DNA of 64,000 nt from Bolinopsis microptera (Eukaryota; Ctenophora; Tentaculata; Lobata; Bolinopsidae). The translations under genes were made by a program, and so were the position numbers. The notes beneath the pieces are model-generated. The model saw only the letters and a program-made list of their open reading frames with translations. It did no database searches and was not told the DNA's origin. This document shows, one piece after another, positions 1 through 64,000 of this stretch (position 1 is its first letter; every line of letters starts with the position of its first letter). The stretch is from NCBI RefSeq assembly GCF_026151205.1, contig NC_087077.1, positions 19,899,975-19,963,974 on the forward strand. The letters are read 5' to 3'.

Positions 1-1226
1 CCTTAATTCCCAAAAATTTGGGCGACAACAAATTTGAGCGGGCCTCTCGCCCAAATTTTTTACAGACCAAATTAATTGCATAAATCTTTTCCGTCTGCTA
101 AATTTTTTGCTAACCAAACTTTTGGCATTTGGCCTGTGGCCCTGAAATCTATAGAAAGATGGCTTTTTCTTCATATCCAAGTGAAATAATATTTGAAATT
201 TTAGTTTTCTAATCTGTCATTCATGGCTTGACCAAGTAAAAAGGCTTATATTTTAAATGAATAGAAATAACTGGAATAGCTAACAGCTACTAATAAAACA
301 AATGGCTAGAGGTACGGATAGCTAGAGATTTAAACAAGATCTGCAAATGGATTATCATCCACCGTAAAGTCTGATCTACAAGCATCAGTTATACCCGACT
401 TCTCAAAGCCTTTCCTTATGTCATCTGGCCTCCCTTTTAAATATACAAAAAGTTCGTTGATCCAACGAGCGTGTACTTCACGGATCACTGTCAAGCGGGT
501 ATCAATTTTCACATTGTCTGATGAAACTCCTCCATTGAGCTGACACACTATGTTTTTCGCGTACCAATCTTCGTACTTATTGCGCATGCATTTCTTAGCC
601 AGTCCATTGATAGATATGTCCAGGGGCTGTAGATGATGGGTCATATTAGCTGGAACTTTCTGTAGGATGCAGTTGTTGGCTGTCATCAGATCTTTTAGTG
701 TCTGTGTGTGTTGGGCCCGAAACACATCTGATATCAGTAGCGCTTTCTGCTCATAGATCATGATGTAAACCTTCTAATTTTCTTCCAAACCTTTCGACCA
801 TCTGGTGAGGCGTCATAATGATAATTGTATGTGAAAGGGGTATGATAAGATATGCTGAGTGTAAGTAGACTAAACTATCTGATTGAGAGACTAAATATCA
901 CTATTGTATATCTATCATTTTGTACTGTGCCATCATCACTGTATTTTTTAGTAGTTACTGGGCAGATCGTAAATTTCATAATGTGAAACAACTCAGACTA
1001 CCACCTACATGCTTAAAATTGAAAGCAAAATGACTGGAATAATAAGGAATAATAATGAACTAAGGCAAATATCTAACTGAAATTTTAGTGGAAAATCGTT
1101 CATTTTTCGAAGAATTTGTGCCCAAATTTTCGGTCGCCCAAATGAGTTCAAATTTTCTGCCCAAATTTTTCGGGCTCAAATAAATTGTGCTCAATATAAT
1201 GGCACACAAATTTTTGGGAACTAAGG
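1..1226 (-). mobile_element. Decayed pogo/Tigger-like DNA transposon with terminal inverted repeats
   Basis: The left end (from base 1) and the right end (to 1226) are inverted copies sharing TTCCCAAAAATTTG, starting CCTTA at the left and ending TAAGG at the right. A TA follows the right end, as expected for the TA target of Tc1/mariner-pogo elements; the left TA would lie just outside the window. Subterminal GCCCAAATTTTT motifs recur near both ends. The internal ORF (330-761, minus) encodes the C-terminal part of a DDE transposase: an ISDVF segment placed like the second catalytic Asp region, then VPANMTHHLQPLD, typical of the pogo/Tigger DDE domain. DNA-binding and N-terminal catalytic parts are absent, so the copy is non-autonomous. 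Confidence 0.85.
330..761 (-). pseudogene. Truncated pogo-type DDE transposase, C-terminal 143 residues
   Basis: The 143-residue minus-strand ORF matches the end of DDE superfamily endonuclease domains: a hydrophobic strand leading into an Asp (ALLISDVF), the VPAN-T-LQPLD block, and a basic helix followed by a Trp-Tyr pair (EDWYAKN). Full transposases of this group are several hundred residues and carry an N-terminal HTH/CENP-B-like domain; neither that nor the first catalytic Asp is present here. It lies inside the inverted-repeat element 1-1226 and is best read as a fossil coding fragment. Assignment is from motif recognition only. Confidence 0.75.
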
Positions 1227-1253
1227 TATAGTAATTTATTGATAATTTGTCAG

Positions 1254-3608
1254 GTGATGCCCCTACCTCTGATCCATCTTGCTAATCTACTAGTTGGTCT
1301 TGGAAGCACACAAAGCTTAAGGTACCTATTTTAATGTGATATTTTTTTATAAAACGTTCATTTTTTATTGATTACAAGATTTTATAAATCTAACAGCTGA
1401 AGACGATTTACACATGTATTTTAAAAGCTCCTGCTAAAACAAACTTTTCGTATTATATATTTTAAGCAAATCCCCTCCAGGTTATAAATTATTGCAAATT
1501 GAAATTAATTTGTCATGTAATTAATGAGACCAAATAAGATGTTCACTTCTTAGTTCTTCCTTTTCAGTATCCCCATGTTTCAAGTTCTTAGAAGATTCAC
1601 TGTCTTATTTGTTATGATCGGAGAAATCACTATCCTAAGGTTTGATTCAGGGTCAGGGTCAGGGTCAGGGTCAGGGTCAGGGTCAGGGTCAGGGTCAGGG
1701 TCAGGGTCAGGGTCAGGGTCAGGGTCAGGGTCAGGGTCAGGGTCAGGGTCAGGGTCAGGGTCAGGGTCAGGGTCAGGGTCAGGGTCAGGGTCAGGGTCAG
1801 GGTCAGTGTAATTTAGTGGGTGTGACCAATTATAAATATCTCATTAGAATTGAATTGAAATAACTTGTATCGCTACAAGACATTGCGTAATAATTACATT
1901 AGCGTTAGATCTCTTATAATCATTATTTCAGAAAAAGATTTTCAAAGTTGACCGTGGTGACCGTTGTTGCGATGTTGGGTGGTGTTATCATAGCGTTCAT
2001 GTGAGTTATCCTGTAATAATAACGTCAACAGTGAGTACCGAACACTTATTAAAATTTGCTGGAGTAAAAGGGTCTACTCAATGTGGAAGTTGTAGGGCGC
2101 ATTAACAATCAAATTGAATATTTTGCGCTCTGTACCTTATTAATGGATATATTTATTATTAATGGATATGTTTACTGCGCGCGCGTATTTCCACATGATA
2201 GTCCTTCTTCCTACTGTTTTTAAGCGATTCTGTCAGATATTTCAATTTTGCAGAGGTGATTTAGCCTACGATAGCTATGGTTACACACTAGTCTTGCTCA
2301 ATGACCTATTCACGGCAGCCTATTCTATATACCTCAAGAAAATCAACGATAAAAAGGTAGGTTCCCGTGAATTTTGTCAGATCACATCCAACATCCATGA
2401 TTTTTCTGTCTCTATTTACAGCAGGGTGTCATAATTATTGGCGCGTAAAATAACGGCCTAAATTATGGGTTTCGAGGTACATCAACACAAAATTCTGGAA
2501 TTAAGAAAAAGTTCAGACGATTGTTTACAGACCAGTTTTTGAATTTTGTAATTCTGATATTCAGAAGTTATGACCCGTCGAAAAATATTGATTTCATCAT
2601 AAAATACACATAAAATTTCAAACACGCCAATAATTCTGACACCCTGCAGCTGTACAAGCCACTTTGGGCACTTTGGGTTTGTATTTTAGAACCCAGAGAT
2701 CGTCATGATGCCTTCATTAGTTTATCTGATGTATTTTCCCAGTTGATGGGGAAGCTCGGTTTGATGTACTATAATTCGATAGTTTCCCTTCCATTGTCAC
2801 TTCTGGCTTTCATTATTTCTGGAGAATTCCAAACGGTTTGTTTTGATTAATTCAACACTTTTCATAACGTTTTCGTATACTAAGTAGGACTCAAGTTATT
2901 AATTAAAGTGGAACTAACTTAATTAATGAAGCCGCAATAAAAACATATTTAAGTTATGGAGCCGTGTTTTAAACTATCTCCAACTGTTCAGGTGAAAGTG
3001 TACGCGGGCTGGTCCGACAGCTGGTTTTGTGCCCAGTTTGTTTTGATTAATGTTCTGGGCTTTGTTCTGATGTACAGTGCTATTCTGTGTACTGCGGTGT
3101 GCGGGCCTCTTACTTACAATGTGGCAGGTTTGGTTTGCGGGTAGATGATAGGTTTTAGGAATTCTGAATTTTCCAAAACGATAAGTCCTGACACGTGACA
3201 GCGATATTAACCAATGAAGTTGCACTTTTACACCCCCTGTGTTTAGCTTTAGCCATTTGTATTGCAGGAGTTCTGAAGAGCGCCGCTGTTACTTACATTG
3301 GTATGTTACAGTGGTTCGGGGGAGATTACATCTTCAGCTGGCTCAACTTTTTTGGTTAGTATTTCACACTAACTTATACTGAGAGCATACGGATTACGTT
3401 TAGGTGAGCGTTTGTTTATTGAGTGATAAACAAACTTGACACAAACTTGACACAAACTTGACACAAACTTGACACAAACTTGACTTGTGAATTATCAGGA
3501 ATAACAGTAAGTGCATTGGGCGGAGTGGTTTACAGTGCAGTGACATTTAGATCTTTGGAGCAGAGCAGAGCTGATAAGAACAAGAAACAAGAGGTTTACG
3601 TTGCTTAG
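1254..3608 (+). CDS. SLC35D: SLC35D-type nucleotide-sugar transporter (3' eight coding exons; 5' end outside window)
   Basis: Coding exons with GT-AG borders and matching phases: 1254-1321, 1568-1639, 1932-2000, 2254-2356, 2743-2835, 2992-3127, 3268-3354, 3499-3608 (stop TAG 3606-3608). The spliced protein reads MPLPLIHLANLLVGLG, PMFQVLRRFTVLFVMIGE, LNDLFTAAYS, then GVLKSAAVTYIGML and GGDYIFSWLNFFG. That order is characteristic of SLC35D1/D2 (solute carrier 35, drug/metabolite transporter fold), which exchange UDP-sugars for nucleotide monophosphates across Golgi or ER membranes. Several segments are hydrophobic enough to be membrane helices. The exons for the first helices must lie left of base 1. 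The C-terminal tail is charged (SRADKNKKQE) and the last codons lie in the adjoining minisatellite. D1 versus D2 cannot be decided. Confidence 0.88.
1646..1806 (+). repeat. Hexanucleotide array (TCAGGG)n, about 26-27 units
   Basis: A perfect run of TCAGGG lies in the SLC35D intron beginning seven bases after the 5' splice site at 1640. The unit is a one-base variant of the animal telomeric TTAGGG repeat. It is open in two frames (Gly-Ser and Gln-Gly dipeptides), but these runs sit in an intron and carry no other coding signal. Confidence 0.97.
3432..3485 (+). repeat. Short tandem repeat, 12-bp unit, about 4-5 copies
   Basis: The unit ACTTGACACAAA repeats in tandem in the last SLC35D intron, ending a few bases before the final 3' splice site at 3498. 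It has no other recognisable role. Confidence 0.9.
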
Positions 3609-6077
3609 CAACAATCACTCTAGGAGTACAGGTTACTTAGCAACAATCACTCTAGCAGTGCAGGTTACTTAGCAACAATCACTCTAGCAGTGCAAGTTAC
3701 TTAGCAACAATCACTCTAGGAGTGCAGGTTACTTAGCAACAATCACTCTAGCAGTACAGGTTACTTAGCAACAATCACTCTAGCAGTGCAGGTTACTCAG
3801 CAACAATCACTCTAGCAGTACAAGTTACTTAGCAACAATCACTCTAGCAGTACAAGTTACTTAGCAACAATCACTCTAGGAGTGCAGGTTACTCAGCAAC
3901 AATCACTCTAGCAGTGCAAGTTACTTAGCAACAATCACTCTAGCAGTACAGGTTACTTAGCAACAATCACTCTAGCAGTGCAAGTTACTTAGCAACAATC
4001 ACTCTAGCAGTTCAGGTTACTCAGCAACAATCACTCTAGGAGTGCAGGTTACTTAGCAACAATCACTCTAGCAGTGCAAGTTACTTAGCAACAATCACTC
4101 TAGCAGTACATGTTACTTAGCAACAATCACTCTAGCAGTGCAAGTTACTTAGCAACAATCACTCTAGCAGTGCAAGTTACTTAGCAACAATCACTCTAGC
4201 AGTACAGGTTACTTAGCAGCAATCACTCTAGCAGTGCAGGTTACTTAGCAACAATCACTCTAGCAGTGCAGGTTACTCAGCAACAATCACTCTAGCAGTA
4301 CATGTTACTTAGCAACAATCACTCTAGCAGTACATGTTACTTAGCAACAATCACTCTAGCAGTGCAAGTTACTTAGCAACAATCACTCTAGCAGTGCAGG
4401 TTACTTAGCATCAATCACTCTAGCAGTGCAGGTTACTTAGCAACAATCACTCTAGGAGTGCAGGTTACTTAGCAACAATCACTCTAGCAGTGCAGGTTAC
4501 TTAGCAACAATCACTCTAGCAGTGCAGGTTACTTAGCAACAATCACTCTAGCAGTGCAGGTTACTTAGCAACAATCACTCTAGCAGTGCAAGTTGCTTAG
4601 CAACAATCACTCTAGCAGTACAGGTTACTTAGCAACAATCACTCTAGCAGTGCAAGTTACTTAGCAACAATCACTCTAGCAGTTCAGGTTACTCAGCAAC
4701 AATCACTCTAGGAGTGCAGGTTACTTAGCAACAATCACTCTAGGAGTGCAGGTTACTTAGCAACAATCACTCTAGCAGTGCAGGTTACTTAGCAACAATC
4801 ACTCTAGCAGTGCAAGTTACTTAGCAACAATCACTCTAGCAGTGCAAGTTACTTAGCAACAATCACTCTAGCAGTACAGGTTACTTAGCAACAATCACTC
4901 TAGCAGTACAGGTTACTTAGCAACAATCACTCTAGGAGTACAGGTTACTTAGCAACAATCACTATAGCAGTGCAGGTTACTTAGCAACAATCACTCTAGC
5001 AGTACAGGTTACTTAGCAACAATCACTCTAGCAGTGCAGGTTACTTAGCAACAATCACTCTAGCAGTACAGGTTACTTAGCAACAATCACTCTAGCAGTA
5101 CAGGTTACTTAGCAACAACCACTCTAGCAGTACAGGTTACTTAGCAACAATCACTCTAGCAGTACATGTTACTTAGCAACAATCACTCTAGGAGTGCAGG
5201 TTACTTAGCAACAATCACTCTAGCAGTTCAGGTTACTTAGCAACAATCACTCTAGGAGTGCAGGTTACTTAGCAACAATCACTCTAGCAGTTCAGGTTAC
5301 TTAGCAACAATCACTCTAGCAGTGCAAGTTACTTAGCAACAATCACTCTAGCAGTACAGGTTACTTAGCAACAATCACTCTAGCAGTACAAGTTACTTAG
5401 CAACAATCACTCTAGCAGTGCAGGTTACTTAGCAACAATCACTCTAGGAGTGCAGGTTACTTAGCAACAATCACTCTAGCAGTGCAGGTTACTTAGCAAC
5501 AATCACTCTAGCAGTGCAGGTTACTTAGCAACAATCACTCTAGGAGTGCAGGTTACTTAGCAACAATCACTCTAGCAGTGCAGGTTACTTAGCAACAATC
5601 ACTCTAGGAGTGCAGGTTACTTAGCAACAATCACTCTAGCAGTGCAGGTTACTTAGCAACAATCACTCTAGGAGTGCAGGTTACTTAGCAACAATCACTC
5701 TAGCAGTGCAGGTTACTTAGCAACAATCACTCTAGCAGTGCAGGTTACTTAGCAACAATCACTCTAGCAGTGCAGGTTACTTAGCAACAATCACTCTAGC
5801 AGTGCAGGTTACTTAGCAACAATCACTCTAGGAGTGCAGGTTACTTAGCAACAATCACTCTAGCAGTGCAGGTTACTTAGCAACAATCACTCTAGCAGTG
5901 CAGGTTACTTAGCAACAATCACTCTAGCAGTGCAGGTTACTTAGCAACAATCACTCTAGCAGTGCAGGTTACTTAGCAACAATCACTCTAGGAGTGCAGG
6001 TTACTTAGCAACAATCACTCTAGCAGTGCAGGTTACTTAGCAACAATCACTCTAGGAGTGCAGGTTACTTAGCAACA
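3600..6077 (+). repeat. 32-bp minisatellite, 77 units plus a partial one
   Basis: The unit starts GTTACTTAGCAAC and ends CTAGCAGTGCAG. The distance from the first unit start (3600) to the last partial unit (6064) is exactly 77 x 32 bases, so the array has no net insertion or deletion. Units differ at a few fixed places: CTAGCAGT or CTAGGAGT, CTTAG or CTCAG, and endings GTGCAG, GTACAG, GTGCAAG, GTACAT or GTTCAG. Units ending GTGCAG dominate the right third, suggesting local homogenisation. The first unit supplies the last two sense codons and the TAG stop of the SLC35D gene, so the array is probably its 3' UTR. There are no unique spacers, so it is not a CRISPR array. Confidence 0.98.
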
Positions 6078-7182
6078 CATACTTAAGCTGTCTATTTAAA
6101 AAACCCTAAACAATGAACATTGAACATGAATTACTTGATCTGATAGAATGGACAATAATTGGTTAATCTAATTGTACTATAGCTATAATAGATGTTTTTC
6201 GTTAAATTTGTTTTTATTTATATCATTTAATTTTACAAACCGTCAGTATGTACGCTACACGTTTTTATTTTTACGGGGATTTATATCATTTATTTAATAA
6301 CATGTAAATAGATTTAGACGTGTTTGTCTTGACACGTGTTTCAATTTGAATTTCATTGCTTCAAAGGTTTGGAATAAATTCTAATTCAATTAGAATTATT
6401 AAGTATAATCACTCTAGCAGAGCAGGTTACTTAGCAACAAACAATTCAATTAGAATTGTAGTTTATTTGAATCTTATTGTACTGTTTATAATCTTGGCAT
6501 GATTAATATGTGTGTATTTTGTTGTTTACTTTGGTATTATATTCTGTATTTGGGTTGTTTGTTTATTATTTAGAGAGTTTTAATTTTACCATTTATTGTC
6601 AATTTTTGATCATATGGTGAAAAATGGTGAAATTTTACAATTTGGAAACCCAATTCACCATAAAAATCATTCACTATTTTTCACCATTTTAATTTTTTAT
6701 TTTCATAGTATCAAATTGAGATAATAAATGTGTTTTCTGGTACTATACGACAATCAAATTTCAACTGAAACGAATTTCAACTGAAACGAATATAATCTAA
6801 GTTTAAATTAAGTCTATTGTCTAATTAATCGCAAAATTTTAGAAACAATAGTCCAAGCTGTTCAGTGCAAGTCTAAACTTCTTAACCTATAGGATCGATA
6901 TTATGGATGTGTAATTTACCATGTGTAGCGTGAAGCGTCGTGTTTTTAAATCTGTAGTTCATAGTACTTCATGATCACAGTGTACTTTTTGATAACAGTG
7001 TGCAGTGCCCTTTCCAGAGGTTTGTTTAGGATAGTTAACTGATGAAAGTTGAACAATGAGCTTACTAGTGTAGTACCTAGTGTAGTCTGGTAAGAATAGT
7101 AACTATTACTAGTGAGAAGTTAGTAACTAGTCTAGTAGTCTGGTAAATTAGTAACTATTTAAATTCTCTTTTTTCTGTCCAG
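6078..7182. other. A+T-rich intergenic DNA with one orphan minisatellite unit
   Basis: No gene is recognised. At 6406-6440 a single copy of the 32-bp minisatellite unit stands alone. It is flanked on both sides by AATTCAATTAGAATT, the left copy being part of the near-perfect palindrome AATTCTAATTCAATTAGAAT. A short stretch near 6620-6690 repeats AAAATGGTGAAATTTTAC-like words in both orientations. The last bases (7161-7182) form a pyrimidine-rich 3' splice site for the PSMD2 exon. Confidence 0.7.
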
Positions 7183-7469
7183 TACCTATAATCATCAGAA
7201 GCCTACATCAAGTGTGGTGCCTTGCTGGCGTGTGGTATCGTGACAGCGGATGCGAAATGAGTGCGACCGCTGCGCTGGCTCTCCTCTCCGACTACTCTTA
7301 CACCAGTCAACAACTTGCGGATCGGCAGCATAGGTCGGTCTCTTACTTGCTTACGCTGTGATGCTGTCATATAATAATGCATCCAAAATACTTTAATTGG
7401 TATTTACAACCTACAAGGACGTTTGAGGTTTTAAACTTTTATTTTATAAGGATGTCGGTGGCAGTTGCA

Positions 7470-8215
7470 GTGGGGGGGGGGGGGGTGAACACGTTTTATT
7501 TTATTTTTAGTTGTGGAATACGGGCTGAAACCACCAAGCAAATAATGGCGGGGAAGAGGGGGGGATGCCCCCCCCCCCCCCCCCGTAAGGGCGGACCCCG
7601 GTACGTATTCTTTTAAGTACGGCATCGTAAATGTTTCGAAACTTCGAGATTATATAATATCCTCCCTGTAAAATCGATTTAACCGAAACAAAAAGCCATC
7701 CTAAGGATTTTTGACTGTTTTGAGTTCCATTACATGCCCTTTCAGCTGACCAACTGTTTCCCAAACCTTTTCCACGCATTAATGCCACTTTATTGTCACT
7801 TTTTTTGCCATCTTTCTCTTTTGTCGAGTATCCTTAGTTGTAAACATCGTAGAAACGTGGATTATTCGAGGGAGATATAATTTTATCAAGGAGAAAAACT
7901 TTGTCCTACAAATTTTAACGTCAACAATCAGTTAATAGGTAAATACCAATTAGCTTAATTACCAAAAAATAAAAACTTATATGGGGCTCAAAAAGATCGG
8001 AATCGCTTGAAACACGGAGAAATATTATTTTATCGCCAAAAGAGAATCAGATGGCAAAAAACGTGAGAAAAATACCCTAACACTGGGCCACGGTACCCGT
8101 AAATACGTTAGGGGGGCACGTACCCCGTAACACTGTGTATGGGGGGCACTTACCCGTACACTGGTAGGGGGGGGGGGCACGTACCCGAAAACACTGGCGG
8201 GGGACCTTTTGAAAT
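7470..8215 (+). repeat. Homopolymer runs and degenerate G-rich tandem repeat in PSMD2 intron
   Basis: Runs of G (about 7472-7485) and C (about 7568-7584) occur. At 8085-8210 a G-rich unit containing GGGGGGCACGTACCCGTAA and ACACTGG recurs about four times with many small length differences. The irregular indels are like those in the neighbouring broken exons. Confidence 0.6.
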
Positions 8216-8559
8216 AAATTTATGCCTAAAAACAAAGCTTCAGAATTAATACAGCTTTCCTAACATAGGGCCAACATATAAAAAAATAGGTGCAATAGCC
8301 TTTAAAAAGCAACACAAAACTATAGTACGCTTACTCATTTAAATACCAAAGTGAACCCCTGATTACTATTATAAATACCAGAAAAGAATTATATATAAGA
8401 CGCTTCAGTGAAATGCATTAAATTATTCTTTATTCAGGAACTAACAGTAGAAGATGTTATCGAGCTACTGTACCGAAGGTCCAAGCAGACAGTAAACAGC
8501 ACACTAGAAGTCCATCGGCCAGACCGCCCTTCTTTAGGTTAGTTCCTTCACGTTTACTG

Positions 8560-9300
8560 TTTACAATGGTGTGTTAACCATTAATGTTAACAAAAAACGT
8601 AATGGTGTGATATAGTTACTGTTTACTGTAACCGTGTGTGTATGTTACGGTAATGGTGAGGAATACCATTACAGTTACATGTAATGGTGTGCTAATGTTA
8701 CTGTTGTATGTACCGGTGTGATAATATGGTTACATTAATGGTGAGATAATCATAACTGATTCTAGTAACATGGGAAAATGATACATTAATGGAGTGATAG
8801 CCATATACTGTTGTATGTAACATTGTGATATTTTACAATAATGGTGGAAAACATATAATGTTACTTAACAGTGTGGATATAATGTTTACCGTACATGATG
8901 TTGAACTGTAACTGTCTACTGTAATGGTGTGATATTGTTACAGTAAATTTGTGATTCTGTATTACTGACACTGTACTGGTGTGATATTGTTACAGTAAAT
9001 GTTGTGATCCAGTTACTGATCACTGTAATAGTGTGATACTGATTACTGTCACCGTAATGTTGTAGATACTGTGTAACAAGTCACTGTCATGTTGTGATTA
9101 CTGACACAGTATTGTTGAGTGATACTGTTACTGTCACTTTAATGATGACAACTGTTACTGTCACTGTAATGTTGTGAACGGTTGCAGTAATGTGTGCTAC
9201 TGTTACTGTCACTGTAATGGTGTGCACTGTTCAGTAATGTCTGGATATTGTAACTGTAACTGTAATGGTGTGCTACTGTTACTGTTGCTGTAATGGGTGC
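8560..9300 (+). repeat. Degenerate tandem repeat (TGTTACTGT / GTAATGGTGTG words)
   Basis: Words such as GTAATGGTGTGATA, TGTTACTGTCACTG and TGTAATG recur every 25-45 bases over about 700 bases between PSMD2 exons. Spacing changes by single bases from copy to copy, so no exact period can be given. This could be an old satellite or one read with many indel errors. Confidence 0.75.
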
Positions 9301-10371
9301 CTACAATTCACAACACTTCCCCCTAAGAGAAGAAAGTACTTTATATAGTTTGTTCTTGGAACCCTTCATGATCAGCACAGTTTAATGTTGTTTTAAAACA
9401 ATGTTTTTATTTTGTGCTCAAATTAAAATAGGAACATGGAGAGTTTTTAAAAATGGGTATAATTTCACTGTTATTATCAGGATGGTTCGATATCTAGTGT
9501 CATGGCGAGGTAACCTCCACAATTCTCCGACACTGGTGACAAGCCCGAGACGGAACTAAAGGACATCTCACAGTCGCCTTCCTGCTCTGGGTCAGGACCT
9601 CCACCTACCTCGGGCAAACAGGTATTTTCATAACTTGGGGTTCATTTACTTGGAGGTTCATCTAGAACTATGGCAACTTAGTTACACTTTAACTAGTAAA
9701 ATGAGTAAAAAATTTGGCAGCTTTTCTTGACCAAAAGACAAGCCATTCTATATATTCACTAGTTTATCATTTTCATTATAACCACTACACACCCTGCTAA
9801 ACTCTTAAAATAACTTGTTTTTTGCCTAAATAAATTGTATCATTATATTAATTAAACAGAAGTTACTTTCCAATTTGCCTTGATTGCCGCTGTAAAAAAG
9901 TAAAAACAACGTAAAATTTCAAGTTGTATCCATATCAATCTTAACAAAAACAAAGGTGAGGCTTGATCATATACCACATAACTCTAGGGAGCTGAGTGTT
10001 GTACAGTAAATCAGTAGATCTGACGATGGAATGTGGTCTTATGACAAAGTTGAAGAATTCCAGAAAATATGTCAAACTTGTAGCTTACCAACAACTAGGG
10101 TACACTACAGTGGGTGGGGGTACACTTGGGTTCCCGCATGTCACATCTTAGTATGTTATTTAGTGTCAAATATTATCGTCAGAACGCGTGGTGCCTGTGA
10201 CCTGATACAGTACCCATAGAAACACATAAGAGCAAGAAGAAAATATGTAAACGTTTATTGAACTTATCGCAATTCACCTTTCAAAATTGCTCCTTCATAA
10301 AAAGAATTATCCGATTTTTTATACACATTCCACACACAATTTTCAACTCACCCTGTATATATATATATATA

Positions 10372-10962
10372 TTACAATGAACAACGCTTCTACAAACCTC
10401 AAATTACATGCAAATGCAAACATCATGTCAGAAAACTTACAAATTACTAAATCCATATTCCGTACAAGCTCCTTCATAAAAAATAACTTAAATAACTAAA
10501 TAAAAAACAAAAATCAAAACGAAACGAACGAAAATGAAATACAAGAACAAAAACTAAAAATTAAAAAAAAAAAATTCCTAAAAGCATTTCATCAGCATAA
10601 ACTAGTTGGTGTGCCTACATTTCCTTATGAGTTCCCGCCTCCTATATAAAGATTGGAGGGAATCTATTAAATAGAAAGAGGGAACTCATAAGTAAATGTA
10701 GGACACACCAACAAGTTTTAATGCTGAAGAATGCTTTTAGAGAATATTTTATTTTAATTTTAGTTTTTTTTTTTCTTGTATTTCATTTTCGTTTCGTTCT
10801 TTGATTTTTGTTTTTTGATTTAGTTTGTTAAGTTACATATTTATGAAGGAGCTTGTAAGGAAAATATGGGTGATTTAGTAATTTAGTAAGTTATTCTGAC
10901 ACTGATGATTGCATTTGCATGAAACTTTGAGTTTTGTAGAATCGTTGTTATCATTGTACAAT
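10372..10962. repeat. Imperfect inverted repeat (foldback), arms about 270-280 bp
   Basis: The left arm (10372 to about 10642) runs from TTACAATGAACAACG to TTATGAGTTCCCGCC. The right arm (about 10681-10962) is its reverse complement, with many substitutions and small indels. The spacer is about 40 bases around ATAAAGATTGGAGGGAATC. It could be a MITE-like foldback element in the PSMD2 intron. A missed-adapter artefact of long-read sequencing is an alternative, because this block is otherwise error-like. Confidence 0.8.
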
Positions 10963-12655
10963 GCTCCCCTCCCGGTAGAGCACTCTTGAAACTGGATTTC
11001 TTCCAAAAGAAACATCATTATATATATATTATATAATATATATAATATACTTCAGTTGAAAACTATGAACTCGAATAATTTTATCGATTTGACAAATTCC
11101 TCGAACCAGTGGTGGTAGCAAGTCATACCAGTAAGAATTATTTTCAATTGGTCACTCAGTGCACTAGCTATTAAGGCCAACGTGTACGAATGTACACTGA
11201 CATTTGGGCCCACCCTGTATATTATATATTTATGAATAGCTCCTGAAAGACATAGGAAAAATTTTAGCTTCTGTCATAAATAAATTCATAAATTCCGTGA
11301 CCTTGAGTTGGTATACTGCTTTCGAAAATATTTATCCTTAAAAAGAAATGTTGCAATTATACCAGAAAGCGACGCCATCTATTGAAGCCTTGAAGGTTTG
11401 ACGGAGATCCGCATGGAAAATGGCAGCTACTTTGTCGAGGATCGGTAACATCTCTAAAATAATAAAGTAATAAGATTTCGATTTTTTAGCACACTGAGAG
11501 GTTCGATCATGATAGATTAATAGTTTAAAACTATTTTCCCACACAACACAATTAAATACAATTTAATGAGCTATGTAAATAGTAATCTCGATGTTTCGTC
11601 TATGACGCAGAGCACTCTAGCCGAAAACGTTTACAATACATGATGTATATTGTTTCTGCCTGAGTGACTTCATTTCGTCCCCATTAATCTCTCGACTATC
11701 ACTTCTTATATAGTTATATATTTCTCGTATATTACAAATTGTTTTTTCACTATGGACACGTGACACCATTCCACCTCGAGTTCAGAAATTTAATGAATAG
11801 TCGTATGAAGTATTCAGTATATAAACATTACACACAATGAGGCCTATTTACAGGGCAGCTATTTAAACAAGTTTTTAAAATAAAATCACACACGCAAATT
11901 CTGCGAGCTACATATATACAAAAATACTGTAACTGCCGTCTGTTTGTATTAGTGATCAGATTTTAAAAATAGTGTTGCATCTCGGAAATGGCACAAAGAC
12001 CGGTTTTATCAACTTATCGAAACGTTACCATTTTGCCCGGATCTGAATAGCGCTACAGAACGATCAATCCTGCAAATGCCTAAACCTTTGTGTAAGGTTT
12101 TTAAAGCCCCACATAGTAATAATTCCTAGTAGCTAATTGGACGACTTGATTAAATTTATGACTTTGTTTAAACTAAGGCATCAAATTTTTTTGATTGGGA
12201 CGAGAATTTGTAACTTTTTATATTCACAACCTATGGCAAGAATTTAATTTGAAATTGAGGATAATAATGGGAACGTAATTGGTGGTATATCTCGAAAAGA
12301 AAGACTGTTTGGCATTCAATAGTCAGTATTTTTTTCACTTCCAAAATGGACCCAAATTATATTGTCGTTAATCAGCGACCTTGAAAGAAAGCGTTCAAAA
12401 AGGCCGGAATTGGCAATCTTCTCAAATTATACCTAGCAAGAGTGTTCTCCCGATTGTCATTTTTCCTCAAATTATACCTAGTTTGGTGTACCTCGACTGA
12501 AAACATAACTGTTTTTTTTTGCGATACGGAAGAAAACTTGAAAAACAACCTTTTAAAACGCAGGAAACACTGAAAAAAAACCTTTAAAAACACCGAAATA
12601 AAACCTTAAAACCTTATAAAAAAGAGAAACCTTAAATCCCCACCCTGGCCATCGC
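10963..12655. other. PSMD2 intron DNA, no exon recognised
   Basis: TA-rich microsatellites lie near 11020-11052. A 68-residue minus-strand ORF (11338-11544), ending in SIDGVAFWYNCNISF, has no family I can name. No match to the missing PSMD2 exon was found by eye on either strand. Confidence 0.4.
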
Positions 12656-12659
12656 TAGC

Positions 12660-13045
12660 GTATCATATTGAAGTAATGACTCCACAGTTACAGTAACCAC
12701 AGATTACCACATTAACAAATAACCTCGCTAGCTTATCATATTGAAGTAAGGCCCCACAGTAACCGAAAACCACCGTAACAGTAACTCGCAAGCATAACAA
12801 TATTAAGTAAGGCCCCACAGTACCAGTAAACCCCAGTAACAGTACCACAGTAACAGTAACCTCGCTAGCTTATCAATATTGAAGTAAGGACCCACAGTAA
12901 ACAGTAACCAACAGTAATCACAGTAACCACAGTAACCCACCATAACAGTAACTCGCCTAGCTTATCACTACTGAAGTCAAGGACCCACAGTACAAAAACC
13001 ACATAACCACAGTAAACTCACGTAAAACAGTCACCTCTCGCTAGC
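12660..13045 (+). repeat. Degenerate tandem repeat, unit about 75-110 bp, 4-5 copies
   Basis: Each copy carries CTCGCTAGCTTATCA, then ATTGAAGTAAGG, CCCACAGTAAC and several ACAGTAAC words. Copies differ by many one-base indels. The array ends less than 30 bases before the last recognisable PSMD2 exon. Confidence 0.75.
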
Positions 13046-13218
13046 TTATTGACTTTAAACCCTTAAAATCAGGAGGTTGCGTACGCTGAACGGTGACGTA
13101 TTGAAGATACAGAGATGCAACAACTTGTTTCGGAGCAATACGAGGTCCACGTGATGAATAACAAGAAAGATAAGAAGGAGAAACAGGGAGGCTGACGCTA
13201 AAAGCTTGAGGCGGATGA

Positions 13219-13491
13219 CTGGTCGTTGATTTTAAAAGTTTTGCCAGCGTCTGTAAAAATTCAACTCTGGTCAATCAAATTGAAGTCCAATCAAACCATA
13301 ATTCCGACAGTACTCCAATTTCGACTCCAGTTAGAAAAATAGTGCGTTCAAATGAATTCCTAAGTGGCAATCCATATCAGGCGAATGAACTATTTGCAAT
13401 GTTGAGCAGATTTCATGAATTTAATAATACAACTCTGTTGTCATCAGTTGAGGAACAACCACTACCACCACTAGTTGAGGAATCGTCTTGA
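13219..13491 (+). CDS. Unidentified 90-codon open frame
   Basis: The frame is open from a TGA at 13216 to a TGA at 13489 and has no obvious ATG at its left end. It encodes DFKSFASVCKNSTLVNQ, a Ser/Thr/Pro-rich stretch, then GNPYQANELFAMLSRF and an acidic, proline-containing end (EEQPLPPLVEESS). I do not recognise a family. It directly follows the last PSMD2 exon but is not PSMD2-like, and its composition could suit a retroelement Gag-like or adaptor fragment. It may be chance. Confidence 0.3.
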   Translation: MVVDFKSFASVCKNSTLVNQIEVQSNHNSDSTPISTPVRKIVRSNEFLSGNPYQANELFAMLSRFHEFNNTTLLSSVEEQPLPPLVEESS

Positions 13492-13699
13492 AAACACTGT
13501 CTATTTATGACGATTTAATCAAAGGAACTGCTATCATAAAAACTGCTGTACTAGAAAGGTATTGAAGTTTAGTTCCCATAACTTTCGCTGTTTGCACAAG
13601 AGCAAGTGTAACTGCTCATCCACATATTGTGAACCTGAATGAATCCTATCTGCAACACTAAACTTATCTCAAGGCATGTTGAGTAGCTGGAGTCCAGGG

Positions 13700-14650
13700 A
13701 CGAAATTTGCTAAAGGGAGTCGGTAGACTCGGTTTTCAGGGAAGTAGACTTAGCGGGTGTGAGGCGCTCTGCTGATATGCTTTTAAAACATGCACAAAAC
13801 AAACGTATGTTGGTGCTCCACGTGTTGAATCTACGACTTAAGGCGGGAAATTATTCCCGAGGATCCATTGACAACAGTTCTCCACAGCTTTCTGTCCTCC
13901 AACAGTCTAGCTATCTCACTACTGACTATAGGCCCAGAATCTCTGCTTTTAGGTTATCTATGTGTTTAAGTGAGGTGTCGCCCCCTGTTCATATGCCCAT
14001 GACTCGGCTTCCAGAGGATCAGTTTTGGTTCATGTCAGCTCACGATGTCGGTGAGCATGACCTGCAAGTCTGAGCCATCCGTGGGTTTCTTGGAGCTGAC
14101 TTTGGGAAGATCACCGTACAGGCTGTTGTTGTCTGACATGGTCTCGATATTGATTGTGTTAAGTGGCCATTCTTAACATTCGCGAATAGCAACCATCAAC
14201 CCATCTTCTCTAGACATTTTCGTCATAGTCAATTCGGAACCGTACGGTAGCACCGAACTGCCACAAGTGCTGTTAACACTTTGATCTTGATAGACTTCTA
14301 AGCTTGTATGGGATCGCGAGCGCCAAAGTTTTTTGAGTGTGTTGCAAGCCCCCAAGCTCTTCCTTTCTAACACCTAATATCACTCTCACTGTCTCTGATC
14401 CTATAGCCCAAATAGGCGCAGCTTCCACTGCTCTATTGGTACTGTTACCCAGGGACTAGATGGAATCAGGGTTCTTCCGATGTTCTGATAATGAATTGGT
14501 TTAGTGCCACCTCATACATTCTAAATTCCAACTGTAGCAGCAACCCTTTCTACCTCTAGCATCAGCGTCTCTGCCTCTTTACAGTATCAGCTATCAGAGC
14601 AATGTCATCTACTGTTATGATATTCTTGCATTAGTATAACTTGATATTCA
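13700..14650 (-). mobile_element. Degenerate non-LTR (LINE) reverse-transcriptase remnant
   Basis: On the minus strand, about 14540-14620 encodes a VDDIALIADTVKEAETLM-like segment, the RT catalytic YADD region with its usual ALIADT follow-on, broken by frame changes. Further along, 14173-14373 encodes GACNTLKKLWRSRSHTSLEV and a LPYGSELTMTK-like block, typical of the region after the RT domain in LINEs with an apurinic endonuclease. Start, endonuclease and tail are not seen. The plus-strand ORF at 13759-14073 is an antisense shadow. Confidence 0.7.
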
Positions 14651-15900
14651 GTTTATCCAAAGCATAAGTATCCAATAATTAACAATATTCAAGTACAATC
14701 TGGGATTCAATTGCTAGTGTATAAGTTATTATATCAATTAATATATGTGTTCTAGATATAGATACGGATTCTGGGGGAGGAGTGGGGCCAACAGGGGGGT
14801 GCATTATCGGCGGGGGCGCCAACAGGCAACGTACCCCTCTGTTAGCATCCCAAGTAAGATTAAGTTCCAACTAAAAAGTAGTGAATACGAGGTTCATCGG
14901 CCCAAATTATTGTTTTTTTTCGGCTATTGCCTGATTCCTAAATAACCGATATATGATTCTATTCCTATATATAATAGACAAAACGGAAAACTTATGACTA
15001 GATCATTTATTTGACAACCAAAATAGATTCTAAATACAACAAAAATAAAGTAAAGATCTTATGTAATATCTGGATAGGAACATAGTCATAATTTATGAGT
15101 CGTATTCTTAAAGTATTGAAAAGTATTAAATACTTTCCAACACTATATATAACAAAAAATCGAGAATATGAATGTTATGTACTAAGTAGATACGGTGAAT
15201 CGTTGGACAGTTTTCTCTTGGTAGCATATACGATATATTTATCAGAAACAAAGTGTAGATAATAAGGTCATTGATTTCATTTACATTGGAGACATAATTA
15301 GAACTACTATTTAGCTTTCAAAATTTCTCGGGAGGTCAGTTTTGAAACCGTTTAACAAGACGGAGGAAACAGCACTTTGTAGAGCGAAGCTTTGTGGGAG
15401 TTTATAGTTCTGCTGATTTCAATATATTTTAGAGTCTGGTTAAAACGCACCATTGGCACATTCTGATATCCAGTTCTCAATCGATGTACCATCTCCACTT
15501 TTAATGGCACCCCTGAACTAAAAGATACAGTTATTCCTCATCCCAATACTGATTATTCATGTATGCTGATGGGTATGTGGTACGAGGGGTAGATGCTATT
15601 TGAGCTGGGTGACATCAAGGAATTGGTCGACACTTCTAAGGAAGTGCCCTCTACACAGGCATCAGAGATCTCGCAGGTGCGGCGTGCCTAAATGGATACG
15701 GTCCCGGAATTTTGGTTCGGTTAAATTTTAAATCGTTTGTTTCCGATTAATTTTCAGGTCTTAATCTTTTACATCGACACATACAGTTCTAATACCTTCC
15801 ATTAATACGGGAAATGCCATCTAATTTTATCTTGACAATTTTCCATCACCTCAAATTTTCAATCAGTTTTCAATAATCAATAACTTAACCTATCCGCATC
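14651..15900. other. Intergenic A+T-rich DNA
   Basis: A G-rich block at 14770-14835 repeats GGGGG words and is open on both strands by composition only. No PAZ-domain exon of the downstream Piwi gene was found here in any frame. Confidence 0.4.
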
Positions 15901-15980
15901 TAAACCGTCAGTATCGCTCAACAGATGGTGGCAGTGAACGGTATTGCCCTAATCGCTAATGGCAAGGAGCTCGCGCCGAA

Positions 15981-17210
15981 ATGGCACTCCGATCCGACCT
16001 AATCCCTCCGTTAATATCTCCGTCTCTCCCCTCTCCCTCTCACTTTTCCCTCTCCCTCTCCACTCACTACCTGTCTCCCCTCTCCCTCCCTCCCAGCCAT
16101 TCCCTCTCTTCTGACTATCTCATCATATGTACATCTAGAGATTCGGCACATGCCTCAACCTTCAAAGATACCTGCAACAAAGTGGGGCCTGCTTGTGGCA
16201 TACATATCGGAGCAGGCGGACAAGTTGTGACAATAAACTCAGACAGTGCACGAGATTTCATCGGAGCTATTCGTGCTAATGTTCGAGACACAACAAAGAT
16301 TGTGATTTGTTTGGTGCCAAATGACAGGAAAGATCGATATGACGCCATAAAGAAACATTGCTGCATTGAACAGCCCATTCAATCACAAGTTTTGGTCACA
16401 AAGAATCTGAATCCAAAGAAAGCCATGTCTGTTGTGACCAAAGTTGTCCTGCAAATGAATGCAAAGCTAGGTGGGGAGCTGTGGTCGATTGCAATTCCTA
16501 TGAAAGGAGTCATGTATATTGGTATAGACACATATCACGACAGTGGATCCGCAAGGTCTGTGGGAGGATTTGTGGCCTCTATGAACGACCTGTGTACAAG
16601 ATATTACAGCAAGACAACTTGGCAAGCATCAAAACAGGAACTGATCAGTCAGCTGGAAGTTTGCACTGATGAAGCTTTGCAACAATATTTTAAGCTTAAC
16701 AATGCTTTTCCTAGTCGGGTCTTCATCTTCAGAGATGGAGTTGGTGATGGTCAGCTACTAGCTGTTAAAGAAATGGAGCTTACTTCCATCAAGAGAGCAC
16801 TGGCTAAGCTACCACAAAAGCCTCAACTGATATTCGTTGTGGTAACAAAGAGGATTCAACAAAGATTCTTCTTGAAGCAAGGTGGTAGACTCTCAAACCC
16901 TACCCCTGGAACCGTTGTTGACACCAAAGTTACCAGTGATGCTCTGTTTGACTTCTTTTTAGTCCCACAATCGGTTGGTCAAGGTACGGTAACCCCAACT
17001 CACTACAACGTCCTGGAGTTCTCCACCAACATACAACCAGATCACCTCCAGCAGATAGCCTTCAAACTCTGCCACATTTACTTCAACTGGACTGGAACTA
17101 TCAGGGTACCGGCTGTGTGCCAGTATGCCCACAAACTTGCGTTCTTGGTTGGTAACCACCTCAACAAGGACCCATCTCCTCAGCTGGCTAACTACCTTTA
17201 TTATCTCTAG
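15981..17210 (+). CDS. PIWI: Piwi-clade Argonaute, MID and PIWI domains (5' part missing or unresolved)
   Basis: A continuous frame holds the end of the MID region (DYLIICTSRDS) and a complete PIWI RNase-H-like domain ending in the family's usual -NYLYYL terminus. Catalytic residues are visible: Asp near residue 183 (GIDTYHD), Glu near 220 (KQELISQL, the glutamate finger), Asp near 252 (RDGVGDGQL) and His near 384 (QYAHKLAFLV). A slicer-competent DEDH tetrad is therefore kept. Piwi proteins bind piRNAs and silence transposons in germ and stem cells. About 1.1 kb is uninterrupted by introns. The first 40 residues are Ser/Pro/Leu from a CT-rich tract ending in CCCAG at 16096, so either the exon truly starts at 16097 or the tract is translated. 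Just upstream (about 15925-16010) GKELAP, WHSD and PPLIS appear in mixed frames, as in the linker before MID. N and PAZ domains are not seen. Confidence 0.88.
   Translation: MALRSDLIPPLISPSLPSPSHFSLSLSTHYLSPLSLPPSHSLSSDYLIICTSRDSAHASTFKDTCNKVGPACGIHIGAGGQVVTINSDSARDFIGAIRANVRDTTKIVICLVPNDRKDRYDAIKKHCCIEQPIQSQVLVTKNLNPKKAMSVVTKVVLQMNAKLGGELWSIAIPMKGVMYIGIDTYHDSGSARSVGGFVASMNDLCTRYYSKTTWQASKQELISQLEVCTDEALQQYFKLNNAFPSRVFIFRDGVGDGQLLAVKEMELTSIKRALAKLPQKPQLIFVVVTKRIQQRFFLKQGGRLSNPTPGTVVDTKVTSDALFDFFLVPQSVGQGTVTPTHYNVLEFSTNIQPDHLQQIAFKLCHIYFNWTGTIRVPAVCQYAHKLAFLVGNHLNKDPSPQLANYLYYL
16015..16096 (+). promoter_or_regulatory. CT-rich tract acting as a likely 3' splice site
   Basis: About 80 bases are almost pure pyrimidine (CTCTCCCTCTCC words) and end in CAG at 16094-16096, directly before the conserved Piwi coding sequence. 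This is an extended polypyrimidine tract. If it is intronic, the serine/proline-rich leader of the open frame is not part of the protein. Confidence 0.55.
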
Positions 17211-19171
17211 AACTTGTTGGTGAACCAGAAATATTGGTACTGACAATAGAATCCCGTGAGAGACACTGATTCACGTCTGTGATGCAATCTGCATGCTAAT
17301 TATTGATTAAAACAGAATTTCATCTATAATATGGCTGCTAAATGCTAATCATTTGTAGTGCAGGAGTATTGATCGAAGTTAAGCTAGGAATGTCTCTCCT
17401 AATAGAGCATGGGTGCAATTACCAATGCAGTTTTTGAATGTATTTGGTTTTTTTTTAATTGTTTTGAAGCGTGTCGTTTCGAGAACAGATAGCACCGTGG
17501 CCGTTCTAATAAAATTTATTGTTTGTGCAAATTTAACTTTGTCATTAAAATGTTGCATGTCCACGAAGCCCATAAAGCATATGCTATGTGAAGTGATATG
17601 AGTTTTAAAAAGAATAGCAACACTATCATATGTACTATCATGGTAAGTAATGAAATTTTGCCGTACCGTTGTTTTTAACTATTATATGTATTAGGGATCG
17701 TTCACATATTACATAAGCCAGCCTAGGAGAAGCTAATACGCTGTGTAATATCTTATATGTGTAAAGACAAAGTAGTTGTTTCAGTGAAAAGGTTAGAATT
17801 TGGACTGCGTAATGATTTTAAAATAAGCGAATACAAAAGTTCAAAAACGTGAACGGTCCCTTATTGTTGACGATTTCTGTAGATTTTTTCGCTCGGCGAC
17901 TTATCTTGCCATGCAAGGAAAATACGATATGGTTGCCATTTAATCTGTGTCAACATCCGTTATGAAGGATGCAATTGTGAGGCTGTTTTGCTTTGTTTTT
18001 AATAATCTTAATCACTTATTTTTTAGCAAAAATACACTTTGTCAATAAAGGAAAGTAATTTTAGATTTTATAGTTTTTAACTTGAAGGGGTAGTAGCTGC
18101 TTACCACAGTACAGTACTTATTACCAGTTTAATGTTTAAAAATAGATTTCAAAGTGGACTCAATATTATATTATTACTATATAAAATATTTCTATCGATT
18201 TGGGTTTGTCACAGAGAAATCTTTCAAGCTGAACTAATAGAAATATGGCTCATATCATAATATTAATATTTTTCCTGGAAATTCTAAGCATAGGCTACTC
18301 TTAGTTACAGTTCAGTTAAAATTAGGGAAGGAATTTCATAAAATGGACGATTTTGATATTAAATATAAGCATTCTTACCCTTTCAAATCAGTCCCCATTC
18401 ATTACGTGTAACCAGATTGTGACACTGTAACGATGCTAATGGAAAGTCAATTTGAGCAGACCTATAATCTACTTAAAGGATAAACTCGGCTTTCATGTTT
18501 TATCAATCATAGCTAATATCTTACTTTGATAAACTTTTTTTTCTCCTACCGTTCTTTACTGCACAAAATCTCAACCTCTGTTGACATGAATAACATCGAT
18601 TTGCGTCGTCATATTTAGTTAGTCAATGCCTTGTCTCTCTCGACTTAATCTGTAATCAATCACTAAATTGTAACGCCTTCGCACAACCAACCAAAAATTT
18701 TGCCCGAAGTTTTCAGATTTATTGTTAAATAACTATTTGTTATAGTGCATCTTGAATTTTATTCCCGTTACAGGACGGCCGCGATAACTGGCCGCTAAAA
18801 ACTCTAAATTGCAATCGTATTGCACTTTAAGCTCGCAACTGGAGGCCGGATTTTTGCGGTTGTACTGTATGATCTACAAAACGCAACTTTTATTTTGCCC
18901 TTAATAAAAGCCCTTATAAAACCAAAAGAGGGATAATTCATCTACGATGGCTAGGCTGTCCCGGCCTTCTTTTTAACTAGCGAAATCTCTTCTGTCCGCT
19001 AAACCAAGTACGCTTTTGCGCGGCACCGAATGTCTTACCGCGAATGTGTAGATCCCTCGATCAAAGTACGTTTCAAAACAGACTGAAAGGAAATCGATCT
19101 TATTCATGGCCAAGTGATCACAAATGAACTGATTTCATTTGTATTCCACTTCTTTATCTTTTTCTCGTCAG
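17211..19171. other. Piwi 3' flank and intergenic DNA, with one MITE
   Basis: No gene is recognised. A roughly 170-bp foldback element sits at 17693-17864 and is listed separately. AATAAAG at 18042 could be a polyadenylation signal but is 800 bases from the Piwi stop. The Hakai 5' UTR or first intron ends at a pyrimidine tract and CAG at 19169-19171. Confidence 0.5.
17693..17864. mobile_element. Small MITE of the GTTCACATATTACGTAA family
   Basis: It starts AGGGATCGTTCACATATTAC and ends CGTGAACGGTCCCT, an inverted pair, about 170 bases long. Related ends recur at 28497, 43449-43624 and 43932-44413. It has no coding capacity. Confidence 0.75.
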
Positions 19172-19187
19172 ATTGAATCCCTCAGCC

Positions 19188-22100
19188 ATGTCAATGGGGT
19201 ACGGAGAACTGGAGGCAAGCAACGATAAGCAGAATGTATCTAAAGTACAGAGGAAGTCCATCTCTTTGAAGCTCAAACGAGACTCTCATGATGAAACTAG
19301 TGAGTTCAACTTTTATTGTGATATGCTTCGATAACTTTAGAAAATATTCAATGAATCTGTATTTCTCATTACTTCAGAGTGATTACTTTCAACAGACTGA
19401 ACTAATTCAGGCAATCCGCTTCCGGTGGAGAAGACTGAAGAAATGAAAAATCAAGCAGAAAGCTTGACCTGGAATTTTAAGGTAAATGTCGTCGATTTTA
19501 AACATTTATTTTTAAAAGTGGAATGGGAACGAAAGTGGAATATCTAACGAAAAGTACATTTTGTTCAGGCTTGTATTCAATCTCGTCCCCCCAAAGGTGA
19601 AGCTAGCTGGAGAGAAGAAGAAAAATAAGGAAAATTTATTGAATTTCTGTGAAAAGTGTAAACGACCTATCCTCATCCACGGAAGACTGGTCAGTGGTTA
19701 TAAAATTTGAAATAATCGTTCTATTTTCTGACACAAAAATTGATCAAGTTGAACATTTACTACGAATTTTAAACCACAAGATGTAATGGGAATACCCGAC
19801 TAAATTCTTGTTTCAGATCCCGTGCAAACATTTTCTATGTCTGAATTGTGCTCAGAAAGGAACACGTAACTGCTTCAAGTGAGTCGCTAATCTTACCGTG
19901 TTGGATCATAAGTACAGTTTGGGCAGTTTGCCATAATTATAAAATAAAAATATCGTAATCATAAATACTGAAAAAGAGCAGTCAGGTCTCTAGTCTACTG
20001 TTGGTAATATAATAGCTTGCTACACAATATATAATGAAGCAATGTTTCCCAGAAACCTTATATGCCTCCTCAGGTGTGATACTCCCATCAAAGGAATCCA
20101 GCCGGTCCCTAAAATCTACGTCTGCGCACACGAAGGCACCCGTCACAGTCTCAACGGTTGTCGCAAATCATACCTTAACTTTGTCGGACTTGATCAACAC
20201 CAAAAACTAAGGTACAACCACCGCCCTCGCTGCGAACTTGTAACTTGAGTTCCTCCGAGTGGAGTGCGGCACACCCTGAAAAGTGGATCTGTTGGTAAAA
20301 CTTTGAAATGGATTTTAATGATTTGTCGATTGTTGCATTAATATTTGATGGAACAGGTTCTATTAATTAATTAAAGAACGCGGCGATCGTCCGTGCAAAC
20401 TGTCTTAAAACTGTTTAGTTATAGGACACGTAAACAACTGAACTATAAACTGAACTAAGCTTGAGAGGTTGAATTGTACAGTTTTTGCCGCTCTACAGAC
20501 TCTAAATGCAAGAGTGATCTGCTATGGCTGATTATTTATGTCTTTCACCCGGACATCAAGCGGTAGAAATTCTGAGTGATTGGGACTTTGAATGAACTGT
20601 AACAAGAACTGTTAAAGTAATTAGGTTGAAACTTAGCTCCCAGTATAATGAATGGTGATCTAGACTACAGGGTCGATAAAACAAGATCTGTTTATTTTTT
20701 CTGTGTTTTATTTTCTATTATATATTTCCAACTCTCATTCAACGGACCCCATGAGCCTTTCTCGAAAATGGTTAGTACTCAAGCTTTGCCATTCAGCCGA
20801 TTATAATCACAATGTCAACTTTATTCGTAGTTTCAAATTCCAATGAAAAACTCACATCGATTTAAATTATTGTTTTGCTAATTCAAAACGTATGTTTTGA
20901 AATGGGAGCCTCAACCTGAGCAAGCCCAGTTGGCGATCGGCCAAATTTAACAAATTTCAGACACAGCGGTGACGACGGTATGGCAGTGGATCAGAATGTG
21001 GACAGTGATGGAGAACTGAGCGTGAACAAGCAGCATTCCACCCCGGCCCCCACCACTCCTGCCCCCACTGCTCCTGCTCCTGCTGCAGCCCCTCAACCTC
21101 AACCCCAGCAACAAGTCCAGGTTCGCTAGTTCCTTAGTTCAGCTACTTTTTGTCGGCTGACTGCATCTTGATTAATTCTTTAGTCTTTCGCTTTTGAAAT
21201 CATTCAGATTTGTAGTGATTTTCTGGTCTCTGATTGAAAGACAATCAATGGAGAGAATCTTAGCTAAATCATGGTTAAAAGGATAGTATGGTGAAGCCAA
21301 TTTTAATGAAAATTTTGAATGCTCAAGTACTATGACCGAGTTTAATTCAATCTTATTTGCCAGGTTTCGGCTGCCCCGCCCCAGTTTAACCTGGCTGCTG
21401 CTCTTCAACCTACCAGCATCGCCTCCCTCCCGCCGGGCACGATGCTGCCTGGTTCTCACCAGGTGGCTGCTGCTGCTGCTGCTGCCGCTGTCGCTCTCAG
21501 CAGACCCGGCATGTTCTCCCAGATCATGCAGCCTCCAGTAAGTCAAACAGAATTTCTATACAGCTTTATTTATCCTTCAATCAGATCTTCTAAAGAGCTT
21601 TTTGTGATTCTTAAAATTTTTGGACTGTTAGTTTTTATTTGCCTGGATGTATTCAAGAATACGCAACACAATTTTTATTGCCATGATTCAAATAATCCAT
21701 ATAATTTATGTAATTTCAGAGTGTTGCTCATCCAGTGATGACCAACTCAACAAGACTAACTTTTGCAAATCCAGCCACACGGCCCACTGCTGTTCTTATC
21801 TTTCCTCGGGTAATTCTAATTCCATTTTATTTATTTTTTATTTATTTTTTAAATTCCATTTTAGAAGTATTGCGACAATTTCTAGAATAGCACAAAAGCT
21901 TAATTTATCTGATTTTTGTAAATTTAATAGTTGACAATGTTTCAGCCTCAGCTGGCAGTCACATCCATGACACCACTTCTTGTCCCTCCACGAGGACTTG
22001 GAGCACCACAGATGCTCTCTCTACCTGGCATGCTTCCTCAGCCTTCTGGCATGATGCCAATGCCTCCCAGTCAGTTCCAGACAGTGCCTCAACTCCTCAG

Positions 22101-22605
22101 TGCAACAACTCAGCAACAAGTTCCACCCCAACACGTGCCCGTACCTCAACACGTGCCCGTACCTCAGCCTGTCCAACCTGAACCTCGCACCCGACCGCAA
22201 CTCCCCACCCCTCCCTCCATGCCAATGCCTGAGCAAATGCGGGAGAAAGGTCCAACAATACGGGACACTCCCCCTCCTGTCCGCGAGTATACGCCTCCAG
22301 TTCGGACTGAATTGCCCGGGCAGCTTAGAGAGGCGCACCCTCAACACTACAGTCCTTCCCATGATGCGCCTCCTCCTCCTCCACCTAGAAACTTGAGACC
22401 TGATCAGCGGCCCTCCCATGACCCAAGGGAACAAAACTCACATGACCCCCGGAGAAATAGTGACCCGAGAGAGCCGACAGAGTTTAGAGGTTTTAACCGA
22501 GAAAATTCTTATCCTAGCCATGAGTATGACCAAGTTCCAAGAGACCCAAGAAAGGCTAGAGACATCCCACCCCCGCCTCCCCCTAGAAACGGAGCTATGA
22601 GATAA
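19188..22605 (+). CDS. CBLL1: E3 ubiquitin ligase Hakai (CBLL1), nine coding exons, 519 aa
   Basis: Exons with consistent phases: 19188-19299, 19411-19481, 19597-19689, 19817-19878, 20074-20211, 20961-21120, 21364-21537, 21720-21809, 21946-22605. The protein has LTWNFKVKLAGEK, then a RING finger starting FCEKC with IPCKHFLCLNC and a closing C-x2-C (CFKCD) at about residues 81-117. Next is the Hakai-specific HYB region, with Cys and His in VCAHEGTRHSLNGC and LDQHQKLRH. The long C-terminus is rich in Pro, Ala and Gln and ends with Asp-Pro-Arg runs and PPPPPRNGAMR. Hakai ubiquitinates tyrosine-phosphorylated targets such as E-cadherin in vertebrates and belongs to the m6A writer complex in animals. 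RING cysteines and histidine appear complete. Two exon borders (19597 and 20211) were chosen because only they keep frame and match the family. Confidence 0.93.
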
Positions 22606-23595
22606 TATATTGAGGTGGACTTTATAGTTTCCTGATAGTTATTTTATTGATATAAATCCTATTTTTACTGTTTCAGTTTATCAGATTTGGAATGTTTTGA
22701 AACTAAGTCAACTTCAAGGGAATCTAGATGTGCACATGTTCTGTTTTTATGAGATTCTTTTGATTGATTCAAACGTTTTGCTAGACAATCGGCGATTACA
22801 TGCAGAAAAGGTTAAAAACTAAGGCCAAGAATGTTTCAAGATATGTTGATCTTAAAATTCAAGGTAACACAGTTACATGGAAGTCGAATAGATTTGAATC
22901 AGAAACATCGTTAGAAATCTTGCTCGTGCTTGTGACGTCGATGTATTTGTCTCTGCTGTACGTTTCCGATAATCGATTTCCTCAATTCTCGAATTTCATT
23001 TTTTGGCATGAGCTTATTATTTAATTCTGGGAATTATATGGCAATAAAATAGGACATACTAGTACTACTATACAGTTACTTATGCTGTTAAAAATTCTCT
23101 TCAAATTTATTTTCAGTCGATAAAAGATTACAGACAACCGATTCGTGATCCCGATCTTAATTTTTGGAAATTTAAAATCTTTGAAAAAATACTTTAAATC
23201 GACGTTCGAGGTAGCTAAACCGTCCAATTGCAGATCTGAGAATGGATGTATTTAAGTGAGCTTTGACCGCTTATCTACTAGCTATTGCGAGGAAGTCACA
23301 TTCCTCTCATATTGATTAGAGCTCCCAGTCCCAACTATTTCATATTTCAATTTGAGGGACGATTTTCGCATTTTGACTTGACGCTGCAACTCCTTTTGAT
23401 CGCGCGATCAAAAGGGGTTGAAGCGTGTGTCAACCAAAGGATGAAATGCACGGCTATGTAGCTTCTCTGGGAGAGAGCGATTATATGTGATCGACTCCTA
23501 ATATGATATGTGGTGCGATTCGGAATCACAGTTCAAAATCAAGTTGATATGTGATATCATTATTGATTATGATATTTCGAATATTAAATGTACGG

Positions 23596-23718
23596 CATAC
23601 TTGTCATACGTTGTATGACCCGCCGCGCACGAAGTGCGCGGCTCCCCCTGTATCGTCAGAACGATAAAAAAACACATAGTGAAACGACCGTGGGGGTCGC
23701 AACGTGATACAACGGCAT
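23596..23718 (+). repeat. Short palindrome-rich repeat, family P1 (copy 1)
   Basis: It starts GTCATACGTTGTATGACC, then CGCGCAC-GAAG-TGCGCG, CCCCTGTATCGT with its partner ACGATA, and ends GAAACGACCGTGGGGGTC...GTGATACAACG. Other copies: 25458-25566; 28539-28692 (inverted); 43884-43931 plus 44448-44513 (inverted, split). Several internal hairpins are visible. Confidence 0.8.
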
Positions 23719-23957
23719 ACGGGTTTCATTTATAATTGTAAACTGAACAACTGTCAATCAAGCTTACTTGGAGTTTGGGGACCTCAGGCTTAAGTGTTTT
23801 AAAGATATGGCGCTGGTGGAGTGAAACTGGCAGGCTGGCGCCGTCCAGTAAACAATCAAACCTGATGTATGCAGATCATGGCAAGTGATTTCACGTGCAC
23901 TGCACCATGTCCTTAGTATACCATGACATTTACAAACTGCGAACAGTGAAATATTTA

Positions 23958-24045
23958 ACGGGTGATACTCGTAAAATATCTGTTCCATATATTGGACGAG
24001 TCCAACTCGGCGCGCGTCCTGGTAGGTTGTAAACCTACAATGAAA
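23958..24045 (+). repeat. Short repeat, family P3 (copy 1)
   Basis: It contains CGGGTGATACTCGTAAAATA and GTCCAACTCGGCGCGCGTCC followed by TGGTAGGTT. A second copy is at 27869-27990. Both begin with the same GGGTGATACTCG hairpin. Confidence 0.7.
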
Positions 24046-24531
24046 TATCGGTCATTAGAATATAATAAATTCATGTCACAAACAGTAAACCTATGGACAA
24101 GCAGAGTGGATCCCATTTAGTTATCACTTCGCACTAAATTAAGCTCAATTACCTTATCATCATCAACAGCTAGTGATACCTGTACAATATTTATTTAAGA
24201 TTTTGTAACATCTTCGACGAGTTGTGAAGCAACTCTGAATTCGGCGCCGACGTTTAATAAACCTAAAACCTTATCAGTACCACTACACTTTGAAAACGTT
24301 GTCAGTGCAGTCAATACTCAATTATCACCAACCAATCTGAGGAATGGGAATCCTTACAGGGTTGTAACTACAGTTAGCTGAGAATCTGGTAACACTGTCA
24401 CTAACAGGTTGGAACGCCTTTATCTACATCAATTAACAGTTTATAAGTTTGAGATTCTCTTCAGTCCTCACTTCCTCTCAGTGGGATAACCGATCGTTAA
24501 ATTCTTTTACTTTTAGCGTTCATAGTTTAAA

Positions 24532-26636
24532 ATGGCCAAATCAGGATTCCCGGCCCTTCTAATCGCGGTGGTCACCTTCATTGCTGCAGCTCATTCTTCA
24601 GATCACACTGCTATCAGATTTCCCGAGTCACTGAGCACTGAAAACTACGTGTCACTTACCCCGAATATGACGACTACACAGACAGGCCTGACCATCTGCG
24701 GCTGGTTGAAGAAGTCACGGGAGGAAATGGGGTCATACGCTGTTACAGGAGCGGGGGCTTGGTTCAACTATGGAGTTATGAGACAGACAAGTGCTCATAG
24801 CAGTGAGATTCTTCTCATGGATAGTATGAGAGAGGTTAGATTTTAAGAACTTCAGCTTGTCATTGCGAATGTTCGTCATCGTGTAAGACTAAGATTTTAT
24901 GATTTTGACTACATCTGGTTGCTGTTGTCACTGTCAGTTGTGACATTTTTAACAACTTCAAATAAACTTCCTAATTTGTACCAGGTCTACATGTTTGGAG
25001 CGAGTGGAGGACGATCAGGAGTTCGCCCCGCTCTTAACACTTGGCAACACAATTGCCTGGTCTGGACCGGACCCCAAACTAAAACCCTGCAAGCGTACGT
25101 GGACGGGGACCTCAAGATTGACCTCAACTATTACACTTTAGAGGAAAACCGTGCTCTGTCAGAATAGAAGGAGGATCGATCGTGCTGTGGCAGTACCGAC
25201 AGAGCAGCGGTAAATTTTAATATTTGTTGTGTTTATCTTCTGTCGTTCGGCCAAGATATCGTAGCGCGATGTTGTAGCGCGATGCGTTACTGTGCCGCGC
25301 CGCGCACTCAATAAGGCTTCTCACAGCGACATCCACAGCGACCTGGCTAGATCGGCGAGATGCGCTACTGTGCCGCGCCGAGCTGCCATGAATTGACATC
25401 GTCAATTAAAGCGCGATGCACCACTTAACTGGGCCATACCGGGCTGTGAAGGATTTTGTCATACGTTGTATGACCCGCCGCGCACAAGTGCACGGCTCCC
25501 CCTTGCCCCTGTATCGTAAAAACGATAGTGAAACGACCGTGGGGGTCACGACGTGATACAAAAAGGATTGACATCGTCATAAAGCTCAATAAAGTCAAAA
25601 AATATCAATAAAGCTCAAATAGTTTCCAGAGTTACACTGCAACTTCCAGAGTTATACTGAAACTCCTTATTTAATTTGCAATTTGCTGTATGAATTATTG
25701 ATTATGATACCTCAATGCTCCACTAATACTGCACAAAATTTATTTTTAGTTGTATCACTTCGGAAAACGGAGCTTACCAATATAATACCAGAAAGCTTCT
25801 TACCTGGGGACCCCAGGCTATTATATTTATGTTCATAATCATATCCGTCGAATAGAGATTTGGCCGAGCGTACTAAATCACTCTACAGTCGATCTTCGAG
25901 ATTGTTCTAAAAGGGCCCCCGACAGTTGAAACCAACTTCAATCAATGTATTTTCGGACGCTGATTCCGAATCACCCCCATGACATCAGACATAGGGTTAA
26001 AATGCTCCCCTGACGAGACATAGGCGAAAAACTGTCTCGATCACGTGATATGACCGTATAACTATAAGGAAGTTAGTCTAATTTCTCGTCAGGGTTAGGG
26101 TTTCAGCATATGTGATATGCTTTTGTTAAGGATTGGGTTAGGGTTAGGGTTGGGATCAGATAAGAGGGTTAGGGTTTCGAATAGTCGTTCAGGACCAGCT
26201 AGAATGTAGAAAACGGGTTGAAAAAGTCACGTGACAGTCGAGTGTAGAGTGATTAATTATCATCCAGATTTGGCGGAATGACAGGCTGAGCGCCGCCCAG
26301 TAAAAAGCTTCCAATAACCAAAACTTTCCTGTCTCAGGCAGGATGAAGCACACGACAACTTTCGGTGGAGATATGCACGAGCTTAATCTCTTCAACACTG
26401 TTCTCTCCGCGGAGGATGTCGGACGGATCTACCAGGGAGGTGTTTGTGGAGAGATGCCAGTTGATCTGAAGGATGGTATCCTGTTAAACTGGGCTGACTT
26501 CCTGGGAGCTGACAAGTTTGGGGCGGTGCACGAGGTCAAAGTGGATTGTAGCAGGTGGAATAGACTAAGGAGCTTTATCGGAATGGAGGTTACCGAGGGA
26601 CTCATCGAGCACTTGAAAATGTTTCATGACGAATAG
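24532..26636 (+). CDS. Secreted pentraxin-like protein, three exons, frame broken in exon 2
   Basis: Exons: 24532-24834, 24985-25209 and 26338-26636. The N-terminus is a classic signal peptide (basic start, hydrophobic LLIAVVTFIAAA). The mature part has the pentraxin/laminin-G-like jelly-roll signature: FPESLSTENYVSLTP, LTICGWLK and NTWQHNCLVWTG (the two Cys in the positions of the conserved pentraxin disulfide), AYVDGDL, then a GGSIVLWQY block and GDMHELNLFNTVLSAEDVGRIY. Pentraxins are secreted calcium-dependent recognition proteins. Near 25164 the frame meets TAG, while the family-like continuation RIEGGSIVLWQYRQSSG lies in the next frame. Exon 3 joins in phase only if one base is missing in exon 2. 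So this is either a real one-base deletion or a sequence error. Confidence 0.82.
25210..26337. other. Pentraxin intron 2, filled with repeat copies and telomere-like repeats
   Basis: The intron holds short GC-rich repeats (25250-25400), a P1 copy (25458-25566), the two halves of a P2 palindrome (near 25795-25845 and 26265-26310) and several TTAGGG units (26090-26175). No exon is hidden here that I can see. Confidence 0.7.
26088..26176 (+). repeat. Interstitial telomere-like TTAGGG cluster
   Basis: GTTAGGGTTAGGGTT occurs with isolated GGTTAGGGTTTC words on both sides over about 90 bases. TTAGGG is the ancestral animal telomere unit. The copies are interrupted, so this is an internal remnant or a chance enrichment rather than a chromosome end. 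Confidence 0.7.
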
Positions 26637-27200
26637 ACAGTTCAGTTGGACGAATTGTACATATCATTGTATTGGGATTGATATTTTGTTTTAGAGTCTT
26701 AAATATATATCATTAAATATATTTTCCAAGATTTATAACGTTACCTATTATGTATTAAACTATGATTACATAGACCATATTTGAGTTAAATTAAAATTTG
26801 ATCATTGATATACCTTTCAGACTCAGAGCATAATTTTCATTAGTTTACATTTATATTACTGTGCATGCAGTGCTGGACGTATAGTATCCGAACTCTCACT
26901 CGGCATTTAAGCATGAACAATGAGTTCCCCATAACACATGTTCATCTTTATGCTTCAGCTTGTTGTCTATATTATTATTATACTTTTATTTATATCTTTA
27001 AACTGTTTATAACTATTGCATGGCATATTGCAGCAATAGTAACAGTATATTACACAAGCAATAGTATTGCTTGTGTAATATTGCTTTTGCTTTATCATTA
27101 ATAATAAATTTGAATCAATATGGTTTTTTAATTTTATAACGTACAAAAATTAGTATAACCAATAACATGAATAAAAGGATCATTCACCGTTTATATACAG
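26637..27200. other. Pentraxin 3' flank
   Basis: A+T-rich. There are several TATATATC/AAATATAT words and an inverted pair near 27030-27080 (GCAATAGT / ACTATTGC-like words around TTACACAAGCAATAG). No coding signal. Confidence 0.4.
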
Positions 27201-27870
27201 TTAAGGGTGCAGGGGGGGGGGGGGGTCTTTATGAAATTTCTCTCGAAATTGATTTTATAGTTGTTTCTGATAGAGGGGAATGATATCTACCAGTTGTTTT
27301 TGATCCCATGGAAAAATTTTGTTCCTAGCCGAAATTATCGCCGGTCAAAGTGCAAAGGTCAGCGCTCATGTGTAATTGTATTACGCGAGCGATTTTCAAT
27401 CGCGCGCCCTGAAAATCGAGTCTGAAAATCTATCTTCTCCTACATTTTTTGAGCAATCACCTCGAAACTGTTAGGATATGTTCTAAGAACCATTTAGAAA
27501 ATTCTGGTCGATCAGAATTTTTAGATAGGCCTTTAAAAAGTTTTTATTCGATTTTGAAAATCTTGGACCTGGAAAAATCGATTTTTCCAGGTCCAAGATT
27601 TTCAAAATCGAGTTTCAAGGTGATTGCTCAAAAAATGTAGGAGAAGATAGATTTTAAGACTCGATTTTCAGGGCGCGCGATTGAAAATCGCTCGCGTAAT
27701 ACAATTGCACATGTGACATGAGCGCTGACCTTTGACCGGCGATATTTTCGGCTAGGAACAAAATTTTTCCATGGGACCAAAACAACTGGTAGATATCACT
27801 CCCCTCTATTAGAAACAACTATAAAATCAATTTCGAAAGAAATTTCATAAATACCCACCTGCCCCCTTAA
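27201..27870. mobile_element. Foldback MITE with TTAA ends, 670 bp
   Basis: The arms (about 27201-27470 and 27600-27870) are long inverted copies sharing ATGGAAAAATTTTGTTCC, TTTCGGCTAGGAAC and GATTTTCAATCGCGCGC. The centre is CTTGGACCTGGAAAAATCGA with its complement. Both ends are TTAA, followed inward by GGGTGCAGG on the left and the complement of GGGGGCAGG on the right. TTAA target duplication is typical of piggyBac-type transposition, but the family is inferred only from this. It has no coding capacity. A half copy lies at 48030-48255. Confidence 0.85.
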
Positions 27871-27990
27871 CGGGTGATACTCGTAAAATATTTGTTTCAA
27901 ATATGAAATATATCAAGTGTCAAGATCGTCGACGATCGAAGTCCAACTCTGCGCGCGTCTTGGTAGGTTAATATAAAACTACAACGTTTA
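27869..27990 (+). repeat. Short repeat, family P3 (copy 2)
   Basis: It repeats CGGGTGATACTCGTAAAATA and GTCCAACTCTGCGCGCGTC-TTGGTAGGTT as at 23958-24045. It directly abuts the right end of the TTAA foldback element. Confidence 0.7.
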
Positions 27991-28067
27991 CCGTTGCGTG
28001 TCATAAAAATGATATCGTGGAGATCTGAAAATAAAAGCAATAAAGAAAATTTGATCGTGTCCATGGT

Positions 28068-28160
28068 CAAGTTTTGATACATGTTACGTATCCCAATATC
28101 AGAGATATTATTTTCCGCCTCGCGCGCGAAAAGTGGCATGCAACGTATGTCAAGTCAAGT
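28068..28160. repeat. Short palindromic repeat, family P4 (copy 1)
   Basis: GATACATGTTACGTATCC, AATATCAGAGATATTA and CGCGCGCGAAAAGTGGCATG followed by CAACGTATGTCAAG match, in the opposite orientation, the edges of a block at 59165-59425 inside the large palindrome. Confidence 0.7.
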
Positions 28161-28174
28161 TCATTACATGTCTT

Positions 28175-28330
28175 ACCTTACTGGGCCGCGCTCAGCCTGT
28201 CATTCCGCCAAATGTTTATGAACATAATAGCCTGGGGTCCCCAGGTAAGTCTTACCTGGGGACCCCCAGCTATTATGTTCATAAACATAAAGATTTGGCA
28301 GAATGACAGGCTGAGCGCCGCTCAGTATGC
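28175..28330. repeat. Near-perfect palindrome, family P2, about 150 bp
   Basis: The left arm reads CTGGGCCGCGCTCAGCCTG, TCATTCCGCCAAAT, GTTTATGAACATAATAGCC and CCTGGGGTCCCCAGG. The right arm repeats all of these as reverse complements. Related halves lie in pentraxin intron 2 and near 23815. Transcribed, it would form a long hairpin. Confidence 0.85.
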
Positions 28331-28334
28331 AGTT

Positions 28335-28950
28335 TGCTCTAACCAGAGCCCTCTCGCTTGCAGTAGCGCGCGACCGCCGTGAAACAAGCGCGTCACGCAG
28401 TACGCGTAGACACATGGCTATGTGAAGTATGCAGTAATACATGTCTTGTGTCGAAGATTTTGAAAAGAAAAATTTGGTTGACGATTATATGCTGAGGGGT
28501 CGTTCACATATTACGTAATCAGCCGAGAGGGGAGGGGCCTTGTATCACGTCGTGACCCCGGCCCATTGTCGCGACCCCCATTACATTGTCGTTTCAAATT
28601 GTCGTTTTACCGTTTTTACGATACACGGGGCCGCGCACGTCACTCGCGTCGTACGCAGCGGGTCATACATGATACAACGTATGACAAAAAGGGCCAAGGC
28701 ACAGGGGGTTTACAAATGATTATGCTAATGTAGTTTTGACACTGGTCCCGATATAATTAAATTAAGTTTTCCCGCGGTTAAAATTGCAAATTATTTTTGA
28801 TGGTATATCATGGAAAAATTTACACGAAGATAGCTTAATCACTGATCACAGCCGCACACAGCACATTCACTTAGCCATGAGTCTACGCGTATTGCGTGAC
28901 GCGCGCTACTGCAAGCGAGAGAACTCTGGATAGAGCAACACAGCACATGA
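28335..28950. mobile_element. Foldback element, family P5, carrying a P1 copy and half a MITE
   Basis: An inverted pair flanks it: CTCTCGCTTGCAGTAGCGCG to GACACATGGCTATGTGAAG at 28345-28425, and its complement at 28868-28932. The interior holds a half MITE end (AGGGGTCGTTCACATATTAC at 28497) and an inverted P1 copy (28539-28692). This shows insertion of elements into elements. No ORF of substance. Confidence 0.65.
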
Positions 28951-30196
28951 TAATTATGTTAAAATTGAGCTATTATGGCATTATGCTAAAATTTCTTAGG
29001 TTAAAATTTAATCGTTTTTTAAAAGTGGTAAAAATTGAGGCTCTTTGCGCGCACTTAATTTTTTACTTTGGTGCTATATAGTGGAAAAAGGTAACCATAT
29101 ATCTTGTAATGGAATTGTATTAATCGTGGCCAAAAATAATTTAAAATGAAACCAGAAATCAAAATTTTAGGTGCGCCGCGCATATTTTCTACAATTTACA
29201 TCGTAGTATGAAAATCGAGCGCTAACGGAAATACTGTCATAATTTTACTAGAATATTAACAAGTGAAAGGCTTAACTGAGGTCCACAAACTTTAGATTGT
29301 GCATTGGCGACTTATACAAGTATTACTGGCCAAACTATCATCTTTCCCTCACTTTTCTCCTAAAATATATTAATAATTTAATTACCAAAAATCATACGTT
29401 CATAAAGTTATACGTTCATAAAGCTACGATAAACAAAAATAATAATAATTACAAAAGAACAACTTCAAACACGACAGCAGGGGATTCCAACAAAACACAG
29501 CACACAAAACTAGTGTGAACTAACAACCACAGTCACCTTCCCAGTTCCAGTACTACACCGCTACACGTCATGCATCACAATGTAGAACTAGGAGCTAGAA
29601 GTGAGGTGACGGGGTCACCCCTGCAGATTTCGTCGATTTCAGGTGCCGTCGGCACCATAAAAATTAAAAGCAAACATAAATTTTTCCCCTAAAATCGAAC
29701 GCTTTCTGCGCTAAAAATTGACCTCAACAGAAAAAATTAAACATGGCTTCAAATCCAAATTTGAACCAGAGATTTTTCACTTCCTCTCGATAAACTCAAT
29801 TTTCAACCCAAAATAAAGTCTCAAAGGGGTAAATTACTCAGGTCAGGATTGTAGGCAATGATTATGCCAAACCATACATTTTTGTAAATTCATTAAATTT
29901 CAATTTAGCCTAAAACACCCTATTTTGCAAAAATTCTCCGGGGGGCTGCGCCCCCCTAGCCCCCGCCAATGGGGTCCGCCCCTTACCTGGACCCAACTGG
30001 GGGCAGCGCCCCCAGACCCCTGCCACAGCTTGCAGCTTCGCTCGCCGACAGCCCCCCTCCCCCCCCCCCCAAAGAAAAATCCTGGCTATGTGCCTGAGCA
30101 AAACATAGGTTTAGGGCTTTTCAGATGAATTGGCTCCTCAACAGATACCGACGTACATAACGGTCAATATGTAGTTTAGGTTTACCTGGCCCGTAG
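28951..30196. other. Intergenic DNA with a GC-rich block
   Basis: No gene is recognised. At 29937-30085 a GC-rich block contains inverted words (GGGGGCTGCGCCCCC, GGGGGCAGCGCCCCC) and a C run ending in AAAGAAAAATCCTGG. This looks like a short repeat family. The rest is A+T-rich. Confidence 0.5.
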
Positions 30197-32972
30197 CACA
30201 GGTCCGTATATAGCCGATTTTGCAGATTTAAGTTATGCAAAAATCAGCGGACCTAGCGGCAATATCGGATGGCTAGTTGAAACTAACGGATGTCTTACGG
30301 GAGCTAGCGGATGCCTAGCGGACATCTAACGCGCGCAATTTTGCCGCGCAGCATTATTACCTAGCGGAAGACAGCGGATAGCTAGCGGGATTTAGCGGGA
30401 TCTAGCGGTGTATCATTTTAGTTAATAATCGGTCTGCAATCCATTTAGCTCAGCTGCAACCATTAGACCTCAAATTTATTCATTTTATGCATAGAATGAT
30501 TAAGCCGTACATGATGTACATTTATACAAAAATATGTTACATAAATCATAATGTTGTTATGTCGATTAATCAAGTTATGACATAAACCGTGTCATGCGGA
30601 GAAGCTGAACTAGACTGGTTTGTCACCACCAGTTTTGCAGTATTGTACAGGTTACGAAACGACCTCAATGCATGTTATAATACCTTCCGGGAATTATATC
30701 CACTAAAAGTCTCCGACACTGAGAGCTGATAATTTGCCGATATATCCCGCAAGGGAAGCCAAGGTATTATCAGCATAGACCTCAGACTGGCTGGCGGCAA
30801 GTTGTAAAACAAATAACACTGGCGTTCTATATATTAGACACTATATTGTATCATGCGCACGTATCGGATTACACCCCTTCCAATTCGGAACCGGAAAATA
30901 TTATAATACATAATACCATGGCAATTTCGTGCCCGCGCGTTCCCTCCAGCAAGCTGTCGGGAATTATCGCGCTCAGCACTCAACAGCCAAGGTATTATTA
31001 TATTATAATTCCATGATGTTGTATATTAATATATGGTATTATAATGTAGCGTATTGGTACGTCATCAATTGTATTATTATTACAGCTTAACTGATACATG
31101 ATATGTGCGTACGTGCGCGTCTCTGTTACACTGCAAACTGAACTTTATTTTTTTGTGATATTATAGGTTTATCGCGGCAGACAACTATTCAATGAGTGAA
31201 GTTTTCATTCTTTGCCTATCTGCGTCAGTGGTCTTCAAGGTCCTGGAAGATGTATGGTGAGTGATACACTGCAAATTAAACCCAACAATATTTTTTAAAC
31301 TTGTAGGAGCTAGAGAGAGAAATAAATTTAAAAGAGATGAAGATATTACTATAAGAAAATAAAAAGGGTGTAGTAAGTATTCAATAACTGAAGTTACTAC
31401 CTTTAGAAGATTAAGACTAAGAGTGGGACTTCGTCCGAAATAAGGATTATACTGCAGTGTTCCCAGAGCTTATAGAGACTCTGTGGGGATGTATCGGCAC
31501 TTCGACGCTGATTATCGGCGTCGAGGTGCAAGTTGGCGTCGATAAGGTGGGGTGGGGTGGGGTCGATGGTTGGGTGGACCGGTGGGATGTGGATGCCATG
31601 TCTGTGTCCATTCTGATTTTGGAATAATATGTATGTCAACCTACATACAATATAATGAGAAATATGTACTATGAAGAAGTGTTACCGGTGGAGATTCTTG
31701 ACGGATTAACAAACCGGTAAATCAAATGTTTAAAAAATGCGGTTTTAAACAATAACCTGTGTCTCCTAGCAGTGGACACTGGCGTCATAGCGCCCGGAGT
31801 AGCATGTCCTGGTGTCATGGCTGTAGCGTAGTTAGGTGTCGCCTCCCATGCTCTAGCGGACGGAGTCACACACTCTCGGCCGTGGGTTTCCTCCAATCTG
31901 CTGGCGATGATAGAAATTTGTTTACTAAAATAGGAATGGTAACACTTGTAACTTGTTCAAATATTTTTCGGCAACTTTTACAAAATCTTCAATTTACATC
32001 CGCCATAATCTTACCTCCGAATATATTCTGCAAATTCCTCCTTGGGCGGAGGTATAACAGTTGTTAATGTTTTCCTTTTCGACGGTCTGGAGGGATAAAT
32101 ATAATTCACTTATGATGTAACAATTAACTGACAAATTTACTGTTTTGAGAATATTTCAACCAAGAGTTTATGTCAAGCTTTATTTACTTACATTGTAGTC
32201 AATAGGGGTTGATTGGCCTCCGCCCTCTCAACAATATCCCGTGTCAGTCTAGTCATGAATGACATGTTTCTGGTAGGCAGTTAAACGTTACAAACAACTA
32301 ATTTTGTTCAAGCACAACGAAATTATTTGAATCCACTAAGTTGAAGTACTGGTACGCAAGTTTCTAAAGGAAACTGTTATGCAAGTGTTAAACAATATAT
32401 AATTAATGCAACAGTACTGAAGAAATATGTAAATTCCTAGTTACAATTTTGGTTGCATTTTGCAACCTGGATCAAATTCATCAACTCCATGACGACATAT
32501 CGCACGGACTTCATATCCCAGCTCAGATCTTAAATTTACTCCGCAATCAATTCTCCGCGCAGAAACAAAAATTGTTTTGCTTATAACTTGCGCGGCTTAC
32601 CTTAACATATCAGCATTGTAAAACTTGTAAAAATAAATTAGCTTTAATGTTTAAAGCTGGGGTAGTAATTGAAGTCACAATATTGAATTTGGTAAAACCA
32701 AAAAATTTGAAATTCATTTTCATTTCAAAATTTGAGAATAATGTATCATTTTTCTTTGAAATGTATGTACCAATAGTATCCGCTAGTTTGCGCGCGGCGT
32801 CCGCTAGCCTCCGCTAGCCATCCGCTAGGTATGAGTGCTGCATTTTACCGCGTCTCCTTTAGGCGTCCGCTAGTTTCCACTAGCCATCCGCTAGCTTCCG
32901 TTGTGTAACCGCTATATTCCGATAGCTGACCGCTGGTTTTTGCATAACTTAAATCAGGCAATACGGACCTGT
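30197..32972. mobile_element. Unclassified 2.8-kb element with about 220-bp inverted ends built from TAGCGGA
   Basis: The left end starts CACAGGTCCGTAT, then TTTAAGTTATGCAAAAATCA, then about eight CTAGCGGA-type words up to 30415. The right end (32775-32972) is the reverse complement: TCCGCTAGC words, TGGTTTTTGCATAACTTAAA, ATACGGACCTGTG. GTAG flanks both outer ends and may be a 4-bp target duplication. The interior holds an orphan exon-like ORF at 31167-31255 but no transposase that I recognise. Arrays of a short motif in the ends are typical transposase binding sites. A non-autonomous element is most likely. Confidence 0.7.
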
Positions 32973-33064
32973 GGTAGGTTACGGATGTGCCCGAGGAGGA
33001 AAAAAAGCAAACTTAAGAAAATTTCTCGGGAACTTAAAAGTTCACCTCAAAACGAAATCTGCAC

Positions 33065-33500
33065 CTATGGACGGGGTAATCGGTTCTCAAACAAGTAGTC
33101 AAGTGTACTGTTCATGTCAAACTTCTCCTGAAATTCATGTTTTTCAGCTATTCGTCGGAATTTGTTACTCAACAGCTTCCTATCAAAACCTAATTTAATA
33201 AACGCGTTTAACATCAGTTCAACCCGTTTCCTAAAACCTTCAAACTGATTACAAATTCTGAAAAATCTGACTAGTTGCGACTCAAAAACTCCAATAAGTA
33301 CATCTCTGGACATATTACTACATTTAGGGGCATATTGGACTATATTAAAAGGGAAATCGTCCCGTTTATCATAAACTGTCGAGTCCTCGGTGTTCTCCTT
33401 ATTAAGAGTTAAACTATCAGGATAAATATTGGCTACATGCTCCTGGAAGACACCATCAGAATTAATAGTAGTAATGTCATCAATTAACCTAAATGTGTTA
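33065..33500 (-). mobile_element. Reverse-transcriptase remnant with LIDD motif
   Basis: Reading the minus strand from 33500 to 33065 gives TFRLIDDITTINSDGVF, an RT palm motif of the YxDD type with Leu at the first place, then NIYPDSLTLNKEN, YDKRDDFPFNIVQYAPK, SQLVRFFRICNQFEGF and a basic helix ending KHEFQEKF. The gap between the second and third blocks suggests internal loss. The series resembles RT proteins in cnidarian and ctenophore repeats outside the jockey type. Upstream fingers and palm are not present. Confidence 0.6.
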
Positions 33501-34548
33501 TTAAGTTTATTAAGTTATTAGTTTACTAGTGTGTAGTGTTGTTATTACATTTCAGAAATCATTTCACCTTATTTGATAATCATTTCGATGTGTAATTCGA
33601 TTTTTTATCTATGTTTTCATGTATTCTCAGTGATGTGGAGTACTCATTCATACTGATTCCCATTGTTTATATCATGTGCTTTATCGTCAAAAGTCGACTC
33701 TATGTGTGACAAACTTTGTAATCTTAACTTATAAGATAGTATAATCCTAGCAAGGACTTGTGAGATAGTTGTAAGATTTTGAATGCAATCCTTTTCATTA
33801 CATCCAACCAGTAAAAATTGATCAGTACATCTTCAAGATTGTCATGTTTATATTTCATAGCCTATGAGATTCAAGTCATACTGGTAAATGTGACGTTTCT
33901 TCTAAAGTGCTGACTAAAGGCTCTGCTCCACGTGCTTTCGACTGACCCTTTACGTACAGCAATTGTATATAGGTTCAGTTCATCAGCTGATTACCTCAGA
34001 TTAATGTGAAAATAGGGGTAACTGGACAACAGCTGAATTCTTTATTTGTGAGGTGAATTCATGCAGTCATCATGTTCGCACTTTGTCTAAAATTGAATTT
34101 AAATGCGAAATGACCATTTGCAGCAGCGACTCATAATCTTCATGAAAGGCCTTCATAGGGTGTCGACAACTTACACAGAATAGAATCCTTATAAATAAGG
34201 TTAAAGTAAAGTAAAGTAAAGTAAAAATTATGACATAACATCATCACTAATGTCTACAAAATATCATTGCACTACATGGAAAAATATACAGTAACTATTT
34301 CTCCATCAAATTTAAAAGTAATAATTTTTTCAAATATCAATCATGAATAACAACAACATTAAAAAATTTAATTTATTCATACTTCCCAGTGGAGTAAAGA
34401 TTTATAAAACGTTTCTTTGCTACATAAGGATGAAACCACAGATAATCATTGTGTTTTTCCTTATTACTGATATAACTGCACTGGTACCTTCAATTCTTGT
34501 TAAAACTTCTTTCAAAACATTCCAAAAATGAAAGTCATTTGCAATACA
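33501..34548. other. Intergenic A+T-rich DNA
   Basis: A short AGTAA/AAAGT microsatellite lies at 34205-34230. No coding or structural signal was recognised. Confidence 0.45.
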
Positions 34549-35288
34549 TTAAGAAATCATATTCTTTTTAAAATTTTCCAATCCAATTTTAAAACTCAAA
34601 ACTGTCAAGCAGTTCTTCACCTCCGAAGGGAGTTTGTTCCAATAAGGAACAACCCGCTCTGGAAGAAAAGAACACTGAAGATTCTTGACCTTTGTCACAC
34701 TCTTACTACATCTATTGGATGAAACCAGATTAAGACCTGATCTGCTTGGTCTGAACAAGTCTGAACCATAATCAGTCAAGCCATTAATAACCTTAAAAGC
34801 TTCAATAAGGTCCCCACATATTCGCCGCTCTGCCAGCGTTGTCAAATTAAGGATTTTCAGTCTACATGCTTTTATCTGTTCATTCCAAAGCAGGGAACTA
34901 TGGGTAATAACACCAAATCTTTTTCCTGATCAGATACTTCAAGTTCTACGCCTTTTACTAAATAATTTAAGTTAGGGTTGCTATTAAGATTAATATGAAC
35001 AACTTTACATTTAGCAGGATTAAACTTCAAAAGCCAAATACTCTCCCAGACTTCTAGTTCTACAATATCTTCAGCAACACTGCTGTGGTTAGCTGCATTA
35101 CCAATCAACTTGAGGTCATCTGCAAATAATTTAATCTTATTCTTGACCATATCAGGTAAATCATTAATATAAAGAATAAATATGAGCTCCTTTGTCATCA
35201 AAATAACAATGTCAGTTAATGAATCTGTTATAAATAAATATCTGTTGAATAAAACTTTGAACTTCGTCTCTAGAAAAAATTTAAACAT
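34549..35288 (-). mobile_element. Jockey/CR1-like LINE remnant, RT C-terminal half
   Basis: The minus strand first gives YINDLPDMVKNKIKLFADDL (35170-35110 region) with the FADD form of the catalytic motif, then WLLKFNPAKCKVVHI, the standard follow-on. A second ORF (34845-34549) gives ERRICGDLIEAFKVINGL, GLNLVSSNR and PYWNKLPSEVKNC, the usual C-terminal end of jockey/CR1-type proteins. The two parts are separated by a frame break. Endonuclease and N-terminal RT are missing. Confidence 0.8.
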
Positions 35289-36001
35289 ATTTCCATCGTC
35301 TAACTAGCAAATCTTACAAATTCAATAGTCCTATCAAAATTATTGGAGATTCCAAATCTGCCTGTCAATCAAAGTTCTTGATAAATCTACTGATGCCAGG
35401 CATCAGCTGTTAACACAGATTAAGCCATACATTGCAAGCAACCACTTTCACAATTTTGTTTCTCTGAACAGTACTGTTCCTCAAACTTGAACTTGAGCCT
35501 TTTTTAATTCTGTCTCAGAAGCAACCATCACACCACGTGGTCATGGTCCTTATGACAATAAATACTAAATAGTGAGTAGTTACATCCTGTCGAAAAGTGG
35601 GCGAAACCAAAATATTCCTAATTTATACAACACAGCCAAATTATATAATTTCGTCTAAAATCACGTTGATGAATTTTTGATGCGTTTTTATCATTGTCTG
35701 AAACAATACGATCACGTTCGTGTTGCAATGTCGATATTGTTATTTATTCTTTAAAAGAAAAGAGAAATCATTTGTTGAAATGAAAATTTTGTTTTTATGA
35801 TTGTGCCGTGCCTCACAATAATATTGGTTTCAATCAAATAAGTCTTATCTTGCCACCCACCTTTAATCGAGAAGCTAGACAGCACGAGTTTGGAAGACCT
35901 TTATCTTTCCTTAATAATCTTCGCTATCCAATCTGTTCCCATTTAGTAGAAGCTTCCCATTTAGTAGAAGTTTAAATTCTCAATTTGCTACATTTATCAG
36001 G
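35289..36001. other. TFIIS upstream region
   Basis: No repeat or gene is recognised. The sequence just before the start codon duplicates CCCATTTAGTAGAAG (35937-35970). No promoter element is assigned. Confidence 0.4.
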
Positions 36002-39000
36002 ATGGCAGATGATGTTTTCAGTATTGGTAGAAAATTAGATTCTATTATCAAGGCAAAAGATTTCAACGAGGACAATGTTACAGATTTACTCAAAGCCCTA
36101 CAGTCCCTCCCCATGTCCCTCGAGATGCTGCAGGTATTTGATTTGTATAAGGTATTTCATTGTGCTAATATTAATAAATTGTATTATTTATACCGATAAA
36201 TAATGTATTAAATTGGTATCCCAAAAAATACGACCAAGTGATCAGTTTGAAATCATTGTTGTTCTGGTCATGTGCTGCCTGATAATTACCAAAATAAACT
36301 TGAAACATTGCATAACGAAACTAACCCTTACAGAAGACACGTGTTGGATTATCAGTGAACACGATCCGAAAGAGAACCGAGAACCCCGAATTAGCTTCCC
36401 TCACCAAATCTCTCATCAAGAGTTGGAAAAAACTTGTACCAGGTAGGGTAACTCTTACACTAAACAGAAAAGTATACAAAAATCCCAAAAATGTACACAT
36501 TCTTGTCATCATACACATCATGTATATTAGCGACAATAGAAACGCCATTTTCGGACGTGAGGAGAGTGTGAGAGTGATGACTCCTCAAACTACATTAAAT
36601 ATATTTCTTCTGTAATATCCTCAATAAATGTAATAGATTTGTAGTGTTGTAACCAGTTTAAAATATTAGACTTGTCATAAACCTGCAGTACTGATAGTTT
36701 TTAATTGTTAATGTTATTTCTCATTTTTAATTTATATGACTTTTAAATGAGTGTTTTTCCACAAGTTTATTCATCGGTTTGAAACCAATTATCAATTTAT
36801 TTTACTCTACGTCGGTTTTTATCTTTCAGTTCCCAACACCAAACCTAAAGAAAACTTGAAATCAGAAGAAAAAGTAGCGCCGGTAAGTTTCAAATTATTC
36901 ACAATCTCACTGATTATAAAAATTTTTAAATAGCTCTTGGTATCCAATGGCAATTTCTTTTCCAAAAAGAATTGAGGCGAACTGTTCTCTAGATAAAGAT
37001 TTAAATATTTAATAAAATATAACATAGATAAGGATAGTGGCTGGTACCTGGTCACTGGTTATTGTTCATACTATAAAAACTGTAGTTATTTTCAAAGTAG
37101 AAGATGTTTATAAAAAGGACATTGTTTTCAGGTGAAAGAAATGGAGCCAGCTCTTGCTCTCTCCCCTTCTCCAAAGGAAGAAGAAGATCTCCCAGAGGGT
37201 GCAGAAGATTTGCAGGACCCAGTAAGGTAGGCAGTCAGACCTTTTAAAGTGTTAAATATGTTAAATATGTTACATATGTGGATAGATTGGCGCTTCGTTT
37301 GTGTTGTTCATTGTCAGAAAGTTAAACAAGAATTAGCTTATAATTGAATGCAGTTTGTAAGTGTTTCTAAATAGAATAGAGTTTTAAATTAGATATCATA
37401 GTTAATGAAATTACCGACACTCGACAGTCAACATAGAAATTGGTATTTAAACGATTTGCTTCAATTTAAATTTGTAGATCATAGTTTAATAAACACCGTT
37501 CAGGAACAAATGTAGAGACCTGCTATACAATGCAATGAAGAAGAGAAGGGTTGAGGATGGTGGCGAAGCTAAAGTCAGCGTGTATCAAGTAGCGTCTGAT
37601 ATTGAGAAATGCATATTTCAGGAGATGAGGGGTACTAATATGAAGTATAAAAACAGGTCAGATAAGAAATATTAATCATCCATAGCATAGTCGACATTGT
37701 TTGTCTTCAATATTTTTCGCAAATAGATAAATAAATAATAATAAATAAAGTCAAATTTCATACAGCACTTTATCGGTAAACATTTGGTTATACTTTCTTG
37801 GTAATGTTTGGTGATGCCTTGACTCGGTTTCTTTAACACTTCATGTCGATAGACTTTTAAAATCGAAAAGCTGAAGTTTGAAAAAATGTACCTCCCAGGA
37901 TCCGAAGCAGAGTGTCTAACTTGGGAGACGAAAAGAATCCAGATTTCATAACCCTGGTTTTAACTGGCGGCGTGTCGGCCGAAATGGTTGCTAAGATGGC
38001 CCCTGAGGTGAGATCTTTGCTCAGTATAAACAATATATATTAATTATTGATAATTAGTTGTTGCTTGGTTTCCCAAAAAGTGCTCAACTAAGTTGCAATC
38101 AAGCAGGAGCATTATTTTTCACTCGAAAATTTACTCTTCTCGAAGCTCAAACTATACTTGATTTTAGCACGTACAGGATTGTATGTGGTTAGTGGTTGAG
38201 GTCTCCTAAAGTTATATACCCTCTCGATCTCAACCACCAACTTCGAATCTCTCCACGACAGAGATCGCATTTTATCATATACTAACTTTATCCTATCAGG
38301 AAATGGCAAGCCAGAGGATGCGAGAAAAAAGGAACGAGTACCAGAAGGAAGCGATAAGAGAGGCGCAGATAGCAGTAACAAGCGGAACTAAAACTAATCT
38401 CTTGACTTGCGGGAAGTGCAAGAAGAGTGACGTGCTCTATAACCAGCTGCAGACGAGAAGTGCGGATGAACCCATGACTACTTTCTGTGTTTGTGAGCAC
38501 TGTGGTCATAGATGGAAGGTACGTTTTAGAATTTTTATTGATTAGTAAGTTAAAGCAATAGCAGCAAATCTGGGGAAACTTGGTGGACATTGACTTTTTT
38601 CACACAATTTGAGTATGTTGACTTCAACATTATGTTGCAGCTCATTGTGGTTAATCTCAATGTTGGAGTGATGTTTTTCTGGTGCACAAAACACTGCAGT
38701 ACGGTTATGTTGAATAATTGTGGTTAATGGGTCATCTATGTGGCCACTATGGTGGTTAAAATACCAGTTTTAGGGTTAACCACCATTTTGAGATATGATA
38801 TTATGAACTGAGTAGTCATTATATTGAGATCATATCATGGTGCAACTATCACAAAAGTTTTCAACCCTCATGGGGGGCATTTTGTGGTCCTAATGGTGGT
38901 TAAATTGAAGATGAACGGTGAGCTATAAATATTGTTCATTTGTGCATGGATGATAATTTTGTATCACAAATGTGCAATTTAAAAGTATGGTTGATTTGAG

Positions 39001-40600
39001 GTGGTTAATATTCGTAAAAAGTGCTAAAAAGATGGTTAAAATGTCAAAATTTGTTGTTAACCATCAATCAAAACATTATTAATGATTTTAGTCAACATTA
39101 TATGGTCAACAAAGGACATTTGAAGGGTCTTGATAAAAGTTATCAAGAAATGTTGTCATAAAAGTGGTTAAAAGGGCTATATTACTTGCTAGGCTGTTGA
39201 ACAAGGCATCTATTAAAGTGAAAATTAACCACAATATGAACTTCAGATAATGGTTTGCTATCCAAATGAGTGTATATTTGTTTGCAAATGCATAATTGAC
39301 CCCAAGTTCATGCATTCCGATCAATGTGCAGCTAAGGTGGTTAAAATGTCTCGAAAATACCCTATATTTGCACTAATTAACCATTTTTAGAGCACATATT
39401 AGCTTTGTAAAGCTATAGCTGGCCATGCTACATTATCTAGATATAACTACCTGCTCATTTATATGACCAGAAACATTGCTGAGTCCTATGTTGCGTCCAT
39501 CATGGTTAATAAAGGTCTAAAATTTACCAAAATCAGTGTTTTTGGTCGTTTTAACCGCCATACGGCCACACATTTTGTTGCATTATCTTTAAAATCACTT
39601 ATTATCCTTCAGCTATCTCTCATAATCAAATATCAAAACAAAATAAGTCACCAAAAGGTCAGATTGTGCTGAATAATGGTTAATTTGTGATGGCTTCTGC
39701 TGACCGAAGGTCCAAAATCAACATGTTTTAACCACATTATGGCCACATCTAAGGTTTTATGGTATTGGGACCATAGCCAAAAGTTTTGGGCACCTGGATG
39801 GTGTACTCTGCTTTTGGAATTATGGTGATATCTCAATGCTGTGCCATTCCAGGTGGTTAAGTACGCGCGCGCACGCGCACGCATACACTTTTGGGGTTTT
39901 TTGATATACCACAGTTGGTGGTTAACCGTTTTACATTACACCTTCACTAAAAGTATTGGGCACTCTAGTGGTGACATAATATATAAAGAAATTAAGCATA
40001 AACTAAATATGTTGGCCTACAGATGGTTAAGTACGCGCGCGCGCACGCACGCATACACTGTAACATAAACACATATAAACCACTCCACAGACCACATTTA
40101 TTAACCTTTTTAATTTCTTTCTTCAACTATGTGTCAATGAACCGTTTCTGTTCAATAATGACCATCAATTTTAACTGTAACACTTATATCTTCAGTGTAG
40201 TAAGGGTTTGAGTGTTAGAAGTACAAAAATATGTCCACTAACAAATCAGTCATATTTCGACTACTTAACCACCTAACTCAGCACCAAAATGTTCTGGGAT
40301 TTATTTCGTTGCACTATCACGAAGCTATGACATTTTTGGACCTATGTAAATATTCAGATTACTAAAATTCATAATCTGTGATTTTTAAGGGGTGGTTAAA
40401 TGCTTCAAATTGGTGTATTTCAAAGTTTCCCCAGATTTGCTGCTATTGCTGGTTAGTTAGTTAGAGAGTTAATTAGAGTGATCAGTGAGATTATTATTTT
40501 ATTAGTAAGATTATTATTTCTTTGGACAGAAATTGCGTATCATTTTTTGTTGTTGTGATGTGCCCCAAAATAGTAACCATTATTATTTCAGTTCTGTTGA
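36002..40600 (+). CDS. TCEA: Transcription elongation factor TFIIS, eight coding exons, 292 aa
   Basis: Exons in phase: 36002-36133, 36334-36442, 36830-36882, 37132-37226, 37504-37656, 37899-38007, 38300-38518, 40592-40600. Domain I (LW/TFIIS-N bundle) is residues 1-80 ([32 protein letters not shown]). An acidic linker follows. Domain II (CRDLLYNAM to [18 protein letters not shown]) binds RNA polymerase II. Domain III is the zinc ribbon with CGKCKKSD and [11 protein letters not shown]; the catalytic Asp-Glu pair that reaches the polymerase active site is present ([10 protein letters not shown]). TFIIS stimulates transcript cleavage by stalled polymerase II. Length fits the family (about 300). 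The last coding exon is nine bases (Phe-Cys-stop), giving the usual -WKFC end. The last intron is enlarged by an inserted element. Confidence 0.95.
38554..40450. mobile_element. 1.9-kb element in TFIIS last intron with 28-bp inverted ends and many GGTTAA motifs
   Basis: The ends are perfect inverted copies of AGCAATAGCAGCAAATCTGG followed by GGAAACTT. Inside, GGTTAA or TTAACC, mostly as GTGGTTAA, occurs about twenty times on both strands across the full length. Two near-identical blocks with GGTTAAGTACGCGCGC and GCACGCATACACT lie at 39852-39890 and 40023-40060. No ORF of family character was found, so it is non-autonomous. The repeated motif is probably a transposase binding site. No target duplication could be fixed with confidence. 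Confidence 0.8.
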
Positions 40601-41287
40601 AGTCCTCCAAAACCGACGAAATAGTCACAAACTACTATCAGCTATGTTTCACGCTATCGGCAATCAGATACCTGCACAAACTGCAGACCAAGTCAAAGAC
40701 GTAATACTGTTTTTATCGAGGATTCGATGCCATGTAGCGTATTACATATTCTTTTAAGTTTTATCTTGACTGTATTTAAACTGTATTTTACACAATTTAA
40801 GATCAATTTAATCTCGCTGAAATCCTCATTTAAAACTGTTGCAGTTAAGCCTCATCCAATTAAATTATTGCAAGCTGAAAGCGCTGTTTCTACTCTATTT
40901 ATAGAATATAAATGTGAATACGGTAAATAGTAATAATAATAATTAGTAAGAAATAAATCGCAGCATAATCAAGAACATAAACTCACTCAGATATAATAAA
41001 TTGTGTGCATTTTTGCACACGTGAGGCATTTAAATAGCGTCCAGTGTTATTATAGCATGATGCAGAGTGTGTGGTATAATACAGTTTTACAATTTGATTG
41101 ACAGTCATATTTAATCAAACTAATTTGTTTGAACACTATTACTATTACTGATTTGTATATTATTACATCTTTATCAGTCAATGTCCCTTAATAAATATCC
41201 TTACTACTTTAATATGAAAATAATAAATAACTCCATATTAAAGATCTCTAGTAAAATGTTGTAACCATATTATTTATCCCAAGCAAG
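40601..41287. other. TFIIS 3' UTR and atp6 upstream region
   Basis: A+T-rich. AATAAAT occurs at about 40950 and could end the TFIIS transcript. No repeat is recognised. The atp6 start codon has AAG just before ATG (a purine at -3 is favourable for initiation). Confidence 0.45.
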
Positions 41288-43271
41288 ATGTTGAGCTGCT
41301 CCAGAATTATGCTGCGGCAGGGTCTGTGCACTGGTGCCCGCGCACTAGCAGCTCCTATCCAGTTCACCAACTACATCCATACTACCCATGTCCAAAAAGA
41401 CGAGACTTCTGCTTCTGGGGCGCTGATTGAAGCCGCCAAGGGAATGAGGGTTATCCCCACAAGAGGCCAGGCTGCCAAAGAAAAGCTCTACGGTTTCGTC
41501 CAAGTAAGTAATCATTGAGTATTTATCCTATTCCTTGCTATTACTATCATGGATGAAAATGAGTCACGATTCTAATTTATCTTACTCGGACATTGTCAAT
41601 GGCCATTGCAATATGGTATATTTCCCCCCTGTAAACTGCCTACAACAATAACAATTTCCTTTCACCAATCTAGGTAAACTATAGGTAAAAATATAATATT
41701 AATCATAAGCTAAAATGTACTAATCTTTGTATTCTAAATGGGGAAAAGAAGAAACATTGTCAGTCAGTCGAGAAAATTGTCAGTCACTATATGGCAGCTT
41801 TGTAGATGTTGTGACAATGCTAGTAGTGGTCCCAGGCTTGCGACTGGAATTGCGGTGTTAAATCGATTTAACGGTGTACCAACGATCCACCTCCCACTTG
41901 TTGTTTGGTACTAAAGGGATTTTTGGCCCGTCATAATTTCCTTGCTAGTTGTCTGGATGAGTAGTTTTCTTCCTCCGAGAACTCTGCTGGCTCCCATAGA
42001 GACAACCTATTGCTAGTTTGAAAGGTGTATTTATTATCTAAGCATCCGACTGGTAATGTTCTCTGTCAGCATTTAGGAACGCGCGCCGGACACGCACCTA
42101 CTTTACGCGCGGTCCGGTGCATAATTTCTCCAATTAAACTAACGTTTGCATTCGTGGGAATAAGTTAAAAGCTAGTTGAGCCAAGAACGATGCATTTAAT
42201 AATATACTTGCGAAGAAGTTCAAAATTTTACAAGATGTAAGAAGAATTACGAGCTTAAAAGCGAGGCATCAAATGACGTCGGACAGGCGACAATTTGTAA
42301 AATTATAACTTATAACGATTGCTTTTCAGGATTTGTGTAAACAGAACTTGGGAGAGGAAGGTGCCCGTTACTTCCCCTTCGCCCTTGGTCTCTTCACCAC
42401 CATCGGTTTCTGCAATGTCACAAACCTTCTGCCTTACATCGAGATGCCTACTCAGGTACATTTCATATATCAATTTCATATCAATTTCACTTGCCTCCAT
42501 TCGAATACTTTTCTGACTGGGCTGATTGAAATCATAGATTTGAGAATTTAGAATGTCATCTCAGATATTCTGTCTGATATAAACTTTGCAACTGCAAAAA
42601 AACATCATCATAACTTTTAGATTATCGGGTGCACAGTGGCTATGAGTACCACTCTGATCGCTGGGCTCACAATAAAATGCATCGCAAAACACAAGCTGGA
42701 TTTCGCCTCGTTCTTCTTCCCTCCTGGAGCACCTGTTGGGTTGGCACTGTTGCTTGTTCCTGTTGAAACGGTGAGTTTTTAAATTTATCTTCTTGTTGTT
42801 TTCGATTAAAATATGATACAAGAATTTTGAAATACGACTGAATATAATTTTTAAAGAAGAATTTTGATATTTTTGTTGACACATCTTACGAGCCAACTTC
42901 ATTTGAAATCACTTTTGTTTAACGTAGTTAAAGTATCCTTATCATCTTTTGCTTATACATCTTGTTTACCTTAATCTAATAGTGACTTACAAAATACACT
43001 TTTTCAGATCTCATTCTTCTCTCGGGCTGTCTCCCTTGGAGTTCGTCTTGGAGCTAACCTGACTGCCGGCCACATGATCCTGCATATCATCTCTGATTTC
43101 GGTGCCCAGATGCTGGCTAGCGGAACTGCAGGTGGCGCTATCGGTGGGGTCCTCTGCACCGCAGCACTAGTCCCTGTGTGTATTCTGGAGATTGCCGTCG
43201 CTGTAGTACAGGCCTATGTGTTCTGTATGTTGACCACCATGTACCTGAACGACGCCCACGAGCTTCATTGA
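41288..43271 (+). CDS. ATP6: Nuclear-encoded mitochondrial ATP synthase F0 subunit a (ATP6), four exons, 251 aa
   Basis: Exons in phase 0: 41288-41503, 42330-42455, 42621-42770, 43008-43271. The leader MLSCSRIMLRQGLCTGARAL is rich in Arg, Ser and Leu without acidic residues, as in mitochondrial targeting peptides. Next come CNVTNLLPYIEMPT, FFFPPGAPVGLALLLVPVET and the signature helix SLGVRLGANLTAGHMILHI; its Arg is the essential proton-channel residue facing the c-ring. A final hydrophobic part follows, EIAVAVVQAYVFCMLTTMYL. The protein forms the half-channels for proton flow in the inner membrane. AATAAA at 43286 lies 15 bases after the stop. Introns and normal nuclear codons exclude a recent mitochondrial insertion. 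In animals, nuclear atp6 is established for ctenophores, so this gene points to the lineage. Confidence 0.95.
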
Positions 43272-43448
43272 GCAGATAAACTGATAATAAAATAGTTCTT
43301 TTCATAAATTATTCGTTTGAGATTATTGTATGATGATGTACTAATACTTCGACTTCGCTTTTGGTAATCTCGCTTTACTCAATTCTCAAAGATTATGGCG
43401 GTGCAACGATTTTGAAATGAAATTGGAAATACGAAAGGGAATTAATTT

Positions 43449-43624
43449 TAGTGGTCGTTCACATATTGCGTAATAATTTTTTGGAACATTTTTACCCCCC
43501 CCCCCCCTCCCCCCCCCCCTCCGTAATCAGTTTTACACATAGCTATTGTGTCAAAATTACGCTAGTGTAATCATTCGGAAACGCCCCCCCCCTCAGCTGA
43601 TTACGTAGTATGTGAACGACCCCT
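43449..43624. mobile_element. MITE, GTTCACATATTACGTAA family (copy 2), with C-rich core
   Basis: It starts TGGTCGTTCACATATTGCG and ends CTGATTACGTAGTATGTGAA followed by CGACCCC. The core has C runs and TTTTACACATAGCTATTG. The stretch 43655-43738 repeats part of the core in opposite orientation, perhaps from another damaged copy. Confidence 0.8.
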
Positions 43625-43883
43625 TCCGATGGAAACTACATTGCGATGAGGGTGAGGGAGGGGTTTCAAAATGATTACACTAGTGTAATTTTAACACAAA
43701 AGCTATGTGTAAAACTAATCACGGAGGGAGGAGGGTGTTAGTAAGTGATTTAAGTTAATATGTTATTAAATTAAAATGCAAAAGCATATCATGTATTATA
43801 TAATATATTACTACAAACTACCCAAACTATGAGTGGGCGCACGCCGCACACCATATCTCCACAGAACTAGCATATCCAACTTG

Positions 43884-44513
43884 ATATACGTTGTTATGTA
43901 TCACGTCGTGACCCCCATTGTCGTTTCACAAAGGGGTCGTTCACATATTACGTAATCAATATTTGAGCAATTTTTAATTTTACCCCCCAACCGTAATCAA
44001 GACCCAACCCCCCCCCCTCCTGACAGCAATATTACGTAATCATGGCCGGACCCCCCCCCCCCCCCCCCCCCTTGACTTTTTTCCTAGAAAACACTTTTCT
44101 CTACGTTTCATGCTACCCTGATCATGCTATCATGATGAGCCGAAATCATTGTTATGATATCCGGCCAAGCACCTTCTAAACTACTAGCCGGATATTCGAT
44201 CAATTTCTAAATTTTATCACTATCAGAGTAAAATTGAGTGTAATTTGGATTAAAATATTGTCAAATTGTTATTATTCTAGAGGGTAAAAAAGAAAATTTT
44301 GATTACGTAATCAACGACCGAACCCCCCCCCCCCCCCCGTAGTCAACCGTATGCATTTGGAAACCCCCCTCCCCCCTCGGCTGATTACGTAATATAATAT
44401 GTGAACGACCCCTAAGAGTAAGACCCCAAACTAAGACACTAAAAAACTCCTTTTAGCGTTTCTACGATACAGGGGGAGCCGCGCGGCGGGTCATAACGTA
44501 TGACAAGATATAG
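43884..44513 (-). mobile_element. P1 repeat split by a 482-bp MITE
   Basis: P1 sequence (ATCACGTCGTGACCCCCATT, TGTCGTTTCAC) stops near 43931 and resumes at about 44448 (TTTCTACGATACAGGGGGAG, GGGTCATAACGTATGACAAG). Between them lies a complete MITE, 43932-44413, starting AGGGGTCGTTCACATATTAC and ending ATATGTGAACGACCCCT, with several long C runs inside. The MITE therefore inserted into an existing P1 copy, giving a relative age. Confidence 0.85.
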
Positions 44514-45900
44514 TTATTCATATACGTATGAAATAATACGTATGCAATCATGGTTGTATAATGTATAGTACTAGCTTGATTCTGCATGCAATTGATGTCA
44601 TATGTACGCCGAGCAAAATCAAACTGGGAATCATTTAAGATAATTTTCGAGGCAATAAAAGATATGCAAATAAACAAGTTGTGGAGCCGTCACAAGTTTA
44701 CTCTTTCTTTCTGCATTTTGTTAACTATGTTATTTTGACTAATAAGATCGTGGTAGCGTCTTGGTGGCTAAATGTAATTTGCACCGTAATTATAAGGTTA
44801 CCGCAAAAGAAGATCGGAAAGCTTTGTCAGATCTTCAGATCGTTGATCTCGAGCAGAATAAATTCAATTATAATATAAAGCAGATCAAGGTCACCGCAAT
44901 TTATCCATTATCGAGGACCGGCATTTTTCAAATAACTCTGCAACTCAAAAGTTCTTAACTTTCGTCTGATGACGAAATTGTTGCGCGTATATAAACCCAA
45001 GTACATATTTGGAGGAAAGCTTACATATGAACAGTCACTAACTAGTAGACAGCAGTGACTGATATTTAAGCAGCATCACACTGTTTTATTTGTCACAACA
45101 TTTCTAGACACGCATAAGGTAGTTTTTAAAAATTTCTTATCAGGAGAAATGTTGTGTCTTAAATGCTGCTTTACTCATTTCCAGACGCATTTGTTCAGAA
45201 TACAATAGTTTGCGACCACGCTTATGAATTTTACGTTCATATTTAATTATATTTTCCTTGTAAGATTTCATATCTAATTAATATTTATTTTCCTGTTAAT
45301 GTTATTCATTCTGTTGTTTACAAACTAGGAGCCAACTGGGAGCTGATTGGACATTTGGTTCGTTCACTGATTCGGTCTGCTTTCATTTTCAATATCTAGA
45401 TCTGTCGAACTTGTTTATTGAACAATTAGGAGTCATTTATAAGATTGTTAAAAAATAAGCTGTCACAATTATATTGACAATAATATGAAATTTCACCTAA
45501 CAACCGTGACTGTAACTGTAAGTGCCACACTGTGGTCCACACTGACACACTAGAAGTATCCCAGTTTGTTTTAGTTATGCAACTATAATAGAGTTCAACT
45601 AATATATCATAATTCTTCCACTTCTTTTGTTGATATTCCTGTCCGTCAAATTTTGCTTTTACGGCCACGGGAGGCCAGCCATTACTGTGCCTTGCAGATT
45701 TCACATCTATAGGGGGTCAAAAGGGCAGGGTGGTAATCGCACTATATAGTGACAACACAATAGTAACAAGCACTTTATAGTGACTGTTCGTAATACTAAT
45801 ATGGTTCGGTTTCCCTCTATATACTATATATGTTGCGTTTATAGCCGGGGCCCGGGGGATACACAATTTTGGACTCGAGGCTTCCCCCTGGTAATTGGTA
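44514..45900. other. Intergenic DNA, nothing recognised
   Basis: Ordinary A+T-rich sequence with several short ORFs that show no family features and no splice structure. No repeat stands out. Confidence 0.4.
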
Positions 45901-46385
45901 ATGCGATCTCGGAAGGCAGACCTCCCCTGGCCCCTTTGCAACGTACGAGCTCGGAAGCTGAAGCTCTCGATACGGGAGGTACTAATCGAGATTGCAGATT
46001 GACTCGGACCGAAAATTTTCCAAGTCAAAATTTTTTCAAAGTTTTTCGTAAAACCACTTTTCTCCACGTTTCATGCTACCCTGTTCATTAATAGCCGAAA
46101 ATATTTTTCGGTTTTTCGAAGTCTGCACCCACCCCTCGATTTCCAATTTGGGATCGGACTCGCCTGTTTATGCGATCTCGGAAGGCAGGCGATCCCCTTT
46201 GCAACACGAGCTCGGAAGCGAAAGCTCTCGATACGGGAGATACGTATCGAGAATGACTCGATACGTATCTCAAAATTTTTTCAAAGTTTTTCTTAAAACC
46301 ACTTTTCTTAACGTGTCATGCTAATGCTATACCCGGCCCTGTTCATTATTAGCCGACAATTTTTTTTGTTTTTCAAACTCCGCAC
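45901..46385 (+). repeat. Tandem duplication, period about 269 bp, roughly 1.8 copies
   Basis: ATGCGATCTCGGAAGGCAG at 45901 recurs at 46170. Shared downstream words are GAGCTCGGAAGC, CTCTCGATACGGGAG, AAATTTTTTCAAAGTTTTTC, TAAAACCACTTTTCT and GTTCATTA-TAGCCGA. Copies have diverged. The part after 46490 has CCGG-rich inverted words (GCCGGATATCCGG) like those near 63600. Confidence 0.8.
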
Positions 46386-46763
46386 CTAGTCAAACAATTT
46401 TTAATTTTTTAAGGATTCGAGTTAAAATGTGACAAAACTATGCATTTCAAGATTTTAGAAATAAATTTTTAAAAGAAATATCTGGCAAAAATCCGGCAAC
46501 ATTTTTTGAAACCGAAGCCGGAGCCGGAACCGGATATTGAAGCCGGATATCCGGCCGGATCTGGATTCAGCCGGATATCCGGTCGGTTCCTAATCAGAAA
46601 CGTCGGATTATATTGAAAAATCAACCATACTTTTTTATACCTTTATACCAAATGAAAAGTTATCCAAAAAGCTAAAAACTCAAAAGTCACCGCTTGTAAT
46701 CATTTTATTGATAATTAAAATTACTTTTGGTTCTTACGAAACGTTATACAATTACATGTACTT

Positions 46764-47424
46764 TATGAGTATTGCTGAAAGCACAGTGTAAGGCCTACAC
46801 GGACCGCCTCTAACTAGCCAATCCCTGTTTACATGCCGTGTAGCAGGGGACTAGAAAGAGCTAAACTAGTAAGCGGGGCATAGCCAATATACAATACTCC
46901 CATCATTGAGTATATTACCAACCAGAAGGAAAATTTCCTTGTGTTTGGAATCTACCAAGACGAAAGTTGTACAATCCAGCGAAATTCCGAAGAATCATTC
47001 CAGTAGACTAGGCGCATTGCAACCACAGCCACGGAAATACTTATGAGTATTGCTGAAAGCACAGTGTAAGGCCTACACGGACCGCCTCTAACTAGCCAAT
47101 CCCTGTTTACATGCCGTGTAGCAGGGGACTAGAAAGAGCTAAACTAGTAAGCGGGGCATAGCCAATACACTATACTCCCATCATTGAGTATATTACCAAC
47201 CAGAAGGGAAATTTCCTTGTGTTTGGAATCTACCAAGACGAAAGTTGTACAATCCAGCGAAATTCCGAAGAATCATTCCAGTAGACTAGGCGCATTGCAA
47301 CCACAGCCACGGAAATACTTTTGTGTTTGGAATCTACCAAGACGAAAGTTGTACAATCCAGCGAAATTCCGAAGAATCATTCCAGTAGACTAGGCGCATT
47401 GCAACCACAGCCACGGAAATACTT
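46764..47424 (+). repeat. 278-bp tandem duplication, about 2.4 copies
   Basis: TATGAGTATTGCTGAAAGCA starts at 46764 and again at 47042, a 278-base step, nearly identical. A third, 5'-truncated copy (about 47320-47424) repeats only GTGTTTGGAATCTACCAAG to CACGGAAATACTT. The unit includes GCCTACACGGACCGCC and ACATGCCGTGTAGCAGGGG, able to pair as short hairpins. I cannot tell whether it is a satellite or a duplicated small-RNA gene; no clear 5S, snRNA or spliced-leader signature was seen. Confidence 0.85.
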
Positions 47425-47574
47425 ATGATAAATCAAAAAACTGCTGATCAGCACCGATATAACCAAAACACAAAACATTTTATTCTTTAACTCAACTTTC
47501 GAGTTTACTGAATTTCTTGTCCTCAGCTCAATTTATACATTGTTATAGTCCAAGTCCTCGATATTTAATTATTT

Positions 47575-47865
47575 AATTTGCTTGTCTACTGGCCCTGACG
47601 TTGCGAGTTCGAATCCCAGTTGGGCCAAGATTTCAAAATTGATGGACAGCCGTCATTCACCAAACCATGGTGTGAATGGTAGTGGCTCTCATAAGAGCTG
47701 CGAAAATAACATGAGTGTATATGCCTGGGGTTGCGTCCCGACTATGCTGGCGCTGCAGGGAAATCTGTACCGAAAGGACCGTGGCCGCACCGCAAAATAA
47801 AAGGAGATCGGCCCCTCGATCCTAGCTTGCTAGGTTCGCCATTGTTGTTGTGTTGTGTTGTCTCT
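47575..47865 (+). mobile_element. Possible tRNA-derived SINE
   Basis: GTTGCGAGTTCGAATCCCAG followed by TTGGGCCA resembles a tRNA T-arm with a Pol III B box (GTTCGAATCC) and acceptor end; CTGGCCC just before could be a remnant of the 5' side. There is no room for a full tRNA (anticodon arm not found). An unrelated body follows to a GTTGTTGTGTTGTGTTG tail, the layout of a SINE. Without a second copy the borders are uncertain. Confidence 0.45.
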
Positions 47866-48029
47866 CGATATTTACAACTGTCTAATGACTTTTCTTTTTG
47901 GAAAACGAAATTAGATATATACAGAATAGTATTACAGGTTATATATTATCAACATCATCATTGCAAAAATAAAAGTAAAAACCCAGTCCATGGGACTGAA
48001 AAAATTAGTTGGCTTTCGATTCGAAAGAG

Positions 48030-48255
48030 TTAAGATAGATTTTTAGACTCGATTTTCAGAATTTGCGATTGAAAATCGCTCGCGCAATACAATTACACAT
48101 AAGCGCTGACCTTAAACCGGCGATAATTTCGGCTAGGAACAATATTTTTCCATGGGATTAAAAGCAGCTGGTAAATATCACTCCCTTCTACCAGAAACAA
48201 ATATAAAGTCAATTTCGAGAGAATTTTGATGAAGACCCCCCCCCGGCCCCCTTAA
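48030..48255. mobile_element. Half copy of the TTAA foldback element
   Basis: It matches the right arm of 27201-27870: GACTCGATTTTCAG, GATTGAAAATCGCTCGCG, GGCGATAATTTCGGCTAGGA, TTTTTCCATGGGA, ending in a C run and TTAA (48252-48255). The other arm is missing. Confidence 0.8.
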
Positions 48256-48442
48256 ATTCTAAATCGTCCATGTTAGATAATTCATAAGTTTTGTTTGAGG
48301 TATTTCTTGATCCTCTGATCTAATGCACAATAAAATTAATTTCCTAATTAAACATGATAATTTACACCGATAATAATTTATAATATCGTTGTAATTCTGC
48401 TTCTTTTTATAAGCAATTTTATTGCATAGAAGTTTCTGATTC

Positions 48443-49045
48443 TCAAATGTCCTGGCTTGAGGTCCCATGCCACCCGTTACTTTTTCCGCATGGACATTGT
48501 GATGGTAAACGATCCAGATCTAAGTTGTACCGCAATCTGATAGAATCCCTGAATTCAGATTTATTTAGAACGAAACCATGTTTTCTAAGTGGTAAACATG
48601 AGAGCCAATTTGAGCTCCATGGTTCGCTAATCTGCTCCAAAACCCTTGCAGTATCCTTATCAACCTTTGTAAGTATCTCCTCTTGTTGTTCTTTATATTC
48701 CAAAACACGCTGTTTTAACATGTCTTGGAGGTCATCTGTCGATTCCGTGTTATAGGTTGTAGCAAGAGATTTGCTTTTCATGGAATTTACCAGTTCCCGG
48801 GTTACCAAAAGCGATGCAGCATGTTCTTTTTTCGCAAGATACTCCAACTGGTGTATAAGCGATACTGGACAACCAAATATAGTTGGAATAAGCTCATGAG
48901 TGATTATTTTGTCAAGAGGGCCCATATAAGAGCTGATATCTAGTGTCCTCATAAAATATGTAAATTTGTGGCGGACACCGTGCGTAAAACAAGCGTAGGC
49001 TGCCTGAGGCTGTGATTTGGCAAACTGTACTAACTTTTTTAACAA
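48443..49045 (-). mobile_element. LINE reverse-transcriptase C-terminal remnant, 200 aa
   Basis: The ORF begins KLVQFAKSQPQAAYACFTHG, then HKFTYFMRTL, continues through a charged helical stretch (EYKEQQEEILTKVDKDTARV) and ends SSNWLSCLPLRKHGFVLNK, EFRDSIRLRYNLDLDRLP and a CPCGKSN zinc-type motif. That order is seen after the RT domain in a family of non-LTR elements common in invertebrate genomes, whose proteins end in a Cys-rich motif. The RT palm itself is not in the window, so this is a 5'-truncated copy. Confidence 0.75.
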
Positions 49046-50649
49046 CTGTCTAATGACGCGTTATTTACATGCTCCTTTATATTAAGAATGTTTTCTGTTT
49101 TTAACAAGATACATGGTCTTCCTGATCTGGACCTCGATTTTCATTTAGACAGGGACTGATTTTCATTTAGACAGGGACTGATTTTCCGTTTTTCGTCAGT
49201 GCTAATATTAAGATCTGTAGGAGAAAGGGTGTTAAACTTTGTCTGATCAATGTCTCTTTCATAATCAAAATGGTGATAGTACGTCATGTGTATTGATAAC
49301 CATTACTTGAAACTTTTGAATGCAATCTTATTATTAATGCTCATGGTTTTAAGCGTTTGATCCAAATAATAACAATCAAAATGAAGTGAAGGTAAAATTG
49401 CGAAATAAGAATCTTTAGATACTGTGAACTATTAGTATTACTTATCATTGCAAAACTCGTTTTAAATTATTGATGTCTTTTTCAAGATCAAGATGGTCAT
49501 ATTACGTCGTATTGAAAGCTTATCTTTTATTAACTGATAATAACGGTTATTTGTTAACTATTTGGTGCAGCTGTAGAATACTAATGACTAAATTAATCAT
49601 CTGGCAACTTTAAGTTATATAATTTAAAGTTCCCAGATGGTCGCGTAAGCGAGCAAAATGAGTTACAAAGAATGAAATACACATTAATCAATCAATTATA
49701 TTATTATAAAGACTTTTAACGAAAAGCAATTTGCCTTAACTACTTTTCCGTACAATCCTTAAACTCTGTTTATACTATTTGTCAGCTGTCATAAATTCTT
49801 GGGGACGTTTATGTAACGGTGATGCACTATTAGGTCGCATGATTTTATCAGCTGTCATTACCAGACTTCCTATTATATTTATAACTGCATTTTCGACATT
49901 CTGGTTTTATTGACCATCCCTCAACAAATTGACACGTGACTTTCTTTTCGCAAATCAGAACGTAGCGGTTTGGCCGTGAACAGGTCACTGTAACGACTGT
50001 GTCCTCTCTCACACTGTTCCATTCTGTACTCAATCTTACATTTAAATTAGATATTAAACAATTTGAAATTATTTTCTGTATGCCAAGCTTGCCTTAATTT
50101 CAATTGAGGATTGGGCACCGTTTCAGCATCAATGTTTCTTTTGTCTAAAACACCACGTTCATTGTAGTTGTACAATAACATAATAAAGGTATCATATTAG
50201 ACTAAGAGGTAAGCGTTTATACTGTAGACAGTCGCACAGGCCACAACTCAGTTTGCAAAAAAAAGGACAGGACAACATGCTGTCAGCAGTGGAATAACGA
50301 GCATGGCTGGACGGTTAGGATTTCCTAACCGGCCCCTCATTACGTCACCAGAAATATAAGAATGTAGTAAATTGCGAAAGCTCAGATAGGATGAGCTTTC
50401 GCTCCATTCTTATATTTCTGGTCACGGAATTCCTTTGGTTTCATCACGAGTCTGTTTACATTGTAAATGAAAAACACAACGTTTGTGCTTAAATTTCCGA
50501 TCCACTTTTATTTCAGTTCCTGACCAACGCATCAAGTTCCGCCAAACAAGTTACACTAACTCATTTGTCTTTACACGTTTCTGTTTATCAAATTACGGAC
50601 TACAGAAATGTTCCGTGTCGGTTTCGCATCATTCACATGCAATTGCGTG
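49046..50649. other. Intergenic DNA with one possible exon
   Basis: Mostly A+T-rich. An inverted pair near 50345-50425 (AGAAATATAAGAATG... / CATTCTTATATTTCTGG) with GAAAGCTC/GAGCTTTC forms a hairpin of about 80 bases. A sushi-like segment on the minus strand is listed separately. Confidence 0.5.
49862..50033 (-). CDS. Possible sushi/CCP-like exon
   Basis: The minus-strand frame encodes REDTVVTVTCSRPNRYVL, CEKKVTCQ, then GWSIKPEC. The spacing Cys...Tyr-x-Leu...Val-Thr-Cys...Gly-Trp...Pro-x-Cys follows the complement control protein (sushi) fold. An AG precedes the segment on its strand (TACAG then AATGG). No neighbouring exon was found, so this may be one exon of a larger extracellular protein or a relic. 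Confidence 0.45.
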
Positions 50650-50654
50650 CCAGT

Positions 50655-50783
50655 TGTTATAAATTGATACTATATTTTATATTTAGACTGATAACTGATC
50701 ACCTATTATATTTTGTAGGGTCTAGGTTTAGATCCTGATTCACGATTTCCCTGTTTCTCTTGTACCACGGCTAAGACGTTACA
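50655..50783 (+). repeat. 5' LTR
   Basis: 129 bp, TGTTATAA to GTTACA, base-for-base the same as the 3' LTR. It contains TATATTTTATATTTAG, which could serve as a promoter TATA region. TAA at 50772-50774 closes the Gag frame upstream, so ATG 50784 is the first usable start. Confidence 0.97.
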
Positions 50784-53700
50784 ATGGCGACGAGGATTAT
50801 TGGACAGTTGGAACTCTTAACATCAGATGCAGATTGCAGAACATGGTTTGAGAGGTTTGAGTTGTTCGCTCAAGCCAATCAGCTATTCAGAGCGGTACCA
50901 GCAATACCGGAACTCGTTAATGACAACAGCAACGCTGCAGCAGTGGAAACAGCAAGGACGGATGCGCAGAATGCGACTCAAGGAAATACCGCAGTTTTCC
51001 TATCGTACTTGGACAGTGGCATGTATGGGCTAATCAAGAGTTTGAGCAACCCAGATGAAGTGAGATTGTGCACCTATGACACCCTGAAGAAAAGGTTAGT
51101 AGATCACTTGATGCCGCAACCTGCAATACATCTTCAGAGATATAAGTTTTCTTCCTGCAAACAAGTGAACGAGACAGTTGGTCAATACATCAACAAACTG
51201 AAAACAATCGCAACCTTTTGTGACTTTGAGAACTTTCAGGAGAGAATGCTTGATCAATTTATTGCTGGAATGAAGAGTGTGAAAATGAAGAAAAGGCTGT
51301 TAGGGGAAGCCAACTTAACTTTTGAGAGAGCGGTAGAGTTAGCTTTAGCTGCTGAGAAGACAGAGGAGGAAGCAGCGCAGATGAACATGAGCGAGAGTGA
51401 TGTTAACAGAGTATCATGGGAGAGACGGGAGCCGAACAAATTCAAAGCTTCAGTTGTATGTACGAGATGTACATTGAGTGGACACACTAAGGACGACTGC
51501 AAAACTAAATGTTTCAAATGTAAGAAAACTGGACATATCAAGAAGAACTGTTATGTTGTGAAGAAAACTCACAATGTTGAAGAGCAGAGTGAGATTGAGA
51601 GTCAGAGTCCAGATGTCAATAGTTCTTTGGAGTGGTCAGTGAGACACGTGAATGTGTCAGGTAACGTTACGGTGTCAGGTAATGTTATTGAACCACTTGA
51701 AATTGGAATTGATAATGTTTTTTGTCAGAAACCAATGGTTAAAGTTACTATTAATGATGATATTTTTTTGAATATGGAGTTTGATAGTGACAGTAGTGTG
51801 AGCGTAACAACGGTGCAAGCTTTGTGTGAGAGTGCTCGTGTGAGTTCGTCAGTTGTGTATGATGCACTGGTAAAGACGAAGAACACTCTGAAAGTTGCCA
51901 ACGGCGAGATTAAGTCTATACTCGGGAAGATGAAAGTTAAAGTGAATTTTAAAGGTAAATGTAGAGAGAACATGGAGCTGTATGTTGTGGAGGAACCGTT
52001 TCCGACTCTCTTTGGCAGAACTTGGATTCAAGTTTTCTGTGGTTACGATTGGTTGGAACAGCTATTCAATGGAAAAGACCGTGTTGTGTCTAATGTACCC
52101 TCTAAATGTAGTAAGTTATGTAGTAGTGTAGTGAAGTGTGATCAGTCATGTAATTCTCAATGTTCAGTAGATGTTTTAGGTGAGATGAGAGGCGAGTCGT
52201 CTTGTGTAATGTCTGTTGTTGACAAAGACGAAGAGTCAAAGATTGGTAAAGACGAAGAGCCAAAGATTGACAAAGACCTTCAGAGTGAAGAAGGATACCC
52301 TCTCAACCAAGTCTCTGAAGGAATAGTAACTGAGAAGATGATCACGGATTACGTGGAAAGTTTAAAACACGACAAGATATTCAAACCTGGAATTGGACAG
52401 ATCAGTGGAGTCGAAGCTAAATTCACGCTGAAAGAAGAAGCTCAACCCGTATTCTTAAAGGCTAGGAACTTGCCGTATTCTCAACGAGAGAAAGTCAAGA
52501 ATGAGTTGATGTCCTTGGTTGATCAGAATATCTTGGAGAAAGTTGAAAGCAGTACCTGGGCTACGCCTATAGTAGTTGTCGAGCGTGGGCCAAAGTTAAG
52601 GATATGCGGTGACTACAAAAGTACCCTCAACAAGCACCTAGAGACAAAGATGTATCCTTTACCGAGTACTGAAGAATGCTTTAATTCAATGGTTGGAGGA
52701 CAGAAGTTTTCAGTTATCGATGTGAAGTCTGCTTACAATCATGTGAAAGTCAGAGAGAAGGACAAGAAGCTTACAGTGATAAACACTCATCTCGGTCTAT
52801 TTCAATGGAATAGATTACCCTACGGTGTGTCAAGTAGTAGCGGTATCTTTCAGGAGACCATGGACAACACGTTGAAAAACATTGATAAAGTTTGCTGTAG
52901 GATCAATGATATTTTGATATCAGGAAAAGATGACCGGGAGCACTTGCAGAATCTTCAAGAGGTAATACGACGATTGCAGGAACGAGGATTTCGGTGTAAC
53001 CGGGCTAAGTCCAAGTTTTTTCAGGACTCAGTTGTTTATTTAGGTCATCAGATATCAAGACATGGAATACAGCCAGTAAAATCCAAGGTGGCAGATTTGA
53101 AAGCAGCTCCAGCACCGACTAACCTGGCCGAACTAATTTCATTTCTGGGTGCGGTCAACTACTATCGTAGATACCTGCCCAACTTAAGTTCAGTTATTGA
53201 ACCTCTAGATAGTTTGAGATCATCACCATGGAAATGGACCAAAAAGGAGGAAGTAGCATTCAAAGAGTTAAAAGACATGCTCTGTTCTGATGCAGTGTTG
53301 ACGCTGTATGATCCTAACAAGAAGTTGAAGCTTGACACTGATGCCAGCAGCAAAGGACTTGGAGCGGTGTTGAGTCACGTGGACAAAGAAGGAGAAAGAC
53401 CGATCGAATACATATCACGAACTTTATCGAAAGCCGAGAAGAACTACAGTCAGATTGATCGTGAAGCCCTAGCTATAGTATGGGCGGTCACAAGATTTCA
53501 TGTGTATTTGTGGGGAAATCATTTTGAGTTAGTGACGGACCACAAGCCATTAACATTTATTTTTGACCCAAAGAAGAAACTGCCAGAGATGGCAACAGCT
53601 AGAATAACTCGATATGGATTGACCTTAATGAGTTATCAGTATAGTATCAAGTACAGACCTACCAAAGATCATGCCAATTGTGATGTACTTTCTAGGCTGC

Positions 53701-54998
53701 CAGCGCCTACAAAACAATTTCAGAAAAGGAAGACCGAACTATCTACGGAGCAAGGATGCTTGATCTGGGGAAATCGAGTGGTAATACCTGTGAAACTGAG
53801 GCAGTCAGTGTTAGACATGTTGCACTTGACTCACTCAGGGGTTAGCGGTATGAAGACAATTGCGAGGAGCTATGTTTGGTGGCCTAATCTTAATCAAGAC
53901 TTGGAGAACATGGTAAAGACATGTGTGGACTGTAACAAGTTTGGTAGATCAGCACCAGCTTTAACAGACCATCCGTGGTGCCGACCCACTGGACCATACC
54001 AGCGCATCCACATGGACTTGGCAGGACTATTCCAGGGACACATGTGGTTACTTGTTCAGGACGCCTACTCTAAGTGGCCTGACATTGTTAAGATGAACTC
54101 AACGAAAACAGGAGCACTGATTACAGTTCTAAGACACATATTTGCTAGAACTGGGTTACCATGTGTCGTTGTATCAGACAACGGACCCCAGTTTACTTCA
54201 GAGGAACTCAGAGTTTTCTTCAAGCAAAACGGAATAAGACACATTCCAACACCGACATACCACCCTAAATCTAATAGCATCGCAGAGAGACTGGTACAAT
54301 CGTTCAAGAATTCTATGAAAAAGATGTGGAATGACTCTAAAGACTTGGACAAGAATCTCAATAATTTCTTGTTAACTTACAGGAACACTCCGCACGCAAC
54401 CACAGGTCAGACACCAGCAATCATGATGTACAATCGGACATTAAGATCTAAGTTACACATGCTCACGCCGCATGACAAGGAGAAAGTGGAAAACTTGCAA
54501 GCTGACAAACAAGAGCAAGTGTTGCAGAGCAATCCTAGAATATTTTGTCCAAAGCAGCCAGTACGTGTCCAGATTGATGGAAAAGAATGGAGACCAGCCA
54601 CAGTAGTGCGAAGACTGGGCGAATCATCCAACACATATGATATTGAGCATGAAGGACGCATCATCAGGAAGCATGCTGATCACATTCAAAGCCTGAGAAG
54701 ACCTATTATCTCTCTTCAACAAGGTAACGTATCTGACAAAGACCCTGTTTCAGTGAGAGGTGAGACAGTGAGTGAGCAGCAGGATGTTAGTCCGTTAGTT
54801 GAACCTGGTATAGTTGACCCTGATATTGAACTGCCAGATAATTTACGAGATAATAATGATGAACCTTCTGAGATTGATATTAGAGATGACGTTATTGCTA
54901 GACAGCAAACTGATGATGAAAATGTTAATGTTAGAAGAGCAAATCTGAGAGATGTACCTCGGGTAAATTACAAAATGTTAAACAGATATGGCAAGTAA
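50784..54998 (+). CDS. Gag-Pol polyprotein of Ty3/gypsy retrotransposon, 1404 aa
   Basis: One ORF without a Gag-Pol frameshift. The Gag part has a helical capsid region and two CCHC zinc knuckles near residues 228-256 (CTRCTLSGHTKDDC, CFKCKKTGHIKKNC). A retropepsin-like region near 330 has Asp-Ser-Asp where the family normally has Asp-Ser/Thr-Gly. RT spans about 560-730: the motif-A Asp is present (SVIDVKSAYN), but near residue 705 the usual paired aspartates read Asn-Asp (RINDIL). RNase H starts near 849 (TDASSKG) and keeps its Glu and Asp. Integrase has the His-His-Cys-Cys finger near 1013 and Asp, Asp, Glu near 1074, 1132 and 1167. No chromodomain is seen at the end. The frame is intact, yet two enzyme sites are atypical, so activity in cis is doubtful. 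Confidence 0.95.
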   Translation: MATRIIGQLELLTSDADCRTWFERFELFAQANQLFRAVPAIPELVNDNSNAAAVETARTDAQNATQGNTAVFLSYLDSGMYGLIKSLSNPDEVRLCTYDTLKKRLVDHLMPQPAIHLQRYKFSSCKQVNETVGQYINKLKTIATFCDFENFQERMLDQFIAGMKSVKMKKRLLGEANLTFERAVELALAAEKTEEEAAQMNMSESDVNRVSWERREPNKFKASVVCTRCTLSGHTKDDCKTKCFKCKKTGHIKKNCYVVKKTHNVEEQSEIESQSPDVNSSLEWSVRHVNVSGNVTVSGNVIEPLEIGIDNVFCQKPMVKVTINDDIFLNMEFDSDSSVSVTTVQALCESARVSSSVVYDALVKTKNTLKVANGEIKSILGKMKVKVNFKGKCRENMELYVVEEPFPTLFGRTWIQVFCGYDWLEQLFNGKDRVVSNVPSKCSKLCSSVVKCDQSCNSQCSVDVLGEMRGESSCVMSVVDKDEESKIGKDEEPKIDKDLQSEEGYPLNQVSEGIVTEKMITDYVESLKHDKIFKPGIGQISGVEAKFTLKEEAQPVFLKARNLPYSQREKVKNELMSLVDQNILEKVESSTWATPIVVVERGPKLRICGDYKSTLNKHLETKMYPLPSTEECFNSMVGGQKFSVIDVKSAYNHVKVREKDKKLTVINTHLGLFQWNRLPYGVSSSSGIFQETMDNTLKNIDKVCCRINDILISGKDDREHLQNLQEVIRRLQERGFRCNRAKSKFFQDSVVYLGHQISRHGIQPVKSKVADLKAAPAPTNLAELISFLGAVNYYRRYLPNLSSVIEPLDSLRSSPWKWTKKEEVAFKELKDMLCSDAVLTLYDPNKKLKLDTDASSKGLGAVLSHVDKEGERPIEYISRTLSKAEKNYSQIDREALAIVWAVTRFHVYLWGNHFELVTDHKPLTFIFDPKKKLPEMATARITRYGLTLMSYQYSIKYRPTKDHANCDVLSRLPAPTKQFQKRKTELSTEQGCLIWGNRVVIPVKLRQSVLDMLHLTHSGVSGMKTIARSYVWWPNLNQDLENMVKTCVDCNKFGRSAPALTDHPWCRPTGPYQRIHMDLAGLFQGHMWLLVQDAYSKWPDIVKMNSTKTGALITVLRHIFARTGLPCVVVSDNGPQFTSEELRVFFKQNGIRHIPTPTYHPKSNSIAERLVQSFKNSMKKMWNDSKDLDKNLNNFLLTYRNTPHATTGQTPAIMMYNRTLRSKLHMLTPHDKEKVENLQADKQEQVLQSNPRIFCPKQPVRVQIDGKEWRPATVVRRLGESSNTYDIEHEGRIIRKHADHIQSLRRPIISLQQGNVSDKDPVSVRGETVSEQQDVSPLVEPGIVDPDIELPDNLRDNNDEPSEIDIRDDVIARQQTDDENVNVRRANLRDVPRVNYKMLNRYGK

Positions 54999-55307
54999 GC
55001 AACGTGATATTTCAATAACCAGTCACGATGACCAGTTTTTAAGAAATTGTTTTTTTAATTAAATTATAACTTTTATACAGTAATCCAAGTTTATAATTAG
55101 CCGGGAGCACTAAGTTTGTTTTTAGATCACTCGAGTTCTGACAGTGAAAACACGAAATTTTTGATTTTGCGCCTCACAGAAAGTTGTTTGCCGGCCGAAC
55201 TGATAATCTATGTGCAGTGCGGTGCGGCGTTAGCATTTAATAAATGCGCGTTTTCGGGAACGAGACGCATTTTGACATGTGCTTTCCGATCTAACGAGAG
55301 AGAGAGC

Positions 55308-55436
55308 TGTTATAAATTGATACTATATTTTATATTTAGACTGATAACTGATCACCTATTATATTTTGTAGGGTCTAGGTTTAGATCCTGATTCACGATT
55401 TCCCTGTTTCTCTTGTACCACGGCTAAGACGTTACA
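55308..55436 (+). repeat. 3' LTR
   Basis: 129 bp, identical to the 5' LTR, preceded by a GAGAGAGAGC purine tract and followed by the CCAGT target duplication at 55437. Confidence 0.97.
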
Positions 55437-55441
55437 CCAGT

Positions 55442-55879
55442 ATGTTTGTTTCCTTTCAAGGTTCTCTTGTTATTCACTCGTAATTATGTGACTGTGTGTT
55501 TGTGTTGCTAATTGCTCCGTGTAATCCCGCTAATCCGAACATTCCCCTGTCATTTAGCTCGCATTTAACTCTGAGTTTGATGATTTATATTTCTGAATTC
55601 TTTTTACTGTTGCGCTATAATTTATTGATTACTAACGTTAGTTATACTTATAAAACTCTAAGTTTGATTATATTTATTTCCGCATTTTTTTAAATGTTTC
55701 ATTATAATTACTATCGTTAGTTATAATATTCATAGAAAATTATTTAAGTTATCCCTTAATTAAAATCGAATTCCTCTATTATTTATTTTACCTTTTGTAT
55801 CGATAGTTGAAATCTATATTCAGTTTAACTTAACTCTATTTTAAACCGCTAGTCTTGAAAAAAGAAGCAGTCCTGGTAA
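55442..55879. other. TRPA-like gene 5' flank
   Basis: A+T-rich. It contains a diverged internal repeat (ATTACTAACGTTAGTTATA near 55627 and ATTACTATCGTTAGTTATA near 55708). The retrotransposon ends about 440 bases before the channel's start codon. No promoter element is assigned. Confidence 0.5.
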
Positions 55880-58187
55880 ATGATGGGGTCGCGTGAATAT
55901 GATGAATATCGTCAAAATGATGTATGTCCTGCGGAACTCTCTGATCTCTCTGATCTCTCTGATAATGATACCGATAGCGAACCCGAGTATTTCACAGCTG
56001 TTAAAAGGGGTCACAAAAAAGACGGTCTTGAAAGACTGGAAAAGTTGGAGAACAAATTCACTTACTCTACCGATGAGGTTAACAAACAAGGTGAAAGAAA
56101 GTGGGGCCCTCTCCAACTAGCTGCTGCATTTGGAGACGTAGACATTGTGAAGGAGCTGTGTAAGTACACACGTATTGATCTAGTACAGCAGGATGATGAT
56201 GAAGATACGCCGCTCCATGCTGCTGCTTATTGGGATTATGATAGCACGATTGAAATTATCTTGAACACAGCTAAGGATCCAGATGAGGCGAGACGTGCTA
56301 TAAATAAGTCTAACAAAGCCGATGAGACTCCATTTACTTTTGCCGCAACACGCTATCATAAAAAATCATGTGCTATGTCCTCCTCTTACTTACACATTTC
56401 ATTTCGTTCATCCTGGGCGAAATCCTGGCACAAAGGATGTGGAAAAAGAAAAAGACAGTGGAATATTTGGAAAATTGCGAACGAAAGAGGCAGTGAACAA
56501 TTTTGAGAAAATGAATGAACACATTATTAGGTATCACAAGCGAAACGGTCAAGGCAAAACTTCTATCAATATCATGATAACTAAAATGCCAGATTTGGTA
56601 TCCGAAATCCTGGATAAATCGATAATCACAACTAAAACTACTGTCCTCACTAAAAGTAGCAAATGTTCTGAAAATAAGCATGAAGACATTCAGCGAGTCA
56701 TCGTTGACTTCGGAGCATTGGAAAACTACGGCGAAGAGGAAAAATCGGGGAAAAAAGATGAAAAGGAGCCTTTTGTGACTGTCAATGTGGAGAAGGAGGA
56801 GGGGAAGGAGGAGAAAAAGACGAAGAAGGAGGAGGAGAGGGACAAGAAGGAAGAGGAGGAAACAGGAAAGCCTCTAACTTCGGGATATTATAAGCACGGT
56901 TCAAACCCGCTCCAGATCATGGCAAAGATGAATCATAATCTTCTCACACATCCAGTGGTAGAAGCTTTGATCGTTACAAAGTGGGAAAAGTTTGCCAGAA
57001 CTTACTTCTACATTTTCACTTTCCTTCTTTACCTTATCTTCTTCTCTGTGCTGATGGGATACCAGTTCACTCAAATCAAACCATTTGAACTTTTGGAAAA
57101 TGATAAAGCTATTAGATCCTGGATTGAAAATTCTAGCCATACTTGTGATGAATTTCCCGATGGCTGCTCAAAGAAGAAATCTGTAGAATGTGATATCTTT
57201 GGATACATACTTTTGATGATGTCTGCTATTCGCCTATTTCTTGAGCTTCTGGATCTCCTAGATAATGTTTTCAATGGATCAGATCTTGATAGTGGAAGTA
57301 ACAGCCCTCTTGAAACTGGCAAAGCGTGGTTACAAGGTTTGAAGAACTATCTTATTGACCCTGAGAACTATTTAGAGGTTATCTTATACGGCAGCTGTCT
57401 GTTCTTTTCTCTCAATGTGCTGGAACCGCAAAGTGTCATGTCCCCTTTTCATTGGAAGATTGGAGCTCTCTCCGTTCTAACCAGCTTTATTAACCTCCTC
57501 CTTCTTCTACAAGTATTCCCGAATATTGGAATATACATCATCATGTTCTTCAAAATAGCATGGACATTCGTCTCAAAGATATTATCCTTGTTAGTTTTCT
57601 TCTTGATCGCCTTTATGGTGGTATTCCACATGCTGTTGAGCCACACAAATGTTTTTAGGAAAATACTATCCGCAGATGCCATCTTCAAGACCTTATCTGC
57701 GGGAGTATCTGGAGTCGAATACGACGATTACGCCGATCAAGAAATGATTTACCCAACAACAACACTGGTGGGTCTCATTGCTTTCGCTCTGTTTGTCCAA
57801 GTTCTTTTCTTGAATCTTGCAACTGCTTTGGCAATAGGAGATGTGGATGCAATCCGAAGTGGAGCGGAAAAGGCCAAAAACGCACTTAAAATCAAGCACA
57901 TCTATAATGCACAGAGAATAGCGAATCTTGTACAGTGGGTCGCCAAACCCATCTTTTGTGGAAGTGCTCTAAACTTCGTGGAACATCAAAAACGATTCCG
58001 AAACATGCCAGCAAAGAGATTTAAGGAAGATCGACTTAAAACTATCCAAACATTTACAGAGAAATACACGAAATCAGAGAAAACAGAGATATGTACAAAG
58101 ACATGCACAGGGAAATGCACAGATAAATCTGAAAATGTGGTCATTCCATTTTCAGATTTTTATAAAAAACATTATAAAGGTGAATAA
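55880..58187 (+). CDS. TRPA-like ankyrin cation channel; frame change near 56360-56510
   Basis: The N-terminal frame (55880-56506) has an acidic start, then ankyrin repeats (GPLQLAAAFGDVDIVKELCK, DTPLHAAAYWDYDSTIEIIL, ADETPFTFAATRYHKK). A second frame (56322-58187) continues with GKTSINIMITKMPDLVSEIL, a Lys/Glu-rich linker and a six-helix channel: S1 near 57000 (FLLYLIFFSVLM), S2 (DIFGYILLMMSAIRLFLEL), S3 (YLEVILYGSCLFFSLNVL), S4 with FPNIGIYIIMFFKI, S5 (LLVFFLIAFMVVFHMLL), pore loop (IFKTLSAGVSGVEYDDY) and S6 (FLNLATALAIGDVDAI). NIGI in S4 and the S6 end are typical of TRPA channels, which sense chemicals, heat or touch. The change of frame needs a small intron or one indel. Only about four ankyrin repeats are seen, against 14 or more in vertebrate TRPA1. 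AATAAA overlaps the stop codon; another is at 58307. Confidence 0.85.
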
Positions 58188-59089
58188 ACTTGGAGGACTT
58201 CGCCGCTTCGACGCGCCGCACGAACTAGCATTCTTGCTTCGCATCGTCGATTCTTGCTTCGCATCGTCGATCGTTGCTCTGCGATGGGTTGACATCGTCA
58301 ACCAAGAATAAACTCACGATTTAAGGTTATTTGCTCTTTTGAAAGAAGGAGATTTTTATAACGGGTATACATTTCAACTATAAGAATGTTTAGACCTTTG
58401 TTTTTAAGACAGAGGTGCACTACATTTTTCTTAGCACTTATCAGTCTTTTGCGATATTATACAAGTTTAAGATTGTTTTAAAGTTTTTAAGTAATACAAG
58501 ATAATAATAATCACTAACTCGCTTTTGAGAAATGCACGCTTGTTTTTAAAATATTTACTTACAGATGTTTTTGCGTATTAAAATATATTGTGAATCTTTT
58601 ATAACACTATTCATTAACTCTTAATCTATGTTTGCATTGATCTTTGATTCACGATGTCAATCCTTCGCATCTCGCCGATCTGCATAAGTGTGGTTGCATA
58701 CGTGTGGTTGCATACGTGTGGTTGCGAGAAGCATTATTTGATGCGCGCGCGACCGACCCAGTAGTGCATCGCGCTACAACATTGATCTATAATTTAGATG
58801 GAAATTACATGTCATGTCTAATGTCGATTGAACTAAAGTGTAAAATAAATACAATCAGTCGCAATCGATCATCCCAATCCTATGGTGACACATATATGAT
58901 GAATTTCAATTGTGGCATGCAGTAAACCCTGTACCAAAATAAATAAAAGTCAAGATTAAGTCTGTCTATCCATTCTCCTTATCGCTTATTCTCCACTCTC
59001 AATATCTTCTATCACCTCAAGGATCACTTGTTCCCGTTTCTTCAATCGCCCCAGAATCTTCAAGGAGCCCACTATTTCTCCAGAGCTCG
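58188..59089. other. TRPA-like 3' flank with short repeats
   Basis: TTCTTGCTTCGCATCGTCGA is duplicated in tandem at about 58230-58271. At 58680-58730 GTGTGGTTGCATAC repeats three times. GC-rich words (GATGCGCGCGCGACCGACCC, AGTAGTGCATCGCGCTACA) resemble those at 25260-25390. No gene is recognised. Confidence 0.6.
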
Positions 59090-60920
59090 CTTGGTTTCGA
59101 GATAGCAGTTGACCAACAAACTAGGACCGGTGACCGAACTTTTGAGGGGGTCCCGGACCCCAACCGCCTTGACATACGTTGCATGCCACTTTTCGCGCGC
59201 GAAGCGCGCGCCGCCGAAGGCGGAAAAAGGGGCATACCATGAAGGGAATCGGACTTTTTAGAGGGACGCATATTCTGCGTCCCTATTATCCTATTTGACC
59301 AAATATGGGAGTAATTGACTGAGATGGCGCGCGCGCCACCAAAACAGTTAAATGCATTGTTTTTAACCAAGTTGCAATATTTGTGATATCTCTGATATTT
59401 GGATACGAAACATGTATCAACAACCGCCAAACAGTGCCCGCGGGGCAGCCACGCCCATATTTGGTCCAAATTAAGCCCAATTTAGCCAAATACCCTAAAC
59501 ATGCCCAAAATCCAGATTTTTGGTCCTCTGAACTCGTATACGAATTTTCATCAAGATTGGACAAAAAATGACTGAGTTATGGGCCTAAAACCATATGACC
59601 ATATTTGGGCATACGCACCAAATTTGATCGATTTTGGCCCATAAATTGGTCAAATATCAATATTTTTGATAAAACCAACTTTATATGGAAGTTAAGCCTA
59701 TACTACACATCTCTACTATAATTCAAAAGATTCTTTTTGTAGAATCATGTATGTACGACCGCCCACGTGCAAATTAGATGAAAAATAGGAAGTTGCATAG
59801 TAACTATAGTAACGAGGATTGTTACACGCACGTGCACGTGCAATGATTGTTTTAACGTCATTTTAATCGGTTTTGTTGATATTACGCTGTGTTTAGTACG
59901 AGCAACATTTTATTTGGCTGTATCTTCGGTGGGGAGATTAAAACTGACTTCCAAAGAATACTATTAGGTTCCTCCCTGTGACCACGGGTTTTCTAGTTAT
60001 CTATAATTATCAGCTCAGTATCTACCTAACTGTGGATTCTGTGTTCAAATAATCGCAAAAAAATGAACAAAATTGGCCATATCTCAGTTCGCGATATTTG
60101 CAAAACTGACTTCGCTCAAAACAATAGAACTCAATAGGGTTTCAATATTGTTACATGAAATTTTCAGAATCAACGTAGAATTGCATTTCGACCTTAAGTT
60201 TTGGGACAGAATTTTGAGTTAGGCCTTTAAAACAATTTGGCGGCCAAATTCCAAAATTTGCAGTACAAAATTCAGAATTTGGTCGCCAAATTGTTTTAAA
60301 GGCCTAACTCAAAATTCTGTCCCAAAACTTAAGGTCGAAATGCAATTCTACGTTGATTCTGAAAATTTCATGTAACAATATTGAAACCCTATTGAGTTCT
60401 ATTGTTTTGAGCGAAGTCAGTTTTGCAAATATCGCGAACTGAGATATGGCCAATTTTGTTCATTTTTTTGCGATTATTTGAACACAGAATCCACAGTTAG
60501 GTAGATACTGAGCTGATAATCATAGATAATGTGTAGTATAGGCTTAACTTCCATATAAAGTTGGTTTCATTAAAAATATTGATATTTGACCAATTTATGG
60601 GCCAATATCGTTCAAATTTGGTGCGTATGCCCAAATATGGTCATATGGTTTTTGGCTCATAACTCAGTCATTTTTTGTCGAATCTTGATGAAAATTCGTA
60701 TACGAGTTCAGAGGACCACTAGCTACAAGTAGAGCACCTTAAATCTGTATTGTGGGCATATTCAGGGTATTTGGCTTAATTTGGCTTAATTTGGACCAAA
60801 TATGGGCGTGGCTGCCCCGCGGGCACCGTTTGGCGGTTGGTGTCCGGGACCCCCTCAAAAGTTCGGTCACCGGTCTTAGTTTGTTGGTCAACTGCTATCT
60901 CGAAACCAAGTTTCACAAAA
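59090..60920. mobile_element. Giant palindromic foldback element, about 1.8 kb
   Basis: The outer ends (GGTTTCGAGATAGCAGTTGA, ACTTTTGAGGGGGTCCC on the left) recur as reverse complements at 60845-60915. The middle part (about 59990-60540) is almost a perfect palindrome centred near 60262, for example GGCCTTTAAAACAATTTGGC against its complement. Left-arm stretches 59165-59400 and 59725-59995 have no partner and look like later insertions; the first carries a P4 copy. It has no transposase. Transcribed, the arms would form long double-stranded RNA. Confidence 0.88.
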
Positions 60921-61141
60921 AAATCAGGTTGAACCCCCCCCCCCCCCCCCCCCCCTTAAATTTAGTTTTAGATGAGGGTGAGTTATCAGTATACAATCAA
61001 AATATACCGAGAACAAAAAAGATTATTATAAAAATAGAAAGCGAATTTCAAAACAAAACTTAAACATCCCAAACTGGAGGTAAACCATTAAAATGTTTAA
61101 ATGAGTCAATATAAAAGAAACAATGACATATTATTGTTACT

Positions 61142-62003
61142 TAGTAGAGGCTCTTACGGGCATTGTCTGCTCGACACGTTAGGGACCCCAGATACACCTT
61201 ACTAGACGTATTTTTGACCGTAAAATCGATTGAAAGTGGTTTCAAGATGATTGGACTGATTGTTCTGGGGTAAAATCGCAAAAAACCGATTTTTGGGCCA
61301 AAAATAGGCCAAAAAACCATGTTTTTTGATATTTTGAGCAAGTTAATTTTGTTGGCATGTCGGCAAAACTTGCATAAAGATAGCTAAAAGACAGCCGCAC
61401 AAGATTGTATAAAAATAAAACAAATCCCTCTATTTGTTCTGAGGTAAAAATCCAAAAAAGTGGTAAAAATTTTGACTTTTTTGCTTGAAGTTTGAATAAT
61501 TTTTTGCAGTTGTATTAAATCAACCCAAAAATAGTCACATCGTGTTTGCCTAAATTTTTCCTTTCCGAGAAGTACCCACTTCATATACTTTATCGAAGTT
61601 TGAATATTTTCACTCCGCAAGCGTTTTTGCCAAATTTTCGACGCGCACTACGCGCAAAAGCATTTAGTTGTTATCAATTGGCACCCGCGCGTTCATCATA
61701 AATTTCAAACAGCTATAACTCAGCGAGATTATGTCCGTTCTAGCTCATATTTTCACACTAAATAGAAAATAATGTGATCTTATTGCTGACAAAATATGAA
61801 TATAATTACTCTATTTGCCTTAGAGTAATAGACTGTCAAAGTTTAAAACGCGCATTGGTATAGCACTTGACTAATAAGGCCAAATTTATACTTCTTAACA
61901 TATTATCGATCCTTAGACATCATACTATTGTGTCCAATTAGCGGTTAGGTCTCTAAACTCGTAGCAGAAAACACGTCTTTTTGCCCGTAAGAGCCTCTAC
62001 TAA
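61142..62003. mobile_element. Transposon-like element with AGTAGAGGCTCTTACGGGCA inverted ends
   Basis: TTAGTAGAGGCTCTTACGGG at the left and its complement CCCGTAAGAGCCTCTACTAA at the right bound 862 bases. The interior contains TTTTTGGGCCAAAAATAGGC and other internal inverted words and no recognisable transposase. The short ORFs here show no family traits. It is probably a non-autonomous DNA element. Confidence 0.8.
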
Positions 62004-64000
62004 CTACACAATGTAACTATTTTATTACATATAATACTTAATTTGACGGATGTTACTCGTCTAAATTTCTTCAAAGTAGCGCGCGCCGCTTTCTTCTCGA
62101 TGCAGGCATATAGCTGATATTACATTTTGAATGCTTTCGACTAGTTTCTAGTACAATTGCAATTACAAAAAATTATTTTAATGCAGTCACTCAGATAAGT
62201 TTATACCAGGACATATCAACAAAGACACATACTCTGCCCACAATAAGTGATAAGGGGCCATAATTGTTTCAATTATGAAACTGTATAGAATTATTATTAT
62301 TAATAGAGCCCACAATTTAATACTCTGTACTCAGATTAAACTAACTCACCTAGCCAAAGGGATCGGAGAGGGCGAACAGAACTGTTGTATTATTATCCCA
62401 TGACGTCAGAATGTAGTTCATCTTGAGATTAAAACATTTCCACTACTCTTCATCACATTCTGAAAAATATTATTCATTGATATATAGTATAATTACACAG
62501 CAGACTTCTGTTTTGATTTGAACGGGTCATGTTTCATGAGCAAATTAGGAGCCCTTACCACTGCCGTAGATCATAAGTCCATATTTTAGCAACCATATTT
62601 GAGAATGATGCATCCTGGACGGCATTCTTTTTCAGATCAATTGACCTGGACAAAAATAATGATCGAGTAGTTACCCTGTCTTCACTGCAAAAATTATTCG
62701 ATGAATGAAAGATTGTTATTATCACTTATCAAAGGAGATAGCTACAACAAATATCATCAAGTGTCTAGACGAAAGGTCTTACCTCTATTTTCTGGTTGCG
62801 GGTTGGTTGAACATTTTAAAGTCAGCGAGTGCCAGCGGTATCCAATTGCAATTGAACAATGTTAATGAAAGATACAAGCTCACGTGCATTGCATGACTCA
62901 ACAAACTGGTTACCTTAAACTCAGTTTGTATACTCAAAACGAAAATATTTACTCCGCAAACATTTACAAAGTTTGCAATTTGGATAAAGCTTGGATGCGC
63001 GGCTTGACTACTTGACTAGAATTACATTTAAAAATAAAATTTAAAATGTCTTATTTCAATTTTTTGGAATTTTTCCAATCAATGTTAATGACCAAAACTT
63101 TATTAAGCCTACCATATACTAGTGTAGCGTAAGAATTATATTAATATATTAATCATGCCAATACCATAATTATCAATACTGAACGCGTAATATTTTTCAA
63201 TAGCAAATAGAATAAACTACCGTCAATCATTAATTACAAACAGTCGGCTCCATTAAATAAAACAGTATAATCGTTTATGAAATGACCACTTGTATATTTG
63301 AATGACAATTATTGCCAAATTTGCAAAACTGAAGTTTAAATTAATAATGAAATATAATTTTGAAATTAGTCGTTGTTGCATTGCGCGCGGCGCGAGTGAC
63401 TGTTCGTTCAACGCACTCGCTGCTAATAATGTATGCGTCTAATGCATCTGCATCATTAATGGAAGGCGCGCCGGTGTAATTTTTGCGCGCGAATTTACGA
63501 TTTAAACGCCAAGAAACTGCAGGGTGGCAAGTGCTACGAAGTAGCGCGCGCCGGGCCAGACCATTAACAATGGTCAATACTTAATCAATGGTCGACCGGG
63601 GCCCGGCCCCGGCCAAAATCACAACCCCCGGCCCTTCCCGGCCCCGGCCAATATTTGGCAAACCCCGGCCCCGGCTAATAAATTTAGCCCCGGCTCCGGC
63701 CAAAAACCATGCATTTTGCATTTGCCGGGGGCACAGCCGGGGATTTCATGAATGATCATTTTGACACATTTTTGAAAAAAATCAAAACACAATTTAAAAT
63801 TTAATGGTAATTATTGATTATGAGATTTCAAAGTTGAAACAATTTATTGTCTACGTTGAGTACGTTCAAATATAGAAAATACAACATACGGCTTAAATTA
63901 GACTACGGCTAGTAACATAAAAACCGTGGTTCTTCCTCAGTATGATCAGAATTTTCAATTAATCGTCTCCGAGAAATTTGCGATAACAGATAAAACATAT
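62004..64000. other. Intergenic DNA, no gene recognised
   Basis: Mostly A+T-rich. At 63370-63600 there are GCGCGC-rich repeat words and GACCATTAACAATGGTC, a short hairpin. At 63596-63740 GGCCCCGGCC/CCCCGGCC words recur several times in one strand, a degenerate tandem repeat that resembles the CCGG-rich stretch near 46510-46590. The window ends in A+T-rich sequence without a feature. Confidence 0.5.

What the first reader, a model, noticed from the sequence alone, without database searches (positions are those of the whole stretch)
41288..43271. atp6 moved from the mitochondrion to an intron-bearing nuclear gene
Seen directly: four in-phase exons encode a complete subunit a with the essential Arg in SLGVRLGANLTAGH and an N-terminal targeting-type leader. 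Known: animals nearly always keep atp6 in mtDNA because the protein is very hydrophobic; ctenophores are the established exception. Inference: the window is ctenophore. The second exon's helix is unusually rich in Cys, Asn and Gly, which may reflect lower hydrophobicity needed for import.
Basis: partly seen in the sequence, partly recalled or inferred. Interest (0 to 1): 0.85.

Follow-up and report, generated by a model that had tools for sequence, protein, structure and literature searches.

The report
Nuclear ATP6 gene of a ctenophore
In this comb jelly the gene for a core part of the mitochondrial ATP-making machine sits in the nucleus with introns, as is already known for other comb jellies, and its protein seems to have swapped its first membrane-crossing helix for an import tag, as in other nuclear versions of this gene.

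Summary
Four phase-0 GT-AG exons (41288-41503, 42330-42455, 42621-42770, 43008-43271) encode a complete 251-aa F-ATP synthase subunit a. The genome, 264.65 Mb, matches published Bolinopsis microptera statistics. Nuclear ATP6 is already reported in Mnemiopsis, Pleurobrachia and, from transcripts, Beroe, so the gene is a new member of a known kind.

First, no transmembrane helix 1 is seen: residues 1-52, where H1 lies in yeast, bovine and Paracoccus, hold only an unhydrophobic targeting-type leader. Two other nuclear subunits a also lack H1 as a membrane-crossing helix: Polytomella, and Toxoplasma, which lacks H1-4. Inferred: dropping H1 leaves a matrix N-terminus and two hairpins, easier to import. 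Low hydropathy is limited to helix 3; the core as a whole equals bovine ATP6.

Second, the assembly holds another copy on C11, with an identical protein and 3 synonymous differences, in a ~30-kb block at 1.41% substitution. One end abuts an N run, so a misplaced allele is at least as likely as a duplication.

cox1 gave no match, so loss from mtDNA was not testable.

The parts
41288..41503 (+). exon 1: targeting-type leader (aa 1 to about 52) and the start of amphipathic helix 2; no transmembrane helix 1
   Evidence: splice sites and frame; hydropathy and alignment
41504..42329 (+). intron 1, phase 0, GT-AG
42330..42455 (+). exon 2: rest of helix 2 and helix 3
   Evidence: alignment
42456..42620 (+). 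intron 2, phase 0, GT-AG
42621..42770 (+). exon 3: helix 4 and the loop to helix 5
   Evidence: alignment
42771..43007 (+). intron 3, phase 0, GT-AG
43008..43271 (+). exon 4: helices 5 and 6 with the essential Arg177; stop codon
43286..43291 (+). AATAAA, possible polyadenylation signal
29015..64000 (.). block repeated on C11 (11162705 down to 11132606, opposite strand; on C6 it runs on to window-equivalent 64392), holding a second atp6 copy

Best explanation
This is a nuclear gene for mitochondrial F-ATP synthase subunit a (ATP6) of a ctenophore, very probably Bolinopsis microptera, descended from a mitochondrial atp6 that moved to the nucleus early in ctenophore history. Shown: a complete four-exon gene, the essential Arg, the regions of helices 2-6, an N-terminal leader and no hydrophobic segment that could be transmembrane helix 1. 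Inferred: the leader directs the precursor to the matrix, a protease removes it, and Oxa1 inserts helices 3/4 and 5/6 as two hairpins. Losing helix 1 leaves both ends in the matrix, so no N-terminal tail has to be exported, and removes one strongly hydrophobic segment. The mature protein works in Fo as the usual proton half-channel subunit against the c-ring.
For: Family match and intact exons. The copy on C11 encodes the same 251 aa; its 3 differences in 756 coding nt are all synonymous. Alignment with yeast subunit a (6b2z_a) starts at residue 53 against yeast residue 51 of 249 and runs to both C-termini. The best 19-residue hydropathy upstream of that point is 0.68, against 1.99-2.56 in 4 of 4 comparators that have the region. 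Nuclear ATP6 is reported in M. leidyi and P. bachei, a transcript in B. forskalii, and lack of atp6 in the mtDNA of six ctenophore species. Polytomella subunit a has an amphipathic, not membrane-crossing, first helix (called nuclear encoded, 'presumably' so). Toxoplasma subunit a lacks H1-4, the sequence in their place being a predicted targeting sequence.
Against: No transcript, protein or mtDNA evidence was available; cox1 gave no match in the held assembly. The leader's helical moment is ordinary. Core hydropathy is no lower than in bovine ATP6. Membrane topology, cleavage and import are not shown.
Confidence: 0.92

Rival explanations
1. The gene is a non-functional nuclear copy of mitochondrial DNA (numt) and the working atp6 is in mtDNA.
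For: The held assembly has no recognisable mitochondrial contig to exclude it.
Against: Three spliceosomal-type introns and an intact frame with a leader. Two copies differ only at synonymous sites. Six other ctenophore species are reported to lack atp6 in mtDNA.
Confidence: 0.03
2. The gene came by horizontal transfer from a bacterium or an alga, not from the animal's own mitochondrion.
For: Highest identity among the 13 other rows used is to Polytomella ATP6, 37.9% over 161 columns; Paracoccus is next at 35.5%.
Against: The tree puts it with four mitochondrial-type rows and the one alphaproteobacterial row (100/100) but resolves only yeast with Pichia inside that group, with a long-branch warning for window and Polytomella. 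The 49 bacterial loci of a pattern-limited scan are 21-31% identical and, by their titles, all Bacillota. Shared reduction of helix 3 could create the likeness to the alga (inference).
Confidence: 0.05
3. The two atp6 copies (C6 and C11) are a true recent interchromosomal duplication that gives the animal two ATP6 genes.
For: Both are intact and lie in chromosome-size contigs, in a 30-35 kb block with different insertions on each side. The C11 end at 11132606 has no N run.
Against: Divergence of 1.41% over 19726 aligned columns is below the 2% single-nucleotide heterozygosity reported for another ctenophore, Hormiphora. The other C11 end abuts a 7290-base N run. The published assembly exceeds its k-mer size estimate, 265 against about 254 Mb. 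So a misplaced allele is at least as likely.
Confidence: 0.4

Closest known systems
Nuclear ATP6 of other ctenophores (Mnemiopsis leidyi ML33722a, Pleurobrachia bachei; Beroe forskalii transcript)
   Same: atp6 absent from their mtDNA and present in the nucleus or transcriptome (passages of PMC6991124 and PMC5924465)
ATP6 of Polytomella (chlorophyte alga)
   Same: nuclear, has a targeting leader, first helix does not cross the membrane, low helix-3 hydropathy; 37.9% identity over 161 columns
   Different: independent transfer (inferred); longer leader, 94 residues by N-terminal sequencing; keeps an amphipathic H1
Nuclear subunit a of Toxoplasma
   Same: nuclear; a predicted targeting sequence takes the place of lost N-terminal helices
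   Different: it lacks H1-4; here only H1 is missing
mtDNA-encoded ATP6 of yeast and cattle
   Same: helices 2-6 and the essential Arg
   Different: these keep a hydrophobic H1 that crosses the membrane in fungi and mammals

Membership tests
F-ATP synthase subunit a (PF00119 / TIGR01131) | profile match over the curated cut-off | tested here: met
   161.2 bits against 33.9; 178.1 against 102.6
F-ATP synthase subunit a (PF00119 / TIGR01131) | essential Arg in helix 5 | tested here: met
   Arg177 aligned with yeast, Pichia, bovine, Paracoccus and Polytomella
F-ATP synthase subunit a (PF00119 / TIGR01131) | canonical six helices H1-H6 with membrane-crossing H1 | tested here: not met
   no hydrophobic segment before helix 2; two known nuclear-encoded members lack it too, so it is not required for membership
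Nuclear-encoded ctenophore ATP6 | located in the nuclear genome with introns | tested here: met
   20.9-Mb contig, three GT-AG introns
Nuclear-encoded ctenophore ATP6 | atp6 absent from the organism's mtDNA | not testable with these tools
   no cox1 match and so no recognisable mitochondrial contig in G000
Nuclear-encoded ctenophore ATP6 | groups with ATP6 of other ctenophores | not testable with these tools
   I had no other ctenophore or sponge sequence; the tree resolves only mitochondrial/alphaproteobacterial rows against Bacillota
Nuclear-encoded ctenophore ATP6 | mitochondrial targeting sequence | tested here: inconclusive
   0 acidic and 4 basic residues in 1-37, but moment reached by 932 of 5000 shuffles

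The most novel reading that the evidence does not exclude
Loss of transmembrane helix 1 is a repeated step when atp6 moves to the nucleus: ctenophores would be an independent animal case beside chlorophyte algae and apicomplexans. An even number of membrane helices with a matrix N-terminus, more than lower overall hydrophobicity, is what lets subunit a be imported. It may be tied to ctenophores' missing atp8.
Probability: 0.45. Interest if true: 0.6.

Novelty: new member of a known kind. Interest (0 to 1): 0.38.

Why it matters
Why animals keep atp6 in mtDNA is an old question. Ctenophores show that it can leave. If the price is loss of the first membrane helix, as in algae and apicomplexans, then topology and not only hydrophobicity is a barrier, which can be tested by import assays and bears on attempts to express ATP6 from the nucleus. 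The nuclear transfer in ctenophores itself is already known.

Tried and rejected
Tried and led nowhere: a search for cox1 to find the mitochondrial contig (0 matches; divergent ctenophore cox1 could also have been missed by the first look); a search for atp8 (one match, E 0.665, 18.8 bits against a cut-off of 23.4, not accepted; short genes split by introns could be missed); a genome-contig scan for relatives (49 loci, 21-31% identity, by title all Bacillota, uninformative); the papers by Pett et al. 2011 (PMC3313829) and Kohn et al. 2012 (PMC4024468) are not held. Whether they mention helix 1 is therefore unknown.

Rejected: a helix 1 hidden in intron 1 (alignment runs on without a long gap from exon 1 to exon 2); general hydrophobicity loss (core equals bovine, and bovine is the lowest of six in helix 4).

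In the tree only 8 of the 49 bacterial loci were given, picked by number, with six other rows; none of the 8 was dropped by the stop-codon filter. Polytomella is only the aligned part, residues 146-309, so its helix 1 was not measured by me. The 1.41% counts pieces over 300 bits only; weaker pieces, such as window 61033-61141, were left out. The hydropathy, moment and biological-scale values are recalled.

Full report
What is there. Four exons at 41288-41503, 42330-42455, 42621-42770 and 43008-43271, all phase 0 with GT donors and AG acceptors, give a 251-aa protein. It matches ATP-synt_A at 161.2 bits over profile positions 22-217 of 217 and TIGR01131 at 178.1 bits. Among solved structures its best matches are ATP synthase subunit a of 5dn6 (Paracoccus by recall; E 1e-30) and 8f29 (yeast; E 2.4e-29), 23 distinct sequences in all at E up to 10. 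Arg177 aligns with the essential Arg.

Which organism. The window lies on contig C6 (20.93 Mb) of a 264.65-Mb assembly; C11 is 20,825,282 bases. A table in PMC11797021 (passage seen) gives Bolinopsis microptera 265 Mb, 13 chromosomes and N50 20.8 Mb, but 346 scaffolds where G000 holds 232 contigs. The fit is close but is no proof of species.

What is known. Passages of PMC5924465 and PMC6991124 state that ctenophore mtDNAs lack atp6 and atp8, that ATP6 is nuclear in M. leidyi and P. bachei, and that a transcript exists in B. forskalii. The transfer is therefore already known. In this assembly cox1 is not found, so no mitochondrial contig could be recognised and loss from mtDNA is not shown here. 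atp8 gave no acceptable match, in line with its not having been found in the nucleus before.

Helix 1. Residue 53 of the protein aligns with yeast mature residue 51, just after the yeast hydrophobic segment, and the alignment runs on through helix 2 with a one-residue gap at most. Upstream, the best 19-residue Kyte-Doolittle mean is 0.68; bovine, yeast, Pichia and Paracoccus have 2.56, 1.99, 2.42 and 2.13. Residues 1-37 have 4 basic and 0 acidic residues, but the helical moment is ordinary (932 of 5000 shuffles reach it). So a leader stands where helix 1 should be. In Polytomella subunit a the first helix is amphipathic and lies on the matrix face, while in fungi and mammals it crosses the membrane (passage of PMC5747523). 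In Toxoplasma H1-4 are missing, and the corresponding sequence is predicted to be a targeting sequence; the same paper calls the algal subunit nuclear encoded and says that it lacks TM helix 1, and it does not name ctenophores (passages of PMC7785744). Euglena, whose subunit a is mitochondrial, keeps all six helices (passage of PMC6930080). The ctenophore gene looks like a further case. Searches of the held library for ctenophore with subunit a, ATP synthase and hydrophobicity listed 1 paper, with ATP6, transmembrane and targeting 2 papers, and with Mnemiopsis and ATP synthase subunit 1 paper; passages of these three papers say nothing of helix 1 in ctenophores. Pett et al. 2011 and Kohn et al. 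2012 were not readable, so priority is open.

Hydropathy. Helix 3 is lower here (1.25) and in Polytomella (1.16) than in the four comparators not encoded in a nucleus (1.77-2.07), and both have a Cys-Asn there. Against the simple view, the whole core (147 shared columns) is 1.09 here, 1.10 in cattle and 0.98 in Polytomella, with yeast, Pichia and Paracoccus at 1.51, 1.45 and 1.35; helix 4 is lowest in cattle (0.92). By contrast COX3, still in ctenophore mtDNA, is reported among the most hydrophobic known, with a T bias (passage of PMC10118304).

Mechanism. Inferred: matrix import by the leader, cleavage, Oxa1-type insertion of two hairpins, normal proton channel function. Without helix 1 the N-terminus need not be exported to the intermembrane space. 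The import route and the topology are established knowledge of the family or inference, not results here.

Origin. A tree of 14 rows places the protein with mitochondrial-type and one alphaproteobacterial subunit a (100/100), apart from 8 Bacillota rows; inside that group only yeast with Pichia is resolved, and a long-branch warning applies. Transfer from its own mitochondrion is the simplest reading; the data do not prove it.

Second copy. C11:11156767-11155024 (minus strand) holds the same four exons; the protein is identical and 3 of 756 coding bases differ, all synonymous. The family search found just these two loci, each in two pieces (4 matches, 5 of 5 candidates scored). The shared block runs from window 29015 to 64392 (beyond the window's end) and C11 11162705 to 11132606, in 16 aligned pieces over 300 bits with 278 mismatches in 19726 columns (1.41%; 0.32-5.42% by piece) and large insertions private to either side. 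The C11 block ends at a 7290-base N run on one side, which may be a gap or a withheld stretch, and at plain sequence on the other. Hormiphora has 2% single-nucleotide heterozygosity and many indels (passage of PMC8527503); the published B. microptera assembly is larger than its k-mer estimate of about 254 Mb (legend in PMC10232365). A misplaced allele and a recent duplication both remain open.

Noticed in passing
window 38554-40451: DNA transposon of about 1.9 kb with 28-bp terminal inverted repeats, present on C6 and absent at the matching C11 site; 37 other near-full-length copies at 91-98% and one partial copy were listed, a lower bound.
   Followed up: partly
window 50658-55437: Insertion private to C6 that holds a 1407-aa frame with gag, reverse transcriptase, RNase H and integrase domains in that order, as in Ty3-type retrotransposons (the type is named from recall).
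   Followed up: partly
window 28502, 43600, 43939: Motif GTTCACATA(C/T)TACGTAAT, two of three downstream of atp6 in opposite orientations beside long C runs; looks like a small inverted-repeat transposable element family.
   Followed up: no
L007 465 down to L006 1652 (C11 11150465-11141652): About 8.8 kb on C11 with no counterpart at window 48923, an insertion private to the C11 copy.
   Followed up: no
window 55880-56500: Frame with ankyrin repeats within the shared block, so more than atp6 is present twice.
   Followed up: no
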